NCBI GenBank assembly: GCA_029261275.1
Contig: JAJDBR010000040.1
Span: forward strand, 1 to 62,535
Length of the DNA stretch: 62,535 nt
Direction: 5' to 3'
Origin: Nitrospirales bacterium
GTDB lineage: Bacteria > Nitrospirota > Nitrospiria > Nitrospirales > UBA8639
Under the pieces are notes generated by a model, which worked only from the letters and a program-made list of their open reading frames with translations, searched no databases and had not been told where the DNA came from. Numbering within the stretch: the first letter of the stretch is position 1; every line of letters starts with the position of its first letter. Shown piece by piece: positions 1 through 62,535 of this stretch. Position numbers and translations under genes: made by a program.

Positions 1-3
1 TTC

Positions 4-1104
4 TTATTGGATTTGCCCATCCATATCCACCATTTTGACTGTCCAATTCGTGGCATCCCGAAGTTCGGCCATTTCTTTTGATGTGTCGTAAATGAGCCAC
101 ACGTTTTTTTCTAATTCCCTGATGGGTGGAATCGAGTCTTCATTTCGAAGTTTCCCTAAACTCCAGACGACTTCGGTGAGAACTGGAAAATCAATGTCGT
201 CAGATGTTTTCATTTTTTTTAAATTTTCGATGAGGTAGTCCAGGATAGGTGGGGTAATCGTGGGATCACCTGTATGGGCTCCTATGTTTCCTAATCCTTT
301 GGCGGCGGCTGCTCGAATAGGTGATTCGGTATGGGTTTGAAAGACTTCCGTCAGCAACGGAATGGCGTCGCTTCCGCTTGCTGCAAGAGCCATGATGGCG
401 GGTTCTGCCAATTCTGGGTCGTGAATAAATTCTTGGAGGTAGGGGAACGCCTCATGCGATTGCATCTCAGGAAGTAGCGATAAGATCATTAATTTTCGTG
501 CCTTTGGCGTTTTGGGATCTTGGAGTAATGTGAAGAGGCGACTGTCGTGTCTCCATTCGGCGGCGAGCATAATTGGAAAATCAAAGACTTCCAGGCGTTC
601 AGCTAATTGTGCGATAGCATATGGCCCAGATTTTTGGGAATTCGCCGCCTTGGCTGCGCTGACAGGATCCTCAAAGTCAGTTCGAGCTTCTTTCTGCCAA
701 CCAAGGTCCCGCCCACTCAAGCGGTAGGTAAATAGACAGGCTGGCCCTGTCCACAAACGAGCGGGGGAATCCAAATGTTCCGCATCACCCCCTGCACGAG
801 TGGTCCCTGACCATTTTTTCCGTTCTTCACATTTCACCATCAGCATGACATCCGATGGTTCTTCCCGAGTGGTGACAACTTGATAGCCCAGGTTGGTTAG
901 CCGTTCTTGGATAATGTCCTGAATTGTTTGGCCATCACCTTTTCCTCGTTCTGTTAACGCCAAGACCTTTACCCAAATCGTATTAATGGCCTGAAGCTGA
1001 ATCTTTTGTTCAGGCGTGAAATAGGTCCGGCGGGCAAATCCTTCTGAGACCACCATTCCAAGACACAAGATGACCAGTACGGCACTGACAATACAAGCCC
1101 GCAT
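4..1104 (-). CDS. Secreted HEAT-repeat protein (copy 1)
   Basis: A 366-residue protein of unknown function. Residues 1-24 form a signal peptide (short basic start, hydrophobic core, cleavage probably near GFARR). Residues about 30-180 are an uncharacterised alpha/beta segment with a VKCEERK motif; residues about 185-345 are helical pairs of HEAT type, recognisable by ALAASGSDAIPLL and RAAAAKGLGNIG. HEAT repeats are protein-protein scaffolds, so a periplasmic or secreted scaffold role is inferred. The neighbouring gene 41 bp upstream (1146-2273) encodes a paralogue with the same layout, so the two arose by tandem duplication and probably share a transcript. The ATG start at 1104 gives the signal peptide directly. 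Confidence 0.75.
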   Translation of the reverse strand: MRACIVSAVLVILCLGMVVSEGFARRTYFTPEQKIQLQAINTIWVKVLALTERGKGDGQTIQDIIQERLTNLGYQVVTTREEPSDVMLMVKCEERKKWSGTTRAGGDAEHLDSPARLWTGPACLFTYRLSGRDLGWQKEARTDFEDPVSAAKAANSQKSGPYAIAQLAERLEVFDFPIMLAAEWRHDSRLFTLLQDPKTPKARKLMILSLLPEMQSHEAFPYLQEFIHDPELAEPAIMALAASGSDAIPLLTEVFQTHTESPIRAAAAKGLGNIGAHTGDPTITPPILDYLIENLKKMKTSDDIDFPVLTEVVWSLGKLRNEDSIPPIRELEKNVWLIYDTSKEMAELRDATNWTVKMVDMDGQIQ

Positions 1105-1145
1105 TGTGACCTCCTCAGAGACTGTCCATTGATGTATAAATGGTA

Positions 1146-2273
1146 TTAACTGACATGCCCATCTAGGTCTAATTGTTTATACGTCCAACTCGTGGCTTCC
1201 CTGAGTTCTGCCATTTCTTTGGAGGTGTCAAAAATTAACCAGACTTTTTCTTGTAGTTCGCCGATGGGCTTGAGGGAGGACTCCCATCGTGTTTTTCCAA
1301 TCGCCCAGACTACTTCGGTCAAGAGTGGAAAGTCGATATCTTCAGAAGTTTTGAGTTGAGGTAAAATGGTTGAGACATAATGGACCAGTGGAGGAATGGT
1401 GCGGGGGTCTCCGGTCTTGGCAGCAAGGGTGCCTAATGTTTTGGCTGCTGCGGCTCTCATAGGTGATTGTGTGCTGGTTTGAAAAAAGTCGATTAATAAT
1501 GGAATAGAATCAATCCCTGCTCCCGCCAGAGCATTGAGGGTTTCTTGTTGCAGATCGGTTGATTCAAGGAGTTGTGTTAATTTGGGTAACGCTTCTTCAG
1601 CATGCAATTCACTTAAAACGGACAGAATTTTTACCTTACGCAGCTTTGGAGTGTGTGGGTGCTCTAAAAGCTGAAGCAATCGATCAACTTGTCCCCACTC
1701 GGCAGAAAGAAGGATGGGGAAATCATATTCTGCGAGGCGTAGATTCAGTTGCGTCATGGCATAATCCCCCGCCTTCGCAACCTTCGCTTGTTGAGCGGCT
1801 TGTGTGGCGTCGGAAAATGACGTGCGAATCTCTTTCTTCCATTCTAGGTCTCGATGATTCAATTGATAGGTTAAAAGGCAAGCTGGCCCTTTCCAGAGCC
1901 GATCTGGGGCATCGGCTAGTTCGACGTCTCCACCCGTAGCGGACGTTCCTGTCAACGTCTTACGTTCTTCACATTTTACTTTAAATTCAATGTCATGCGG
2001 CTTGGCTGCGTCAGTAACTACCGTATAGTGGAGTTCTTCCAGCCGAGTGGTAATGGTTTTCAGGAAAGGCGTGTAATCCGCTGGCCCTTTTTCCGTTAAA
2101 GCTAAGACTCTAACAAGCACGGAATTAGCGCTGGCCAATTGTGATTGCTGCTCAGGAGTCAGATGGATTCTTCTCGCTTCTGTTGAAGCAAAGCTTAGAC
2201 AAATTATCGTTCCAACGAGGGCAATGATCCAGCTTTTCTTTGGATAGTTCTTTTGATAAGGAGAATGTTCCAT
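1146..2273 (-). CDS. Secreted HEAT-repeat protein (copy 2)
   Basis: A 375-residue paralogue of the gene at 4-1104. A hydrophobic signal segment lies at about residues 14-33 after a basic start (KNYPKKSW). It is followed by the same conserved features: the TPEQ..QL segment, VKCEERK, the SxFSDA-type segment and C-terminal HEAT units with RAAAAKTLGTLAAKTGDP and TEVVWAIGK. The near-identical ending (DTSKEMAELREAT) shows clear common ancestry with copy 1. It is the promoter-proximal gene of the pair. Function unknown; a scaffold role is inferred only from the HEAT fold. Confidence 0.75.
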   Translation of the reverse strand: MEHSPYQKNYPKKSWIIALVGTIICLSFASTEARRIHLTPEQQSQLASANSVLVRVLALTEKGPADYTPFLKTITTRLEELHYTVVTDAAKPHDIEFKVKCEERKTLTGTSATGGDVELADAPDRLWKGPACLLTYQLNHRDLEWKKEIRTSFSDATQAAQQAKVAKAGDYAMTQLNLRLAEYDFPILLSAEWGQVDRLLQLLEHPHTPKLRKVKILSVLSELHAEEALPKLTQLLESTDLQQETLNALAGAGIDSIPLLIDFFQTSTQSPMRAAAAKTLGTLAAKTGDPRTIPPLVHYVSTILPQLKTSEDIDFPLLTEVVWAIGKTRWESSLKPIGELQEKVWLIFDTSKEMAELREATSWTYKQLDLDGHVS

Positions 2274-2482
2274 GGGAAAGAACCTCCTTGAATGGGAAAA
2301 GAAAGAAACGGCTACAAAGGCATGACGCTACAAATGAATCGATTGCTCACAATATACCCTTCCCAGAGAGAGGGGATCAAGAATGGGATTTGGTATGCGA
2401 ACCTTGAACTCCCAACAATCGATACCGTTGATTCCCTAATGAATCAGTTGAACCCATGCGAGGCTCCGGCTATACTCGCCCC

Positions 2483-3295
2483 ATGATCCAGAACCCAAAA
2501 ATTGCCTTTCTTGGTGCGGGGAATATGGCGGAAGCCTTGGTGGCGGGCATTGTTCAAGGCAAGCTGACTACTCCGGATTACCTTCTTGCCGCCGATATTT
2601 CCCAGGCGAGATTGGACCATCTTCAAGAACGCTATCACGTTCAGGTGGGTTCAAAGAATTCTGATGCTGTCTTGTGGGCTGATGTTATTATTCTCTGCGT
2701 AAAACCTCAGGTGATGGATGAAGTTTTAACTGATATTCAAGCGTATTTGTCACAAAAACAGCTCGTCATTTCTGTGGCAGCCGGATTTCCCCTCAAAAAC
2801 ATCCAGTCCAAAATTGACCAAGCCATTCCTCTTGTTCGTGTGATGCCTAACACTCCTGCTGTTATCCAAGAAGGTGTCACGGCCATATCAGGCTGTCATG
2901 GACTTTCTATTGACCATTTGGAAATGGCAACAAAGATTTTTGAATCGGTCGGAAAAGTTGTGGTGGTGGATGAATCCTTATTGGATGCGGTGACGGGTCT
3001 CAGTGGTAGTGGGCCAGCGTATGTCTATTTGGCCATTGAAGCTCTGATTGATGGAGGTGTGAGGGTAGGTCTTCCGCGAAAGGTGGCCCATGTCTTAGCA
3101 GTCCAAACCGTTCTTGGCGCGGCGAAAATGGTGAGTGAGACCGGCGAGCATCCAGCAGTACTAAAAGACCGGGTCACTTCCCCTGGTGGAACGACCATTG
3201 CAGGCTTGCAGCGGCTAGAAGAAGGTGGATTGCGGGCGACGCTTATTGAAGCTGTTGAAGCGGCTGCCCATCGATCCCAGGAGCTGGGAACATAA
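2483..3295 (+). CDS. proC: Pyrroline-5-carboxylate reductase
   Basis: Catalyses the last step of proline synthesis, reducing 1-pyrroline-5-carboxylate with NAD(P)H in the cytoplasm. The 270-residue product has the family length. The N-terminal Rossmann motif FLGAGNMAEAL binds the dinucleotide; VKPQVMDEVL and RVMPNTPAVIQEG are typical of the family; the C-terminal dimerisation/catalytic domain carries LSGSGPAYVYLAIEAL and the signature TSPGGTTIAGL. The ATG at 2483 was preferred to an in-frame start at 2456 because the Rossmann strand begins right after it. It stands alone, divergent from the HEAT genes. Confidence 0.96.
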   Translation: MIQNPKIAFLGAGNMAEALVAGIVQGKLTTPDYLLAADISQARLDHLQERYHVQVGSKNSDAVLWADVIILCVKPQVMDEVLTDIQAYLSQKQLVISVAAGFPLKNIQSKIDQAIPLVRVMPNTPAVIQEGVTAISGCHGLSIDHLEMATKIFESVGKVVVVDESLLDAVTGLSGSGPAYVYLAIEALIDGGVRVGLPRKVAHVLAVQTVLGAAKMVSETGEHPAVLKDRVTSPGGTTIAGLQRLEEGGLRATLIEAVEAAAHRSQELGT

Positions 3296-3368
3296 TGTTC
3301 ATTGATTCGAAAGATTCAATTTCTAGGATCCAGAGTGAAATCCTATTCATTCCAGAAAGGAATCGACG

Positions 3369-3566
3369 ATGCAATATTGGGTGAAAGTTGTGTTTGTAGA
3401 TAATAAAGAGGTCGAATTTAAAGATGCGGTTCGACACACCATTAGTGATGATATGGAAATTCTAGAAATTGATACCCCCAAGGAAGTCACGATTATTCCA
3501 CTCAAACAAATTAAATATTTTTCTTGTGATGCCACGGTCTTTTCCAGTCAACATGCTAAATCCTAA
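3369..3566 (+). CDS. Small hypothetical protein
   Basis: A 65-residue protein, not assigned to a family. It reads as a compact beta-rich protein: YWVKVVFVDNKEVEF at the start, then DDMEILEID and VTIIPLKQIKYFSC. The pattern of paired strands with acidic turns resembles small regulatory beta proteins, but no catalytic motif is seen. A ribosome-binding site (AAAGGAA) precedes the ATG by about 7 bases, and it lies 73 bp downstream of proC, so co-transcription is possible. Confidence 0.6.
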   Translation: MQYWVKVVFVDNKEVEFKDAVRHTISDDMEILEIDTPKEVTIIPLKQIKYFSCDATVFSSQHAKS

Positions 3567-3876
3567 ATAAGGGTCTTGGGGGAGAGGCTTAATATCCTCG
3601 TGAGGATGTCCGAAAATATTAGTCAGGGGAAATTGTGAGAAATTGACTGATCTTTCTGTGAAAGAGGCCTGTTTATCTCAATTCCCTTGATGTTGTTGAT
3701 TTTTAAGTAAAAAAAACGATTTTCTTTGAAGGTAATGAAACGCCAAGCTGAAAAAGGCTTGTATGCATTTCTGGCATGTGAGACTATAATGGATTGTGCC
3801 TTGAATCCTTATCAGTTTGTTTCATGTCGTTATTTCCATTGAGTAGAGAAAGAAGGATTTTAATGGAGTTGGAGAC
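3567..3876. other. Intergenic region upstream of the lytic transglycosylase
   Basis: About 310 bp without a credible gene. A short perfect hairpin (ATCCTC-GT-GAGGAT, near 3593-3606) lies at its left and could end the proC transcript or be a processing site; it has no T-run. The rest is AT-rich and probably holds the promoter of the gene at 3880. Confidence 0.4.
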
Positions 3877-3879
3877 GTG

Positions 3880-4614
3880 ATGAATACTCTTAAGTCTCTT
3901 GTTCAACAACTACTTCTTCTTGTCCTTGTGATTGGAGGACTTTTGTTGGTTTGGGAGATTCCCCATTATGAAGGCAATGCACTTTCTCATAAAGATCAAG
4001 TGCTTCAGTTAGGCAATCATCTACCGCCCTATGAAATCAGAACCTTTCTCAAGCATATCACCACGCGTTTGCCAAATTATCGTGAAGAGTTTCAACAAGC
4101 CGAGGGAAAAACTGGAATTTCCTGGGTCTTGTTGGCTTCGATGTCTTATCAGGAGTCCAAATGGAATCGGCATGCGATCAGCCCAACTGGTGTTCGCGGT
4201 CTTATGATGTTGACCCGATCAACTGCGGCAGATTTGGGCATTCAGAACCGATTGGATCCAAAGAAAAGCATTGAAGGGGGAGCTCGCTATTTAGCTCATT
4301 TGCACCAACGCGTACCAAAAGATATCCGTCAGTCAGATCGTCTATTTGTGGCATTGGCTGCCTACAACGTTGGACTTGGACATATTCGGGATGCTCGGAT
4401 TCTTGCGAAACGTCTTGGAAAGAATGAGCAACAATGGGAAAGCTTGCGGGAGGTACTTCCTCTCCTGGCTAAGAAAAAGTATTACCAGGATCTTCCTTAT
4501 CGCTATGCGCGGGGATGGGAACCCGTCCAATATGTCAAGCGAATACGCGAATATGAAAAAATACTCGATCAAATTGTGAAGCAGGAAAAAAGAAAGGCGC
4601 TTGTAGAAATCTAA
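3880..4614 (+). CDS. Membrane-anchored lytic transglycosylase (SLT family)
   Basis: Cleaves the MurNAc-GlcNAc bond of peptidoglycan. The product (about 244 residues) starts with a single membrane anchor or uncleaved signal at residues 5-27 (LLLLVLVIGGLLLVWEI). The soluble-lytic-transglycosylase domain follows: ASMSYQESKWN contains the catalytic Glu, then SPTGVRGLMML, STAADLG, IEGGARYLAHL and ALAAYNVGLGHI, all in canonical SLT order. The domain resembles the C-terminal half of MltF, but the usual N-terminal solute-binding-like domain is absent. A GTG at 3877 in the same frame is an alternative start; GGAG lies just upstream. A hairpin terminator follows. Confidence 0.9.
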   Translation: MNTLKSLVQQLLLLVLVIGGLLLVWEIPHYEGNALSHKDQVLQLGNHLPPYEIRTFLKHITTRLPNYREEFQQAEGKTGISWVLLASMSYQESKWNRHAISPTGVRGLMMLTRSTAADLGIQNRLDPKKSIEGGARYLAHLHQRVPKDIRQSDRLFVALAAYNVGLGHIRDARILAKRLGKNEQQWESLREVLPLLAKKKYYQDLPYRYARGWEPVQYVKRIREYEKILDQIVKQEKRKALVEI

Positions 4615-4617
4615 ACT

Positions 4618-4641
4618 ATCCTCTCCCTTTAATGAGAGGAT
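4618..4641 (+). terminator. Putative intrinsic terminator
   Basis: Hairpin with stem TCCTCTC / GAGAGGA and loop CCTTTAAT directly after the stop codon of the lytic transglycosylase, followed by a T/C-rich stretch. The tail is not a clean T-run, so termination strength is uncertain. Confidence 0.5.
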
Positions 4642-4783
4642 TCTTCCTCTCATTTCCCCCCACTCAATCTAAATTCTTGGTTACAGAAATATTCTGTCGT
4701 CTGAACAGAATCCCCATTAGATTCACTATTCTAGGGAATAGACGGTCCTGTCTGGATGAACGAGAAGAAACTGAAAAATTTGA

Positions 4784-5788
4784 TTAGTTCGAAGTAACCC
4801 CAAGGGGGTCGTTTGGGCTTGCGCGTTCGATTGTGAGCGCTTGGTCGTTGGCGAGCACTTCAGCTTTGATCCGATCTCCATAATCAAAGGCTTCAGAAAT
4901 GTTTGTTTTTGGTGTGATTTCGATCCGGATTTCTCCTCGTTCCCCTCGGACAATGTACAAATCGCCATCCACCATTAAGACCTCGGCCACAATAGTACGA
5001 ATAGAAGGCTTCAACTCGACCTGAGGTTCAGATGCCATATTTTCAGAGGGTGTTGGGGTTTTTGTTGTCGTTGGGGTACTAGGAATAGGAGACGTTGACG
5101 TACTTGACGCAGCCGGTGCTGCTTCCTTCTGAATACCTGTTAGTTCGTCTTCCTTGGCTCGAACGACGGAAAGTGCTTTGTCTGCGGGTGTGACACGAGC
5201 TTTAATTCTGTCGCCAAATTTAAAGTCTTCACTTAATTCTGTCTTGGGTGTGATTTCAATTTGAGTTTCGCCACGTTCGCTTCGAACAATGTAAAAGCTG
5301 CCATCCACCATGAGGATGTCCGCAATGATCACACGGACTTCAGGCACTTGATATTCTTGATAGAGGGGTGACCGAATTGAAGCCTCTTCAGAAGTCGGGG
5401 ATGTCTCTTGCGTTGATGTCGGTTCTGGGGGCACGTTGGTCGTGACCGCAATCGGTTCATCAGGTGCTGCTCGAGTAATGGTGAGGGCCACATCGTTGGG
5501 TAACAAGATGGCTTTAATGCGATCTCCAAACATAAATTCCTCGGAAATCTTTGTGTCAGGAGTGACTTCTATACGGATCTCTCCTCGTTCCCCTCGTACG
5601 ATATGGAAGTCTCCCTCAATCTCTAATACCTCCGCGACAACGGTCCTTGTTTTCGGAGCAGAAATAGCTTGGAGGTCATCTTCAGCAAGGAGAAGACTAT
5701 TTAAACCATTTAACAACAGTAGACAAATGAAGAGAGATGCGACTCGTGAAGGAAAAAAACAGGGTGTGACCATGCTCATGGTGCCCAC
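4784..5788 (-). CDS. Secreted protein with three tandem copies of a DGxxYIVRGERGE module
   Basis: A 334-residue exported protein of unknown function. A signal peptide spans about residues 6-35 (VASLFICLLLLNGLNSLLLA). Three homologous modules of about 60 residues follow, each with VDG-(D/S)-(L/F)YIVR-ERGE, IEITPKT, FGDRIKA and a final ALTI-RA segment; the first begins near residue 47, the second near 150 and the third near 263. They are joined by Pro/Thr/Ser-rich linkers (PSTPTTTKTPTPSE). The strand pattern suggests small beta barrels of OB type, but this is inference. Copies 1 and 3 are most alike, pointing to internal duplication. An in-frame ATG five codons downstream may be the true start. 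Confidence 0.7.
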   Translation of the reverse strand: MGTMSMVTPCFFPSRVASLFICLLLLNGLNSLLLAEDDLQAISAPKTRTVVAEVLEIEGDFHIVRGERGEIRIEVTPDTKISEEFMFGDRIKAILLPNDVALTITRAAPDEPIAVTTNVPPEPTSTQETSPTSEEASIRSPLYQEYQVPEVRVIIADILMVDGSFYIVRSERGETQIEITPKTELSEDFKFGDRIKARVTPADKALSVVRAKEDELTGIQKEAAPAASSTSTSPIPSTPTTTKTPTPSENMASEPQVELKPSIRTIVAEVLMVDGDLYIVRGERGEIRIEITPKTNISEAFDYGDRIKAEVLANDQALTIERASPNDPLGVTSN

Positions 5789-5845
5789 TTGGAAGGTTTT
5801 AGTTCGTCACAGGGAACAAAAGTATGTCCTGTATTGGGAATAATA

Positions 5846-5893
5846 TGGTGCCGAGGCACAGAATCGAACTGTGGACACCAGCCTTTTCAGGGC
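5846..5893 (-). repeat. tRNA-Phe(GAA) 3'-half remnant, att copy 1
   Basis: Read on the minus strand this is the 3' half of a tRNA: anticodon arm CAGCC-CTGAAAA-GGCTG (anticodon GAA, Phe), T arm CACAG-TTCGATT-CTGTG, acceptor 3' strand CCTCGGC, discriminator A and encoded CCA. The 5' half is missing: no GCCGAGG or D arm lies upstream, so it is not a working tRNA. Bases 5847-5893 are identical to 19560-19606. Such 3'-end duplications mark integration by tyrosine recombinases into a tRNA gene. Confidence 0.85.
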
Positions 5894-6776
5894 TGTGCAG
5901 GTCCCCAATACAACACCAAAGTTATTCAAAAAATGACATATTCAATGCTCAGCAATATCAATGAGTTAGCTAGGGCATGCCCGTACCCCTTGAGAGTTTT
6001 GGGGAGGAATTTTACTCATTGACTAGCTGAGTATACCAGGTGATCCTGGAATGAAATCAAGTAGTGAGAAATGGGCTGTCCAACCTCGGATGGGGTGGAT
6101 TGAGATTCCAAGGCCTTATGGTTAAATGAACGCTGAGAGGAAAAGGCCGAGAACAGATATGCCGATGAGAATGAGTGGGAAGCAGTACGCCATAATCATA
6201 GAAATACCACAAATTCTTGATGAACTTGAGATTCTCTGTTGTGTTGATCGTATTTTAAATCCTTCAGTAGCATCGCCCAATGGTCCATTTTTCAGGTTTG
6301 TCGCAAATAACTCACCAAGACGAAAAAGTATGACGGATGTTTGCGCCACGCGGCGGGGGCGTAAAACAATGGGGGCTCCAAGAATCTGAACACCTTGATA
6401 AGTGGATACGTGCCCACAGCATTGCCAAGATAATGCCAACTTTTCAAGGAACGTAAAATGAAGAGAATGAAGAGACAACTTCGTCGCAAACACTCACCTG
6501 CGTTTAAATCAAATGTGCCCCTGCTGCAGTCAAAGGTGAACACACCATGGCTGCCAGATCTCTCAGCGCAAATACCTAAACAGTCTTGTCGAAAAAGAGC
6601 ATTGACTTATCAGGAGGCTCATGTAATCAATGTTAGTATTCAAAGACATTCATGAAGCCTGATCATTATTTTGTCTTGGGTCCAAATTCTGCCGCCAATC
6701 GTGCATAACTCATTCCAAATCACAATTGTTGAACGTCTCGGGGCTTTCTTTTCCGTATTCTCTACTCTTTAAGCGC
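5894..6776. other. Decayed region right of att copy 1
   Basis: About 880 bp without an intact gene. Between 6122 and 6543 the minus strand carries two overlapping frames that together look like the end of a membrane-associated protein broken by a frameshift: one frame gives YLGNAVGTYPLIKVFRFLEP, the next continues to a hydrophobic C terminus (YCFPLILIGISVLGLFLSAF). I cannot name the family. The rest, up to the next gene, shows no feature I can support except its probable promoter. Confidence 0.35.
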
Positions 6777-8420
6777 ATGTCTACGTCTCCCTTTCGTCTG
6801 TGGCCCTTCTGTTGTCCGAACCGCTATTTGATGGTGAGCTTGGTCCTACTCGTGCTCATGACGTCATCCACACTGTATGAAGTTGGGGACTGGGACTTTT
6901 GGGAACACAGTGCTGTTGTTAAGGAGTTAGCCACACATCCACTATCGCCGCAGCATCCGCTATTTAAACTAAACGAACCCCATGCTTTTTATTCTCCTTA
7001 TCTGCTCTTCGTCGGATTGCTCGCTCGATTGAGCTCCCTCAATCCAATTGACGCTCTCGCGATGGCGGGCCTATTCAATCTTTTACTATTCCTTATAAGT
7101 TTTCGCCTATTCATTCATTATTTTTTTAATAAGTTTCATGATGCGATCGCCTTTTACGGGTTAATTCTCATTCTGTTTTTATGGCCCGCTTCGGCTTTGG
7201 ATTGGAGTGGCTTTATACACTTTAAAATTCTGCGTTGGGTTTTGCCGTATCCCTCAACCTTTGTGATCGGTCTCACTTTTTTGATCTTTTCTCTTTATCA
7301 TTTTGCGTTGAATAAAACGAACCGACCTCTAATTCTCCTCACAGGATTACTTTTAGCTGTGGCCATCCTTACACATCCACCAACTGCTGTGGTCACGTGT
7401 ATTGGCATACTGGCCATCTCCCTACACTTTTACAATATTATTGGGTTCCGGGCATTATTGACTGGATGGTCTCTTTTAATTGGTGTGGTTACCTTAGTGT
7501 TTCTTTGGCCATACTTTTCCTTTTTAGAACTTAGGCCCTTCTATTATAGTAACGAGTTAGGGGGGTATGGTGCCGAATTAGAGGAGTATCGTTTCGAATT
7601 AGAGGGGGACGATTTAGAGGAGTATAGTTTTGAGTTAGAAGGAGACGACCCTCTTCCTATTTGGTATACATCGTATGCTATTTGGCCAACCCTTTTTCTG
7701 CTGCCTTTTGCCCTGCCATTGCTGATAGCGCGTCTTAGGGTAAATCAATTCGACGCATTTTTCTTTATGTTGTGTGGGGTGGCCCTCACCTATGGTTTGG
7801 GGTATTTTGTCCTATATTTTGCAAACCTAGAGTTTCTTGGTAGGACCATTTCATTTGTTGCGATCTTTGTGCAGATCGCTTTAGCCGGACAGTTGGCTCA
7901 GTTGGAAACAGATGCCAAAGCAGGCAAACTATGGGCCTCGCTCCCAGTTATGATTTTAATAGGCGTGACCCTATGTGCTGTTGCCCTTAACGCACCAAAT
8001 AAGCTCGCTTTTTTTGACGCGTGGAAGGGGATTCAAGGATTAAAGCATCGGCACGAAGAGTTTGAACGCTTGGGTCGCCATGTCGAACAATATGATGTGA
8101 TCTTGTCGGACATTGATACTAGTTGGAAGATTCCAGCCTTCGCAGGCAAAGTCCTTGCCGCGAGTAATGGCCTCGCGTTTATCGAAGATCACGGCACCAG
8201 AGGATTCGACCAGAAGACCTTTTTCTCTAAGGGAATATCGCCTGAGGTAAAATTTTCAATTCTAAAGAAATATCAAGTCGATTATATTTTCATCAATAAA
8301 ATAAGCACTGCTGAATTACAGACATATTTTAATTTTGGAAATCTTGTCTATGAAACTAAAAATTTCCTTCTCATCAAAACGTTTCTAAGTAACGGGAAAG
8401 ACTCGGGCAACATACAATGA
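6777..8420 (+). CDS. Polytopic membrane protein, glycosyltransferase-like
   Basis: About 547 residues with some 10-11 hydrophobic segments, for example LMVSLVLLVLMTS near the start, LLFLISFRLFIHYFF, LLLAVAILTHPPTAVVTCIG and PVMILIGVTLCAVAL. An early loop has GDWDFWEHSAVVKELATHP, similar to the acidic first periplasmic loop of GT-C (dolichyl-phosphate-mannose-type) glycosyltransferases, which use lipid-linked sugars. A soluble domain follows at the C terminus (after residue about 420). Odd feature: a periplasmic or cytoplasmic loop carries a 12-residue acidic tandem repeat (LEEYRFELEGDD/LEEYSFELEGDD, 7578-7649). The ATG at 6777 was chosen over a TTG at 6726. GT-C assignment is inference. Confidence 0.65.
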   Translation: MSTSPFRLWPFCCPNRYLMVSLVLLVLMTSSTLYEVGDWDFWEHSAVVKELATHPLSPQHPLFKLNEPHAFYSPYLLFVGLLARLSSLNPIDALAMAGLFNLLLFLISFRLFIHYFFNKFHDAIAFYGLILILFLWPASALDWSGFIHFKILRWVLPYPSTFVIGLTFLIFSLYHFALNKTNRPLILLTGLLLAVAILTHPPTAVVTCIGILAISLHFYNIIGFRALLTGWSLLIGVVTLVFLWPYFSFLELRPFYYSNELGGYGAELEEYRFELEGDDLEEYSFELEGDDPLPIWYTSYAIWPTLFLLPFALPLLIARLRVNQFDAFFFMLCGVALTYGLGYFVLYFANLEFLGRTISFVAIFVQIALAGQLAQLETDAKAGKLWASLPVMILIGVTLCAVALNAPNKLAFFDAWKGIQGLKHRHEEFERLGRHVEQYDVILSDIDTSWKIPAFAGKVLAASNGLAFIEDHGTRGFDQKTFFSKGISPEVKFSILKKYQVDYIFINKISTAELQTYFNFGNLVYETKNFLLIKTFLSNGKDSGNIQ

Positions 8421-9231
8421 ATGGGCATTCGTCCTTACTACAACACGTATTCGTTTTCCCGCAACTGCCAAATCTGTTCTTTTGGATTTATTGTGACTCA
8501 ACTACCAAATGACTGTTTTCTAGAAGTGTTCTGCTAACACGCAAAGAGTTCTTCATAGATGAACAACGCGACTCCGCAGTTAACGCCAAGAAATAGGATA
8601 CGCATAGTTTTTTAGGGACAACCTCGCCTCGGTCGTTGTCCTTTTCATTGAAATATCGAATCTTTTTTGGCTCAGATATTCCTAGTTGTTGATGACATCG
8701 TAATGCCTAAGTCAGTCACGATGTCCCACACCTAAAAGACCTGATACCAATGAAGTCAACCGTCAATGATTCTGTCAGTAGCTTTCCCTCATCCCTTGGG
8801 GATGATTCCCCGGCCTTGAACATGGAGGTGCGGAGGCCATTTCTTAATATCGAATTAGATCGAAGGTTTCCCACATCTCTTCCATCCGTTAGCGCCTACA
8901 GATAATTGGAAACGTACTGAAAAAACGGAGAGCATCCGCCGCCCCTTCAACCACTGCAAAGGATGAAAATTCTTAGCCTTTCTCAGAAAGGATAGGTATG
9001 ATTTTTAGGTGACTGGTCTCTCGAGACGACTCAGGATTTCTATTGGTCTCACAATACATTGTCATTCAATCGGCAAGTAAAATGGCGTATCATCATCTTG
9101 CCGAGGCCGATAAATTCCCTAATTAGATTTTTCCACTCTTGCGTGTTGCTTTGAGAGTCATGTTGAGAAACAAAAGTAGTCTCATGACTCTAACCAAAAA
9201 TTAAAGTCAGATTGGAGAAAGAGATCAGCCA
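8421..9231. other. Intergenic region, 811 bp
   Basis: No credible coding sequence on either strand. It holds one good hairpin terminator (8615-8645, listed separately). The right end contains the leader of the GT4 gene with a GGAGAAAGAG ribosome-binding region. The length is unusual against neighbouring spacers and may be remnant DNA of rearrangement. Confidence 0.5.
8615..8645 (+). terminator. Putative intrinsic terminator
   Basis: Stem GGACAAC / GTTGTCC around a 12-base loop, followed by TTTTC. It lies about 195 bp after the membrane protein gene at 6777-8420 and could end that transcript. Confidence 0.55.
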
Positions 9232-10536
9232 ATGACAGCATTTCGAGGTCTCCGTTTCGCGATGGTGACAACCTTTTACCCGCCGTATCATTTCGGAGGC
9301 GAAGCGATCTTTGTGCGCCGTTTGGCGCATGCTTTAGTTCGGTACGGGCACCAAGTCGATGTTATTCATGATGCCGATGCCTTTTTCGTACTTGGGTCCG
9401 GCGCAGAACCCGAACCCCTAGAAGAGCCAGCCGGTGTAAAACTGCATCGATTGCGCAGCCGATTCGGAACGCTGTCGTGCCTTTTGACACATCAAACGGG
9501 ATTCCCCATTGTGCACGGACACCGCATTCGCAGTATTCTCCAGGATGGCGACTACGACGTGATTCACTTTCACAACGTATCCTTAGTCGGTGGACCCGGC
9601 ATCCTCTCCTATGGTCAAGGGCTCAAACTCTATACTGCACACGAGCATTGGCTTCTCTGTCCAACCTCTATGTTGTGGCGTCATAATCGGGAAAATTGCA
9701 CAAAAAAAGAATGTTTTAAATGTCCTTTACACTACAAACGTCCTCCTCAGCTCTGGCGGTGGACGGGTTTACTAGAAAAAAATCTTCGTCACATAGACGC
9801 CTTTTTAACACCGAGTACGTTTACTGCTATGAAGCATGCCGAACTAGGTTTCCCACGAAAATTTGAGGTATTGCCCTATTTCCTACCTGATTCCGAACCA
9901 GACGATGATTCAACGACTTCCCCCGTTCAAAAGACACCCATAACCCCCTACTTTCTCTTTGTTGGACGTTTGAAAATGTATAAAGGCCTGCAGGACGTTA
10001 TTCCATTGTTTGGAAGCAGTGCCCCTGCAGATCTCTTAATTGCTGGCACAGGGGCTGGTACCGGGAACTATGAGGCAGAACTTCGTCAGCTTGCTAACGA
10101 TAAACCACGAGTACGCTTTCTGGGTCGACTCACCCCATCGGAACTTCGTCGGTACTATGAGGGAGCCATTGCCCTCGTGATGCCTTCGATCTACTTTGAG
10201 ACATTCGGAATTGTGGTTCTTGAGGCTTTTCGTGAAGGTACTCCTGTCATAGCCCGAAACCGAGGACCGCTGACCGAAATCATTAACAGCAGTGGAGGAG
10301 GTCTATTATTCAACACGGTAAACGAATTACGAGAAGCGGTAGACTGCCTAGCCAGAGACCCTACGCTTCGAACGCGTTTGGGCGAAGCGGGACGGCAAGC
10401 GCATCGAACGTTGTGGAGTGAGCCTATAATTCTTCCCCGCTATCTTGCCTTAATCAAACAGGTTGCCACACAACGTGGGTTCACCCGTGTGGCAGCGAAA
10501 ATCGATGGCAAGTTAGAAACTAAGAATGCAGACTAA
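9232..10536 (+). CDS. Glycosyltransferase family 4 (GT-B fold)
   Basis: A 434-residue cytoplasmic glycosyltransferase expected to transfer a sugar from a nucleotide-sugar donor to a growing surface polysaccharide. The N-terminal domain has FYPPYHFGGEAIFVRRLAHAL, the acceptor-side glycine-rich opening of GT4 enzymes, and YDVIHFHN. The C-terminal domain has FLFVGRLKMYKGL, VRFLGRL and the donor-binding E-x7-E motif in SIYFETFGIVVLEAF. Four clustered Cys (LLCPTSMLW, CTKKECFKCP, about residues 142-163) are seen in a subset of GT4 proteins and may bind metal. Family is firm; sugar and acceptor cannot be read. Confidence 0.9.
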   Translation: MTAFRGLRFAMVTTFYPPYHFGGEAIFVRRLAHALVRYGHQVDVIHDADAFFVLGSGAEPEPLEEPAGVKLHRLRSRFGTLSCLLTHQTGFPIVHGHRIRSILQDGDYDVIHFHNVSLVGGPGILSYGQGLKLYTAHEHWLLCPTSMLWRHNRENCTKKECFKCPLHYKRPPQLWRWTGLLEKNLRHIDAFLTPSTFTAMKHAELGFPRKFEVLPYFLPDSEPDDDSTTSPVQKTPITPYFLFVGRLKMYKGLQDVIPLFGSSAPADLLIAGTGAGTGNYEAELRQLANDKPRVRFLGRLTPSELRRYYEGAIALVMPSIYFETFGIVVLEAFREGTPVIARNRGPLTEIINSSGGGLLFNTVNELREAVDCLARDPTLRTRLGEAGRQAHRTLWSEPIILPRYLALIKQVATQRGFTRVAAKIDGKLETKNAD

Positions 10537-11107
10537 TAAATGAAATAAATGAGACCCATCTTTATGTTCTATATTCGCCGACTAACTCTAGGCACAGAAT
10601 TCATTTCTCTCTCGGTAAAGGGCCTTCAATGAACCTGCGCCCTCCCTAACATGGAGAAGTAGTGCCCCTCAAGGCAGTTCGAAGGGGAGTCCAATAATAG
10701 CCATGGGATAAACCTGATCACCGTTTGTTTTGATACGCCCGACATCTAGCAAACCTGAGCTGAAATTTCATACAACATCTGGATCACCAATTTCTTGGTT
10801 CATGAAATCAAAGATCTGGCAACCGAAAAATCTCCATTTAGCGAATAGCTCTTTGATTTTCCAAAAAAGCAGCCCAAAAGGATAGGTCAGTCAGGCAGCG
10901 TACTGATCATTTTGGAAATGTACAAAGATCACGACGCTTGGCCGTTTGAGTTTCTAGCAATAGTGTCTGCCCAGCCCCGGTCAACTTGACAATACCTATA
11001 AGATCGATCTGGTAACACTTGTTGCCTCTTTTTCTTTTGTGTTCTTTGATCATTCGTTCAATAGAAATTCTCCTTGACCATAGATCGGAATACAACATTG
11101 AAATAGA
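10537..11107. other. Intergenic region, about 570 bp
   Basis: Lies between the rightward GT4 gene and the leftward flippase-like gene, so it should contain two transcript ends. I see no convincing gene; short open frames here lack ribosome-binding sites and recognisable sequence. Confidence 0.5.
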
Positions 11108-12088
11108 TTAGGTAGTTTCTTCTCTTCTCTGATCCCAATCTGTATTTATCGATTGTCGGATATCCGTGCTCAATAACCAGATGAGACCACCAGGTATACT
11201 GGTAACTAGGGTGGATAGCCCAAACGTGACGGAAAGAGCAACTGCGGCTCCTGGTGCAACACCAATCAAGCTAAAGGCCCCAAGAAAGGCGCCTTCACGA
11301 ATTCCCCATCCTCCAATAGAAATAGGGATCATGGCCACCAACAAAGCAAGCGGTACCAACACCATGCAATCAAGCAATCCTACATGAATATTTAACCCTG
11401 TTGCCATCACCCATATTGCAACCACTCTCAGGATATGAATGAGCAGACCAGCAAGGATGGCCCTCCACCCCCAACGCCTGTTCGAAAGCACTGCCGATAG
11501 ATGCTTTGAAAAATTGATGAGCCCTGCAAGGAGAGGTGACTTTCTTGCCTGTTCAGGAACATGTTTAAATAACGTCAACAAGTAGAGCGTTGTGGAACCA
11601 ACTCCCAAAAAGAATGGAGTCATCCACCAGGTCAGGGTATCACCGACGAGAAAAAAAAGGTTAGGTAACGTTATCACAACTAAAAGCAGTAGACTGGCAA
11701 ACGAAGTCAATCTGTCAATCACCACGTTGGAAATTGCAATGTCGGTTGGCATACCAATTCGAAAGACTTGTGTCATTCTGATAATATCGCCTCCCAATGA
11801 AGATGGTAGGGCTTGCGTAAAGAAGCCAGAAACCAACATAAGAGTCCATGCCGTTGTGAATTTTAGAGGAAACGCAACAATTTTCAAGACATTGAGCCAT
11901 CGGATGGTACTGAGGAGAGACAAAGAGAAAAGAATAATCAACGCGACCATTAGTTGAACCCGGTCAACCCCAAGAATCTGGTCAACTGCCTCATTGAAAT
12001 TGAGTTGGGCAAAGATTAGCCACAGAAGCCCGACTGCGCAGATAACTTTAAGGACAAATTGCGTGGAGGAAGGGACACGCTTTAGCAA
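11108..12088 (-). CDS. Flippase-like membrane protein (LPG synthase TM / UPF0104 family)
   Basis: A 326-residue inner-membrane protein with about 8 helices. Family features are SGFFTQALPSSLGGDIIRM (the conserved PSSLGGD region), DRLTSFASLL, and near the end VPLALLVAMIPISIGGWGIREGAF, the hallmark PISIGGWGIRE segment. Members include the lysylphosphatidylglycerol-synthase membrane domain and proteins that move lipid-linked glycans, and they are common in polysaccharide clusters. The start is TTG at 12088; the first helix (VLKVICAVGLLWLIFA) follows it closely. Substrate unknown. Confidence 0.85.
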   Translation of the reverse strand: MLKRVPSSTQFVLKVICAVGLLWLIFAQLNFNEAVDQILGVDRVQLMVALIILFSLSLLSTIRWLNVLKIVAFPLKFTTAWTLMLVSGFFTQALPSSLGGDIIRMTQVFRIGMPTDIAISNVVIDRLTSFASLLLLVVITLPNLFFLVGDTLTWWMTPFFLGVGSTTLYLLTLFKHVPEQARKSPLLAGLINFSKHLSAVLSNRRWGWRAILAGLLIHILRVVAIWVMATGLNIHVGLLDCMVLVPLALLVAMIPISIGGWGIREGAFLGAFSLIGVAPGAAVALSVTFGLSTLVTSIPGGLIWLLSTDIRQSINTDWDQRREETT

Positions 12089-12324
12089 GAGTAAATCTCA
12101 TTGCGAGTTGCCGTGCTTCTGTGATGCCGCCGTCTCTCGAGGCGGGAGGGTTGGATCTGTCGTATGGGGCAACAGGACGTTCTTGGATATTTCAGGGTTG
12201 GCGCCCCAGAACGGTGTGAAATCCTTCTGGGTGATGGTGGTCGCTTCATTTCATCTTACGAATTGCGAAAAAACTAAGCATGGAGGACATGATTGCGGCT
12301 ACGCCGTCATGAACTTACCTCAAA

Positions 12325-12663
12325 TCATGGGGAATCCTTGGTGTCAGATGCTTGCTGGCTGACAATGGGTAGAACCCGATTGTAGATGCTTGCAGCAAGG
12401 TAGCCACCGATAAACCCAAATAGGAAACCATAGCCCAGTCCGACAAAGCTCCCTAAAAAGGTCACCTCATAGCCAAGAAAATATTGGCCCAGTAATTTCA
12501 AATGGGGTCCAACGATTTCCCCACCCTTGATGACAAGCCAAATGGTAGCGATGAATATGGCAAACCCCACGAAGATCCCAGTTACGACACCATAGGCCAT
12601 GGCATTGAGATGGACCACCCGGGACACCACCAATTCATGTAAAGCGTTTTGTTTCGCAGCCAT
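12325..12663 (-). CDS. Small membrane protein, paralogue of the neighbouring flavoprotein's C-terminal domain
   Basis: 112 residues with two or three hydrophobic segments (GIFVGFAIFIATIWLVIKGG and LGSFVGLGYGFLFGFIGGYLA). Nearly every position aligns with the C-terminal membrane domain of the adjacent protein (12675-14459): GLYLFLATIFLLIKGGDVVG and GMLYGLGIGFLGG there. It is 11 bp downstream of that gene and certainly co-transcribed. It may form a membrane complex with, or anchor, its larger partner. No enzyme motif is present. Confidence 0.75.
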   Translation of the reverse strand: MAAKQNALHELVVSRVVHLNAMAYGVVTGIFVGFAIFIATIWLVIKGGEIVGPHLKLLGQYFLGYEVTFLGSFVGLGYGFLFGFIGGYLAASIYNRVLPIVSQQASDTKDSP

Positions 12664-12674
12664 TTTGTGACTCC

Positions 12675-14459
12675 TTAGAAATATTCATGGAAATGCTTTA
12701 AGACTGGTCTCCGCAGCTGAATATCAATCCAAGCCATGTACAAGAGAACCGCTCCATTTCGTAATTTTGAGAAACTCCATCCGCCCAAAAATCCTATTCC
12801 CAGACCATACAACATTCCCAGGAAACTTCCACCCGCCGTGACACGATATCCTGGCAAAAATTGACTGAGAAGACTCAGGTTGGGACCTACAACGTCTCCA
12901 CCTTTTATCAGGAGGAATATGGTGGCGAGGAAAAGGTATAGGCCGGATACCGTCCCCAAGGCAAGGCCAAAAGCCACGGGATGAAGTCGTTGAAAGACAT
13001 GTTGAATAGTATGGATGGTGGCTTCTAGAGTAGGGTCTTCTTCTGCTCGTTGCACTTCTTCGTGATAGGCCTGCTCAGCGTTGACCTCCCAAAGATCGTT
13101 CCTTTGTTCCTGGAAAATGTTGCGGACGGCAAGTATCCCCGTGAGCATAGAATGATCTTGGTTATTATAACGATGAAGTCCATTTCTACCTACGGTTTGA
13201 CAGTTTTCGAGATTATCGAAATATTCTTTAAGAATTGTGAGGTGATCGGAATACTCAGAATCATAGATGGGGTAGGCCTTTGGGACACGAAATACGCAAC
13301 CATCTTCGACGTCTTCCGAGCGAGCTAAACTAAGCTGCTTGATTTCTCTTTTAGCAAGGGCAATCAGTTCGGAGTCTGTCATGCACCAGAGTTCATCCCC
13401 TTCGTTACAGAAATACTCCATTCCTAGGCTAGATTTCGCGGGATCGGGAACCATGTCGGGGCTCCAATTTTTGAAATTCTGAATGCGGCCAACTTGTACT
13501 TCTGGGTCATGGATATAGATCCAATTATCTGGAAATAAGTTTGGGGAATTCACCACAAGGCAGACGGTAATAAAATCTCGATACCGTAAGGAATGAGCAG
13601 CCTCAGTGATTGACACAGGTGGAGGGGGATCTAATTTTTTGATGAATTCTGTGAGAGGCATGCTTGAAATAAAGTTTGTACCTTGAATAACTTCTTCCTT
13701 CCCATGACGACAGACAACGAGATGAGTAATGCGATTCTCGATTCGCTGGATTCGTATCACATCTGTATTTAACCTAACCTGTCCTCCTCCCTGCTCCACT
13801 CGTGTTTTCACCGCATCCCACATCATGCCAGGCCCTCGACGAGGGTAGTCAAATTCTTCGATTAATGATTTTATCGTGGTTTTGGGGTTAGAGACCATGC
13901 TCAAAATCGCGACCTTTAGGGACAGACCTTTAATCCGTTGAGCAGCCCATTCGGCTTTCAGCTCAGTACATCGTACACCCCATACCTTTTCGGTGTATGT
14001 CTCAAAAAACGTTTTAAAAAATCGTCGCCCAAAGTGATGTGTGACCCATTGATCGAATGTGTCCAAGCGCGTAAGGGGGAATAGTCTGCTATGGAGAAAA
14101 CTCAGGATGATGCGCACACTTTCAAATAGCCCCAGGCCTTTGAGCACATTCCGCGCTTTAGGGGGATAATCAAAAAAGGTGCGGTTATAGAAAATTCTGG
14201 ACACCCGAGGGCGTCGGAGAAAATCTTGTCCTAGGACTTCCCGCCAAATTTTGGCTACCTCCTGAGATTTAGTAAAAAACCGATGTCCGCCCATATCGAA
14301 ATAGAAATTTTTATATTGTCGAGTGCAGGCTATGCCCCCTACTAGGTCTTGCTTCTCTACGACAATAGCCCTTGCCCCTTGCTTTAATAGCTCATAAGCA
14401 GCAGATAAACCTGCTGGTCCTCCTCCAATAATGACTACTTGGCGTTCTGGTTCACTCAT
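12675..14459 (-). CDS. FAD-dependent UDP-galactopyranose-mutase-like oxidoreductase with membrane tail
   Basis: 594 residues. The N terminus has the dinucleotide motif VVIIGGGPAGLSAAYEL followed by VVEKQDLVGGIACT and FDMGGHRFF, typical of the UDP-galactopyranose mutase/protoporphyrinogen-oxidase-like flavoproteins. GVRCTELKAEWAAQRIKGL and the YRDFITVCLV and GLHRYNNQDHSM segments fit this group. Residues about 480-570 form an extra hydrophobic domain with two or three helices, absent from soluble mutases and duplicated as the separate gene at 12325-12663. In this setting a role in sugar-nucleotide or lipid-linked sugar modification is likely; the exact reaction is unknown. Confidence 0.8.
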   Translation of the reverse strand: MSEPERQVVIIGGGPAGLSAAYELLKQGARAIVVEKQDLVGGIACTRQYKNFYFDMGGHRFFTKSQEVAKIWREVLGQDFLRRPRVSRIFYNRTFFDYPPKARNVLKGLGLFESVRIILSFLHSRLFPLTRLDTFDQWVTHHFGRRFFKTFFETYTEKVWGVRCTELKAEWAAQRIKGLSLKVAILSMVSNPKTTIKSLIEEFDYPRRGPGMMWDAVKTRVEQGGGQVRLNTDVIRIQRIENRITHLVVCRHGKEEVIQGTNFISSMPLTEFIKKLDPPPPVSITEAAHSLRYRDFITVCLVVNSPNLFPDNWIYIHDPEVQVGRIQNFKNWSPDMVPDPAKSSLGMEYFCNEGDELWCMTDSELIALAKREIKQLSLARSEDVEDGCVFRVPKAYPIYDSEYSDHLTILKEYFDNLENCQTVGRNGLHRYNNQDHSMLTGILAVRNIFQEQRNDLWEVNAEQAYHEEVQRAEEDPTLEATIHTIQHVFQRLHPVAFGLALGTVSGLYLFLATIFLLIKGGDVVGPNLSLLSQFLPGYRVTAGGSFLGMLYGLGIGFLGGWSFSKLRNGAVLLYMAWIDIQLRRPVLKHFHEYF

Positions 14460-14540
14460 TTGTTTCGATCAAGTTATCAATGTTGGTGGTTCTCTTCAGA
14501 TGACTCGATACAAGGTCGGTACTGCTGCTCTATGCATGTA

Positions 14541-15557
14541 TTAATAGTCAGAGATTGAGTCTGTGGGCTTGCCTCGGCTTATGATCTTGAACTCCATCCA
14601 GACAATTAAGTATGCGATTCCACTATAAAGATAGTAAAGCAGATATAGGGGAATGCAACCACAAGCAAACAGCAGCCCTCGCTGTTGAAAGAAAAAGACC
14701 ACCAGGGGCCAGTTTAATAGAATCGTTGCTGTAACGACCGCACCCGAGATCAACAGTAGCGGGGGCCAAACTGCCCCACCCATCAAAAAAGCTAACCCCA
14801 ACAGTACGAACATCACACTGACGCGTTGCGTGAGTGCCACGTTAAGGTCATTGGGGAATTCTCGAGCTTCCTGAATGAGTCTCGACCATGGCAACGCCCG
14901 GCTTATGAAATCCGACTGAATCATGGAGGTGAAGGTCCATTGCTTTAAATGGGTGACTTGTAATGCCTTTTGCAGTCGAATTCGAAAGCCTGCTTTTTTT
15001 AGACGATATCCCAATTCGACGTCTTCCATATTCGTCTTAAAGTCCTCGTCAAATCCGTCAACGACCTCGAATGCCGAACGCCTGATTGCCCCACATCCAG
15101 ACCAAAAGGTTGAGGCCTCGGACCTTCCACGTTGATGGAAATAGTGATGCAAAAGATTTCGATATTGACTGATGAAATTCTGCGCGCGAGGTTCCGTATT
15201 GTAGGATCCGAATATTGCAGCAAATTCAGGCCGTTCCTGAAAAAATTGAACGACACGGTCAACGGTGTCAGGTTGTACCACCACGTCGGAATCGATAAAA
15301 AAATAGATAGCACCTCGGGCATTCCGAGCACCGTGATTTCGTGCTGCCGCACCTCCTGCATTTTCCCTGAGGTGTAGCACGGTCACACCTAACCCTTCGG
15401 CGACTGATCCTGTATCATCAGTAGATCCATCATTCACGACAATAATTTCTGAATGGGCCGGTTGGGCTGTTTTGAGGGCAGAGATACACTCGACAAGATC
15501 TTGGGGATTGTTATAGACGGGAACAATCAGAGAAACATGAATAGGTGCAGCATGCAT
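14541..15557 (-). CDS. Glycosyltransferase family 2 with C-terminal membrane helices
   Basis: 338 residues. The GT-A fold begins with SLIVPVYNNPQDLVECISAL and IIVVNDGSTDDT, then GGAAARNHGA and FFIDSDVVV (the DxD metal-binding motif), and FDEDFKTNMEDVELGYRL (the catalytic ED region). Two to three hydrophobic segments after residue 240 (VMFVLLGLAFLMGGAVWPPLLL, LYLLYYLYSGIAYLIV) anchor it to the inner membrane. It is upstream of the flavoprotein gene on the same strand, separated by 81 bp, so the three leftward genes 15557-12325 probably form one transcript. Confidence 0.9.
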   Translation of the reverse strand: MHAAPIHVSLIVPVYNNPQDLVECISALKTAQPAHSEIIVVNDGSTDDTGSVAEGLGVTVLHLRENAGGAAARNHGARNARGAIYFFIDSDVVVQPDTVDRVVQFFQERPEFAAIFGSYNTEPRAQNFISQYRNLLHHYFHQRGRSEASTFWSGCGAIRRSAFEVVDGFDEDFKTNMEDVELGYRLKKAGFRIRLQKALQVTHLKQWTFTSMIQSDFISRALPWSRLIQEAREFPNDLNVALTQRVSVMFVLLGLAFLMGGAVWPPLLLISGAVVTATILLNWPLVVFFFQQRGLLFACGCIPLYLLYYLYSGIAYLIVWMEFKIISRGKPTDSISDY

Positions 15558-16045
15558 ATAAATTCTACTGGCGGACTAAAAAAAATCCCATCCCGAGGAG
15601 CGTGAATTTTTCCTAACCCATTCCTTAAAGCCAGATTTACCCTGGAGGTTGGGATGGGAGGACGAAAGGCCTGCCAAGATAGCACTTCTCCATCAATTAA
15701 TTGTATCAATAGGCTTTTGTACAGAAGATTGTAACCACCCATAAGAGTACTAGTCGGAAAAGTTTAAGTAAATGGGCCTCATAGCGCATTCATTACGTGG
15801 AACGTCGAGGTAGAATTAGAAGCCCAGGAAGGTTGAACAGGATCCGAAATGCACCGAGTCGGAGCCAATCCCCGCATCGAAAAGCAAAATGATGACTTCC
15901 CTGCGGATAGAATGGTTCGTTACATTTGTTTTTTCATGCATGAAGCGTATGCGTCTGGGTGTAGCGGCTTTGTTGTGCTGACTTTGCAAATCGAGTCATT
16001 TTCGGCCTCAAACCGTTCAATTGACCCAAAAAAATTGGTCATGAT
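15558..16045. other. Divergent intergenic region, about 490 bp
   Basis: Separates the leftward GT2 gene from the rightward aldo/keto reductase gene and should hold both promoters. I find no credible gene. Short open frames exist but show no family resemblance or ribosome-binding site. Confidence 0.5.
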
Positions 16046-16885
16046 ATGCAATACCAGAATTTTGGAGATACGCAAATAACAGTAAGCCGTCTCGGATTGG
16101 GTTGTGGCGGTACCAAACGATTGGGATTAGCGATAGGAGCCAGTGATCAAGACGCAGTGCGACTGATAAAATTGGCGATGTCAATGGGAATTAATCTTAT
16201 CGATACTGCAGCGGTATACGGAAATGAGGCCATCGTGGCCAAGGCCATAAAATCGGTCAAGCGTGAGGATATTATTCTTTGTAGTAAAGTTCCGCTGCCC
16301 AAGACACTACCGCTGCTCCCAGGTGGGTCCTTTTCAGAGCGGATTGTGCGAAAAACCAGCAGCCTGATGGGCTGGTATCTAACAGATGACGAATTGAAGG
16401 TTCAGCTTTTCTCTTCCCTTCGTCGTTTGGGCACCGAGTATCTGGATGTATTCTATTTGCATGCCGTGACCCCTGGCCAATACACAGCAGCGGTAACCTT
16501 ATTGCCGGTATTACAGGATTTAAAACAATCTGGAATGATCCGCGCTATTGGTATTTCCGAGTCGACGAAAGAGGATGCCGATCATGTTGTGATCACTCAG
16601 GCCGTTCAAGATTCTCGTTGGGATGTGGTGATGTTACAACCACCGGCATTGGACGAGTATACAGTACCCGATTACCTGCAAATGGCGAGGATCAACAAAA
16701 AAGGCGTGGTGGCTATGAGTACGGTTTCGAATCAGACTGCCAGCCCTCCTGCAACGTATCCTGCTGTGTTGAACATACCGGGCGTGACCGCCGTTTTATG
16801 TGGAACATCGAGAGAGTCCCACTTGCGGAGCAATATCCTAACGATCTCGGATTCCGGATCTCCCACAGGATACAGAGAATTTTAA
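16046..16885 (+). CDS. Aldo/keto reductase
   Basis: 279 residues, near the usual length of the superfamily (TIM barrel, NADPH-dependent carbonyl reduction). Family features: VSRLGLGCGGTKRLG, NLIDTAAVYGNEA with catalytic Asp and Tyr, ILCSKVPL with catalytic Lys, and LDVFYLHAV with catalytic His. GMIRAIGIS and GVTAVLCGTSRESHL near the end fit the cofactor-binding region. In many polysaccharide clusters such enzymes modify sugars, but the substrate cannot be read. It lies alone between leftward genes. Confidence 0.88.
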   Translation: MQYQNFGDTQITVSRLGLGCGGTKRLGLAIGASDQDAVRLIKLAMSMGINLIDTAAVYGNEAIVAKAIKSVKREDIILCSKVPLPKTLPLLPGGSFSERIVRKTSSLMGWYLTDDELKVQLFSSLRRLGTEYLDVFYLHAVTPGQYTAAVTLLPVLQDLKQSGMIRAIGISESTKEDADHVVITQAVQDSRWDVVMLQPPALDEYTVPDYLQMARINKKGVVAMSTVSNQTASPPATYPAVLNIPGVTAVLCGTSRESHLRSNILTISDSGSPTGYREF

Positions 16886-17052
16886 TAGGTAGGAGGTGAA
16901 AGGTCGAAGGAAATATTTCTAATGGTTGGATTGGATCCCAAGCATAGGGCATTTTTGTGTACCGATCTTCCGCTCCAAAAATGAAGAGGACATACATCTT
17001 GCTTGGTTAAACGGAGAAGAATCCAACTGTCGGATGGCCTTGCCATCTAGCT

Positions 17053-18525
17053 TCATTTAAGCAAGTAGTTGAAAGCTTGGTACAACTCGCCTATATGAGT
17101 CACCTGTCGAGTTATCTGTTCGGGTAACTTGGAGTTACAGAAATAAAATGCTTTCGGCCGGTGGTTGCCCCCTCGTCCAGTGGTAATACGGCCGGAAAGA
17201 GTGCCCAGAGTTGGTGAAGAGATTTTCCTGGTTGGGGCTAGCTCGTGCCAAATAATCGACAGGTCAGGTAAATACTTTGCAAAGGGCCCCGGGTATATCT
17301 CTTCGATATCTAAAATTTGCTTCACCAGTGGCCTCCCTGTGTGGGTATCCCGCAAGGAGAAAAAAGTCTCTTTGAGCAGGGTTTTAATCTGGTGATGCTG
17401 TTCAGACTCAGCGACGAGCCAACCTCGTTTTTCCCGTCCCTGAATGTTATAGCGAATATAACCCTGTCCTCCGGATAATAGGCCATAGGCTGGGATATGA
17501 GGCCAGTCTATCCCACTGCTAAAGGCTCGATTCACGACCCAGTCTCGTACTGATTGTGACACATTTCGGGCAATAGTTTGTTGTAGTTGGGCCGGAGCTT
17601 TTTCTCGCAACCAACGAAAAAGGGAACGTTGGGGTGCAATTGAGTGCGCCGCAGAATCTGTGCCTGGGCCGGCAAATAATCGGTCCAACACCTTGGGTAT
17701 GAAATGAACCTGAGAATTATTTGGTCCCATCCCATGTAAGGAAAAAAGGATAACCGGGATATTCTGTGCGGTATGGGCTGAGAGCAAGGTGCCAATTGCC
17801 CGATCCACCGCCCGATAAACGTCGATCAGGGTATCGCTCTTCATCAAAGGTAGTTCATTGTGCGCTGGGTCAGGGCACAGGTAATGACCGGCCCTATGGA
17901 GTTCCGAAAAACAGGTGAAAAATAGGTCCCAGTCCGATTCTTCGAGTAACCATTTGCCGATTTCACCGCGCGTTTCAGCAGAGCGAATGGCTGCGCAACG
18001 TAGTCGTTCTAGTTGCTCGGCGGTTTTATCGACAGGGATATCATAATAGAGAGGGCTCGGTCCCCATTTCTTTATGATTTGGCAACCCAGGGGCGTTTTA
18101 TTATCGCGATAGGCAATTCCTTCATCTTGGGAATGCCAGTGGTAATAGTGAACTCGATCTCCAGATGAGACGGGTAAGGGCAGTAATGGCATATCGAATA
18201 TACCAACCTGGCATCCCCGGTCGCGCAGTAAATTCCAAAATGGTTTAAAGGGCAGCCAGCCTCCACCAATCCGCTGATATTGAAGGGTTTGAGCATGCCA
18301 TTGAAAGGGGAAATAATAACCATGTTCACCGGGGGAGCAGGCCATCATGAACGTCGGCCATACACTCGCATCCATCGCGGCCGATGTCGTATTCAATTCA
18401 GTGAGGGTGGACGTCCCCAAAAGTTTTTGCAGGTTAGGGAGGTGTGGTAAATAGCATTGTAGATACTCCAGGTCACAGGCATCTAAACCAATAGCAAGTA
18501 CCTTTGATCGTCTACCGTTGGTCAT
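17053..18525 (-). CDS. Type I phosphodiesterase / nucleotide pyrophosphatase-like protein
   Basis: About 490 residues of the alkaline-phosphatase superfamily. The start VLAIGLDACDLEYL supplies the first metal-binding Asp; TSAAMDASVWPTFMMACSPGEHGYYFPF contains the region of the catalytic nucleophile (usually Thr or Ser) and the GxHG-type motif; ILFSLHGMGPN gives the second metal site (normally SDHG; here SLHG, so one Asp is replaced by Leu); RGGNHRPKAFYF is the final His motif. Related proteins are frequent in exopolysaccharide clusters. The ATG at 18525 is favoured over a start at 18606 because the conserved fold begins at residue 6. The altered site may reduce activity. Confidence 0.75.
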   Translation of the reverse strand: MTNGRRSKVLAIGLDACDLEYLQCYLPHLPNLQKLLGTSTLTELNTTSAAMDASVWPTFMMACSPGEHGYYFPFQWHAQTLQYQRIGGGWLPFKPFWNLLRDRGCQVGIFDMPLLPLPVSSGDRVHYYHWHSQDEGIAYRDNKTPLGCQIIKKWGPSPLYYDIPVDKTAEQLERLRCAAIRSAETRGEIGKWLLEESDWDLFFTCFSELHRAGHYLCPDPAHNELPLMKSDTLIDVYRAVDRAIGTLLSAHTAQNIPVILFSLHGMGPNNSQVHFIPKVLDRLFAGPGTDSAAHSIAPQRSLFRWLREKAPAQLQQTIARNVSQSVRDWVVNRAFSSGIDWPHIPAYGLLSGGQGYIRYNIQGREKRGWLVAESEQHHQIKTLLKETFFSLRDTHTGRPLVKQILDIEEIYPGPFAKYLPDLSIIWHELAPTRKISSPTLGTLSGRITTGRGGNHRPKAFYFCNSKLPEQITRQVTHIGELYQAFNYLLK

Positions 18526-19158
18526 GCTCGGCTCTAAGTTTCCTGAATTGGCGGTGGTACATGGTTTCGCACATTTTGGGCGATGGGGTGGGGCGTTGGG
18601 TAGCAAGGAGATCGGGTGTTTACGCGAAACTACACTTCTTGGTCTTCGTCGTAGGGGCTATTTATTTGGACGCAACCCATTTAGAGTCTGTCTGGCGATA
18701 TTTCAAATTCCTCTTTAAGGAATTGAATGGTCTTGAGAGCTATTTCCCCATTACTCTCTATTATCATAATACCTGTTCCCATACCGGAACAAAAGTTCGG
18801 GATCTCGAAAAATTTCATGTACGATTCATTAGCATTAGGCAGGAGGGTTGCTCGGGTAGTTCAACCAATCGGCTCTTAATCTCATTGCAAAACTGACCCA
18901 GCCGAATATCCGCATCACAACGGCTAAAGTGCTCCGCTTTTTTCCATTTGACACGGTCTACCCTTTGTCCTATCAGGTCATGCATGGTCGAGGACAGTGA
19001 TTTTAATGCCGTTGGCGATGAGCGTAGGCAGAAGATATTCTCGATTGCACAATTCTGTGCGTGCGGCGAGCACTGCAAGACATGAGGTTTGTGTTGACAC
19101 CAGCTCTGTCTGGCGTCGTGGTTTGTTGGTTGGATAACCCATTGCCCCCTCTGATCGA
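18526..19158. other. Intergenic region left of the recombinase remnant
   Basis: About 630 bp with no intact gene. The minus strand at about 18815-19078 has an open frame with plausible protein-like segments (HDLIGQRVDRVKWKKAEHF), but it is short, has no family I recognise and may be a remnant of a mobile element. Confidence 0.35.
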
Positions 19159-19668
19159 ATGCCCAACGCTGGGCGGGCGTTGAGCATACTTGTACTATGG
19201 CCGGACGGGCAGATCTTTCGGACCGGCCGGATCTTCTGCCGCTGGACCACCCGGGACTCGTTTAAGACGGCGTGGTTCCGAGAGTTTGGCCAAGCCGGCA
19301 TCCAAGGCCTGACCTTCCACGATTTAAAACATACGTTTCTGACACATCTGCATAACCTCGGGGTGATTTATGAAGTCCGGCAATGGCTGGGCGGACATAC
19401 GATGCCCGGGGTCACGGCGTCCTACTCCCATGGGGGCATCGGATGGGATCACCAGCTGCGGGAGGCAGTCTCCCGGCTGGATGTGGTCTCTGGTTTGGTC
19501 TCTGGAAATGTGGAGGGGAAAGCAGCACATCCTGTCACGTTGAAAGGAAAGGGAAAATCGGTGCCGAGGCACAGAATCGAACTGTGGACACCAGCCTTTT
19601 CAGGGCAGGGGTTAATTGAACAAAAACAACGACTTAGCGAAAAATTCCGTGGGCGTGAGCGACAGTGA
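19159..19668 (+). pseudogene. Tyrosine recombinase (integrase), C-terminal remnant
   Basis: Only the end of the catalytic domain is left. TTRDSFKTAWFREFGQAGI and GLTFHDLKHTFLTHLHNLGV match the box II region of phage-type integrases, and WLGGHTMPGVTASYSHGG carries the LGH motif and the nucleophilic Tyr. The N-terminal arm-binding and core-binding domains and the first catalytic Arg are missing. The box II motif reads HDLKH instead of HxxRH, so the second conserved Arg is Lys. Its C-terminal tail is encoded by the tRNA-Phe att repeat (19560-19606), as in many integrases beside their att site. Probably inactive. Confidence 0.8.
19560..19606 (-). repeat. tRNA-Phe(GAA) 3'-half remnant, att copy 2
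   Basis: Identical over 47 bp to 5847-5893. It holds the anticodon loop, T arm and acceptor 3' strand of tRNA-Phe on the minus strand, and lacks the D arm and 5' acceptor strand. Because this copy too is incomplete, the restored, intact tRNA-Phe expected for integration into a tRNA should be farther right, beyond the prophage. Confidence 0.85.
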
Positions 19669-19761
19669 GACTGCTATAAAATCAACGAGTTGCGAAAAGC
19701 CTGTCCGATATCGGATAGGGGGGGCATTTAACCAGGGAGGGACTATGGGACAAACCACAAT

Positions 19762-20337
19762 ATGGGAAAGTTTCGCGTTGAATTCAAATCGGTTACGCCA
19801 TGTCTCATGCATTCATCGAGAGGGCTGGATAAAACCAGTGACCTCGCCAGGGAGATTATAGCCATTACCGATAAAAAGAAAAACAAGACAGAGCAAGATC
19901 TTCTTCAGTTGTCTCGCCTGGAATGGGAGATGGGGTTCTATTTTGATGCGCAGCTTGGCCCGTATTGGCCCGCCGAAAATATTGAAAGCCTCCTCTTTAA
20001 GGGCGCACAGAAATCGAGTAAAGGCCCCAAAGCGAAAATTGGGTTAACGGTTCTCGAAGACAAGGTGCCGCTGCTGTATGAAGGTCCACGCACACTGGAT
20101 GCTTTATGGAAGTCGGGGAAATTTACGGATGTCCGCCCCGTGGTGATTAATCGCAATCGTATTATGCGGACGCGTCCGATCTTTCATGAGTGGGAGCTGA
20201 AATTCACGTTGCTGGTTGATGAGAAGCAACTGAGTGAGAGTGCGACCCGGGACATTCTGCAAGCTGCGGGTGAGCAGATTGGGCTCTCGGATAATCGCCC
20301 ACGGTTCGGACGGTTTGATGTGGTGCGGTTTGAGTAA
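19762..20337 (+). CDS. Phage-type hypothetical protein, possibly RAMP-like fold
   Basis: 191 residues, family not certain. It begins FRVEFKSVTPCLMHSS, has a central AKIGLTVLEDKVPLLYEGPRT segment, and ends SDNRPRFGRFDVVRFE after two long predicted strands (EWELKFTLLVD). The opening strand with a 'TP' turn and the Gly/Arg-rich loop near the end are reminiscent of RAMP (Cas7/Cmr-type) ferredoxin-like proteins, but I cannot confirm this and no CRISPR array or other cas gene is nearby. It is the first gene right of the att remnant. Confidence 0.55.
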   Translation: MGKFRVEFKSVTPCLMHSSRGLDKTSDLAREIIAITDKKKNKTEQDLLQLSRLEWEMGFYFDAQLGPYWPAENIESLLFKGAQKSSKGPKAKIGLTVLEDKVPLLYEGPRTLDALWKSGKFTDVRPVVINRNRIMRTRPIFHEWELKFTLLVDEKQLSESATRDILQAAGEQIGLSDNRPRFGRFDVVRFE

Positions 20338-20358
20338 ATGAAAGCGACAAAATCGGCG

Positions 20359-20490
20359 TAGGAGAAAGAAAAGGAGTGGAAAGGAATGGAGCGGAGCGGA
20401 GCGCATTGGAGAGGAGGGCAAAGCAACACAGTGGAAAGGAGGGGAGAGGAAGGGACCGGAAGGGAAGGGATTGAAGTGGAGAGGAAGGGC
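20359..20490 (+). repeat. Polypurine GGA-rich tract
   Basis: About 130 bp in which the plus strand is almost all A and G, made of irregular GGA, GGAA and GGGA units (for example GGAATGGAGCGGAGCGGAG). The few pyrimidines are isolated. It lies between the stop of the 19762 gene and the start of the 20516 gene. Such tracts can form triplex or G-rich structures and slip during replication. Confidence 0.8.
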
Positions 20491-20515
20491 TCCAAAAGGG
20501 GGCGGAGGGCAAGCA

Positions 20516-20980
20516 GTGGCTGAACGGCTCATCGGAAACCTAACCATGGACGATCTGATGGGCAATAGCGTGGATGACCCTATTGAGCGCCCTGATGAGG
20601 GGTCCGCATTCCCTCCTGCCCCCAAGAAACGCGGCCCGAAGCCGGGGAGCACCTATCGAAAGAAAGTGGTCTCCGTCGACGCCCTCACGCAAACGTTACG
20701 CGCGCAACCAGACCATCCCAAACGGATCGGTCGGCCCCCGAAAGAACAGAATGGTGCTCCCCTCAAGAAACGGATCGGCCGGCCCCCGAAGACGCCCACG
20801 GCCCCGTCGCTGCCGGCCTCGCCCGGTCCAGCTTTGTGTGAGAACCCGGTCCTGCAAGCCTTGGGCGAGGAATGGGAAGCGTTAGAAGGGCAGATTGCGG
20901 CCTTACAGGCCAAACAGGCCTGGTTAAAGGAGATTACCGCCAAGGCCCAGGCGATTCATGAGGGCCGGGCTGAGGGGTAA
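20516..20980 (+). CDS. AT-hook-type DNA-binding protein
   Basis: About 154 residues. Three basic motifs of AT-hook type are visible: KKRGPKPGS, then KRIGRPPKE and KRIGRPPKT, the last two in a direct DNA repeat (near 20720-20742 and 20769-20791). AT hooks bind the minor groove of AT-rich DNA. The C-terminal 40 residues (LGEEWEALEGQIAALQAKQAWL) form a likely coiled coil. It may be a phage nucleoid or regulatory protein. The GTG at 20516 with GGAGG upstream is preferred; an in-frame TTG at 20471 lies inside the purine tract. Confidence 0.65.
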   Translation: MAERLIGNLTMDDLMGNSVDDPIERPDEGSAFPPAPKKRGPKPGSTYRKKVVSVDALTQTLRAQPDHPKRIGRPPKEQNGAPLKKRIGRPPKTPTAPSLPASPGPALCENPVLQALGEEWEALEGQIAALQAKQAWLKEITAKAQAIHEGRAEG

Positions 20981-21028
20981 GGGATGCGCTTGCCAAATGT
21001 GCAATTGTGACGCAAAATAGAAGGAGCT

Positions 21029-21241
21029 GTGAATAAGACGCCTGAATTTACGGAGCAGGACATTTTACATGCGATCCATCTCTTGAAAGCATCAGGGTTT
21101 GGTACGCTTCTGGTCGACGTGCAACAGCGTCGCGTGAAATCGTGCGCGGTGACCTATACCGTTCATGCGCCACTGGAACTCCATCGTTTAGCCGTGCAAC
21201 GGCATTCATCTGATCCACATCCACTGAAGGGGACTGCCTAA
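21029..21241 (+). CDS. Small hypothetical phage protein
   Basis: 70 residues from a GTG start closely preceded by AAGGAG. It opens with PEFTEQDILHAIHLLKASGFGTLLVDVQ, a helix that could recognise partners, followed by two short strands. No family recognised. It is closed by the terminator at 21288-21334. Confidence 0.45.
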   Translation: MNKTPEFTEQDILHAIHLLKASGFGTLLVDVQQRRVKSCAVTYTVHAPLELHRLAVQRHSSDPHPLKGTA

Positions 21242-21287
21242 CGCAGAGCTGTCTGGTTTAAGACGCGGGCCCAATGGAGACAACATA

Positions 21288-21334
21288 AGCCCCGTTGATC
21301 GTTTCTGAGGAAACGGTTGGCGGGGCTTTTTTTA
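21288..21334 (+). terminator. Intrinsic terminator before the packaging genes
   Basis: Strong hairpin: outer stem AGCCCCG / CGGGGCT, inner stem CGTTTC-TGAG-GAAACG, then a run of seven T. It separates the leftmost prophage genes from the packaging and virion operon, so a late promoter is expected between about 21334 and 21371, or antitermination is used. Confidence 0.85.
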
Positions 21335-21370
21335 TGGCACCTGACCATGAGGAACGTCCTGGAACCTTAT

Positions 21371-21667
21371 ATGCGCGTGAAAGATGCGGGGCGCCGGCTG
21401 GGGTGCTCCCGGCAGACGATCTGGCGGTTATGCCTCCCCGGCATTTTAGTCCGTGTGTTCAATGGTCGCAAAACGGAAGGCGTGACCATTGAATCGGTCG
21501 CTCGCTACGAAACGGGGCTGCACTATCAAGATATGCGCGAACGGGGGACGGTGCCGCGGTTACCGTGGGCCGCCAAAGATGAGTCCCCGCTCATGCATTT
21601 ATTGGTCACCGGGAAATATCCCGACGGGAAGTGGCCACGACGAATCCACAGAGGGCCAGTGAGATGA
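21371..21667 (+). CDS. Small helix-turn-helix DNA-binding protein
   Basis: About 98 residues. MRVKDAGRRLGCSRQTIWRL is a clear winged-helix or excisionase-type HTH, with CSRQTIWRL as recognition helix. The next part (GRKTEGVTIESVARYETG) would be the wing. The ATG at 21371 was chosen because an upstream in-frame start falls in the terminator. Its place directly before the terminase genes suggests a regulator or a DNA-binding packaging accessory; it is too far from the att to be called an excisionase. Confidence 0.65.
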   Translation: MRVKDAGRRLGCSRQTIWRLCLPGILVRVFNGRKTEGVTIESVARYETGLHYQDMRERGTVPRLPWAAKDESPLMHLLVTGKYPDGKWPRRIHRGPVR

Positions 21668-21747
21668 TGGAGCTGCTGGAGATCGCCGGCTGGATCATTG
21701 TGGCGCTTCTTTGGTTGGCGATCTGTACGTACGAAATCTATGGCTAA
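21664..21747 (+). CDS. Predicted 27-residue membrane peptide
   Basis: A very short gene that starts four bases inside the end of the HTH gene and stops inside the start of the small terminase gene. The peptide has one hydrophobic helix (IAGWIIVALLWLAICTY). The ATGA-style overlaps on both sides fit translational coupling. Function unknown; single-helix peptides in phages often act on membranes. Confidence 0.4.
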   Translation: MMELLEIAGWIIVALLWLAICTYEIYG

Positions 21748-22429
21748 AAAAGTCCCCACCAAGAAACAGCCACCGGCCAAGACGACGACGACGGCCAAGA
21801 AGGCGGCGCAAGCGCTCAAACAGGCGTCGCAGAAGAAGATGCGTCAGAACCAGAAGACGACGGCCGAGTCCGCAAGACAGGGAAAGGAAAAGCCTGCCAC
21901 CACAACCCGAAAGAAAAAAGTTGGCAAGGCGGTTCTTGGGAAAGATGTAGTGCCGGCAACAAGGGGCCGACCCATCGAACTGACCATGGAGCGAGCCGAA
22001 CGCATTTGTGAGGCCATTCGTCAGGGGCATTTCGTGACATCCGCCGTGCAGAATGAAGGATTAACCCGCCCGACGTATTACGCCTGGATCGAACAGGGCG
22101 TGAGTGATCAGCAGGATCATCTCGACACGATGTATGCCCAATTTTCTTACATGATAAAAAAGGCAGAATTTGAGGCAGAAGACCGCAATTTAAGAATGGT
22201 TCAAGGTGGGGACCTGGGCTGGCAAGCGAACGCATGGCTCCTTGAGCGTCGCTTCCCGGCGCGATGGGGGAATCGGTTTAAGTTTTCCCTCGATGAAGCC
22301 AAGGACTTCATCCGGAAGTTTTTGCATGTGGCCGCCCAACATATTCCCGACCGGGAGGTGTTGCGCAAGATCGTGGAGGACGCCCGAAGGATTGAAGGGG
22401 AGGCGTATGAGCTTGCTGCTGCAAAATAA
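21740..22429 (+). CDS. Phage terminase small subunit-like protein
   Basis: About 229 residues. Residues 1-75 are Lys/Ala/Thr-rich and disordered, probably DNA-coating. The conserved part has a homeodomain-like HTH (ERAERICEAIRQGHFVTSAV, GLTRPTYYAWIEQG), then FSYMIKKAEFEAEDRNLRMV and ANAWLLERRFPARWG, typical of small terminases that recognise the genome packaging site and load the large subunit. The C-terminal helix would contact the ATPase. The ATG at 21740 is chosen over an upstream in-frame start because the coding pattern starts there; it overlaps the next gene by 23 bp. Confidence 0.8.
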   Translation: MAKKVPTKKQPPAKTTTTAKKAAQALKQASQKKMRQNQKTTAESARQGKEKPATTTRKKKVGKAVLGKDVVPATRGRPIELTMERAERICEAIRQGHFVTSAVQNEGLTRPTYYAWIEQGVSDQQDHLDTMYAQFSYMIKKAEFEAEDRNLRMVQGGDLGWQANAWLLERRFPARWGNRFKFSLDEAKDFIRKFLHVAAQHIPDREVLRKIVEDARRIEGEAYELAAAK

Positions 22430-24497
22430 CCCAGACGCGCCACCTCGGGACGATCTGACCTGGGAGGATATGCTCGGCGGCCTTTTTGAGGAACTTAACC
22501 AGACCACCCACAGCACCAGACCGGCGATCGTCGAATCCTGCCCCGCTACCCTCAGGGAGTTTGTCGAACTCCATCAATTCGAAGTCGATAACAACCCGTT
22601 TTCGTTCACAGACCGGGAATATCTGATCCCCATCTTTGAGGGCATTCGCTATGACCGAGGCGACCAGTTTGGCTTAGTCCTCATGACCGGGGCTCAAGTC
22701 GCCAAAAGTATCACCGCCATCCTGTCGATGGTGATGGCGACCATGACGTTCTGGGGCCGCTCCTTCGGCTACTTCCTGCCGGATCAAGAAATGACCCTCA
22801 TTTTTTCCTCGATGCGGTTTATGCCCTTAGTCGAATCGTGCATGGGACTGCGGCCACTCATTGGCCGCGATCATCTCACTGGGGGAAAGACGGAAGACCG
22901 CAAGCGCGTCCGATCCCTTGGGCGCTCGACCGTCTATTTTTCGTACATGGGCGGGAAGACGTCGACCGAGTCTTTACCCATGCAAGGGGTGTGGTTCGAT
23001 GAAGTCCGCCGCATGGCCATGCAAGACGTCGAACGAGCCTCCGAGCGGATTAGTGCCTCCCCCTATCCCATCAATATCAAGCTCTCGACCGCCAAACATC
23101 CCGGCGCCGATATTGACTACTACTACAAGCGGTCGACGATGGGCATGTGGCATTCCAAGTGCCGCTGTAAAGACGGCATCGACCTCGCCAGGACCTTTCC
23201 GAATTGTGTCGGCGAACGCAAGGGCGAAGTCTTTTATCGGTGCCCCAAGTGTGACAAGCGGATCGCACGTCCCGTCGACGGCCGGTATATTTTTCACCAA
23301 CCCGAACGCGACGTCGAAGGGCGGCATGTCGCCCAGATTCTTTCCCCGTTATGGAAAGCGCCGCGCTTTTGGCAATCCTGGTTGGATGCCACGGATAAGG
23401 CGGAGTTTTATAACTCCAAGCTCGGCCTACCCTACCTCGACCCTGAATCCATTGTCGTCACTCCTGAAATTGCCTGGGGCTGCGTCAACCCTGCATTGAA
23501 GTGGCAATCATCCGGCACCAATTGTGTCATGGGGGTCGATCAACGCGGCAAAGAAAACCATGTGGTCATTGGCTGGGTGGGGCCGAACAAGGTAGAAATT
23601 CGGCATCTTGCAATGGTGCAGGCCGATGACCCCTTCACGCCCATGAAAGACTTGATGCAGCAATATGATGTGGATTGCTGCGTGCTCGATGCCTTGCCCA
23701 ACTACAACGAAGCCGTGCGCTTTGCCAAAGCCTTTCCCCGTCGCGTCTTCCTCTCCTACTACACCGACAATGTGCATATGGTGCGGTGGTCCGATCGGGA
23801 TGAAGACCTGAAGGCCCTCCTTCGGGCTGGCAAAGATTCGAAGCATGAATGGCATGTCATGTTGGATCGCTACAAAAGTATCGAATGGTCGTTGATGCAT
23901 TGGGTCAACCGACAGATCGCGTGTCCGAATCCGGACGCGCTGACCCAAGAGGTGAGTGTGAAAGGGCTCAGGAAGACCGTCCCGATTTGTCTCGGGCATG
24001 CCGATCGCATGGAGCCCGGCCTCTTTTGGCATTTGTCATCCATTAGTCGACGGCGCGTCGAACTGCAACGGCGCGATGCCGTCAAAGCCGACATTCTTCA
24101 GACCGGCGAATTCAAGATGATTTGGGAGAACATCGGGATTGATCCGCACTTTGTCCATGCCCTGAATTACATGTTGGTGGCGGGGTCACGGCGGAAGGTG
24201 CTGGATCAATTGATTCTCATGGATGACATTTCGGCACCGAAGACACCTATTCCGGTCATTGAAATCCAGGAAAAGCGGCCAGAATTGCCCGCCACGCAAG
24301 CCGGGGATCAAGCCCAGTTTGAAACCATGATTGTCCCGGCGCTCACGCGCACGGTGAAGCCGGGGACGTGTGGGGCCTGCCAGAATTTTCAAGTCGAACA
24401 GCAACGCTGTCAGGCGCGGCACTTTTCCGTCCAAGCTGCCATGCCGGCAGGGGAGTGTATGGACTATGTGGAACAGATCGGCGAAGGCGACACCTAA
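22407..24497 (+). CDS. Terminase large subunit (GpA-like)
   Basis: About 696 residues: the ATP-driven DNA packaging motor with nuclease. VLMTGAQVAKSITAIL is the degenerate Walker A of the GpA family, GVWFDEVRRM the Walker B. A Cys-rich insert (CRCKDG ... CPKCDKRI) is a zinc-ribbon found in GpA-type terminases. The RNase-H-like nuclease part begins at MGVDQRGKENHVVIGWV and has CVLDALPNY as second acidic motif. An extra C-terminal tail has four Cys (CGACQNF ... C ... C) that resembles the Cys-rich gene at 49097. The ATG at 22407 overlaps terS and fits the conserved start. Confidence 0.88.
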   Translation: MSLLLQNNPDAPPRDDLTWEDMLGGLFEELNQTTHSTRPAIVESCPATLREFVELHQFEVDNNPFSFTDREYLIPIFEGIRYDRGDQFGLVLMTGAQVAKSITAILSMVMATMTFWGRSFGYFLPDQEMTLIFSSMRFMPLVESCMGLRPLIGRDHLTGGKTEDRKRVRSLGRSTVYFSYMGGKTSTESLPMQGVWFDEVRRMAMQDVERASERISASPYPINIKLSTAKHPGADIDYYYKRSTMGMWHSKCRCKDGIDLARTFPNCVGERKGEVFYRCPKCDKRIARPVDGRYIFHQPERDVEGRHVAQILSPLWKAPRFWQSWLDATDKAEFYNSKLGLPYLDPESIVVTPEIAWGCVNPALKWQSSGTNCVMGVDQRGKENHVVIGWVGPNKVEIRHLAMVQADDPFTPMKDLMQQYDVDCCVLDALPNYNEAVRFAKAFPRRVFLSYYTDNVHMVRWSDRDEDLKALLRAGKDSKHEWHVMLDRYKSIEWSLMHWVNRQIACPNPDALTQEVSVKGLRKTVPICLGHADRMEPGLFWHLSSISRRRVELQRRDAVKADILQTGEFKMIWENIGIDPHFVHALNYMLVAGSRRKVLDQLILMDDISAPKTPIPVIEIQEKRPELPATQAGDQAQFETMIVPALTRTVKPGTCGACQNFQVEQQRCQARHFSVQAAMPAGECMDYVEQIGEGDT

Positions 24498-24723
24498 TCC
24501 TGGCGGATATTTTGACCCAGGATGGAAGACCAAGCGGGTTGTGCCGGTGTGGTGTGCGGTGGCGTATGGCAGCACGCTCATGGTGCTGCATAACCGGGCG
24601 TCGCATGAGGCTCCCATCTTTTTGGTGGAACCCTTAGCCATTTGCGTGTGTCCGCATGGCAACGGTAATCCGCAGGACTACCCAATTATTTCTGTACCCA
24701 CGTTTATGGAGGGGTTGAATTAG
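24466..24723 (+). CDS. Small hypothetical phage protein
   Basis: 85 residues, start overlapping the terminase end by 32 bp and stop adjoining the portal start. Beta-rich: KRVVPVWCAVAYGSTLMVL, EAPIFLVEPLAICVC. No known family. The tight spacing between terminase and portal genes suggests a role in head assembly or simply coupled translation. Confidence 0.5.
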   Translation: MWNRSAKATPNPGGYFDPGWKTKRVVPVWCAVAYGSTLMVLHNRASHEAPIFLVEPLAICVCPHGNGNPQDYPIISVPTFMEGLN

Positions 24724-26604
24724 ATGCTACCCAAAGCGGCTCGCACGTCGATGAATTTATCAGCCCCGCTCAACGAGCGTAGTGATGCGCTGGCCCAGGT
24801 CCAACAAGAATATTTCCCGAACGCGTCCGACATGCCGCCGGCCGGCGATGTGCAGCAATTTGTGGCGACCTGCCTCAGTGCGTATGAAGAGCAGGCTCTG
24901 GCCAAAGGGGGCCCGGCAGTGGGCGCCTGGAATGGCTTGCCGGGGCCACCCTCGAAGCGGCCGCCCTTGAGCCCGAAAACAATTTTGACCGACGAGATGG
25001 GACTGTTCGGCTCTACCCCTGGTGGCTACCGACGGCGCCCATCACAATTTGGCGCCGAGCATTTGCGCATGATGGTGGAGCATACCCCGCTCCTCAACGC
25101 CGTGATTTCCCGACGGCAACGCACCATCAAGCGTTTTCTCCGGCCGAGTGAACGCGACCGCGATGTCGGCTTTGAAATCCGAAAAAAAGATGATGAGCGG
25201 CCGCTGCGGGCGAATGACGATGCCATGGAGCACCAGTTGAATGAGTACCTCCTGCATTCGGGGATGGAGGCCGACCCGATTGCCATGAGACGCCTCAAGC
25301 GGGATTCGTTGACCGGCTTCATGGATAAAAGTATCCGCGATCTGTTGACCTTGGATGCCTGGGCGATTGAAACGGTGATGACCCGCAACCACCGACACCT
25401 CGCCGGCTATCACGCCATTGATGCGGGCACGGTGTATTTAGTGTCGGAAGAAGGCTACGAAGGCAATGACCGCATTACCGCGATTCAATTGGTCAACGGC
25501 CGACCCGTGACGACCTACACCGATTATGAATTGACCTATCTCATGCAGAATCCTCGCACGGATATTTTGCATGCCGGCTACGGCTATCCGCCGACCGAAA
25601 TGGTGGTCAAGGTCGTGACCGGCTACCTCAATGCGCTGACCTATAACCTCAAAGGGTTTGATTCGAATGCCATCCCCAAAGGACTGCTCACGTTATACGG
25701 GAGCTTCGACACCAACCAACTCACGTCCTTTAAAAATCAATGGAACGCCATGGTCAAAGGCGTCAATAACACCTGGGCGTTGCCGGTCATGGTGTCGGAT
25801 TCTAAGGAAAGTGCGGCGCATTATGAAAAGCTGGGGAACGATTTCTCAGATATGTACTTTGCCAAGTGGATGGTGTTGCTCACCTCGATTGTGTGTTCGA
25901 TTTACGGTATGGATCCGTCCGAGGTGTACTCCGAGGCCTTCCACGCGGGCAAGTCGTCGTTGTCCGGCTCCGATCGAGCGGAGGCGTTAGCCGATGCCCG
26001 GGATACGGGGCTTGAACCGTTAATGTCGTTCCTCGAATCGTCCATCACGGACAATCTGTTAGCCCGTATTGCCCCCGAGTACAAATTTCGATTTTTTGGA
26101 TTGCAGCCCGTCGATCGGGACTGGCGCAAAGAAATGACGAAGCTCACGAAGACGGTGAATGAGGCGCGAGAGCAAGACGGCGAGAAGCCGCTTGATGATC
26201 CGATCATGGGCAATGCGCCGCTCAATCCGTCCCTGACCGGCCTCTACCTGCAACAAGTGCAAGCCCAACAAGCGGCGGAGCAAGCGGCCGCGGGGCAACC
26301 TGCGCCAGGGGACGTGGGCGGCGATGATCCGCACGCCGAACACCCGGATGCGCCAGACGAGGAGCCAAAAGACGGAGACCCTGAGGGCGCATCCCCGACC
26401 GCCGAAGAATCCGGCGATCGGGACGGGCCTCCCGCTCAACGGGATGCGCCTCAGCTTGAGGAGCAAGGTGATCGGGACGAGGAGGACGAGGAGGATGCGC
26501 CAACGACGAACCCGGAGAAGTCGAAACGCGATCGGTTTTTTGGGCCATCGACCATGGCCAAGAGCCGACACATTCCGGCCGGGGATATTGTGGTGATGGG
26601 GTAG
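24724..26604 (+). CDS. Portal protein
   Basis: 626 residues, expected to form the dodecameric ring at the head vertex for DNA entry and exit. Visible portal features: an N-terminal HLRMMVEHTPLLNAVISRRQ segment, DLLTLDAWAIETVM, YELTYLMQNPRTD, a stem region (VVTGYLNALTYNLKGF), and the KWMVLLTSIVCSIYGMDPSEV segment typical of HK97/SPP1-type portals. The last 150 residues are low-complexity, Ala/Gln then acidic Asp/Glu/Pro-rich, which may act as internal scaffold. It sits directly after terminase as usual. Confidence 0.88.
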   Translation: MLPKAARTSMNLSAPLNERSDALAQVQQEYFPNASDMPPAGDVQQFVATCLSAYEEQALAKGGPAVGAWNGLPGPPSKRPPLSPKTILTDEMGLFGSTPGGYRRRPSQFGAEHLRMMVEHTPLLNAVISRRQRTIKRFLRPSERDRDVGFEIRKKDDERPLRANDDAMEHQLNEYLLHSGMEADPIAMRRLKRDSLTGFMDKSIRDLLTLDAWAIETVMTRNHRHLAGYHAIDAGTVYLVSEEGYEGNDRITAIQLVNGRPVTTYTDYELTYLMQNPRTDILHAGYGYPPTEMVVKVVTGYLNALTYNLKGFDSNAIPKGLLTLYGSFDTNQLTSFKNQWNAMVKGVNNTWALPVMVSDSKESAAHYEKLGNDFSDMYFAKWMVLLTSIVCSIYGMDPSEVYSEAFHAGKSSLSGSDRAEALADARDTGLEPLMSFLESSITDNLLARIAPEYKFRFFGLQPVDRDWRKEMTKLTKTVNEAREQDGEKPLDDPIMGNAPLNPSLTGLYLQQVQAQQAAEQAAAGQPAPGDVGGDDPHAEHPDAPDEEPKDGDPEGASPTAEESGDRDGPPAQRDAPQLEEQGDRDEEDEEDAPTTNPEKSKRDRFFGPSTMAKSRHIPAGDIVVMG

Positions 26605-26647
26605 GGCGCCGCGAGCGCCGGCAGAAACTTTTATCCAGGAGGACGCG

Positions 26648-26839
26648 ATGGATTTCAAAGGGTGGAAAACGTTGATCGTGAATATCTTAACGGCCGTGGT
26701 GGCCATTACGGCGTGGCCACAAGTCGTCGAGATGGTGGATCCGCAAATTCTGTTGTTAATCAGTGCCGCCGCGAACATTGTCTTGCGCTATTTCACGGAC
26801 TCCCCCATGGGGAGACAACCGATGGATGAGGCGGCGTGA
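26648..26839 (+). CDS. Small holin-like membrane protein
   Basis: 63 residues with two hydrophobic segments (LIVNILTAVVAITAWPQVV and ILLLISAAANIVLRYF), preceded by an AGGAGG ribosome-binding site. Two-helix proteins of this type are common in tailed phages and are often holins, which make lesions that let endolysin reach the cell wall. The lysis candidate at 37107 is far away, so the assignment is inference. Confidence 0.5.
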   Translation: MDFKGWKTLIVNILTAVVAITAWPQVVEMVDPQILLLISAAANIVLRYFTDSPMGRQPMDEAA

Positions 26840-27282
26840 GACGTCTCCGCACCTTAGGGCTCGGGCTGCTGGGGCTGTTGGCCTCCTGTGGCGCCATGAT
26901 TGGGCCGGCCTATCCTGCCGATCTGCATAGCGTGCGGTACGTCTCCTGCTACGACGGGGACACCTGCCGCGTCATTGTGCCTTATCTGCCTGAGCCGTTT
27001 ACGACGCTTACGGTTCGCTTGACAGGCATTGATACCGCGGAAATCAACGCCAAGTGCCCGCAAGAGCAGGCCCTGGCGACTCAGGCCAAGCTCGCGACGA
27101 ACGGATGGATGCAGAATGCCAAAACCATTGATCTCTTGGATGTGAAGCAGGGGCTGTATGGCCGCGTCCAAGCCAAGGTGCTGCTCAATGACCGGGTGAC
27201 CGTGCAATCGCTCCTCTTGAAATCCAAACTCGCGGTGACGTCCGAAGGGAAACGGACGCAGGATTGGTGTGCGGAGAAATGA
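26836..27282 (+). CDS. Thermonuclease-like (SNase-fold) exported protein
   Basis: 148 residues from a GTG that overlaps the previous stop. Residues 1-28 form a lipoprotein or signal peptide (LGLGLLGLLASCG, lipobox-like LASC). The SNase fold follows: YDGDTCRV (metal Asp), VRLTGIDTAEI (catalytic Arg, Asp and Glu region) and YGRVQAKVLL (second Arg). These match the active site of staphylococcal-nuclease relatives, which cut DNA and RNA with Ca2+. As a phage-encoded lipoprotein it could degrade incoming DNA at the cell envelope, but this role is a guess. Confidence 0.78.
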   Translation: MRRLRTLGLGLLGLLASCGAMIGPAYPADLHSVRYVSCYDGDTCRVIVPYLPEPFTTLTVRLTGIDTAEINAKCPQEQALATQAKLATNGWMQNAKTIDLLDVKQGLYGRVQAKVLLNDRVTVQSLLLKSKLAVTSEGKRTQDWCAEK

Positions 27283-28136
27283 CAGGGATGAAACGAAAGG
27301 GGCCAAAGGTGAAACGAACAGGGACGTTAGGGAAACGATCGCAGGAAAAAACAAAACCAGCGAGGAAGAAGGTGCAACGATGCAAAGCTCAACTTGATAC
27401 CGTGACCGTGAAGGACATTGTTGGCCTTGGTGGGTCTGTCAAATTTCGCAATAAGTCTAAAGAACTCTTTGACGAAGGCTTGCATCAAGACGATGGCAAG
27501 CAGGTCTTTCCCTCCGGCGCCAGTCGCTCAGTCACCTTGCAGGAACGCTATGACCTGATCAGCCCAGAAGCCATGCGTCGGCGCGCGCTGACGTATGGCG
27601 AAGGGGCTCAAATACATGGTGATCGCAATTGGGAACACGGCATGCCCGTGTCCGAATGTGTCAATCGAGCCCTGCGTCATCTGAATTTATATGTCGCCGG
27701 CGATACGTCGGAAGATCATCTGGCGCATGCCTCGGTCAACTTAGACTTTGTCATGCACTACGAAACGCATCATCCGGACTGCGTGGATGTGCCTCAACGG
27801 TCCACTCCTCCTCTTTCTCTTTCGCCGCCTAGCCACAACGCCATCAATGAACGTCTCAAGCGTGACTATTTCACCTTTCTCAAAAAGGTGAAAGGCCTGA
27901 AGGAAGCCACGATCGACGGCTATGCCAAACATCTCTACGAATTTGAAGAATTTACCGGCTTTAGGCTTTTGGATCAAAGAGATGTCCACGCGTATCGCGA
28001 TTATCTCACGCGGATTTGGGATGGGGCACATATTCAATCCATGGTCAATAAACTGAAGGCCTTTTTTACGTGGCTTGCCGGTCCAGGCCAGTCGTCGTAT
28101 CGGAAATGGGCCGACGATGGAAAGGCGTCTAGTTAA
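27279..28136 (+). CDS. dATP/dGTP pyrophosphohydrolase-like domain fused to a tyrosine-recombinase core-binding domain
   Basis: About 285 residues. The N-terminal 30 residues are Lys/Arg-rich. Residues about 75-160 match the dATP/dGTP diphosphohydrolase (MazG-like) domain: ERYDLISPEAMRRRALTYGEG, HGDRNWEHGMP, RALRHLNLYV and SEDHLAHASVNLDFVM, with the His and acidic residues in register. After a Pro/Ser linker, residues about 190-275 form a SAM-like core-binding domain of tyrosine recombinases (LKRDYFTFLKKVKGLKEATI, LDQRDVHAYRDYL, VNKLKAFFTWL). There is no catalytic recombinase domain. The single open frame has no sign of a frameshift. The fusion is unusual. Confidence 0.75.
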   Translation: MTGMKRKGPKVKRTGTLGKRSQEKTKPARKKVQRCKAQLDTVTVKDIVGLGGSVKFRNKSKELFDEGLHQDDGKQVFPSGASRSVTLQERYDLISPEAMRRRALTYGEGAQIHGDRNWEHGMPVSECVNRALRHLNLYVAGDTSEDHLAHASVNLDFVMHYETHHPDCVDVPQRSTPPLSLSPPSHNAINERLKRDYFTFLKKVKGLKEATIDGYAKHLYEFEEFTGFRLLDQRDVHAYRDYLTRIWDGAHIQSMVNKLKAFFTWLAGPGQSSYRKWADDGKASS

Positions 28137-28138
28137 CC

Positions 28139-28384
28139 ATGGATCCCTGGACCTATCTTGTCATCGTCCATGCGGTGGCGACTTTTGCCAATGTGGATTT
28201 AGAGCGGACCTGGATGAGAGTGGAAGGACCATTTGACAGCGAAGCCGCCTGCTATCAGCATCGCGAGATCCAATCGATAAAAACGGATTATTCCCAATGC
28301 ATGCCTTTGTATCAAGCCGAAGGGTTGGCGCGACCGTATAACCAAGGCGCCTTTGTCTTAGTTCACGAAAAGGAACGGACCTAA
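28139..28384 (+). CDS. Small hypothetical protein
   Basis: 81 residues, no recognised family. A short hydrophobic start (YLVIVHAVATFANV) is followed by a segment with two Cys (SEAACYQHRE and YSQCMPLY) that could form a disulfide if exported. This layout is common among small phage proteins between head genes. Confidence 0.5.
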   Translation: MDPWTYLVIVHAVATFANVDLERTWMRVEGPFDSEAACYQHREIQSIKTDYSQCMPLYQAEGLARPYNQGAFVLVHEKERT

Positions 28385-28386
28385 CG

Positions 28387-29487
28387 ATGCTCCTGGACTG
28401 TTCCCATATTGCGGCCGGGCCCATGAATCAGACGATGGAGTTTTTGTGTAAGTCCGTGGAGGAAGCCGGCCTCTGGCATCCGCACCCAACCGATCGCCTA
28501 CTCTCGGCGATGGAAGCAGTCAGTACGACGTGGATGAGCCAGGCCCTACAGGGCATTCAGGCCTTGGCCCTGCACGCCTTTGGGGTGGCCGGGGCGGATT
28601 CCTTACGCGAAGTCCTCGCGAAAGCCAAGACCGAGGATGTGGCCGTGAAGTGCCGCGCGTTAGAAAAAAAGATGGCCGGCCTTGAGCCGGGGAGCCTGTC
28701 CCTCGACGACTATCTCTCGGTCATTGATTGCTGGTTGTTTCGCTACTTGCCGCCGGCCCTCGCAGTCCAGAAGGCCAAGCGCACGGCCATTCAACAATAT
28801 CTTGTGGGGCTCGCGCGGCATGACACGTCCCCCACGACCACGGAGGCGGCCATGACGGTGGTGGAGACCCTGCCGGCGACCGTGGGCATGGGCACCGACC
28901 ACTACCGGCTCAGTGCGTTTGATCACGCGCGCATCCATGTCGCGGAAGCGACGGCCGCTCGCCATATCGGCAACCTTACGCAGGCGACGCGCTCGGCCAT
29001 GCACGACATCGTCATTCGGGCCGAACAGCGGCGGTTGACGAGTGGCACCACGACCTATGACCCCGTCCCGCTTCAACAACACCTCAGCGACGCCTTCGGG
29101 GAACTCAATCGCGATTGGCGCCGCATTGCGGTGACGGAGACGAGCCTGAACGCGACCGATGGGTATCTCTCGCGGCTCAAGCCGGGCGAGCAGGTGAAAT
29201 GGCTGGCGCACCCGGGGGCGTGTCGGTATTGCGAATCACAAAACGGCAAGCGGTTTACGGTGGTGGCGCCGGATCATCCCCGTAAAGATCCCTTTACGCA
29301 GGTGTGGGTGGGGAAATCGGTGGAGAATATTGGTCGGTCAATCTCCCCACGCAAACGCTTGGAAGACGGGAGTCTGGCGAATCGCACGGCGGCGGAGATG
29401 CTCGTGCCGGCCATTACGGCGCATCCGTCGTGCCGGTGCCTCTATGTGGCCTTGGTTGTCACTGGGGGGAAGGTTGTCCATGGCTAG
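28387..29487 (+). CDS. Phage head morphogenesis protein (Mu F / SPP1 gp7-like)
   Basis: 366 residues. Minor head proteins of this family bind the portal and help DNA ejection. The N-terminal half is helical and divergent. The conserved C-terminal part carries DWRRIAVTETSLNATDGYL, then HPGACRYCESQNGKRF and HPSCRCLYVAL, the Cys/His pairs that define the Mu F-like zinc-binding domain. It is two bases from the previous gene and in the usual place after portal. Confidence 0.82.
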   Translation: MLLDCSHIAAGPMNQTMEFLCKSVEEAGLWHPHPTDRLLSAMEAVSTTWMSQALQGIQALALHAFGVAGADSLREVLAKAKTEDVAVKCRALEKKMAGLEPGSLSLDDYLSVIDCWLFRYLPPALAVQKAKRTAIQQYLVGLARHDTSPTTTEAAMTVVETLPATVGMGTDHYRLSAFDHARIHVAEATAARHIGNLTQATRSAMHDIVIRAEQRRLTSGTTTYDPVPLQQHLSDAFGELNRDWRRIAVTETSLNATDGYLSRLKPGEQVKWLAHPGACRYCESQNGKRFTVVAPDHPRKDPFTQVWVGKSVENIGRSISPRKRLEDGSLANRTAAEMLVPAITAHPSCRCLYVALVVTGGKVVHG

Positions 29488-32400
29488 AGATGTCTATGTT
29501 GATAAATCGACCGGGAATGACGGGTTCAGTGGATTAACTGAAGGCACTCCCAAGCGGACGCTGAATGGCGCGAATGCTATAGCGATCCCAGGCGACACCA
29601 TTTGGGTGAAGAATAGCACCTATGGTGAGCGGTTAAATTTTAACGCGGGCGGAACGTCCGGGAACTATATTGTGTGGCGTGCGTACCCTGGGCATAAGCC
29701 GGTCATCGATGGGACGGGTCTGGGCAATGGGGTCATGGTCGAAGGGAACAATAAAAGCTATATCAAGTTTCTTGGATTCCACATTACAAACCATACTGGC
29801 TCGGGGATTGAATTCACCTGTGGCATCATTTCTGGGGGTGTGGGGATTCATTATATTGAAATCCGAGATAATGAAATTTCGAATCAAGCGCACCAGACTA
29901 TCATTGGCCACGCGATCTTGATTGAGGGGTTAGCGGGGTGGGTGTCCTGCACCTTCCCGCCCTGCTCCAATATTATTATTGACAATAATTATATTCATGA
30001 TGTGTCCACGGGCGTGCCGGATTCGTACAACGAATGCGTCACCCTGGCGTGGGATATTGAGCATTTTCAAGTCACCAACAACGTCATCGAGAATACCGAT
30101 TTTATTGGCTATGACCTCATCGGCATTGGGGCGGCGCAAACGTGGGGGGCCGCTCCGTATGTGGCTCATGGCGATGTCAACCCGCACTATGGGGTGGTCC
30201 GGGGCAATGCCATACGTAATTCAGGTCTGCGGTCTGGGCCGGATAGTGGGGCACGAACCGCCTATTATGTTGATGGGGCGCATGATGTGCTGATTGAACG
30301 TAATTATGCCTATCGACAAGGGGGGCCAGGATGCACACAAGGCAATGAGGGCTCGAATTATAATAGTAAAGACATCTTAGTGCGCCACAATGTCTTCCAT
30401 GAGTGTTTCCGTGGGGTGGCGGTCGGCTCGACGGGGATTGTGAGCTCTTCGCAACGTCCACGGATTGTCCACAATACACTCTACACCGATGGCGCCTTTC
30501 ATAATCGCTCCATTTCCATTTGGAGAAGTGACAACGCCCGGGTCCTGAATAATATTAGTGCGATTGACCACAACCCGCCAGAAGACGCCCGGCATATTGA
30601 ACACTTCCATCCCGCGACACTGGGGGATACCCCCGAATTGGATGGAAATCTGTACAACAAAGAACTGCCCGGCACTATTTATTTTGAATACCAGAATTCG
30701 TTTTACACCACCCTGGCCGCCTTGCAAGCCGGGAAAAGCCAAGATCTCAATGGGGCCGTCGGCGATCCCCTCTTTACGAATATTGGGGCCGAAGATTTTA
30801 CCCCGCTGGCGGGGAGCCCGGCCATCAATGGGGGTGTCGCCCTAGCGACGGCCACGGCGGCTGGCAGCGGCACGACCATCCCGGTCAGTGATCCCTATGT
30901 CTTTTATGATGGGTTCGGCATCCCGGGCGAAGTGGGCGACCTCATTCAGGTGGGCCTTGCCCAGACGGCCCGGATTGTTTCCATTAATCGCGGGGCCCAA
31001 ACATTATTAGTGGATGTGCCCCTGACGTGGGCCCTGAATGACCCGATCAATTATCCGTTCGGTGGGATCGCTCCCGATATGGGGGCCATTCAAGTTGGGG
31101 TGCTGGTGGGGGAAAATGTTCCTCCCATCAATACGGTACCGGGCGCCCAAGCGGTGGCAAAAGACACCGTCCTGGAGATTTCCGGCATTTCCGCGGTTGA
31201 TCCTGACGGCGATCTTTCGACTGTGCGACTGAACGTCGACCATGGCACGGTGACCGTGACGCTCTCGGGGGCCGCCGTGATTAGTGCGGGGGTCAATGGG
31301 TCCGCGACGCTGACGATCAGCGGAACAGAAACGGATATCAATGCGTCGTTGGAGCCGGTGAGTTATCAGGGAGACCCGGGATTTACGGGCATGGATGGAG
31401 TAACCGTCACGTCGACCGATGCCACAGCCAGAGAAGATGTTGATTTCGTGTCGATTACCGTCACGGGATCCTCGCAGCCCATCAATACGGTACCGGGCGC
31501 CCAAAATGCGTCGGTCGGCGTCCCCCTCGTCTTTAACGAGACGAATAGCAATGCGATTTCGATTGCCGATGCTGACGCGGGGACTAACCCGCTTCGCGTG
31601 ACCCTCACGGGCACGAAAGGCACGATCACACTATCCGGCACCACCGGCCTCGCGTTCCTCGTGGGCGATGGCGCCGCCGATATCGTGATGACGTTCCAAG
31701 GCCAATTGGCCGCCATCAATGCCGCCCTCGAAAGCCTGAGTTTTATCGGGACCCTCACCGGCGCGGGATCGTTGCAGATCTACACGGACGACCTCACGAC
31801 GACCGCACTCAATGAGGAGCCCACCCTGCGGGCCTGGCTCACGTTTGATAGCCCCGGGACGCTTGGCCTTGATAGCAGTCCGGCGGCCCTCAATGCGGCC
31901 ACGGTCACGGGCGCGATCACCCACAACGATGCCACCCGCGGGGATGTGCTCGAATTGGACGGGATAGACGATCAAGCCGAGATTCCAGGCCTGATCAGTT
32001 CCCCCCTGGACATCACGATTATGGCCTGGGTCAAGGTGGAGAGTGGCGCCATTAATCAGGAGGTCATTTCGCTTGGCGATCATGTAGGTCTGCGCGTGGA
32101 AGGCGGCGCGGGCGCCGGGGTGACGGGCTTCTTTTACACCGGAAGCGGCTATCTTACGCTGACGAGCGGCGTCTTAATTGGTGGCTCCGGATGGCGCCAT
32201 GTGGCCTATGTGATCGATCACGCCGCCAACACCCATATCGTGTATGTCGACGGCGCCGTCGTGGCCTCCAGTCCCGGGATTGCCCCCATTGAGTATAGCG
32301 GCCTGGGTCAAAGTACCATGATCGGGCGCCATGGATTTCTGGCGAGCAACTGGTTGGATGGGCTCATCGATCATGTCCGGATATTTAATCGCGCGCTCAG

Positions 32401-32650
32401 TCTGACGGCCATGCGGACCTTGGCCTTAGAGCTGCCGGACACCGATGACGATACCGTGACGATTACGGTGGGGGGCAGCGGCATTCCACCCGTCAACCTC
32501 TACAGCAGTCCGCAAACGGCGACCAACAGTGAGCCCTTGAATTTGAATCTTGGGGTATTCGATGAGGTGAATGCGTTGGTGAGCGTGAAATTACTAGCCG
32601 AAAATGGGACGTGGGAGACTGATCTGATCCCGGGAGCAGAGATTCACTAA
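29480..32650 (+). CDS. Giant virion protein: parallel beta-helix, Ig/cadherin-like repeats and LamG domain
   Basis: About 1056 residues. Residues 1-400 form a right-handed beta-helix of pectate-lyase type: VYVDKSTGNDGFSG and GTPKRTL open it, followed by repeated turns such as NIIIDNNYIHDV, FQVTNNVIENT and ILVRHNVFHEC. Residues about 545-800 have two cadherin-like units, both starting INTVPGAQ. From about 825 there is a LamG/concanavalin-type domain (WLTFDSPGTLGLDSSP, GLIDHVRIFNRALS). This is the architecture of a fibre or tailspike that binds and perhaps cuts surface polysaccharide. The catalytic residues are not evident. It overlaps the head gene by 8 bp. Confidence 0.75.
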   Translation: MARDVYVDKSTGNDGFSGLTEGTPKRTLNGANAIAIPGDTIWVKNSTYGERLNFNAGGTSGNYIVWRAYPGHKPVIDGTGLGNGVMVEGNNKSYIKFLGFHITNHTGSGIEFTCGIISGGVGIHYIEIRDNEISNQAHQTIIGHAILIEGLAGWVSCTFPPCSNIIIDNNYIHDVSTGVPDSYNECVTLAWDIEHFQVTNNVIENTDFIGYDLIGIGAAQTWGAAPYVAHGDVNPHYGVVRGNAIRNSGLRSGPDSGARTAYYVDGAHDVLIERNYAYRQGGPGCTQGNEGSNYNSKDILVRHNVFHECFRGVAVGSTGIVSSSQRPRIVHNTLYTDGAFHNRSISIWRSDNARVLNNISAIDHNPPEDARHIEHFHPATLGDTPELDGNLYNKELPGTIYFEYQNSFYTTLAALQAGKSQDLNGAVGDPLFTNIGAEDFTPLAGSPAINGGVALATATAAGSGTTIPVSDPYVFYDGFGIPGEVGDLIQVGLAQTARIVSINRGAQTLLVDVPLTWALNDPINYPFGGIAPDMGAIQVGVLVGENVPPINTVPGAQAVAKDTVLEISGISAVDPDGDLSTVRLNVDHGTVTVTLSGAAVISAGVNGSATLTISGTETDINASLEPVSYQGDPGFTGMDGVTVTSTDATAREDVDFVSITVTGSSQPINTVPGAQNASVGVPLVFNETNSNAISIADADAGTNPLRVTLTGTKGTITLSGTTGLAFLVGDGAADIVMTFQGQLAAINAALESLSFIGTLTGAGSLQIYTDDLTTTALNEEPTLRAWLTFDSPGTLGLDSSPAALNAATVTGAITHNDATRGDVLELDGIDDQAEIPGLISSPLDITIMAWVKVESGAINQEVISLGDHVGLRVEGGAGAGVTGFFYTGSGYLTLTSGVLIGGSGWRHVAYVIDHAANTHIVYVDGAVVASSPGIAPIEYSGLGQSTMIGRHGFLASNWLDGLIDHVRIFNRALSLTAMRTLALELPDTDDDTVTITVGGSGIPPVNLYSSPQTATNSEPLNLNLGVFDEVNALVSVKLLAENGTWETDLIPGAEIH

Positions 32651-32672
32651 TGGGAGGGATCCGCGACATCTC

Positions 32673-33086
32673 ATGAGCTATCTGGGAACCGACTTACGGA
32701 ATGGTGATATCCGCGTGCGGTATTTGATTGATGGGGACGTGCTGGAGCATACGACGCTCGCCGCGGATATTAAAACAGATCCGAACGATCCCAACTCGTA
32801 CACCGTGGAGAGTCCGGATGATTTGCAACGGGAGGCCCTGGCGACGCTGAAGGCTGAGGCCAAACAGTTACGCGCGGCCAAAGCCAAACAAGAAGACCAA
32901 GCCCGCACCTCGAAGGAAGTCGACGCCAGAGCGGAGGAAGAGGTGGAGCGTGAGCTCGCCAAAATGATCACCTATTTTCATACGACCCCTGAGGGCGAAC
33001 TCGAAGTCCGCGTGCAGGCCTCGACGCTTCCCGCGCCCACCGACAATGACGGGCAATGGCCCAGCCAATTGCGGGGGATGGTGTAA
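32673..33086 (+). CDS. Coiled-coil phage structural protein
   Basis: 137 residues: an N-terminal small beta module (NGDIRVRYLIDGDVLEHTTL), a charged helix of about 50 residues (ATLKAEAKQLRAAKAKQ and on) predicted to form a coiled coil, and a short beta end (GELEVRVQASTL). The stop TAA shares its last base with the next start. Possibly a linker or chaperone for the neighbouring fibre proteins; no family name. Confidence 0.55.
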   Translation: MSYLGTDLRNGDIRVRYLIDGDVLEHTTLAADIKTDPNDPNSYTVESPDDLQREALATLKAEAKQLRAAKAKQEDQARTSKEVDARAEEEVERELAKMITYFHTTPEGELEVRVQASTLPAPTDNDGQWPSQLRGMV

Positions 33087-35590
33087 TGTCTGAAATTGTC
33101 TATCGCCAATTTGCCGATCATCTGGCCGGGGTCACGACCACGATCGGGGCAGGCAATACGTTGGTGTGGAGTGCCACCCCAGCCTTCGTCACGGGGATCA
33201 CGGGTGGGGTCAGCATCGAACGGTTTAATACCAACACGACGAATGTCCAACAAGGGTTTCCGGCGCTGGGGGCGGTCCCCTATGTCACCTATAGGTTTTA
33301 TTTCAATATGAAAACCTTCACCCTCGCCGATACCGAAACCACGATTATCGGCACCATACGGAAAAACGGGGGCAGCAATTGGCCCCTGAGCGTGCGCCTC
33401 CGACGCACGGGGGCGCAATACACCGTGGAGTTTGATGTCAAGAATGATGCCGCGAGCAAAGTGGACACGCTCACGCAGAACGTGGCCACAGGGGCAGGCA
33501 ATCATTACGTTGATGTCCGGGTGACAAGAGCCACGGGGCCGAGTGCGGACGACGCCACAGCCGAAATGCGCTTGGATGGGGGCGCCTGGGATACCTCGAT
33601 TGGCTATGACCTCTATGATGAATTCGCGCTGCTGAATGAATGGGCGCTCGGGGCCCTTGGGGGGACCGGGGGCGTCGGCATTATTGAGGTAGGGATGCTT
33701 TGGATTCGCAACGATCATCAAATTATTGGAGCCCACGATCCGAATCTGCTGATCCACAACTATCAACCCCAAGATGACGAAAACTATACAGCCACAGTCG
33801 TCGGAGCCAGCCAAACGCTCACGCATGTAACGACAGAAAAACTGGGGGGGACGGGTGGCGATGAGGAAGTGGGAATTGTCTCGACCAATGCGGTGTTTAC
33901 GAAGAGTGATTTTCCCGCGATTGCGGTGGACGATTGGGTGGCGAGCTTCGCCTTCAAGGACCTCGACGGGCTCACGATGGCCGACGGGGACGCGATTGAT
34001 ATTTGCAAAGGGATTCGGATTGGGTTGACGGAGGCGATTTATATTCGCTACCGCCAAACCAGCGGGGTACGCGATATCCAAGTCCACATCCAGGATGATG
34101 GTGGGGGGTTCCCAAACACCACCAGTGGCACGTTACCCCTGATTGATTTGTTGGAATTCCATGCCCACAAAGCGACCGATGCGGATGAAGAAGATGGGTT
34201 CTTCCATCTTTATGTCAATGGCGACTACACCACGCCCTTAGTCACCGTCGCCGACATTGATTGGTTTACCACCTTTGATGTGGACGAACTGACCTTGGGG
34301 GCCACAATTGTCGCGGGCACCCCAACCGGGACCTTCTATTTTGGCAAGCCGGTGGTGAGACTCGGCGCCACGCCAATCGGCCCCACCTCGGGGCTAGGGG
34401 CGCGGTGCATCACGATCACGGGAACGCCAGCCGCCATTAAAAGCGCCTTGGCCACGGCCCAATGGTCAGCGGATGACGGGTTCCCCGGCCCCGAAGAGGT
34501 CACGATGACCTCCACCGATACGGGGAGTCTGACTGATACCGATCTCATTGACATTAATGTGCGGCTGGCGGCCAGGACCGCCTGTCTCTATGACGCCACC
34601 GAACAGGTCTCCTCGGTGCCGGACGTGGTGATGCCGCATGAGATCAGTGGCACGGCCACACACCACGCCATCATGCCATGGACGAGTACGAGCGACCTGA
34701 CGGGCAACGGCGTGCTCGTCCCCTTTGAACATGGCCGCGCCGCGGCTATGCCGCTCACGGTGCCCTGGGACTCGTTGACCGGCCTGAAGCGGGCGATGAC
34801 CGGGCCCTGGGAAATCCTGGGCACAAGCGTGGCCGTGACCATCTGTCCGTGGGAGTCGCAGGGGCTCCTGGCGTTGAACGCCATACTCTTGCCCTGGGAG
34901 GCACTCGGGATAGTCCAGCATCCCCGCACCATTCCGTGGGAGGCGCACGCGACGGTCGCGCGTGCCCACGCCCTGGCCTATGGATGGCAACAGCGCCTTG
35001 TGGCGCCACGGGTCGTGCCGCATGAAGCCCTCGTCCCCATCGCGTCCAGCGGGCTCTTGTTGTATGAAACCCTGGCGATAGTGGCGCACGGCCCCCTCCT
35101 GCCGATCCAGATACTCGCGGTGGTGGCGCACCCGGTGGGGGTCCCGCTGAATTGGATGCAGGCAGTCGCCACCGTGCCTGGAAAGGCCCTCCCGTATGAG
35201 GGCAGGCAGCAGCTTCGGGGGCCCGCGATCGTGCCGCTCGAAGGACTCAGTGAGGTCCCGGCGCTGACGATCCTTCCTCTAGCGTGGATGCAGATGGTCG
35301 AGGGCCCCCTCATTGTTCCCTACGAAAGCAGCCGTCACCAAGCCCACGCGGTGGCGGTGGCGTGGGAAAGCCGCGGGCTTCTGATAACGGAGCCTCGCCC
35401 GTTTCCCTGGCACTCCATGCACGCCGTGGCGAGTGCCCCGATGCTTCCGGTCGATTGGTTCCTTGAGGTCCGCCATGAGCAGCCGATGCTGTATGAAGGC
35501 GAGCAAGGGTTTGTGATCCACGCCCCCTACCATGACATCGAGGTGGATCTCTGGTTTGCAACGACACAGGAGGTGGACTTGTTGTTTTAA
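33086..35590 (+). CDS. LamG-like virion protein with long PWE-type repeat tail
   Basis: 834 residues. The first 480 are beta-rich with two concanavalin-like parts: TYRFYFNMKTFTLADTE and GAQYTVEFDVKNDA, then DWVASFAFKDLDGL and DGFFHLYVNGDY. A cadherin-like end (GFPGPEEVTMTSTDTGSLTD) matches the repeats of the previous gene. Residues about 510-820 are a tandem of about 20 degenerate 13-16-residue units with a PWE, PYE, PHE or PLE core spaced regularly (examples LLPWEALGIVQ, TIPWEAHATVA, VVPHEALVPIA, ALPYEGRQQL). Such short periodic units often form beta solenoids or fibres. No family name is known to me. Confidence 0.65.
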   Translation: MSEIVYRQFADHLAGVTTTIGAGNTLVWSATPAFVTGITGGVSIERFNTNTTNVQQGFPALGAVPYVTYRFYFNMKTFTLADTETTIIGTIRKNGGSNWPLSVRLRRTGAQYTVEFDVKNDAASKVDTLTQNVATGAGNHYVDVRVTRATGPSADDATAEMRLDGGAWDTSIGYDLYDEFALLNEWALGALGGTGGVGIIEVGMLWIRNDHQIIGAHDPNLLIHNYQPQDDENYTATVVGASQTLTHVTTEKLGGTGGDEEVGIVSTNAVFTKSDFPAIAVDDWVASFAFKDLDGLTMADGDAIDICKGIRIGLTEAIYIRYRQTSGVRDIQVHIQDDGGGFPNTTSGTLPLIDLLEFHAHKATDADEEDGFFHLYVNGDYTTPLVTVADIDWFTTFDVDELTLGATIVAGTPTGTFYFGKPVVRLGATPIGPTSGLGARCITITGTPAAIKSALATAQWSADDGFPGPEEVTMTSTDTGSLTDTDLIDINVRLAARTACLYDATEQVSSVPDVVMPHEISGTATHHAIMPWTSTSDLTGNGVLVPFEHGRAAAMPLTVPWDSLTGLKRAMTGPWEILGTSVAVTICPWESQGLLALNAILLPWEALGIVQHPRTIPWEAHATVARAHALAYGWQQRLVAPRVVPHEALVPIASSGLLLYETLAIVAHGPLLPIQILAVVAHPVGVPLNWMQAVATVPGKALPYEGRQQLRGPAIVPLEGLSEVPALTILPLAWMQMVEGPLIVPYESSRHQAHAVAVAWESRGLLITEPRPFPWHSMHAVASAPMLPVDWFLEVRHEQPMLYEGEQGFVIHAPYHDIEVDLWFATTQEVDLLF

Positions 35591-35699
35591 CGCCTTATGA
35601 CTTGCCTAGGCTGATCACCGAACACTCATATTCTTCTATGGGTGGCAAGTTTACGCTTGAAGATTGCGGCACAGGGGGAGGTGCGATGAGGAGCGCAGG

Positions 35700-36443
35700 A
35701 TGCCTATCACTCAAAGCCAATTGCCGTTTTACGGCTCGGCCAACATGCCGCTGGATGATACGGGGACCAGTGGCGGCGCGATTGCGCTGACGACCCAGGT
35801 CGACTTCACCCCCGTCCTGGCGGATGGGGCCCTCGGAGTCGATTCTGACGATGCCGGGGATACCACCCAAAGTATGACGATTACTGGGCGCGTGCCGTCG
35901 GGCGCGATTGAGACGGATGTCATTGCCCTCAATGGCACAACCCGCGTCGCCGGCGTCAAAGTGTTTACCACCATTTTACGCATGGAGCTCGATGGGGCGA
36001 CCGCGGGCGATATTACCGTCGATCGCAACACAGACTCCTTTGTCGTGAAAGTCATTCCCGCCGGGGTGACGCTGGTCACGCGAACGTTCTACGACTCCAA
36101 GTCTGAAGCGCTCGCCACCGATCGGTACGAAAAAGTGTTTGGGAAAAATGAGCATGGCTCGCTCGCGCTGACCGTGGCGCAAATCAAGCTAACGCAAGAT
36201 CCCAGCGCCAAAATTATGATTGGGCTGACGGTCGCGAAAGATGATTCAACCAGTGTGGCCAATCGAAAAACGGCCCCGGGTGGCGTCAGCTTTGTCGATG
36301 ATAATGTGGCCATCAACGTGCCGGGGGGCAACTTAGAGGCCGGCGCGGCGATCGGCGTCTGGGTGCATCAAGCCTTGGGGATCGGGGATCCGCCCTTTAA
36401 GTCCACCTATACATTGGAGTTATCCGGACAGACGGCCGCCTAG
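35700..36443 (+). CDS. Beta-rich phage structural protein
   Basis: About 247 residues, rich in Thr, Ala, Asp and Val, with a strand pattern (AIALTTQVDFTPV, TRVAGVKVFTTILRMEL, SLALTVAQIKLTQ, STYTLELSGQT). It starts MPITQSQLPFYGSANMPL. It may be a capsid decoration or tail-tube-like protein. Among the genes here it is one of the few of a size and composition fit for an abundant virion component, but this is not proof. An in-frame start upstream (35664) is less likely. Confidence 0.5.
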   Translation: MPITQSQLPFYGSANMPLDDTGTSGGAIALTTQVDFTPVLADGALGVDSDDAGDTTQSMTITGRVPSGAIETDVIALNGTTRVAGVKVFTTILRMELDGATAGDITVDRNTDSFVVKVIPAGVTLVTRTFYDSKSEALATDRYEKVFGKNEHGSLALTVAQIKLTQDPSAKIMIGLTVAKDDSTSVANRKTAPGGVSFVDDNVAINVPGGNLEAGAAIGVWVHQALGIGDPPFKSTYTLELSGQTAA

Positions 36444-36494
36444 CCGGTCCCGAGTCGACGTTCGCGAGTAGCCATTTTTACAAGGAGAAGGACG

Positions 36495-36770
36495 ATGATC
36501 TATGAATGCCTGGGCCCAATGCAGTACGTCAAAGATCCCGAGACGGGGATCGAGTACGAACTCGGACGCATGCCCTGTGGGAAAAGTTTAGATGCCACGA
36601 TTGCCAAAGCCGTAGAAGGGCTCACGCCCGGCGCACATACCCTGAAGCTCGTCTGTCCGTGTGAACAGCGGATGACGTTTCCTGTGCATCACGTCGTGGA
36701 GGGGACCCCCGTCCCCGCCCCGCTTGATTTCTCGAAATTAAAGCCGGTGTCGCGTGCCGTTCAACGATAA
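36495..36770 (+). CDS. Small hypothetical protein with paired Cys
   Basis: 91 residues; a clear AAGGAGAAGG ribosome-binding site precedes the ATG. Compact beta pattern with Cys at four positions (EC, MPCG, and VCPCEQ). Function unknown. Its end overlaps the next gene by 17 bp. Confidence 0.5.
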   Translation: MIYECLGPMQYVKDPETGIEYELGRMPCGKSLDATIAKAVEGLTPGAHTLKLVCPCEQRMTFPVHHVVEGTPVPAPLDFSKLKPVSRAVQR

Positions 36771-37110
36771 CCTCCCAGAAATTGTCGCGCGTGACGATTC
36801 GTCGCGGCTCCGCATTCGTGCGCGCGACAAAGATACGAATGCCCCGCTCGATTTGACGGGGCACACGGTGTACGTGCGCTGGGTCTTGGACAATGGCGAC
36901 ACGGAAGAACGGACCATGACGGTCTTGCTGCCTACGACGGACCCGGTGATGAAGGGTCGCGCGGATTATGTGTTTCTGGCGGCCGATGTCGTGGCGGGCG
37001 GCATCTTGTCGTATGAGGTGCGGTTGCTGGATAACCAGGGCCGGGCGCTCACGTCGGTCAATACCGAAATTATCCGGGTGAAAGAGCCCTTCCCGGAGAT
37101 CGGCCCATGA
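36754..37110 (+). CDS. Ig-like phage structural protein (BppU-type)
   Basis: 118 residues from a GTG start. The sequence follows the N-terminal domain of phage baseplate/fibre proteins: IVARDDSSRLRIRARDKDTN, PLDLTGHTVYVRWVLDNGD, VMKGRADYVF, GGILSYEVRLLDNQGR. Such Ig-type domains form contacts between baseplate and receptor-binding proteins. It overlaps the next start. Confidence 0.6.
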   Translation: MPFNDNLPEIVARDDSSRLRIRARDKDTNAPLDLTGHTVYVRWVLDNGDTEERTMTVLLPTTDPVMKGRADYVFLAADVVAGGILSYEVRLLDNQGRALTSVNTEIIRVKEPFPEIGP

Positions 37111-37646
37111 TGACCACCGACGAGGCGAGGACGCTCCAGCATTTCAGTCCCACTGAGGTCAACTTGCACGGCGAGGTGATTGAGTGGGGCGACTATTATT
37201 TGCCGACGATGCACTTGGTCGATGAGTTACGCGCCTGGGTCGGTTCACCATGCACGCTGATTCGCGGCAATCACAACCGTGGGTCGTCTCGCGCGTATTC
37301 CCACGATAAAGCCACGGCCGTGGATTTGGCTTTCCTCACGGCTCCGTATAGCCGGGTGGTTATGGAATTAATACGGATGCCGTGTTCCTGGGGCGTCTAT
37401 ACCGGGAAAAACGTGCATATGGATTTACGGGAGACCGACCGTCCCGCCCGGTGGATGGCGTTTCGCCCGCAGCAGCGGCCGCTCTTACAGGCCTTGGGGT
37501 TGGACAGCTTGGTGTCGACGCAGAGTGACAACTGGCTGTACCTGACCTGGTCGCATCAGTTGGGCCTGAACGCCCTCTATCTCCTCACGCAGATCGTGGA
37601 TGATGTGGACGGCAATGTATGGCACCCGGGGGAGGCGTCGGCATGA
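37107..37646 (+). CDS. M15-type peptidase, candidate endolysin
   Basis: 179 residues. VDELRAWVGSPCTLIRGNHN and SHDKATAVDLAF form the first zinc site (His and Asp of the HxxxxxxD signature), and GKNVHMDLRE gives the last zinc His, as in D,D-carboxypeptidase/VanY-type and Hedgehog-like metallopeptidases. Phages use such enzymes to cut peptidoglycan peptide stems at lysis or entry. No signal peptide is present, so export would need a holin. The later part (QRPLLQALGLDSLVSTQ) is unassigned. Confidence 0.75.
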   Translation: MMTTDEARTLQHFSPTEVNLHGEVIEWGDYYLPTMHLVDELRAWVGSPCTLIRGNHNRGSSRAYSHDKATAVDLAFLTAPYSRVVMELIRMPCSWGVYTGKNVHMDLRETDRPARWMAFRPQQRPLLQALGLDSLVSTQSDNWLYLTWSHQLGLNALYLLTQIVDDVDGNVWHPGEASA

Positions 37647-38188
37647 TCATTGATTTTGCGAAGACCGATGCAGCGATTAATGCGTGCGTGGGCACCATGA
37701 TCGGATCGGCCGGCTTTCTCTCTGCCCAACCGGACGCGGCGAATCGATGTTTAGAGCGAGCGTGGAAGGCCCAAGCGAAAGGCCAGGAGGTCGCTCGCTT
37801 GCGTTTGATGACATGGGCCAGAGTGGATATCTATCGACAGCGAGCGGGCCAGCATTACCGAGGGGCCGACCCAGCCGTGACGTTCGTAGAGGAGGCGCCT
37901 GGCGAGTATGTCGCGAGTGACGCCATGGGAGCCGATGACGCGCTGGCTCGGTGGGAAAGCATCCAGATTTTACGGACGGCCGTCGCGACCGTGTTATCGG
38001 AAGAGGATCAATGGATCCTCAATACGTGGGCGCAGGGAGAGACGAAACGAGCGATCGCGGAGGTGCTGGTCCTGACTGAGGCGGCGATTGGAGCCCGGAT
38101 CAAGCGCAGTTGCCAAAGGATACGGACGTATTTACAGGAGCAAGGGCATTCATTTTTAACGTTATTTTGCAAGGGTGGTGTGGCATGA
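37643..38188 (+). CDS. Sigma-factor region-4-like protein
   Basis: 181 residues. The C-terminal third resembles sigma region 4: ILRTAVATVLSEEDQWILNT followed by GETKRAIAEVLVLTEAAIGARIKRSCQRI, with the HTH at EAAIGARIKRS. The N-terminal part (CLERAWKAQAKGQEVARLRL) could be a divergent region 2 helix bundle. It lacks obvious -10 recognition residues. Sigma-like late-gene regulators exist in several phages, but this gene is embedded among virion genes. The ATG at 37643 overlaps the M15 gene. Confidence 0.5.
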   Translation: MIIDFAKTDAAINACVGTMIGSAGFLSAQPDAANRCLERAWKAQAKGQEVARLRLMTWARVDIYRQRAGQHYRGADPAVTFVEEAPGEYVASDAMGADDALARWESIQILRTAVATVLSEEDQWILNTWAQGETKRAIAEVLVLTEAAIGARIKRSCQRIRTYLQEQGHSFLTLFCKGGVA

Positions 38189-39156
38189 AACTAGGGATGT
38201 GGGGACTCATGATGTGCGTGTGGGGATTAATGAATGCGGGGATGGGGCTCGCACAACAGACGCAGCTCTGTGAAAAATTACAGTGGAACCCAGTGATACA
38301 TTCAGCCCTCAAAGGGTACAACGTATACGTCGCCAAAGATGGCGTGATCGGCAATCATTATTTTGTCGAAAAAAATCCGACCGAAATCCCATGCGTGGAC
38401 ATGGAGGTGTTGGCGCCGGGAGCGACGTGGACGTTTACCGTGACCGCCATTACGACGGCTGGCAAAGAATCGGGGCCAAGTGTCCCGGTCGATTTTGTGT
38501 GGGCCCTCAACGAAGATTTAACCCAGGCGCTCCCCGTCATTGCCTCAAGTGCCTGGACGGTTTTCTATGCGGACAGTGAAGAGACGGTTGAGGACAACAA
38601 GGCGGCGAATGCGTTTGACCAGGACCCAACGACGATATGGCATACGCAATGGAACGTGCCAGTTTTGCCAGCTCCAGGGCACCCTCATCATTTGGTGGTT
38701 GATTTAGGGGCCTTCTATGACGTGCAAGGATTTCGTGCGCTCCCGCGTCAAGATGGGGGAGCCAATGGCCGGATCGGGGCCTATGAATTATTAGTGCCAG
38801 TCGCGTCCACGACTCCAACCATGCCACTTGTTCGGGATGAGTGGGAGGTTGTGCATAGTGGCACCATGCCGAATAACGCGCTGGAATATGCGGCAGTAGT
38901 CACCACGGCTCGTATTGGACGATACGTCTGGCTGCGTGTGGCGGATGAAGCACAAGGCGCGGGCAATACGTGGACCTCGTTAGCAGAACTGACGTTGTTG
39001 GGTGTGTTTGATCGGGATGCGCCAACGATTCCACTGCCGGGGCCGCTTCCATCACCGACAGGCTTAGAAATCATTTTAGATATCAAGGCTCTCTTGAATG
39101 GGGTGCCAGTGCAAAACTTTACGGTGAATGGCATTCCCGTGCCACAGAACGATTAG
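38185..39156 (+). CDS. Exported Fn3/discoidin-like phage protein
   Basis: About 323 residues. A signal peptide of about 23 residues (LGMWGLMMCVWGLMNAGMGLA) ends before QQTQLC. An Fn3-like domain follows (LKGYNVYVAKDGVI, ATWTFTVTAITTAGKESG), then an F5/8 type C (discoidin-like) part with ANAFDQDPTTIWHTQW, HLVVDLGAFYDVQGFRALP and GRYVWLRVADEA, which in homologues binds carbohydrate. A virion or cell-surface protein is likely; a signal peptide is unusual for phage virion components. Confidence 0.65.
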   Translation: MKLGMWGLMMCVWGLMNAGMGLAQQTQLCEKLQWNPVIHSALKGYNVYVAKDGVIGNHYFVEKNPTEIPCVDMEVLAPGATWTFTVTAITTAGKESGPSVPVDFVWALNEDLTQALPVIASSAWTVFYADSEETVEDNKAANAFDQDPTTIWHTQWNVPVLPAPGHPHHLVVDLGAFYDVQGFRALPRQDGGANGRIGAYELLVPVASTTPTMPLVRDEWEVVHSGTMPNNALEYAAVVTTARIGRYVWLRVADEAQGAGNTWTSLAELTLLGVFDRDAPTIPLPGPLPSPTGLEIILDIKALLNGVPVQNFTVNGIPVPQND

Positions 39157-39192
39157 TCGAGTGTTCATACCTACGGGTAAAGGAGGTTCTCT

Positions 39193-39873
39193 ATGCTGAC
39201 GGTACTCACGGCCAGTGATTTAGTCGATGGCGTCCTAGACCAGGGCGCCTGGGCAGTCGATGCGACACCCGAGGAAATTCACCTGACGGAGGCGGTGGTG
39301 TATCGCCTGGCGGCCCTGGCCATCACGAAAGCCCCAGCCACGGGCATTGCCTTACCCGCCGCGAAAACGATCAATACCGGCGCGGCCGCGGGACAGTTTT
39401 GGGGGGTCTTCACCATTCAAAGCAATGCGGCAGGGACGGTGACTGCGTTGGCCCCGACCGACGATCAGGTCCATGCCACGGAAGTGGCGGCGCTGGCGGC
39501 CCAGGTGGCCGCCGCGGCCGACAATGTCGTCATTGGCTATCTGACGATTCAATCGCTCACGGATACGGCCTGGACGTCGGTCACGGATTCGTTAACCGAT
39601 GATGTCGCGATCGCCAATTTCTCCCTTCCAGGCCTGCCGCCTCGTCTGTTCCGTGACCCGGTGCAGCTTCGGGCGATTCGATGGGTGGGGGCCACCGATG
39701 CCGCCCATACCGTGGAACTGGCACAAGGGGGAAGAGTGGTGTGGGCTGACATTCGCGGGACAGATACGTCCGCGAAAGATGATTCAAAATTAGCAGAGAA
39801 GTTCCCGGACGCGTTACAGAATTTGGACGTCTGGACACTCGAATCCGGACAGATCTATGTCTATCACCCGTAA
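39193..39873 (+). CDS. Phage structural protein, Ala/Thr-rich
   Basis: 226 residues with a clear AAAGGAGG site upstream. Composition is Ala, Thr and Val rich; GQFWGVFTIQSNAAGTVTAL and DNVVIGYLTIQSLTDTAW are beta strands typical of tail or decoration proteins. The C-terminal part (VRWVGATDAAHTVELAQGG-like segment, residues about 155-200) also looks like a small beta module. No family recognised. Confidence 0.5.
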   Translation: MLTVLTASDLVDGVLDQGAWAVDATPEEIHLTEAVVYRLAALAITKAPATGIALPAAKTINTGAAAGQFWGVFTIQSNAAGTVTALAPTDDQVHATEVAALAAQVAAAADNVVIGYLTIQSLTDTAWTSVTDSLTDDVAIANFSLPGLPPRLFRDPVQLRAIRWVGATDAAHTVELAQGGRVVWADIRGTDTSAKDDSKLAEKFPDALQNLDVWTLESGQIYVYHP

Positions 39874-39897
39874 GCCCAGAAAAGTGAGTGGAGGCGT

Positions 39898-41175
39898 ATG
39901 CAACTGTTATTGAAAGCCCACGTTAAAACATACCAGCGGACCAATAAGGCTGGCCAAGTCGTCACGGTCCAAGAGCATGAGGACAAGCGGCAGGCGGCCC
40001 GGCAACAAGCGATAAACGAGAGGGCTCACCCCTCCGTGAACAGTGACGTGGGGCAGGACTCGAAACCACAGGAGCCTGAGGAGCAACCAGCACAACAGGA
40101 CGCAACAGCGGAGCCCTTGCCGGCGTTCAAACCCATTCCGCATCCCACGCATGAAGACCAGGTGTCGGCGTGGCTGGAAGCGGTGATGAAGGAACCCGAT
40201 ATTGTCCGAGCCATGCAAGAAAACCGCACCGGCACGCCGACCGATCATCTGTATAAGCTCCCGAATGGCACGTATACCCCTGAACGCACGCAGATTCATG
40301 AAGCCATTGTGGCGTCCATGCTGAATCCCAAGGCCGTGCCGAAAGAGGGGGCCAAGCCTCATGCCATTATTCTTATGGGGTGTCCAGGGGCGGGCAAGAC
40401 GTCGACTCTAGCACCGATTGCCAGTGAATACGGGGTAGAATTTACGACGGTGAACGCGGACGATGTCAAAGCAAAGCTTCCTGAATATACGGGCTCCAAT
40501 GCGGGTCTTCTCCATGAAGAATCAAGCGATATCGCAGAAGGCATGTTGATGAATCGAGTGTTTGACGCCAATCATAACGTCGTGATGGACATTACCGGCA
40601 GCAATGGTGTGAAAGTGAAGAAAATGGTGGAGATCTTTCATGCCAAAGGGTATGACATTTCTATCGCCTATGCCCATTTACCGGCCTGGAAGGCGGCAAC
40701 CCGAGTTGTAGATCGGTTTCGCGGGTCCGGGCGGTTCGTGCCTCCACATTATGTGGTTAATAAAGTTGATGGGAATCCCGAAGAGACGTATAATACCCTG
40801 AAGAACGATCCGCGTGTTGCACATTGGAGGAGATACAATAATGATGTCGACAAAGGTACCGCCGCCCCCCTCACCGACTCCGGACGACGCCAAGCCGGAC
40901 ACCTCACTAAATCAGTGGGCCATGGATCGGTGGGAACAAATGGAAGAATATCGCAACGACAAGATTCTGGAAACGCTCAAGGATACCCAGCCCTCCGACG
41001 CGCCTACCGACTCCACGCCCAGTTAACGAAGTCCGTCATCTACCTCACAGATGATCTCGCCTCCCCGGATCTTGATCCGGTCAGCCGCGGTGTGCTTCTC
41101 GCCGAACGCCTGCATTCGCACGAACAACTGACGGCCTTAACCGAACGATTGGAGGCGGTCCATGCTCAGTGTTAG
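39898..41175 (+). CDS. Zeta-toxin-like P-loop kinase with shared N-terminal tag
   Basis: 425 residues as a single open frame. Residues 3-31 carry LLKAHVKTYQR and VQEHEDKRQ, shared with two other large genes here. The kinase part starts near residue 150: LMGCPGAGKTSTLAPI (Walker A, Lys167), VNADDVKAKLPEYTG, VVMDITGSNG, and RVVDRFRGSGRFVP, matching Zeta-toxin-type kinases that phosphorylate UDP-sugars or related substrates. No Epsilon antitoxin is visible, so a toxin-antitoxin role is not implied. From about residue 315 the frame is doubtful: a different frame with its own ribosome-binding site (40841-41026) looks more protein-like until about 41026. Confidence 0.65.
   Translation: MQLLLKAHVKTYQRTNKAGQVVTVQEHEDKRQAARQQAINERAHPSVNSDVGQDSKPQEPEEQPAQQDATAEPLPAFKPIPHPTHEDQVSAWLEAVMKEPDIVRAMQENRTGTPTDHLYKLPNGTYTPERTQIHEAIVASMLNPKAVPKEGAKPHAIILMGCPGAGKTSTLAPIASEYGVEFTTVNADDVKAKLPEYTGSNAGLLHEESSDIAEGMLMNRVFDANHNVVMDITGSNGVKVKKMVEIFHAKGYDISIAYAHLPAWKAATRVVDRFRGSGRFVPPHYVVNKVDGNPEETYNTLKNDPRVAHWRRYNNDVDKGTAAPLTDSGRRQAGHLTKSVGHGSVGTNGRISQRQDSGNAQGYPALRRAYRLHAQLTKSVIYLTDDLASPDLDPVSRGVLLAERLHSHEQLTALTERLEAVHAQC
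40841..41026 (+). CDS. Small overlapping gene inside the kinase ORF
   Basis: 61 residues in the +1 frame relative to the kinase gene. A GGAGGA site lies 10 bp before ATG-ATG. The protein is Pro-rich at the start (VPPPPSPTPDDAKP) then helical (RWEQMEEYRNDKILETLKD). Its codon use looks better than that of the enclosing frame over the same bases. It may be a true nested gene, or may show that the kinase gene ends earlier and the 3' part in the first frame (LTKSVIYLTDDL ...) is another gene. Confidence 0.5.
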   Translation: MMSTKVPPPPSPTPDDAKPDTSLNQWAMDRWEQMEEYRNDKILETLKDTQPSDAPTDSTPS

Positions 41176-41512
41176 CTGGGGGGAGATTCTTGCGTTCCTG
41201 TCATTGACCGTCACCGTGGTGAGTACGATTGTGGTGTCACATCGGCTCACCGGCAAACGGTTTGATGGGGTCACCACCCTGGTACATACGGAAATCAACG
41301 ACATGAAAGAAAAGCATTTAAAGCCGATCGAGAAGCATTTGGCGACCCTGAATGGCCGCGTCGGCAAAAATGAAATCAAGATTGATGAGCATAAGGAGCA
41401 GCATGCTCGGCAGTTGAGTGGCCTTGAACAATGGGCGGGAAAACTCGATGAAGACGTGAGCGAAGTGCGCGAAACCGTGGCCACCCTTAAAGGGCAGTTG
41501 AACCAAGCATGA
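41162..41512 (+). CDS. Membrane-anchored coiled-coil protein
   Basis: 116 residues. One N-terminal membrane helix (ILAFLSLTVTVVSTIVVSH) is followed by about 70 residues of charged heptad pattern (MKEKHLKPIEKHLATLNGRV and on), a long coiled coil. Such small proteins in late operons can act as holin partners, spanins or entry factors (like XhlA). It overlaps the genes on both sides. Confidence 0.55.
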   Translation: MLSVSWGEILAFLSLTVTVVSTIVVSHRLTGKRFDGVTTLVHTEINDMKEKHLKPIEKHLATLNGRVGKNEIKIDEHKEQHARQLSGLEQWAGKLDEDVSEVRETVATLKGQLNQA

Positions 41513-44500
41513 TGAACACCTTCTGGCTGTTATTGAAAACGCACGTTAAAGGGTATGCCACTAGGGCCGGGCAATGGGTCGAGGCCCATGAGGACAAGCG
41601 GCCTACGCGGAAGATCCAACCCAAGGCCGCCCGGCCTGCGGTGGTGCCGGATGATCAACTCAATCTCTTTTCGCTCCTAGAACAACCCTCACAAGTGGCG
41701 CCGTCGTCCGAGCCGGACACGGCCGCTCCTCTGCCGAGCGTGGCGAAACCGAAAAAGCAAGCGGCTAAGGTGTCTACCAAGACGTCTCCCGATGAACAAG
41801 GGGCCCTCGACTATAGTCTGCCCTGGGCAGACGTGGCGGCCCAAGTGCCCGAGTTTGGCGCCAAAGATGGGTGGAAGCCCAGTCAACGCAAACAGGCCAA
41901 TGAGGAGGCACGAGAGGTGCTCGCCAAAGCGGCTAGAAGGGGCAGCCTGGCCAAAGGCGAGCGCAAAAAACTCGCAGCCTATTCGGGGGAAGGCGGTATT
42001 GGCGATTCCTTGAATGAATACTATACCCCGCCCAAGGTGGCGGCGGCGATGTGGTATCTCTTGCGCCGATTTGGGTTGGAGCGCGGCCATGTCTTGGAAC
42101 CGTGTGCCGGGTCCGGCGTCTTTCAAGAAACGAAGCCCGCGGGCCTGGAGATGACGGCCGTGGAATGGTCCCCCACGAGCGCCAAGATGAACGCGCTTTT
42201 GCATCCGAAGGACCGGGTGGAAGCCTCCGCCCTGGAACATTTTGCCAGTGCCGATGCCAGTCGCTATGACGCGGTCATTGGCAATGTCCCGTTTGGGGTC
42301 CGGGGAGCGATTGCGGGCTTTGATAAGCCGAACCTGGGCAAAGCCGAGGACTATTTCGTCGATACCTGTCTCGATAAAACCAAAGAAGGGGGCTTGGTCT
42401 GTCTCGTCGTGCCGCATGGCATTGCCACGAATCCGACCGCACGGGCCTTTCGCAAGCGCGTCATGGCCAAGGCCGAGGTGGTGGGCTTGCATCGTTTACC
42501 CAATACGGCGTTTGCGCATTCGGGAACGGCCGTCGTTACCGATATTCTCCTGCTCCGCAAACGTCCCCATGATGTGTCGCAGGGGCTTGGGACTTTGACG
42601 GATGACGCGCTGAAAAAAGTCGGGATCTGGGATACCCCGTGGTTGGATGGGGCCGTCCTGGACGATCCGGTGCGTGGCCATCTGCATGGCACGGCCCAAG
42701 CCAATTGGCGAGGCGGGTACGACGTCGGCGGGGACATGGCCGGTGTCCCGGAGGCGATTGCCACCATGCCCATTCCGGATCTTCCGGACGCAAGCCTCTC
42801 CATGGAAGAGCTGGTTCGCGCGCTCGATGAGGACCCGGAGGCGCTGAGTAAAGCCGTCCGGGCGTCTCGCAAGAATCCCTATCCTGAGCTCGAGCTTGGG
42901 ACCACCAAACTCATGAACGGGCAGCTCTATCTCTTGCAAGGCGACCCGCGTCGCTGGCACAAAGCGTCAGAAATTGGCGAGGCCCACTATGCGCCGACGT
43001 CGAAAGAAGGGCAGGCCTTGGCCTTAAGCGATCGGCTGCGCTTGGTGGCTGAGGCTGTGCGGGATGGGTTGCCGGTGTCCGATCGTGAACAACTCCGCGT
43101 CGATGTCCAGGCCTATCTGGCCACGCATGGCAATCCCAATGCCGATGCGACCCTTAATGCGATGAGCCAACGCGATCCGCGGTTTCTGCCGTTACTGGCG
43201 GCGATTAATCATGACGGGCGCTTGTCGGATCTTCTGGAAGGGACGGCGCTAGGGACCGTGGCGCACACGAATGTCGATTGGACGAATTTTGATGACGTGG
43301 CTCAAGCCACGATTGGGCGCGATGGTTATACGGTCACCCCTGAAGCCATCATGGCGGCCTGGGAGGACAACCGGCATACCCTTGAAGAAGTGCACCAGGC
43401 CTTGTATGCCTCCGATCGATACGCGGTGGCCCTGGATGGCGAAGAATGGGGGTTGCGCGAAGACCTGACGGCCGGCGAGCTCTACCCGAAACTCGATGCG
43501 CATGACGCGGCCATTGCGCGCTTGCCGACGGAGTCGCCGTTACGCGCGCAACTCACCCAACAACGGCAGTGGTTGCTGGAGGCCATCAAGCCGAAAACGA
43601 TAGAAGAAGTGGAGGTGTCGTTGCGGTCGGGCTTTGTGCCGGAAGCGGCCTTGTCGGCCTATCTGTCGACTCGAACATGGGGAGACGGAAAGGTCCAGGC
43701 GTCGTTCAAGGATGGGGTCTATGATATCCACGTAGAGCAAACGACGGCAAGGTATGCCGGGCTCTCCGACTGGTACGACAAATACCTCAACCGGCTCACC
43801 ATGCAAGAGTCCGATTGGGATGCTATTCCGAAGCGCGAACAAGAGTTTCAAGAATGGCTGGCGACGTCGGCGTATCGAGAGGAAACCGAAGACAACTACA
43901 ACCGGGCGTTTAACTCCTTCAAACCCAAGCGCTACGGCAATGATCCGTTAAACATCCCAGGGTGGAATAGCGAGATGGCGTTGAACTCGTACCAGTATCC
44001 AGCCCTTCGTTGGGCATTGGAAGAAGGCAAGGGCATTCTCGCGCCGGATGTGGGATTGGGGAAAACCCCACTCGCGATTGCGCTCGTAGCGAAGCTCCGA
44101 GAACAAGGCAAAGCGCGCCGCCCGGTCATTGTCGTCCCGAAAACCCTGGCGGCGAATTGGGCGGCAGAAATTGAAAAGTTTCGGCCGGGCTCTAAAGTCA
44201 TGATTATTGGGGAAACGCATACACGAGACAAAGAGGGGAACTTAAGCGCCAAGCCGGATGTGAAGTCGGTCCGTGATAAGAAATGGCACCAGATCACGCA
44301 AAACGACTACGACTATATCCTGGTCACCCAACCCGCCTTCAACGACATTGATGTGGATCCCATCGTCAAAGGGCAATATGTCAAGGAAAACTTCTGGACG
44401 CAACGGTCGGAGGCACTCGAGAAGGGCACCGATCGCAAGCGCAAGGAAATTCTCCAACGCTATGAGCAGGCGATGGCGGATAAAGATTTCCTGAAGCGAA

Positions 44501-47500
44501 CGAACGCCATTTATTGGAACCATCTGGGTGTGGACTGTTTGATTGCCGATGAAGGACATTGCTTCCCCAAGGGGACACTCGTCGATGGCAAGCCAATAGA
44601 AAGTCTTCGGGTAGGTGACACCGTGCACACCTACAATCATGCAACAAGGCAAGTTGAAAAAAAGACGGTAACGGATTTCCAGGTACGGGTTCCTCGCTCC
44701 ATGGTTACCGTCAAAGCAGGAAACGGGAAGCACATTCATTGCACAGGCAATCATCCTTTCTGGACGCAGCGAGGGTATGTTCCTGCCGATCAATTGACCA
44801 TTCTTGATTTCGTGTATAGCATTGATAAAAATACAAAGGAGACTATACATGAACGATATTTGTCATCAGTGCGGCATAACCTTTCCGCTCAATCATGTTC
44901 AGAAGTGGAAGAAAAAAACTGGACGATCGGACAAGTTCTTTTGCAACAAGTCCTGCATGGGGAAATGGAGGGCAACCTTACCGTCATGGAAGGAAGCCAA
45001 TCGGAAGGTTACAGCAAAAAGAATGGTGGCATTTCAAGAAGAATCTCGTCAGCGCATGCTAACCAAAAATCCAATGAAGAATGCGGTGAGCAAAGAAAAA
45101 ATGCGTTCAACTCTTCGTGCCAGGGGATGGAAACCCACTGTGCAGGGCGGAAATGGCCATGGTCCAACCTGTGCACAGCAATTACTCGCTTGTGCGCTTG
45201 GATGGGATATGGAAGTTATCGTATCCATGAAGGGGCAAGGGAAAAGCTATCCGAGTCATTACAAAATAGATATCGCCAATCAAACTCTGAAAATCGGCGT
45301 AGAAGTGGATGGTGCCAGCCACAGCTCACTTGCTCGCAAGGCACAAGACAAAAAGAAAGAACAAAAATTACAGGAACTCGGGTGGTCCATCTTGAGATTC
45401 ACCAACAAACAAGTGACGGAACATTTGGAGGACTGTGTCCAGACGGTCTTGTCTACAATATCGAAGTTGAAACCCACCACAACTATTTCGTAGACGACGT
45501 TCTCGTCCATAACTGCTACAAAAATTTGTTTACGGCTCGCAACCGCCGAGGGGAAACGCCGAAGTTCCTCGGTGGATCAGGGTTTGCCAAACGCGCCCTT
45601 GACATGAACCACAAAACTCAGTGGCTCCGGTCACAGAACAACGGCAAAGGTGTCTACTTCCTTACGGCCACTCCGGTCAAAAATTCTCCCCTCGAAGTCT
45701 ATTCCATGCTCTCCCATATTGTGCCGGGTGCGTTTACGAGTCGAGGCATCCGGCATGAAGAGGACTTTATTGATCGGTATTGCCAGATCGAACAGCAACA
45801 GGTCTTGGGCACCGACGGCACGATCGACGAATCACCCGTGGTCGTGGGCTTTAAGAATATGGATGAGCTCCGCGCGATTATGGGTCGGCATATCTACCGG
45901 AAAACCGCTGAAGAGGTGGGCCTGAAATTGCCAGAAAAGAATATTCAAGAACATTTTGTCGATATGACGGCTGAACAACATGCGGTCTATGCCGATCTTC
46001 GGGAGCAAGCTCGGGAGGCGGGTGGCTCTGACGATAGTGGGAATGCCCATATCTTTTCGATTATGGACAAAATGGGCAAGGCGGCCATGGATTTAAGCTT
46101 GCTGTATCCTGTGGAACATGCCAATGCCGAGAGTCCGAAGTATGACGCCTTAGTCAAAAATGTGATGACCCACTCCAAGGATGGCGGGCAAGTGGTCTTT
46201 GCTGATCAAGTCGACGTGCATCAGAAGATCAAGGACCGGCTCATTGCTTCAGGGATGAACGCTCAACATATCGGCATTATTAACGGGGAGGTCGCGACAA
46301 GCAGTGCCGCACGCCAAGGCCTCGCCGACAAGTTTACCGCTGGCAAACTGAAAGTCATTATTGGGAATACCCAGACAATGGGTGAAGGCGTCAACCTGCA
46401 AAAGGTGACCACAGATATTCACCATTCCGATATTCCCTGGGAGCCAGCGTCCATCCAGCAACGCAATGGCCGCGGTCTGCGGCAGGGCAATACCAAAGAG
46501 TCTGTCCGCCTGCATACCTATTTAGCGAAACGGTCGTTTGATGGCTACCGCTGGCAAACGATGGCCGGGAAACGTGACTGGATGACGCAATTGTGGAGTG
46601 GCGGGGATCGTATTGAAAATCCAGCGGCGCAACAAGGCGTGACGAGCCGGGATGAAATGCTTCTCCTGATGTCCGAAAATCCCGACGCGGCGAAGGCGGA
46701 GATGGAGAAGAATACGGCGTTGCAACTGGAGAAGTACACGGCCATGAAAAAGAAAGGGGCCGCCGATACGTTCCGGCAGTACGTCAAAGCCAAAATGAAT
46801 CATGCGGCCCTCAAAGATCCCGAGAGCAAGACGGCGCAGATGCTCAAGATGCGGCTCGGCCGACTCCATGAAGACCTGAGTCGGAATGAGCATTTCGAAA
46901 AGAACGCCTTGCTGGATCATGACGGGCCTATTCTTCTCAACGGCCATGGCCATGCCTTCCATCCGGACGCAGCCTTTTTGATGGAAGGCGGTGGCAAAGG
47001 GCCGGCCACGATTTCAGCCGAGCCGACCACCTGGAATGTCTCGAAGGTGAACGTGGAGAAACGGGAAGTCACGATGCGGCCGGTGGGCTATAGTTCGAAC
47101 CGGGCCTCGGATACGGGAGAAACAGTCTTTGACTTACATGACTTGGAAAGTGGCGTGACGCCAACGGATCCCGTGTCAGCCGGGGCCGAGTTGCGGCATC
47201 TCATCGAGAACCTCACGCATCCCGTGGCGCTCAAACGCTTTCCCAAGGAAATGCTGGAAGAGCATCTGCCGGCCATTCAAGATCGACTCCGCAGTTATAT
47301 GGCACCGAAAACCAATTATGAGGACGAGGCGTCTCGCGATCGGAAGGAACTGTGGGGCATCCATGAAGGGAAGACATCCTTGGAAAAAATCTTTCCTGGA
47401 GGAACAGGGGCGGAGACGGCGACCTATGTCGTCCCCCATACCGACTCCATGCATCACTTCTATGACGAAGTGCTCAAGGAGAAGGAATGGAATAAACGGT

Positions 47501-48180
47501 ATGGCACACCGAGCTATGGACGCGGCAGTCGCCGAAAGAATTCCTTCCGGCCAGATCGATTTCAACAAGGCCTCTATGCGTTCCATGACTACACCGAACG
47601 CGATGCCGTGTTGGCGGCCTATAAAAAAGAGAAAGAAGCGAAGCAAGCGGGGATGGCCAAGAGTCGACCAGCCTTCACCTTATTCCTGAAAAGCTTTCCT
47701 GACCATGCAGAGCGGCCGGGGGAGCAGGGCGGGAGTCAGCCACGCGATGACGGGGAGGCCGAACAACGACGTCGAGAACAGGCCAAAAAACGTGATCGGT
47801 CGGAAGAGGTGAAAAAAGAGTTTGAGGGGGCCCAACGCCAACGAGAGGACAGCCGATCCTATGATGAAAAGAAACGGGATCAGGCCAAGCAGGCGATGAA
47901 GGACCTCATGGCCCGACAAACCCTTCATCGAGACGATTGGGAGTCGACGTATCGGCGCTTATTACAGGAACACGGGGTGACGGAGCAGTTTCTGGTGGAA
48001 GAGCTTCGACAGTTTAAGCAGATGCTCGATCAGGTAACTGGGAAAAATCGCGGTGAAAGCCCTCTAGGAAAGTCGTGTGGGCTTCTGGAGGAATCCGATC
48101 GAGCAGGTAATCCAAAATGGCTAGGTTTTGCTCAGGAGTTAACGCCGGTGTCGTCGGGTTTTCAGTTGGTGATTCGGTAA
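41509..48180 (+). CDS. DarB-like virion polyprotein: methyltransferase plus SNF2-type helicase, interrupted by an intein
   Basis: 2223 residues, about 1905 after removal of the intein (residues 1018-1335). It begins with the shared tag (LLLKTHVKGY, EAHEDKRPTR). Residues about 165-345 are an N6-adenine-type methyltransferase: YYTPPKVAAAMW, VLEPCAGSGVF and NVPF (259-262, a variant of NPPF). The helicase has GLGKT (849-853), DEGH (1014-1017), LTATP (about 1385) and QQRNGRGLRQGN (about 1650). This order and size match phage P1 DarB, a head-packaged antirestriction protein injected with the DNA. The C-terminal 150 residues are highly charged. The last about 40 residues run opposite a minus-strand gene. 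Confidence 0.8.
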   Translation: MMNTFWLLLKTHVKGYATRAGQWVEAHEDKRPTRKIQPKAARPAVVPDDQLNLFSLLEQPSQVAPSSEPDTAAPLPSVAKPKKQAAKVSTKTSPDEQGALDYSLPWADVAAQVPEFGAKDGWKPSQRKQANEEAREVLAKAARRGSLAKGERKKLAAYSGEGGIGDSLNEYYTPPKVAAAMWYLLRRFGLERGHVLEPCAGSGVFQETKPAGLEMTAVEWSPTSAKMNALLHPKDRVEASALEHFASADASRYDAVIGNVPFGVRGAIAGFDKPNLGKAEDYFVDTCLDKTKEGGLVCLVVPHGIATNPTARAFRKRVMAKAEVVGLHRLPNTAFAHSGTAVVTDILLLRKRPHDVSQGLGTLTDDALKKVGIWDTPWLDGAVLDDPVRGHLHGTAQANWRGGYDVGGDMAGVPEAIATMPIPDLPDASLSMEELVRALDEDPEALSKAVRASRKNPYPELELGTTKLMNGQLYLLQGDPRRWHKASEIGEAHYAPTSKEGQALALSDRLRLVAEAVRDGLPVSDREQLRVDVQAYLATHGNPNADATLNAMSQRDPRFLPLLAAINHDGRLSDLLEGTALGTVAHTNVDWTNFDDVAQATIGRDGYTVTPEAIMAAWEDNRHTLEEVHQALYASDRYAVALDGEEWGLREDLTAGELYPKLDAHDAAIARLPTESPLRAQLTQQRQWLLEAIKPKTIEEVEVSLRSGFVPEAALSAYLSTRTWGDGKVQASFKDGVYDIHVEQTTARYAGLSDWYDKYLNRLTMQESDWDAIPKREQEFQEWLATSAYREETEDNYNRAFNSFKPKRYGNDPLNIPGWNSEMALNSYQYPALRWALEEGKGILAPDVGLGKTPLAIALVAKLREQGKARRPVIVVPKTLAANWAAEIEKFRPGSKVMIIGETHTRDKEGNLSAKPDVKSVRDKKWHQITQNDYDYILVTQPAFNDIDVDPIVKGQYVKENFWTQRSEALEKGTDRKRKEILQRYEQAMADKDFLKRTNAIYWNHLGVDCLIADEGHCFPKGTLVDGKPIESLRVGDTVHTYNHATRQVEKKTVTDFQVRVPRSMVTVKAGNGKHIHCTGNHPFWTQRGYVPADQLTILDFVYSIDKNTKETIHERYLSSVRHNLSAQSCSEVEEKNWTIGQVLLQQVLHGEMEGNLTVMEGSQSEGYSKKNGGISRRISSAHANQKSNEECGEQRKNAFNSSCQGMETHCAGRKWPWSNLCTAITRLCAWMGYGSYRIHEGAREKLSESLQNRYRQSNSENRRRSGWCQPQLTCSQGTRQKERTKITGTRVVHLEIHQQTSDGTFGGLCPDGLVYNIEVETHHNYFVDDVLVHNCYKNLFTARNRRGETPKFLGGSGFAKRALDMNHKTQWLRSQNNGKGVYFLTATPVKNSPLEVYSMLSHIVPGAFTSRGIRHEEDFIDRYCQIEQQQVLGTDGTIDESPVVVGFKNMDELRAIMGRHIYRKTAEEVGLKLPEKNIQEHFVDMTAEQHAVYADLREQAREAGGSDDSGNAHIFSIMDKMGKAAMDLSLLYPVEHANAESPKYDALVKNVMTHSKDGGQVVFADQVDVHQKIKDRLIASGMNAQHIGIINGEVATSSAARQGLADKFTAGKLKVIIGNTQTMGEGVNLQKVTTDIHHSDIPWEPASIQQRNGRGLRQGNTKESVRLHTYLAKRSFDGYRWQTMAGKRDWMTQLWSGGDRIENPAAQQGVTSRDEMLLLMSENPDAAKAEMEKNTALQLEKYTAMKKKGAADTFRQYVKAKMNHAALKDPESKTAQMLKMRLGRLHEDLSRNEHFEKNALLDHDGPILLNGHGHAFHPDAAFLMEGGGKGPATISAEPTTWNVSKVNVEKREVTMRPVGYSSNRASDTGETVFDLHDLESGVTPTDPVSAGAELRHLIENLTHPVALKRFPKEMLEEHLPAIQDRLRSYMAPKTNYEDEASRDRKELWGIHEGKTSLEKIFPGGTGAETATYVVPHTDSMHHFYDEVLKEKEWNKRYGTPSYGRGSRRKNSFRPDRFQQGLYAFHDYTERDAVLAAYKKEKEAKQAGMAKSRPAFTLFLKSFPDHAERPGEQGGSQPRDDGEAEQRRREQAKKRDRSEEVKKEFEGAQRQREDSRSYDEKKRDQAKQAMKDLMARQTLHRDDWESTYRRLLQEHGVTEQFLVEELRQFKQMLDQVTGKNRGESPLGKSCGLLEESDRAGNPKWLGFAQELTPVSSGFQLVIR
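44560..45513 (+). mobile_element. Intein in the Walker B (DEGH) site of the DarB-like helicase
   Basis: 318 residues. Cys1 starts block A (CFPKGTLVDGKPIESLRVGD). Block B is GKHIHCTGNHPFWT with the TxxH catalytic motif. The end has block F (VYNIEVETHHNYFVDD) and block G (VLVHN) with penultimate His and final Asn; the +1 extein residue is Cys (CYKNLF). The flanking exteins join as DEGH-CYK, restoring the helicase. No in-frame DOD endonuclease is present; instead the middle of the intein is the antiparallel use of another frame by the gene at 44849. All residues for splicing are present, so activity is likely. Confidence 0.92.
44849..45493 (+). CDS. Vsr-like (EDxHD) homing endonuclease nested in the intein in another frame
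   Basis: 214 residues read in the +1 frame relative to the polyprotein. The ATG has an AAAGGAGA site seven bases upstream, so it can be translated independently. The N terminus has a zinc finger (CHQCG ... CNKSC), then a NUMOD-like DNA-binding segment (NPMKNAVSKEKMRSTLRARG). The C-terminal nuclease fold has YKIDIANQTLKIGVEVDGASH, then a spaced Asp in KAQDKKKEQKLQELGWSILRF, giving the E-x-D-G-x-x-H...D pattern of Vsr-like EDxHD homing nucleases. It ends 20 bp before the intein end. The enclosing frame has no stop through its whole length. Confidence 0.88.
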   Translation: MNDICHQCGITFPLNHVQKWKKKTGRSDKFFCNKSCMGKWRATLPSWKEANRKVTAKRMVAFQEESRQRMLTKNPMKNAVSKEKMRSTLRARGWKPTVQGGNGHGPTCAQQLLACALGWDMEVIVSMKGQGKSYPSHYKIDIANQTLKIGVEVDGASHSSLARKAQDKKKEQKLQELGWSILRFTNKQVTEHLEDCVQTVLSTISKLKPTTTIS

Positions 48181-48199
48181 GGGTGTGCATGAACATCAT
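48014..48199 (-). CDS. Small minus-strand protein
   Basis: 61 residues, read against the end of the DarB-like gene (tail-to-tail overlap of 167 bp). The sequence (LTPEQNLAILDYLLDRIPPE, TTFLEGFHRDFSQLPD) is helical and much more protein-like than the plus-strand frame over the same bases. The first of several in-frame ATG codons (48199) has a weak GAGAAGAG site. It is transcribed away from the operator cluster at 48238-48301. No family recognised; a small regulator is a possible role. Confidence 0.55.
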   Translation of the reverse strand: MMFMHTLTESPTENPTTPALTPEQNLAILDYLLDRIPPEAHTTFLEGFHRDFSQLPDRASA

Positions 48200-48237
48200 T
48201 CTACTCTTCTCGGAAGATTGGGGCAAGACATGAAAAT

Positions 48238-48301
48238 TTGTGTACGGCAAAAGGCGTGTGAGCGTACACAACACCCGTGGTGAACACTGGAGCGTACACA
48301 A
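48238..48301. promoter_or_regulatory. Divergent promoter with three TTGTGTACG / CGTACACAA operators
   Basis: TTGTGTACG at 48238-48246 and its reverse complement CGTACACAA at 48263-48271 and 48293-48301. The first two face each other as an inverted repeat; the last two are direct copies 30 bp apart (three helix turns) within AGCGTACACAA. They lie between the minus-strand gene and the plus-strand gene at 48304, and the last touches its start. This is how a repressor site would look. Confidence 0.7.
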
Positions 48302-48303
48302 TT

Positions 48304-48654
48304 ATGACTGACAACCACATTGAACCCGTGCCGGATCTTCAACGAGCCCTTGAGAATATTCTTCAGGTGCTCCAGACCACACCGAAGCAGTACCGGAATT
48401 TCGGGCCCTATTGGTGGGCAGTCAAGGCGATGCTCAAGCGGCATGGGTATACAAAAGAGCACTTCTACGGATTAGGTGACTCTGTCGATCGGGAAGCCCT
48501 GAGCCGGATTGAAGCCGGACCTGACGCCTTTGTGCTGGCGAACGCCTTGGATTTCTATCAGTATCACGCCAGCTATAACCTCGGCAGTCCGGACACGTAT
48601 TTCCCCGATGATGGGGAGCCGTACCATGTGGCCGACGAAGATATCGGGTTTTAG
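48304..48654 (+). CDS. Hypothetical protein of the divergent module
   Basis: 116 residues. The N-terminal half is helical (LQRALENILQVLQTTPKQYR), with aromatic-rich FGPYWWAVKAMLKRHGYTKEHF; the C-terminal part is acidic (TYFPDDGEPYHVADED). No family recognised. The start lies directly after the operator copies, so it is probably under their control, which suggests a regulated accessory gene in the late operon. Confidence 0.5.
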   Translation: MTDNHIEPVPDLQRALENILQVLQTTPKQYRNFGPYWWAVKAMLKRHGYTKEHFYGLGDSVDREALSRIEAGPDAFVLANALDFYQYHASYNLGSPDTYFPDDGEPYHVADEDIGF

Positions 48655-48707
48655 CTACGGAGGGGAAGGATGCAGATGTGGAAGCAGCTCTTGACTGGGG
48701 TAAAACG

Positions 48708-49106
48708 ATGAATCAGTACGCGGATATCGACGACGACCTGCGCGGCCTTCTCGCCTCGCTGGCCCAGCTCAAGGCCCTCAAGGCCTTGCCGGCTAGTTGG
48801 GATGGGCACGGGAGCCCGCCGATTCATCCCCTCTGCCTGGCCGTCGCCGAAGGTGTCCTGCGAGCCTTGAAGCGCTTTCATGGGCCGTATGTCGTGCCGC
48901 TCAGTGGGGGTGGCGTGCAATTAGAGTGGCAGATTGGCACGCGGTTTTTATATTTGGATGTGGTCTTTTTGCCAGACCAAGGGATGCCGTGTGTGCGGTA
49001 TTTATTCGGAGTGGCGGCGTACCCAGAAGGGTGGCAAGAAGGGGAATTACATGGCCTGGACATGGCGCAATTACTCAAGAAGACCTGGGGGGTGCCATGC
49101 AACTAA
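48708..49106 (+). CDS. Conserved hypothetical protein (WDGxG family)
   Basis: About 132 residues. LPASWDGHGSPPIHPLCLAV is the hallmark of a widespread small family usually written as LPxGWDGYGAPPI, followed by VVPLSGGGVQLEWQIGTRFLY. Members are found in many bacteria and phages; their function is not established. The ATG at 48708 fits the conserved start. Confidence 0.55.
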   Translation: MNQYADIDDDLRGLLASLAQLKALKALPASWDGHGSPPIHPLCLAVAEGVLRALKRFHGPYVVPLSGGGVQLEWQIGTRFLYLDVVFLPDQGMPCVRYLFGVAAYPEGWQEGELHGLDMAQLLKKTWGVPCN

Positions 49107-49510
49107 TGATGCCCAAGCCGACAAAGCTCACGCGTGACACCTTTCTCTATCTGGATCCGAAGCCACCCTTCGCCACGTTTGCGCAGTGCGAGACCTGCAT
49201 GATGTTTACGGGCGAGGCGGCGGAAACCTGCACCATCCACGGGGCCAAGGTCCGGGTGACCAAAGACCATTCCTGTGGACTCTATGTGCATGGCACGCCG
49301 ATGCCGGACGAGCAGGGCCATGAAATGGCGTCGGTCACGCCGGAGGAATCCGGACTCATCAAGGCGCAAGTGCGCTGCGAGAACTGTCAGTCCTTTCAGG
49401 CACAAAAGACCACATGTACCTTATTTCAATGGCTCAGCCGAGGATGGGCGTTTGCCTTGAACCCCAAGGTCCATCCGCACGGCTGTTGTAACGCTTGGAG
49501 CTCATCATGA
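49097..49510 (+). CDS. Cys-rich protein with two HiPIP-like or zinc-binding units
   Basis: 137 residues. Two similar units: CETCMMF ... C ... C (about residues 33-66) and CENCQSFQ ... C ... HPHGCC (about 97-133). The CxxC-xxF...C...GCC-W spacing resembles high-potential iron-sulfur protein-like domains; a zinc site is equally possible. The C-terminal tail of the terminase (CGACQNF ... C) looks like one more unit. It overlaps both neighbours. Confidence 0.55.
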   Translation: MQLMMPKPTKLTRDTFLYLDPKPPFATFAQCETCMMFTGEAAETCTIHGAKVRVTKDHSCGLYVHGTPMPDEQGHEMASVTPEESGLIKAQVRCENCQSFQAQKTTCTLFQWLSRGWAFALNPKVHPHGCCNAWSSS

Positions 49511-49698
49511 TGACCTGTTCACATTGTGGCGGCATGCTGAAAGCCTGGAGCCACACGCAACCCCTAATCCAAAAATCCACGGGACTCGAACCCGTCCCTT
49601 CTCAAACCGTGAAATTGTTGCCGCACTTGGGCGGGGAAGAGGGGATGAAAGCCGTCTGTCCGGCGTGTCAACGGCCCAAGGTGTCGGCGAACGACTAA
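49507..49698 (+). CDS. Small CxxC protein
   Basis: 63 residues with two CxxC pairs (CSHCGG at the start, CPACQR near the end) that could bind one zinc ion as a ribbon. Overlaps the previous stop (ATGA). No known function. Confidence 0.5.
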   Translation: MMTCSHCGGMLKAWSHTQPLIQKSTGLEPVPSQTVKLLPHLGGEEGMKAVCPACQRPKVSAND

Positions 49699-49699
49699 C

Positions 49700-49933
49700 A
49701 TGAAATTACTCATTGACACCACAGACGGTCCGCCCATCGAGCCCCTCACCCTGGATCAGTGCCAGACGATTCGGGTGGACGCCATTCCGCCACATCTGGT
49801 GGTCGAGGTCCCCGCGATCCGGGTGAAAACAGGAGAATCGGTGCGGGTCAAAGAACCCGCGAGCCAGGCGATTTCAGACTTACAAGCCACGATCGAGAAA
49901 TACCACGCCCTCTTGGAGCATGTGCAGACATGA
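49700..49933 (+). CDS. Small hypothetical phage protein
   Basis: 77 residues; beta part (KLLIDTTDG, LVVEVPAIRVKTGESVRV) then a helix (ASQAISDLQATIEKYHALLE). Overlaps the next gene by four bases (ATGA). Unassigned. Confidence 0.5.
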   Translation: MKLLIDTTDGPPIEPLTLDQCQTIRVDAIPPHLVVEVPAIRVKTGESVRVKEPASQAISDLQATIEKYHALLEHVQT

Positions 49934-50265
49934 CGAAATTTCTGGATGAACCCCAACTCGAAGGGCTGGCTAAACAAGGCAAGGTGGATCCCGCCCTCGT
50001 TCGGTCGACGGCCAAAAAGGTTACCGCGGCCGACCGTGAGGACGCCCGGATGAAGGCCATGGAAAAAATGCTCACGATTATCGGGACTTTATTGAAACAA
50101 ATGTGTCAGGGGCAAGACGAGGCGGCCGTGCGGCAGGAAGGGATGCAAACTCTCATTGACGCCGCGACGACGAAGCCTACGCATGGGTGGAAGTTTAAAT
50201 TTGTGCGCAATACCGACGGGTATTTAAAGGAAGTGACGGCGGAGAGGGTCGAGGCATGGCGTTAA
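49930..50265 (+). CDS. Helical phage protein
   Basis: 111 residues, mainly helical (DREDARMKAMEKMLTIIGTL and AAVRQEGMQTLIDAATT), ending with WKFKFVRNTDGYLKEVTAE, a segment seen in phage assembly proteins that contact fibres. It overlaps the following large gene by 10 bp. No family name. Confidence 0.5.
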   Translation: MTKFLDEPQLEGLAKQGKVDPALVRSTAKKVTAADREDARMKAMEKMLTIIGTLLKQMCQGQDEAAVRQEGMQTLIDAATTKPTHGWKFKFVRNTDGYLKEVTAERVEAWR

Positions 50266-51944
50266 CTGTCACCACCGATCTCACGAATATCACCACGGCG
50301 GAATCCACCACAGGCTGGAATGAGGTGGGGACGCAATCTGCCGCCTTGGAGCCAGATTTTTATGTGCAGGGCTCGAATTGTATTTCCAGGGCCGTGTCCA
50401 ATACGACCAAAGGGATGTTGTTTGAAATTGGGACCGCGCTTGATTTCACGAGCGGTACGGATCAGGACAAACTGGTCTATATCTGGATCAAGGTGAACAC
50501 GCCACAACTCGCGGACACCCGGGCGAATGGCGGGTTACGTGTGCGCCTGGCGACGACCTCCGTCTCGTCGAACTACCGGGAATGGTTTGTGGCCGGGTCC
50601 GACTCCCTGCCGGATACCGAGGGCTGGATTTGTTATGTGATTGATCCGCAATCAGCGGGGACGCAGGACAGTGGCACCTATGATCCGGCCAGTGTCCTGT
50701 GGTTTGGGGCCACACTGAAAACCACCGCTAGCGCGAAGGGGCAAAACTTAGGGATTGATCGCATTTCGTATGGACGGGGGGAGTTATTAGTCGAAGGCAC
50801 CGTGACCACAGCCGGGGAAGGATTCAAAGAAGTCGCCGAGTGGGATTATGACGCCTCACAAACGAATCGCTGGGGCATTATTTCGATTCGGTCGGGCGTG
50901 ATTTTTGTCAAAGGCAAAATCGTCATCGGTGATGCGTCAACGAATACCACCTTTAGTTCTTACGGCGAGCAGGTCGTGTTTGAAACGCCGACGTACTATG
51001 ACGGCACCGATGTCGTCAAAGCCATTCCAGATGCGTCCGAGGGCGGCACCACGGGGGCAGATGGGAAAGATTCGTATTTGGGGTTGGGTTTTATTGGGGG
51101 CGCGACGACGACGAACATTGATCTAGGCTTGATTGTGGGGACGGACTCTGGGCGCAGTGGCCCGACCTTCAATGTGCCATTGCAGCAGGATCTGTCCACG
51201 GATGGCCGCACGCTCGCGACGGTCACGGTGGATAATTCCACCATGAGCCTCGATCTGTATGGGGCTGCGTTTTCGGGCTTTGAGGGCCCGATTGATTTAA
51301 CAGGAACGGGCGTTCTCGGCGATGATTGTTTCGCCTGTACGTTTGATGGCTGCGGCCGCATTGAGAGCAATATGGAATGGCGAAATTGCAATATCCTCAA
51401 TAGTGCCGCGGCGGCCACTGATGGGGCCTTGCTGTGGGATGATGCGACGGATGTTGAGGATTCACTTTTTGCCGGCAACTCGCGGGCGGTCGTGTTTGAG
51501 TCGTCAACGGGGACGCCGTTTACGTTTAGCGGCTTGGTGTTCTCGGGAAATACGTTTGATGTGAGAAATGAAATTACTGGGGCGAACATCACGATTAATT
51601 ATGGCACCGGCGCGTTGCCGACCAAAGAAGATGTCAGCACGTCGGTGACAACTTTAACAGGGTCGGTGTCGGTGTCGGTGACGGTCACGCATGAGGGGTC
51701 GCCCGTCGAGGGAGCGGCGGTCTATCTCGAAACGACCGGGGCGACGGTGGTGTTGAATGGCCTGACGAATGCCAGTGGGGTGCTGGCAGGGGCCTTCTCG
51801 GGCACCACCCCGGCCACCATCGATGCCGATGTCAGTGGGGTGAAGTTCAGTAGTGGGCCGATTCCGTATGAGTATTTTAACTTAGGTGGAACCATTGAGG
51901 CCGTGACCGGGTATTCGACAACCGTGCTATTAGGAGAGGATTAA
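50256..51944 (+). CDS. Beta-rich virion protein with C-terminal Ig/CarboxypepD-reg-like domain
   Basis: 562 residues. Residues about 1-190 look like a concanavalin-like module (YIWIKVNTPQLADTRANGGL, GWICYVIDP). Residues about 190-440 are beta-helix-like with successive short strands (GPIDLTGTGVLGDDCFACTF, RIESNMEWRNCNILN, VEDSLFAGNSRAVVFES). The end (SVSVTVTHEGSPVEGAAVYL, NGLTNASGVLAGAF) is an Ig-like or regulatory-like module. A structural or fibre role is inferred from composition and position. Confidence 0.6.
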   Translation: MALTVTTDLTNITTAESTTGWNEVGTQSAALEPDFYVQGSNCISRAVSNTTKGMLFEIGTALDFTSGTDQDKLVYIWIKVNTPQLADTRANGGLRVRLATTSVSSNYREWFVAGSDSLPDTEGWICYVIDPQSAGTQDSGTYDPASVLWFGATLKTTASAKGQNLGIDRISYGRGELLVEGTVTTAGEGFKEVAEWDYDASQTNRWGIISIRSGVIFVKGKIVIGDASTNTTFSSYGEQVVFETPTYYDGTDVVKAIPDASEGGTTGADGKDSYLGLGFIGGATTTNIDLGLIVGTDSGRSGPTFNVPLQQDLSTDGRTLATVTVDNSTMSLDLYGAAFSGFEGPIDLTGTGVLGDDCFACTFDGCGRIESNMEWRNCNILNSAAAATDGALLWDDATDVEDSLFAGNSRAVVFESSTGTPFTFSGLVFSGNTFDVRNEITGANITINYGTGALPTKEDVSTSVTTLTGSVSVSVTVTHEGSPVEGAAVYLETTGATVVLNGLTNASGVLAGAFSGTTPATIDADVSGVKFSSGPIPYEYFNLGGTIEAVTGYSTTVLLGED

Positions 51945-51948
51945 CGTT

Positions 51949-54141
51949 ATGGATGACATTAAGCTGAATTACGACACTGAGGCCAGCGGACCTTTTACGT
52001 TAGGCGAGACCCTCACCTTTGGGGGAGGAGGGGTGGCCGAGTTGGTGCTGTTGTACGACGAAGGCGCGACCGGAGAAATGTATTGCAAGATGATTTCTGG
52101 CTCGAACCCCTTGAATAACGAAACGATCACGGGAGGCTCGTCGTCGGCAACGGCGCTCTTGGATGGCAACGCCTTTGTTTCTCGGTTTCCGGTAAAGATT
52201 GCCGAAGATACCTCGTATACGGCCTCGTCCGGGAACATCCGGTGGACGGGCCCGAATCTTGGCACCACCCATTCCTGTAAGTTTGACGGGCAGACGGTGA
52301 ATTTGACGCTCGGAGAAATCCTGACATTCGGGAACGGCTCGACCGCTGAATTGATTGAACAGACAGACTCAGGGGGGAGTGGGGAACTATTCTTCCGTAT
52401 GATTAGTGTGACCCCGCCCGCCGACAATGACACCATCTCTGGGGGAACGTCTAGTGGTGATGGAAACGTCGATGGGGCCGTCCATACACGGGCCTATACG
52501 CCCAACAACCTCCACTACTGGTTTGCCGACAAGGGAGACGATGCCACGTTTGTGGGCAACGACGAGCAGGACCGCACCAAGCCTCGGATCTCACAGCGCG
52601 TCGGGGTCACGGACGTGCTGGCCTTGGGGAGCGCAAACATTGACGACACCATGTCCTACCATATGTATAGCGGGTCCTGGGTGCAGGGTGGCGGCTCACC
52701 CACCGAGTACAATGCGGTGGCGATTGCCGTGGTCGATGCCGATGGCTCGACGGAGCCCGTCATCATTCAAAGCAACGCGCTGCTGTCGGCCACCACCACG
52801 GAATACTGGAAGAACGCGTACATGCCGAACGCAGCTTCGCGCATTAATATGCTCATCAAGGTAAATGTGGCGGGGACGGTCACTGACCGGCGCGTGGTGC
52901 GATTCCGGGCCTTAGAGTACCTCCGCAACTATTTTACCGCACCTGACCCCACACTCTCGGGTGGGATCACGCCAGTCTCCTTAGTGGCAACCGATGACGG
53001 GAATAACTCCACGGCGGCGGCGACGGTGGCGACCTGGTCGGACGCGATCTTTACGTATGGGTACGCGACCGTTGACCATAATAACGGGAACGGCGCCCAG
53101 CCCTACTGGGCTGTGGGCGACATTGCCTCTCGCACGAAGCCCCAGTTCCATGAGCGGTACAAGTGGGTGCAGCGCCGAGGCACCTCCGAGACCATTCTGG
53201 GGTTGAATGCCCAATTGATTGTCGGCAACGACCTGACCTTTAACTTCGATGGGGAATCCGGCACGGACATTACGCACGGCGATATCTTGACCTTCAGCGG
53301 CAACTCCACGGGTACGGCGCTGGTGTTGGGCGTGAACTATGCGACGGGCACAACCGGAGAGTTGTACTGTCAACGATTGACGGGCGATGTCCCCCTCGAT
53401 GATGCGGTCATCACGAGCGATGGTGGAGGCACGGCCGTCGTCAATGGGACTCCGGTGGATCGCCTGATTATTAACAACCTCTTTGGGTCGTTTACGGGCA
53501 CGGCCTTCAACCCAGCCAATATCGGGTTGACGTTGGAAGCAGCCGATGCCGATACCAGCGATCTCTACACGGATCTGCTTGAGGCGCAACAGCAACCCCC
53601 GAACAATCAGACTGGAACCATTAACACGGCCATTAGCAATGTTGTCACGGTGTATCCGTGGGATGGTGCGGCCACGGATGCGGTGGGTGATCCTGCGCCT
53701 GACTTTGTGCGCTTGGCCACCAGCGTCACCCTGTCGGGGGCATCAGAAACCCAGGCGACGGTGACCGGGTCCATTCCCACCTGGGTACCACAGGTGGGAT
53801 TTGCCAGGATTACCACGGATGCAGGGGTGCGAAGGATTGTGCCCTATAGTTCTTGGTCTGGTTCGGTGTTTACCTTTACGTCCAACGAAGATTTTTCTGG
53901 GGATAATGCCACAAGTGGGAACGGCCTCATGCCCTCGCCGATTGATCAAGTGGTCGTGTCAGCCAGTGAAAGTTTCACTGGGGTCTACACGGCCAATCAG
54001 AACAAGGCGGCTGATGCCGATCAACAGTTTGTGGTGCGCGTGACCAATGCCTCCGGCGCCACCGCAAAACAGCCGGCGACGAATACGGCCACCTTCACCT
54101 CAGGCGGCTTCAGTCTGAACGTCACGCTGATTAACGACTAA
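51949..54141 (+). CDS. Large virion protein with three copies of a GETLTFGG module
   Basis: 730 residues. The same module of about 50 residues occurs three times: around residues 14-72 (LGETLTFGGGGVAELVLL), 122-178 (LGEILTFGNGSTAELIEQ) and 443-505 (HGDILTFSGNSTGTALVL). Each goes on with a GExY/FCxxxSG-type strand and ends in a GG-rich turn. The rest is beta-rich. One WFADKGDDATFVGNDEQDRTKPRISQ-type region repeats as WAVGDIASRTKPQF. Probably a tail or adhesin protein; no family recognised. Confidence 0.6.
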   Translation: MDDIKLNYDTEASGPFTLGETLTFGGGGVAELVLLYDEGATGEMYCKMISGSNPLNNETITGGSSSATALLDGNAFVSRFPVKIAEDTSYTASSGNIRWTGPNLGTTHSCKFDGQTVNLTLGEILTFGNGSTAELIEQTDSGGSGELFFRMISVTPPADNDTISGGTSSGDGNVDGAVHTRAYTPNNLHYWFADKGDDATFVGNDEQDRTKPRISQRVGVTDVLALGSANIDDTMSYHMYSGSWVQGGGSPTEYNAVAIAVVDADGSTEPVIIQSNALLSATTTEYWKNAYMPNAASRINMLIKVNVAGTVTDRRVVRFRALEYLRNYFTAPDPTLSGGITPVSLVATDDGNNSTAAATVATWSDAIFTYGYATVDHNNGNGAQPYWAVGDIASRTKPQFHERYKWVQRRGTSETILGLNAQLIVGNDLTFNFDGESGTDITHGDILTFSGNSTGTALVLGVNYATGTTGELYCQRLTGDVPLDDAVITSDGGGTAVVNGTPVDRLIINNLFGSFTGTAFNPANIGLTLEAADADTSDLYTDLLEAQQQPPNNQTGTINTAISNVVTVYPWDGAATDAVGDPAPDFVRLATSVTLSGASETQATVTGSIPTWVPQVGFARITTDAGVRRIVPYSSWSGSVFTFTSNEDFSGDNATSGNGLMPSPIDQVVVSASESFTGVYTANQNKAADADQQFVVRVTNASGATAKQPATNTATFTSGGFSLNVTLIND

Positions 54142-54770
54142 TGGCCATAAGCATCGATTGGCCAACCGGCGTGATTTTTGTCCCCAAGGCGGACACTGTC
54201 CTTGCTGGAACTGATCCGATCTCAGGACGAGAGATTCGGTCCTTTGATACGGATCAGTTCCATGAGGATCTTCGCGACGAAGAAGAGACGGTCGCTGGTC
54301 GTGCGTGGCCGCTGACCCATAGTTACAACGCCGCGGTGGTGATTGATGGAGTGGCGTATGCGCCGCAATTGACGATGGTGAATAATTATCAGGTGGAATT
54401 TGAATCCGTGGGCACGCCCTGGCGCGTAATTTTCACAAGCACGAATAATAATATTGCGAGCTTCAGTGTCGTGAACGATGTCTCCATTCAACCGGGCAAC
54501 TCTGCCGGGCTTCAAATTGTCACGAGCGGCAGCGGCGTCACGGCGCAGGATAAAACCGATATCATCAATGGCGTCTGGACGAAAGCCCTTGAGAGTGGCC
54601 TGACCGCCGAAGAAATTACTCGGATCATGCTCGCGGCCGTGGCCGGAAAGACCGCCGGCGTGGGAACGACGAATGAGCACTATAAGTCGGTGGATGGAGG
54701 GAAAGACCGCATTGACGCCACCTTTGATGCAGAGAATAACCGAACCGTGGTGGTTCTGGATGGCGCCTAA
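54141..54770 (+). CDS. Phage virion protein
   Basis: 209 residues. The first two thirds are beta-rich (YNAAVVIDGVAYAPQLTM, YQVEFESVGTPWRVIFT). It ends with a module common in phage fibre-associated proteins (VTAQDKTDIINGVWTKALES and GLTAEEITRIMLAAVAGK), a helical hairpin whose role is unclear. It shares one base with the previous stop. Confidence 0.6.
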   Translation: MAISIDWPTGVIFVPKADTVLAGTDPISGREIRSFDTDQFHEDLRDEEETVAGRAWPLTHSYNAAVVIDGVAYAPQLTMVNNYQVEFESVGTPWRVIFTSTNNNIASFSVVNDVSIQPGNSAGLQIVTSGSGVTAQDKTDIINGVWTKALESGLTAEEITRIMLAAVAGKTAGVGTTNEHYKSVDGGKDRIDATFDAENNRTVVVLDGA

Positions 54771-55022
54771 ATGTTCCGAGGCCGACTCTACGCCGGCCGC
54801 CTGTATGCCGGCCACCTGTTTGGTGGGACCGGGGCCCTGGTTGTGCTGCCGCCCGAGAAGACGCGCACGTCTGGCGGGGGCGGGGGCTACTACATTGGGC
54901 GGAGCCCCGAAGCCGCCGCGAAGAAGAACGCAGAGGAGGCCACGCGGTTACGCATCCTGCAAGAAGATCGGGACTTCATTGAAATGCTGGGCGTGATTTT
55001 AGACGTGATGGAGGATGACTAA
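54771..55022 (+). CDS. Small hypothetical phage protein
   Basis: 83 residues. Starts with an aromatic Gly-rich segment (RLYAGRLYAGHLFGGTG), a Gly run, then a charged helix (KKNAEEATRLRILQEDRD). Such small genes between fibre genes are common, but no family is known. Confidence 0.5.
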   Translation: MFRGRLYAGRLYAGHLFGGTGALVVLPPEKTRTSGGGGGYYIGRSPEAAAKKNAEEATRLRILQEDRDFIEMLGVILDVMEDD

Positions 55023-58000
55023 TGGCATCATTGCGGAGCGGGTTGCTAGCGCTCGGGATTACCGGACCGGAGGCTACCTATATTCGGAGCAAGGTCAAAG
55101 GGTACCGTGACGAAGGCGAGGACCCGCACGAGGCCGCCCTTGATGCCGTCTCGGACTTACTGGCCGACGCCCAACGGCAGTATCTCGACGTGGCCAATCA
55201 AATTCATGAGGCGCTTTTGCCTGAGCAACGCCTGACCGTCTTTCCCTATAAAGATCATACCGAAGAATTCGCGAAAGGATCCGTCCGGCCGCATGTGCGC
55301 ACCCACCCCACAACCGGGGCCATGATCCCCGTTGCCGGCTATACCAATTCGAAACCATCGCATGAGATTGCACACCACACACCCGCGCGTGATGAGCGGG
55401 AGTGGATCGGCGTTGATTTTGATAAAACCTTAGCGTATCACGAGCCTGGGTCAGGAATCAGCGAAGGGTTGGGCCATCCGATTCCTTCTATGATGCGACG
55501 GGTGCGGGACTGGCTCAAAGCCGGGAAACGCGTCAAGATCATGACGGCACGCGCGATGAATAGCGAACAAATTCCTAAAATTCAAGCCTGGCTCGTGGAA
55601 CATGGATTGCCAAAGCTCGAAGTCACGAACGTGAAAGATCATCTCATGGGCGCGTTATACGACGATAAGGCGGTGGGCATTCATCCGAATACGGGGGCGC
55701 GGACGGATCGGATGCAGAAGGCCCATATCAACACCTACACCAAACAGGATGGGACGGTGGTGCAGGCGCATGAAGATAGTCGGGCAAAGAGAGAAAATGC
55801 GTCTACAAACAAAACCCCTGCTCACGGCATCGAGACTGCCGCGTTTAAGCAGTGGTTTGGAGACTCGAAGGTCGTCGACGATCATGGGAAGCCATTGGTG
55901 GTCTATCATGGAACCGGGGACAGCTTTAAAGAATTTGAATTTGACCACCCACACAGAAAGGATGATGGGTGGCTAGGTCGTGGTTTTTATTTCTCGAGCC
56001 ACCATCAAATAGCTGGGGGCTATACCAGCCTGAAGCCAGGGGATGCCCCTAATATCATCCCCGCGTTCTTGAGTTTACAAAACCCCTACGAAGCCAATGT
56101 CACCGAAAAGCGAACACTGCAATCGGCGAGCAAGGCAGAAATAGATGACTGGACAGAGGAGCTGAAGACCAAGGGCCATGATGGCGTTATTCTACATTAT
56201 GCCCACAATGAAAACGGACGAAGCCCATCTGAATATGTTGCCTTCTCCCCCACGCAAATCAAATCAGCGACCGGCAACGTCGGCACCTTTGACCCCACGA
56301 ATCCTGATATCACCAAAAGTCAACCTAGTTTCGCGTCTACCAAGCCGTCTACCGTTCCCTTCCCCACCAACGTCCTCACCGTGAAACGCAAGGGCAAAGG
56401 CGGAGGCCATGCCATTGATTATAAGACGACCTTTCAAGGCTTGCCGATTACGATCGAAAACCGGAAAGGCAGTCTGCGCCAGTGGGGTAATCCGGATGAT
56501 GGCACGGCCGGGACGACGAAAATGGAATTCCCGTATGGGTATATCCGGGGGACGGAAGGACTGGATGGCGACGGCGTCGATTGCTTTCTAGGGCCGAATC
56601 CGGATGCAAAACATGCCTTCGTCATTCATCAATTACAAGCCCCAGATTTCATCGTGCATGATGAAGATAAATGTATGCTGGGATGGGAGACCCCTGAAGA
56701 CGCGGCGGCCGCGTACCTTCGCCATTACACCGATGCCCGGTTCTTGGGCTCCATGTCGTGTTTGCCGATGGGAGAATTTACCGAAAAAGTGCAACGCACG
56801 CGGGAGCATCCAGGGTTCATTAAAAGTGCCATGGCCACGTTGCAGCGGTTTTTGAAAGCCGACGCCGAGCGGTGGATTACCGTCCATCCCCATGGGCCTG
56901 GGACGGCAGGGCAACCTATTAAAATTCGGGAAAGCGCAGGCTCGCCGGGCACGTATCATGTGGTCGGGGGGGCAGGCGGGAAGTTGAATTATCTCAAGCT
57001 GACCGACGTCAAATCGCCAGAAGAATACAAAGCCAAGGCCAAGGAACGGGGCAAAGAATCCCGGGCCAAGGCGAAAGCACAGGTCACACGCGATAAAGAA
57101 CTCGGCCTGGTCGACAGTAAAAAGCAGGTCATGTCCACGCTCAAGGCTGATCGGGAGAAACATCAACGCGCGCTCATCGAGCAGGTGGCCAATCTCAAGG
57201 GCTGGCAAGACTATGACTTGAAGCCCGAGCAGCTTGATGGCTTATCGGATCGTGCTAAAGAAGCGGCCATTCTCAAGCATCATCGTCACTTGCATCGTGA
57301 TGCCCAACAAGTCATCCAGGCGACGAAGGAAACGCTCCTGCTTGATGCCGAAGCCCGAGCCGAGGCCGAACTCGGGGAATTGTCCATTCATCGTGACGAG
57401 CCGAATGTGCTGGGGCTGACCGATTTGTCGCCGGATCCCCAAGAGCGGGGGTTGGGCTATCAACCCGATTATGGGCCGCACACGGAGGACATTGCCGAGG
57501 AAGCGCAAGCGTTCAAGGATGAACAAGCCGCCAAACGTGACCCGGCTCGGCAAGAGAGAATGGAACGGATGCAGGACGCGGCCAACGAAACGCGAGAGGA
57601 AGTCGCCAAGGCTGAAGCATCGGGGCAACTCGTAGCGCCTGTCCGAGAAACCTCGGGGGTCGATCCGCGTCATGCCGTAGCCCTTTTGGCGGCCCACAAG
57701 CAGACGCAAGCCACACTCAAGCAGATTCAAGAGAAGAAAAAAGAGGTGCAGGGGTCCACGCGCGACGTGCAGGCCAAGTCCTATGTGATTCAAGCCGAAC
57801 CCGTCTCCTCAGAGGAAATCCTGAAAGACCTCATGGCCGATGCGGCCGAACGTACCCGGCACGATCGAGCCACGTCGTTCCTCACCATGGTCGAGCATGA
57901 CCCCTTTGACGAACAGCCAGAAGACCACCAGGCGTCGTTACGCCGGCATATTCAAATAGGGTCCGCCTCGATGCTGTCTCGGGTGTCGCAACAAGTGACG

Positions 58001-61000
58001 GGCGTCGATATTCTCCCGCGTGAAGTCGTGGATGTCTTAGGCACGGCCGGCGCGGCACAAGCCCTCGCCAACGCGATCCATACCAATTTCTCGGAAGACC
58101 AAGTCAAAGCCTGGGCGGAACAACTCGGGCAATACCATGCCGACCATCAAGGGACGGTGACGGAAGAAGCCGTCGGCCGAGCCAAAGAGGCCTATGAGCA
58201 GGCCCAGGAAATGGTTATGGAGTCGGTGACGTCCCCGTCAGAGTTGGCCATCGCCAATGAATTGAATGAGAAGCGCCTGGGGCTCTTGCGCGAAGCCCGG
58301 GAATCCTTAGGCGCAACCCTGGGGGAATTGGAAGCCATGGGGGCCCTGAATCTAGCGCTGCGGAGTCAACCCACGGAAGAGATGATGGTGTCCATGGGGG
58401 GGGTGTCCACGGAGACGGCGATCCGCCAACTGAAAGCCCTGGGGCTCGACAAAGACGACTATGATATTGATAGCGATGGGACCAACCATTTTGCGCTGAT
58501 TGCGGGGGGTGGCTTAGGCAAAGTCGTGCGGCCGATCGATCAAGAGGACCTCGCCCATCGTCAGGTCGTCAACGCCATTCTTGGGGGGCAGCATGATGAA
58601 GACGGGTGGGTGCCGGCGGGGTTTGCGCATCGCCCGGACACCAGTTTTACCGACCCCGAACGACAGGCCGTCACCTACGCGCAACCCTATCAGACGTCCC
58701 CTCAAGGCACCCATGACGAAGATATCCAACAGTATATCGGCCAACGCATGGCCGATGGGCATGCGCCGCATGACATTTACAAAGATCTGTTTAGTGACAC
58801 GGTGTTGGGGCACATTCCGAGTGACGACCATGACGCCTACTTTCAGGCCCTCGATCGTGTGGCGCCACTGTATGATGAGGCTGGGAAGCCGCGAACGGCC
58901 GAGTCGCATCAAGCCGCGTGGGAAGAGTTTGCGGAGCAGGCGCTGACCCAGAAATATGGACAAGACGCGACCCCGCTGCATAAACAATCGCTACGCACAC
59001 AGGATCCGCACACCTTCGAAGCCATTCATCGGGTCATGGCCGAGGATCCCACACGCGGGGTGGCCTTTACGCCCACGGGCGAGCTTACCCATCAAGACCA
59101 GTCGACGTTACGCCATCTCTTCGAGGCCCGGTTTGCCAAGCCCGAAGCCCACGAGGCGACGACCGAGGCCATGGCCGCGCTCGGGCCAGAACCGGCCAAG
59201 GAATCCGCAGGCCTCTTTGGCACGCAAGATAATCCGGAATGGCACGAGCATCAATCCAAAAAACAGCGCATTCTTGAGGAGGCACAGGCCAACGGGCTGA
59301 CGTGGGAGAAATATGTGAAGATGCATGGCTCTCGTATGAAGGCCTTCCAAGCCCTCCAAGATATTGTGAAAGGCGAAGCCGCCCACGCCTTTGCCAAAGA
59401 ATATGGGCGCGTGCATCGGCAGCCGTTACAACTGGGCCGCACGACGGTGACCAATCATTTGGCGCATGTCGATGCGGTCAATCCGCACGCACGAGAAGCG
59501 CGGTTGGCGGAAGAGCGGCAGGTCATGGATCGGTTGCGGAATCGCGCGGCCGGCCGATATGCCGGCGGGGGTGCCAAAGACAAACTGGATCGCGTGCGCG
59601 AGCTCTCAGCCATTGCGGATCAAAATCAACGGACGATGTTTGCCGCGGATCCCGAAGGCGTCACGAAGGTGCGGCCACTGAAAGAGGCGGAGCGGCATAC
59701 GTTAGGCCATACGGCGGAAGCACAGCTTGCCGCCATGTGGCCGCAAGTGGCCAGGAACTTCAGTCCTGATCGACCCGTCAGTCTCATGGTGAATAAACGC
59801 ATGGATGGCACGTACATCAATCAACAGCGAGCGGTCAAACTGATTGCCCATAATAAGCGGATGGCGTTGGCGCTGGGGACTGGGAGTGGCAAGACCGCTG
59901 TGATGTTAGGGGCCTTCACGCATCTCCATGCCCAAGGCCAAGTGAAGCGCGGCTTCTTTGCGGTGCCGTCGGTCGTTCAAGGGGAGTTTGGGGTGGAAGC
60001 GGCCGCGAATATTGAGCCTGGCACATATTCGTGGTGGGGGAAACCCGATGCGCCGCGTGACGAACGGCTGGCCGCCTATAAGAATCCAGACCATCAGATG
60101 ATCTATGTCACCCATCAAGCCTTGCGCGACGATTTAGTGCATCTTATGGCCAAGAAAGAAGGCCTGTCAGAGTCAGAGATGGCCGAACAGTTCAAGGCCA
60201 TGAAGGAAGAGGACCGGACGACGCTCATGCAGGCCACGCTGAAAGCCGAAGGCATCCACCCTGATTTTTTCGCGATCGACGAAGGGCATGACACCCTCAA
60301 TCGGGCCGGCAAGGAAGACAGTTTGCTCTCGAATGTCCTCGATGCGTTTCATATGCCCTTGCCCTACTATGTGTCCTCCAGCGCGGATCCGATGAAAAAT
60401 GACCTGAGCGAATTGTATTCCCAGCTCCATAAAATTGACCCCAAAAAATTCAACAACATGAACGCCTTCATGGGAAAATATGGGCTCAAGACGAATGCGA
60501 GCCAAGATGTCTTGAAACGCGAGCTCCGGCGCTATCTGCTCCCCGGCAAAGTGGATCCCGGGATTCAGGCGACACACCATGATGACGCGATCAGTCTCAG
60601 TGATCATCAACGGGACGCCTACGACGGGGTGATGAAGGATTATCGAACGGCACGGGCCGCGCGACAACATGACACGGTCGATCTCGGGGCGGCGAAACGT
60701 TTGAGCCCGACAAGCTTTGAGGGCCGTGACGACGCTGAACATCATGAAATCGCCACCGGGATTCATCGCAATTTAGGCATTGTGCGTGATGGGGCGCTCG
60801 AGCGGGTGCTGAATGATACGAAACCCGCCCACAACGCCAAAGCCCACAAGGTCCTTGAGCTGGCGGATCGGTATAAACAGGAAGACAAGCCCGGCGTCAT
60901 CTTCGCCCGATCGCGGAAGGCCGTCGACCATCTCCAGCGGATGCTGTCTGAAGAAGGGCATCGGGTGCTGACGATTACGGGGAGCGATACAGCCAAAGAG

Positions 61001-61360
61001 AAAGCTAAGAAAATTGGACAATTTCGACCTCCTCCTGGCCGGGAGCCCGAAGCCGATATCGTGGTCGCGTCAGATGCGGCCGCGGTGGGGGCCAACCTCC
61101 AGCGGGGGCAATATTTGATCCATTACGATCTTCCTCACACCAGTAAAACCTGGCATCAACGGACGGGAAGAATTCATAGACTAGGGCAACAGCACGACAT
61201 CCACGTCCACACGCTCGCCACGGATACGCGGTTGGATGCCAAAAAGAAAGATCGCTTGGATCGAAAAACAGCGTTACGGGAACATCTTACGTCACCTTAC
61301 GAAAGTCTTTCTGATGAACACGAACTCTACACCCTCCTCCGACACGAAGACGAAGCCTGA
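55022..61360 (+). CDS. Giant polyvalent protein: HAD, ADP-ribosyltransferase-like, pyrophosphatase-like and SNF2-helicase domains
   Basis: 2112 residues. HAD-like phosphatase: VDFDKT (about 131-136) and DDKAVGI. Tag-like segments occur near residues 85-110 (SVRPHVRTHPTTG) and 232-255 (KAHINTYTKQDG ... AHEDSR). ART-like domain about 275-435: WFGDSKVV, PLVVYHGTGDSF, GRGFYFSS. Pyrophosphatase-like domain about 465-600 with PYGYIRG and LDGDGVDCF. A charged coiled-coil region follows. Helicase: LGTGSGKTAVM (about 1618), DEGH (1753-1756), WHQRTGRIHRLGQQ (about 2044). This layout fits the polyvalent proteins packed in phage heads to counter host defence; it is a second helicase without an intein. 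Confidence 0.75.
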   Translation: MASLRSGLLALGITGPEATYIRSKVKGYRDEGEDPHEAALDAVSDLLADAQRQYLDVANQIHEALLPEQRLTVFPYKDHTEEFAKGSVRPHVRTHPTTGAMIPVAGYTNSKPSHEIAHHTPARDEREWIGVDFDKTLAYHEPGSGISEGLGHPIPSMMRRVRDWLKAGKRVKIMTARAMNSEQIPKIQAWLVEHGLPKLEVTNVKDHLMGALYDDKAVGIHPNTGARTDRMQKAHINTYTKQDGTVVQAHEDSRAKRENASTNKTPAHGIETAAFKQWFGDSKVVDDHGKPLVVYHGTGDSFKEFEFDHPHRKDDGWLGRGFYFSSHHQIAGGYTSLKPGDAPNIIPAFLSLQNPYEANVTEKRTLQSASKAEIDDWTEELKTKGHDGVILHYAHNENGRSPSEYVAFSPTQIKSATGNVGTFDPTNPDITKSQPSFASTKPSTVPFPTNVLTVKRKGKGGGHAIDYKTTFQGLPITIENRKGSLRQWGNPDDGTAGTTKMEFPYGYIRGTEGLDGDGVDCFLGPNPDAKHAFVIHQLQAPDFIVHDEDKCMLGWETPEDAAAAYLRHYTDARFLGSMSCLPMGEFTEKVQRTREHPGFIKSAMATLQRFLKADAERWITVHPHGPGTAGQPIKIRESAGSPGTYHVVGGAGGKLNYLKLTDVKSPEEYKAKAKERGKESRAKAKAQVTRDKELGLVDSKKQVMSTLKADREKHQRALIEQVANLKGWQDYDLKPEQLDGLSDRAKEAAILKHHRHLHRDAQQVIQATKETLLLDAEARAEAELGELSIHRDEPNVLGLTDLSPDPQERGLGYQPDYGPHTEDIAEEAQAFKDEQAAKRDPARQERMERMQDAANETREEVAKAEASGQLVAPVRETSGVDPRHAVALLAAHKQTQATLKQIQEKKKEVQGSTRDVQAKSYVIQAEPVSSEEILKDLMADAAERTRHDRATSFLTMVEHDPFDEQPEDHQASLRRHIQIGSASMLSRVSQQVTGVDILPREVVDVLGTAGAAQALANAIHTNFSEDQVKAWAEQLGQYHADHQGTVTEEAVGRAKEAYEQAQEMVMESVTSPSELAIANELNEKRLGLLREARESLGATLGELEAMGALNLALRSQPTEEMMVSMGGVSTETAIRQLKALGLDKDDYDIDSDGTNHFALIAGGGLGKVVRPIDQEDLAHRQVVNAILGGQHDEDGWVPAGFAHRPDTSFTDPERQAVTYAQPYQTSPQGTHDEDIQQYIGQRMADGHAPHDIYKDLFSDTVLGHIPSDDHDAYFQALDRVAPLYDEAGKPRTAESHQAAWEEFAEQALTQKYGQDATPLHKQSLRTQDPHTFEAIHRVMAEDPTRGVAFTPTGELTHQDQSTLRHLFEARFAKPEAHEATTEAMAALGPEPAKESAGLFGTQDNPEWHEHQSKKQRILEEAQANGLTWEKYVKMHGSRMKAFQALQDIVKGEAAHAFAKEYGRVHRQPLQLGRTTVTNHLAHVDAVNPHAREARLAEERQVMDRLRNRAAGRYAGGGAKDKLDRVRELSAIADQNQRTMFAADPEGVTKVRPLKEAERHTLGHTAEAQLAAMWPQVARNFSPDRPVSLMVNKRMDGTYINQQRAVKLIAHNKRMALALGTGSGKTAVMLGAFTHLHAQGQVKRGFFAVPSVVQGEFGVEAAANIEPGTYSWWGKPDAPRDERLAAYKNPDHQMIYVTHQALRDDLVHLMAKKEGLSESEMAEQFKAMKEEDRTTLMQATLKAEGIHPDFFAIDEGHDTLNRAGKEDSLLSNVLDAFHMPLPYYVSSSADPMKNDLSELYSQLHKIDPKKFNNMNAFMGKYGLKTNASQDVLKRELRRYLLPGKVDPGIQATHHDDAISLSDHQRDAYDGVMKDYRTARAARQHDTVDLGAAKRLSPTSFEGRDDAEHHEIATGIHRNLGIVRDGALERVLNDTKPAHNAKAHKVLELADRYKQEDKPGVIFARSRKAVDHLQRMLSEEGHRVLTITGSDTAKEKAKKIGQFRPPPGREPEADIVVASDAAAVGANLQRGQYLIHYDLPHTSKTWHQRTGRIHRLGQQHDIHVHTLATDTRLDAKKKDRLDRKTALREHLTSPYESLSDEHELYTLLRHEDEA

Positions 61361-61565
61361 ACAGCCGCACCGGCTTTTGAGTGCGCTCGCACTCATTGAG
61401 GGCAGCTACCGCCAGGCCGTGGATAGAAAAGCTGGGATCACGAAGACCGCACAGGCGGCCCATGACGATTGGGGAACGAAGGTGAACGATCCGCATGATC
61501 CGGATCTCCATCACCATTTATTGGAACGCCGGACAGCGGCATTACTGGCAGGGAGAACACCATGA
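61314..61565 (+). CDS. Small helical protein
   Basis: 83 residues beginning within the end of the giant gene. RLLSALALIEGSYRQAVDR and KTAQAAHDDWG are helical; the end is rich in His and Asp (DPHDPDLHHHLLERR). No family assigned; translation-coupled to both neighbours. Confidence 0.5.
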   Translation: MNTNSTPSSDTKTKPEQPHRLLSALALIEGSYRQAVDRKAGITKTAQAAHDDWGTKVNDPHDPDLHHHLLERRTAALLAGRTP

Positions 61566-61843
61566 GCATGCATCGCCAGATTAAACGATCAGTGGTCGAG
61601 CAGACGGTCCGCCAACTGGTTGACGTCGTGACGGGCTTACAAACCGAGGTGAAAAATCTGCACCTGCGCATGCTGTTTACCGAGCGCGTCGTTAAGGAAA
61701 AGATCGGCCTTGAGCAGGCTGAGATTGATCCCATCATTGAAGGGCTGATTAAGGAGCGGGATGCGCAGGTTGAGGCGCAGTCAGCCGAAGCTGCGGTGGT
61801 GGGGAAGGAGTTTGTGGAGAAAGAGACAGTCTCGGTAGGTTAA
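61562..61843 (+). CDS. Coiled-coil protein at the end of the operon
   Basis: 93 residues, mostly one long helix (VEQTVRQLVDVVTGLQTEVK, FTERVVKEKIGLEQAEIDPI). The last rightward gene of the prophage block; the next gene faces it, ending 4 bases inside. Possible oligomerisation helper of a virion protein. Confidence 0.5.
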   Translation: MSMHRQIKRSVVEQTVRQLVDVVTGLQTEVKNLHLRMLFTERVVKEKIGLEQAEIDPIIEGLIKERDAQVEAQSAEAAVVGKEFVEKETVSVG

Positions 61844-62535
61844 GTCTGTGGCTTATCACGGCATTTATGGTGCTGGTAACTTGCCTGGGGAGTGCTCTCA
61901 TCAAAGAAAACAAAACAATCCTCCCTACCAGATCTTTTCATTTGTTTGTCCAATTCCTTCATGGGCCATCGGGTTTCGGCCATCTTCCCGCTTCCTCGAC
62001 GATAGTGGTTCAACTCATAGGCCACCAAGGCCGCTGCCTGCAAAGGTATGAAGTGCAAGTTTGTACCGAAAGTAATGCTTCCAAGGCGACCCCCTACATC
62101 CAGACTGTCGACGCAGCGGTCAAATAATTCACCTCCCAATCCCTTCGATGTGGATCGACGCTCAAACACCATATCAACTTTCGCGTCAGGGAAATTTCTT
62201 TCTGCGTATATCCCAATTCCATGAACGCAAACTTGGAAACAGGCGTAATAGGGATTTTTCAGGTCTTCCTTTTTTTCTTGGGGCAAATTATGAAAATCCT
62301 CAATTGGTAAAACTGCCCCTACATAAAACTTCACATGCACGCTCATTATTTGTAGGAGCTTCCCCAAAAAGCTGCTCCTCTTTTCTTCATCCCACCCTTC
62401 AAACTCTCCTCGTCTATGCGCAAAGTTCTTCATGTGAGATTGACTAACCTGAAACATTCTTAAAACTTCGCCCCATTCCGTTTCAAATTGACACCATGAT
62501 TCTTTTGAAGCGGCAACGCCCCCAACAGAAAATAT
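61840..62535 (-). CDS. DUF3800 family protein (N terminus beyond window)
   Basis: The visible part is about 231 residues. Upstream of an internal ATG at 62457 the frame remains open to the window edge and reads SVGGVAASKESWCQFETEWG, a typical DUF3800 opening segment, so the true start (with the DESG-type acidic motif) is missing. The C-terminal part contains DVGGRLGSITFGTNLHFIPL followed by QAAALVAYELNHYRRG, the conserved terminal motif. DUF3800 proteins have an RNase-H-like fold and are frequent in defence-related and prophage loci. Convergent with the late operon. Confidence 0.72.
   Translation of the reverse strand: MFSVGGVAASKESWCQFETEWGEVLRMFQVSQSHMKNFAHRRGEFEGWDEEKRSSFLGKLLQIMSVHVKFYVGAVLPIEDFHNLPQEKKEDLKNPYYACFQVCVHGIGIYAERNFPDAKVDMVFERRSTSKGLGGELFDRCVDSLDVGGRLGSITFGTNLHFIPLQAAALVAYELNHYRRGSGKMAETRWPMKELDKQMKRSGREDCFVFFDESTPQASYQHHKCRDKPQT

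Follow-up and report, generated by a model that had tools for sequence, protein, structure and literature searches.

An intein in a phage helicase gene with a putative homing endonuclease gene overprinted in its +1 reading frame

The homing endonuclease I-Bth0305I resides in a group I intron, and Dassa et al. reportedly described, in 2009, fractured genes for phage DNA enzymes with split inteins and a free-standing EDxHD-type nuclease lying between the halves. I-Bth0305I (3r3p) is an EDxHD homing endonuclease, group I introns are known to carry nucleases of the EDxHD type, and canonical inteins such as PI-SceI carry their homing endonuclease in frame (PMC3943268, available part). Thermosynechococcus has a DUF559 gene assigned to the EDxHD family that appears beside a discussion of inteins, its frame going unmentioned in the available part of PMC9403480. 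The ShiLan domain, as set out in the accessible sections of PMC11855218, consists of an HNH gene that lies out of frame within an insertion in a phage methylase, with neither splicing domains nor a detectable ribosome-binding site, and the insertion is thought to be unspliced, such that the product keeps the loop; the same sections cite a 2025 preprint (Gosselin et al.) on actinobacteriophage inteins with 'non-canonical architecture'. Our searches of the open PubMed Central literature turned up no splicing intein reported to contain a homing endonuclease in another frame; two relevant works lie outside that scope, and the Gosselin et al. preprint or Dassa et al. (cited in the accessible part of PMC12350094) might mention the nested arrangement.

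Here we describe a locus in a 62,535-nucleotide contig of a Nitrospirales bacterium (JAJDBR010000040.1), the whole of which was analysed and is referred to as the window. The contig contains phage terminase and portal genes, and the features of interest, listed in Table 1, lie within a single large ORF that has no stop anywhere across the insert and matches phrog_11801 (3.5e-186). We consider it very probable that the insert is a mobile intein with a homing endonuclease overprinted in the +1 frame and separately translated. Comparison with the known systems is instructive in several respects. First, the locus resembles the ShiLan domain and its relative Pacc40 in that a homing nuclease gene lies in the other frame of an insertion kept open by the host gene, with a patchy distribution in phages, whereas theirs is an HNH without a splicing domain and the one in the window is a DUF559/EDxHD nuclease with conserved splicing blocks and a Shine-Dalgarno site (PMC11855218, accessible sections). 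An initial annotation of this DNA knew of no such nested arrangement, which agrees with the literature searched as far as a splicing intein is concerned, but an out-of-frame homing nuclease as such is already published. Secondly, canonical inteins likewise combine a splicing domain and a homing enzyme in one element (PMC3943268, available part), but their enzyme is a fused domain and not a separate overlapping gene; only one of 126 flanked loci described below is fused. Thirdly, I-Bth0305I shares the nuclease core fold, whereas the window nuclease is intein-borne, out of frame, and has a four-Cys N-terminal region. Fourthly, the Dassa-type fractured genes have split inteins, whereas in the window, as in 124 of the 126 flanked loci, no break interrupts the outer frame and the intein is in one piece.

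Table 1. Features of the nested intein and nuclease locus, in coordinates of the window.
Feature	Coordinates	Strand	Remarks
Host ORF, DarB-like phage methyltransferase/SF2 helicase, 2223 aa including intein	41509..48180	+	N6_Mtase, SNF2-rel_dom, Helicase_C; phrog_11801
Helicase motif II DEGH, final residues of the N-extein	44548..44559	+	
Intein, 318 aa, Cys1 to Asn318	44560..45513	+	motifs, Pfam, AlphaFold model, Foldseek
Intein N-terminal splicing domain, residues 1-90	44560..44829	+	block pLDDT 95-98
Block-B T62-x-x-H65	44743-44754	+	inside N-terminal splicing domain
Outer-frame linker	44830..45360	+	block pLDDT 43-60 for residues 91-260
Shine-Dalgarno-like AAGGAG	44836..44841	+	7 nt upstream of inner ATG
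Putative homing endonuclease gene, out of frame (+1 relative to intein), 214 aa plus TAG	44849..45493	+	ATG at 44849, TAG at 45491-45493
Four-Cys zinc-finger-like nuclease N-terminus (C5, C8, C32, C36)	44861..44956	+	
DUF559/EDxHD-like nuclease core, residues 136-204	45254..45460	+	
C-terminal splicing region of the intein, with HN (45508-45513)	45361..45513	+	DNA mostly also nuclease C-terminus
Dual-coded stretch	45367..45493	+	intein C-terminal strands plus nuclease C-terminal strand and helix
Cys+1, C-extein residue 1	45514..45516	+	

That the insert is an intein with every splicing motif at the DEGH site of a helicase had been proposed from the sequence alone, and the present analysis bears this out: C1, T62-x-x-H65, H317-N318 and the Cys at +1 are all in place, and the Pfam model Intein_splicing matches residues 17–318 (6e-11, 42.8 bits against a cut-off of 35.8). 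The NCBIfam model intein_Cterm scores 20.8, over its cut-off of 15.6, and intein_Nterm scores 21.5, under its cut-off of 24.5. An AlphaFold model of the outer protein contains a two-part Hint domain formed by residues 1–90 and about 268–319, with block pLDDT of 91–98 from residue 271 onward, and the top Foldseek matches of this model are inteins and intein-like domains (e.g. NpuDnaB, 4o1r, and Synechocystis DnaB, 1mi8). The DNA of the low-confidence linker of the model is the bulk of the nuclease gene; this linker is probably disordered, as judged from the model, and a Pfam search of the outer frame across 44803–45432 gave no match. Among relatives, Intein_splicing is matched by 78 of the 81 that were aligned, and C1, T62, H65, H317 and N318 are conserved.

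This conservation bears on the alternative that the insertion remains unspliced and leaves the host protein with a long loop. Such a state has been proposed for the ShiLan domain, whose out-of-frame nuclease in an insertion thought to be unspliced offers a published precedent (PMC11855218, accessible sections). We regard this as highly unlikely here, given the conserved splicing motifs, the predicted Hint fold, the position of the insert within ATPase motif II, and the selection on the C-terminal splicing block in its own frame that is described below. We give next to no credence to a group I or II intron carrying the nuclease ORF in place of an intein; such introns do harbor EDxHD nucleases (PMC3943268, available part), but there is no Rfam match at the gathering threshold within 41500–48200, and the outer frame is open with intein motifs under selection. 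A fractured gene with a split intein was likewise rejected for the window, where there is one uninterrupted ORF, although such a gene is found at one related locus (L111, below).

The inner gene was first described as a complete 214-residue nuclease behind its own Shine-Dalgarno-like site, with both frames open over the same DNA, and all of these elements are present as described (Table 1). The inner protein matches Pfam DUF559 (1.2e-11, 44.8 bits against a cut-off of 20.6), as do all 83 aligned relatives, and an AlphaFold2 prediction made with 82 relatives has a pLDDT of 94. Foldseek searches with this model return 3hrl (E 6.9e-4) and I-Bth0305I (3r3p; E 8.7e-3, probability 1.00, TM 0.65 over the target), and 3hrl is also the one significant match in a sequence search of the PDB. 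In the core, D141, H158 and D167 are conserved in 124 of 124 relatives and E152 in 123, with D154 also conserved; these five we take to be the residues of the EDxHD motif. The predicted fold and the catalytic acidic and His residues thus place the protein among the EDxHD/DUF559 nucleases. The four Cys positions of the N-terminus are occupied by Cys in 109–111 of 124 relatives, and the Pfam zf-FCS model matches this part below its cut-off only. The earlier label of 'Vsr-like EDxHD' therefore stands as far as its DUF559/EDxHD likeness is concerned, and fails for Vsr proper, which was rejected (NCBIfam vsr, 15.6 bits against a cut-off of 97.85).

A tblastn search with the inner protein found 41 phage records. 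Eight of these, from Vibrio, Corynebacterium and Pseudomonas phages, were examined, and in all eight the nuclease lies +1 of the helicase gene with the helicase frame open; the gene tables around the helicase in these eight records contain no annotation of the inner gene. Corynebacterium phage phi673 has the same nested arrangement. Scanning added further relatives from viral contigs (80 kept out of 263) and from genome contigs (80 kept out of 287). A first set of 111 loci in which the nuclease is flanked by both intein N- and C-domains reduces to 92 non-redundant loci, 91 of them with the nuclease in the +1 frame and one with it in frame. For a further scan the intein N-domains of the clade, instead of the nuclease, served as seed (80 kept out of 99), and of the 77 new loci that it gave 75 are nested +1 and open by a loose test that admits two short nuclease remnants (L183 and L235), and 73 by a stricter one; the exceptions are these two remnants, a mini-intein (L232) and a locus at a contig end (L230). 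A clear nuclease is present in 74, of which 37 repeat earlier loci, and 36 of the 37 fresh ones are nested and open. Pooling all loci yields 243 with the nuclease, 176 of which are non-redundant and 126 of these have both intein domains. Conservation of the two frames among related alleles, which the initial annotation had put forward as a check, is then seen in 124 of the 126, with one locus fused in frame (L119) and one fractured (L111). The remaining 50 of the 176 have one intein domain (6 loci) or none (44 loci), and six of them were examined in detail (L085, L098, L117, L118, L124 and L126). Among 120 loci with a readable N-extein end, this is DE in 107 and DE[AGS]H in 9, and as read from these sequences the insertion site of the family is helicase motif II. 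The titles of the genome contigs name Verrucomicrobia, Chloroflexi, Cyanobacteria, Proteobacteria, Acidobacteria, Clostridia and other hosts. By sequence comparison, then, the nested intein and nuclease form a large and widespread family in phage and bacterial sequences, with more than 100 distinct members.

Several individual loci differ in organization. In a Candidatus Methanosuratincola contig (L119:2822-5503) the nuclease core is fused in frame within the intein and the four-Cys part is absent; by eye, the host gene reads like a UvrD-type helicase. In a Lacinutrix MAG (L111:3196-5490) the helicase and intein are broken into two ORFs with a nuclease ORF (3674-4444) between them, which resembles the fractured genes reported by Dassa et al. 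(2009), where a stand-alone nuclease gene of EDxHD type separates the two halves of the intein. At L085:3986-6278 and L098:3956-6024 a free-standing nuclease of the family is directly upstream of an intein-less DEAH-type helicase, placed as if parked beside its target. We found no second copy in the window's own genome, and among 58 other genomes of related species there are matches to the nuclease core in 4, all short and with only 25–32% identity. Elsewhere in the window, positions 55022-61360 encode a 2112-residue polyvalent phage protein with ART-PolyVal (ADP-ribosyltransferase), inorganic pyrophosphatase and helicase domains.

The length by itself of the inner ORF is weak evidence against a chance origin. 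The two strands of the window contain 63 ORFs of at least 150 aa, many of them overlapping, and when the outer intein codons are shuffled the +1 frame remains free of stops for 214 codons or more in 2 of 5000 trials. We also note that the terminase gene (22206-24497) contains, at 22861-23499 in its +1 frame, a 212-aa ORF without a Pfam match; this ORF is probably there by chance, and shows how little the length of a nested ORF means by itself in the window. The abundance of long overlapping ORFs, together with the decay of the inner frame in some relatives, would fit a functionless chance or decayed ORF, an explanation that we nonetheless consider exceedingly improbable; it is homology and selection, and not ORF length, that are decisive, namely the synonymous shuffles described next and the recurrence of the arrangement in 124 of the 126 flanked loci. 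The near-invariant core residues, the high pLDDT of the inner model, and the low ratio of nonsynonymous to synonymous change in the nuclease frame also speak against it.

Selection is evident first in the absence of stops from the outer frame, where a stop arises if a T-ending nuclease codon precedes a codon starting with AA, AG or GA. In 20,000 synonymous shuffles of the window nuclease codons the outer frame was open in none, with a mean of 10.2 stops and a minimum of 2. In the first set, to which no filter for openness was applied, the outer frame is open in 90 of the 91 +1 loci, with a total of 10 stops against 724 expected from synonymous shuffles of nuclease codons; all 10 are in the fractured L111, where the former outer frame is near the 13.9 stops expected without constraint. 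The unused third frame of the same set has 1235 stops against 1131 expected. In the pooled nested set T is found at 0 of 6546 at-risk junctions versus 4088 of 17942 elsewhere, although an open frame was required for inclusion in this set and the independent figure is thus the 90 of 91.

Secondly, dN/dS was computed for each frame, as had also been proposed initially, using 17 disjoint pairs of related loci, some from one cluster (20 pairs, less 2 duplicates from the same contigs and 1 with few changes). Across the linker the ratio is 0.07 in the nuclease frame (bootstrap 0.055–0.094) and 1.0 in the intein frame (0.68–1.7; 0.53 with the other estimator, 0.35–1.01), whereas over the final ~150 nt the nuclease frame has 0.26 (0.11–0.49) and the intein frame 0.21 (0.10–0.37; 0.18 with the other estimator). 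For the outer frame NN/NS is biased, since the comparison it makes is between the first and second positions of nuclease codons, and SN/SS is therefore also reported, though it is based on few sites. In the intein frame, then, the linker is kept open and is otherwise nearly free, and the 3′ end encodes two constrained proteins, the dual-coded stretch (Table 1) being under purifying selection in both frames among the relatives. The suggestion that the same DNA must encode both a spliceable linker and a nuclease thus needs qualifying: the linker is modelled poorly and is near neutral apart from the avoidance of stops, and clear constraint on both frames is confined to the last ~150 nt. The inner frame looks relaxed in the pair L096/L097 and, on few underlying changes, in L186/L204. 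The nuclease stop codon is TAG in 99 of 124 loci, and falls inside the final 68 nt of the matched intein region in 120 and past it in 4, in which the nuclease frame extends beyond the intein end.

How the inner gene is expressed can be examined from its start region. Considering the stop-free stretch leading to the nuclease start, or the first codons, a start codon is present in 122 of the 124 loci and is ATG in 114, compared with 57.7 expected in +1-frame stop-free stretches of equal length (123 loci with a control). Shine-Dalgarno matches of at least 5 nt precede the start in 25 of 87 loci, whereas control ATGs, drawn 200 times, average 8.9 and never exceed 18; the other 62 have no such match. 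This enrichment of ATG and of Shine-Dalgarno matches favors initiation of the nuclease on its own over programmed +1 frameshifting, by which the nuclease would be made as a fusion to the intein N-terminal half. Frameshifting would accord with the constancy of the +1 relationship (125 of the 126 flanked loci, 124 of them open) and with the 10 of 124 loci in which no ATG lies at the nuclease start or ahead of it; we consider it unlikely given these enrichments, the clean AAGGAG, 7-nt spacer and ATG in the window, and the occurrence of the same kind of nuclease as a free-standing ORF in L085 and L098.

Turning to the mobility of the intein and its nuclease, the closest relative of the window helicase in the phage collection is that of Bordetella phage PHB04, with 60% identity across almost the entire query. 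Its site is empty, although Ala replaces the +1 Cys of the window and the empty site is thus not identical to that of the window. The intein state varies across 40 records of Vibrio phages whose helicase exteins share 95% identity or more with that of phage K391, with match spans indicating a full 1068-bp nested intein in 24, a 450-bp mini insert in 10 and none in 6, counts that include many near-identical isolates. The in-frame insertion thus has precise empty alleles both in PHB04 and in related Vibrio phages, the Vibrio empty alleles having protein identities of up to 99.5%, and the Vibrio distribution is consistent with homing at the insertion site. Sequences were read for full (L002–L004), mini (L254–L258 and L262) and empty (L259–L261 and L263) alleles, L003 and L258 having extein identities below 95%. 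The mini-inteins are 143–150 aa and occupy the same site as the nested intein, and align poorly with the full intein over most of their length, such that they are not simple recent deletions. Two of the six (L257 and L262) are 93–95% identical to the nested intein over the final 42 nt, which may reflect co-conversion.

Loss of the inner frame with retention of the outer one was named in the initial annotation as a state that would count against its proposal, and this state does occur: in L170, L183, L232 and L235, in the Vibrio mini-inteins, and in a Rhodovastum plasmid with an intein at the window's site and a degenerate +1 frame. L253 is among the relatives whose inner frame is lost or degenerate. 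Three of these inteins (L170:3272-3541, L183:2810-2992 and L235) look as if caught mid-decay, their outer frame being open and their +1 nuclease shortened or reduced to a remnant. We read relatives that have lost the inner frame as late stages of the homing cycle, and the evidence for selection elsewhere stands. In a Mantel test, for which 71 of the 124 nested loci had sufficient extein sequence, nuclease distances correlate with extein distances (0.58) and with splicing domain distances (0.49); the test gives no sign that the nuclease travels more tightly with the splicing domain than with the extein, and the stronger extein correlation indicates that the unit is not purely mobile. Adaptation to the target site could account for the tracking of extein distances by the nuclease.

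From these observations we infer how the element may function. Translation of the helicase gene would give one precursor, from which the Hint domain (residues 1–90 and about 268–318) would excise itself and join the helicase halves, the anatomy suggesting that the ~175-residue linker is left as a floppy loop. A second initiation, at the inner ATG behind AAGGAG, would produce the separate zinc-finger EDxHD/DUF559 nuclease, which would cut intein-free alleles at helicase motif II, with repair then copying the intein in. Comparison among relatives shows that selection maintains the nuclease protein, the stop-free outer frame, and both proteins in the last ~150 nt. A nuclease that is no longer needed would decay, and the site would pass to a mini-intein or become empty; both states are observed, and their order is presumed. 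A break in the outer frame would give a fractured gene with a split intein, for which L111 is the one case and the presumed direction is from nested to fractured.

We think it fairly probable that there is a widespread lineage of motif II inteins with an overprinted +1 homing gene that has its own start, and that this lineage is a source of fractured genes and split inteins, mini-inteins, and free-standing nucleases. The supply of nuclease would be uncoupled from splicing in such a lineage, while the nuclease C-terminus would be tied to the intein C-terminal block. L111 would exemplify the fractured genes and split inteins that arise when the outer frame is lost, mini-inteins would arise when the nuclease is lost, and a nuclease that escapes would become a free-standing gene next to a helicase without intein, as in L085 and L098. 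The two functions would then be those of separate proteins overwritten in one stretch of DNA, in 124 non-redundant loci. None of the eight phage records has the inner gene in its annotation. If this reading is true, overlapping genes can be studied in a large set of natural examples, fractured genes and split inteins have a plausible origin, and the expression and upkeep of a nested gene become directly testable; it would also suggest that such nested genes are being overlooked in annotation.
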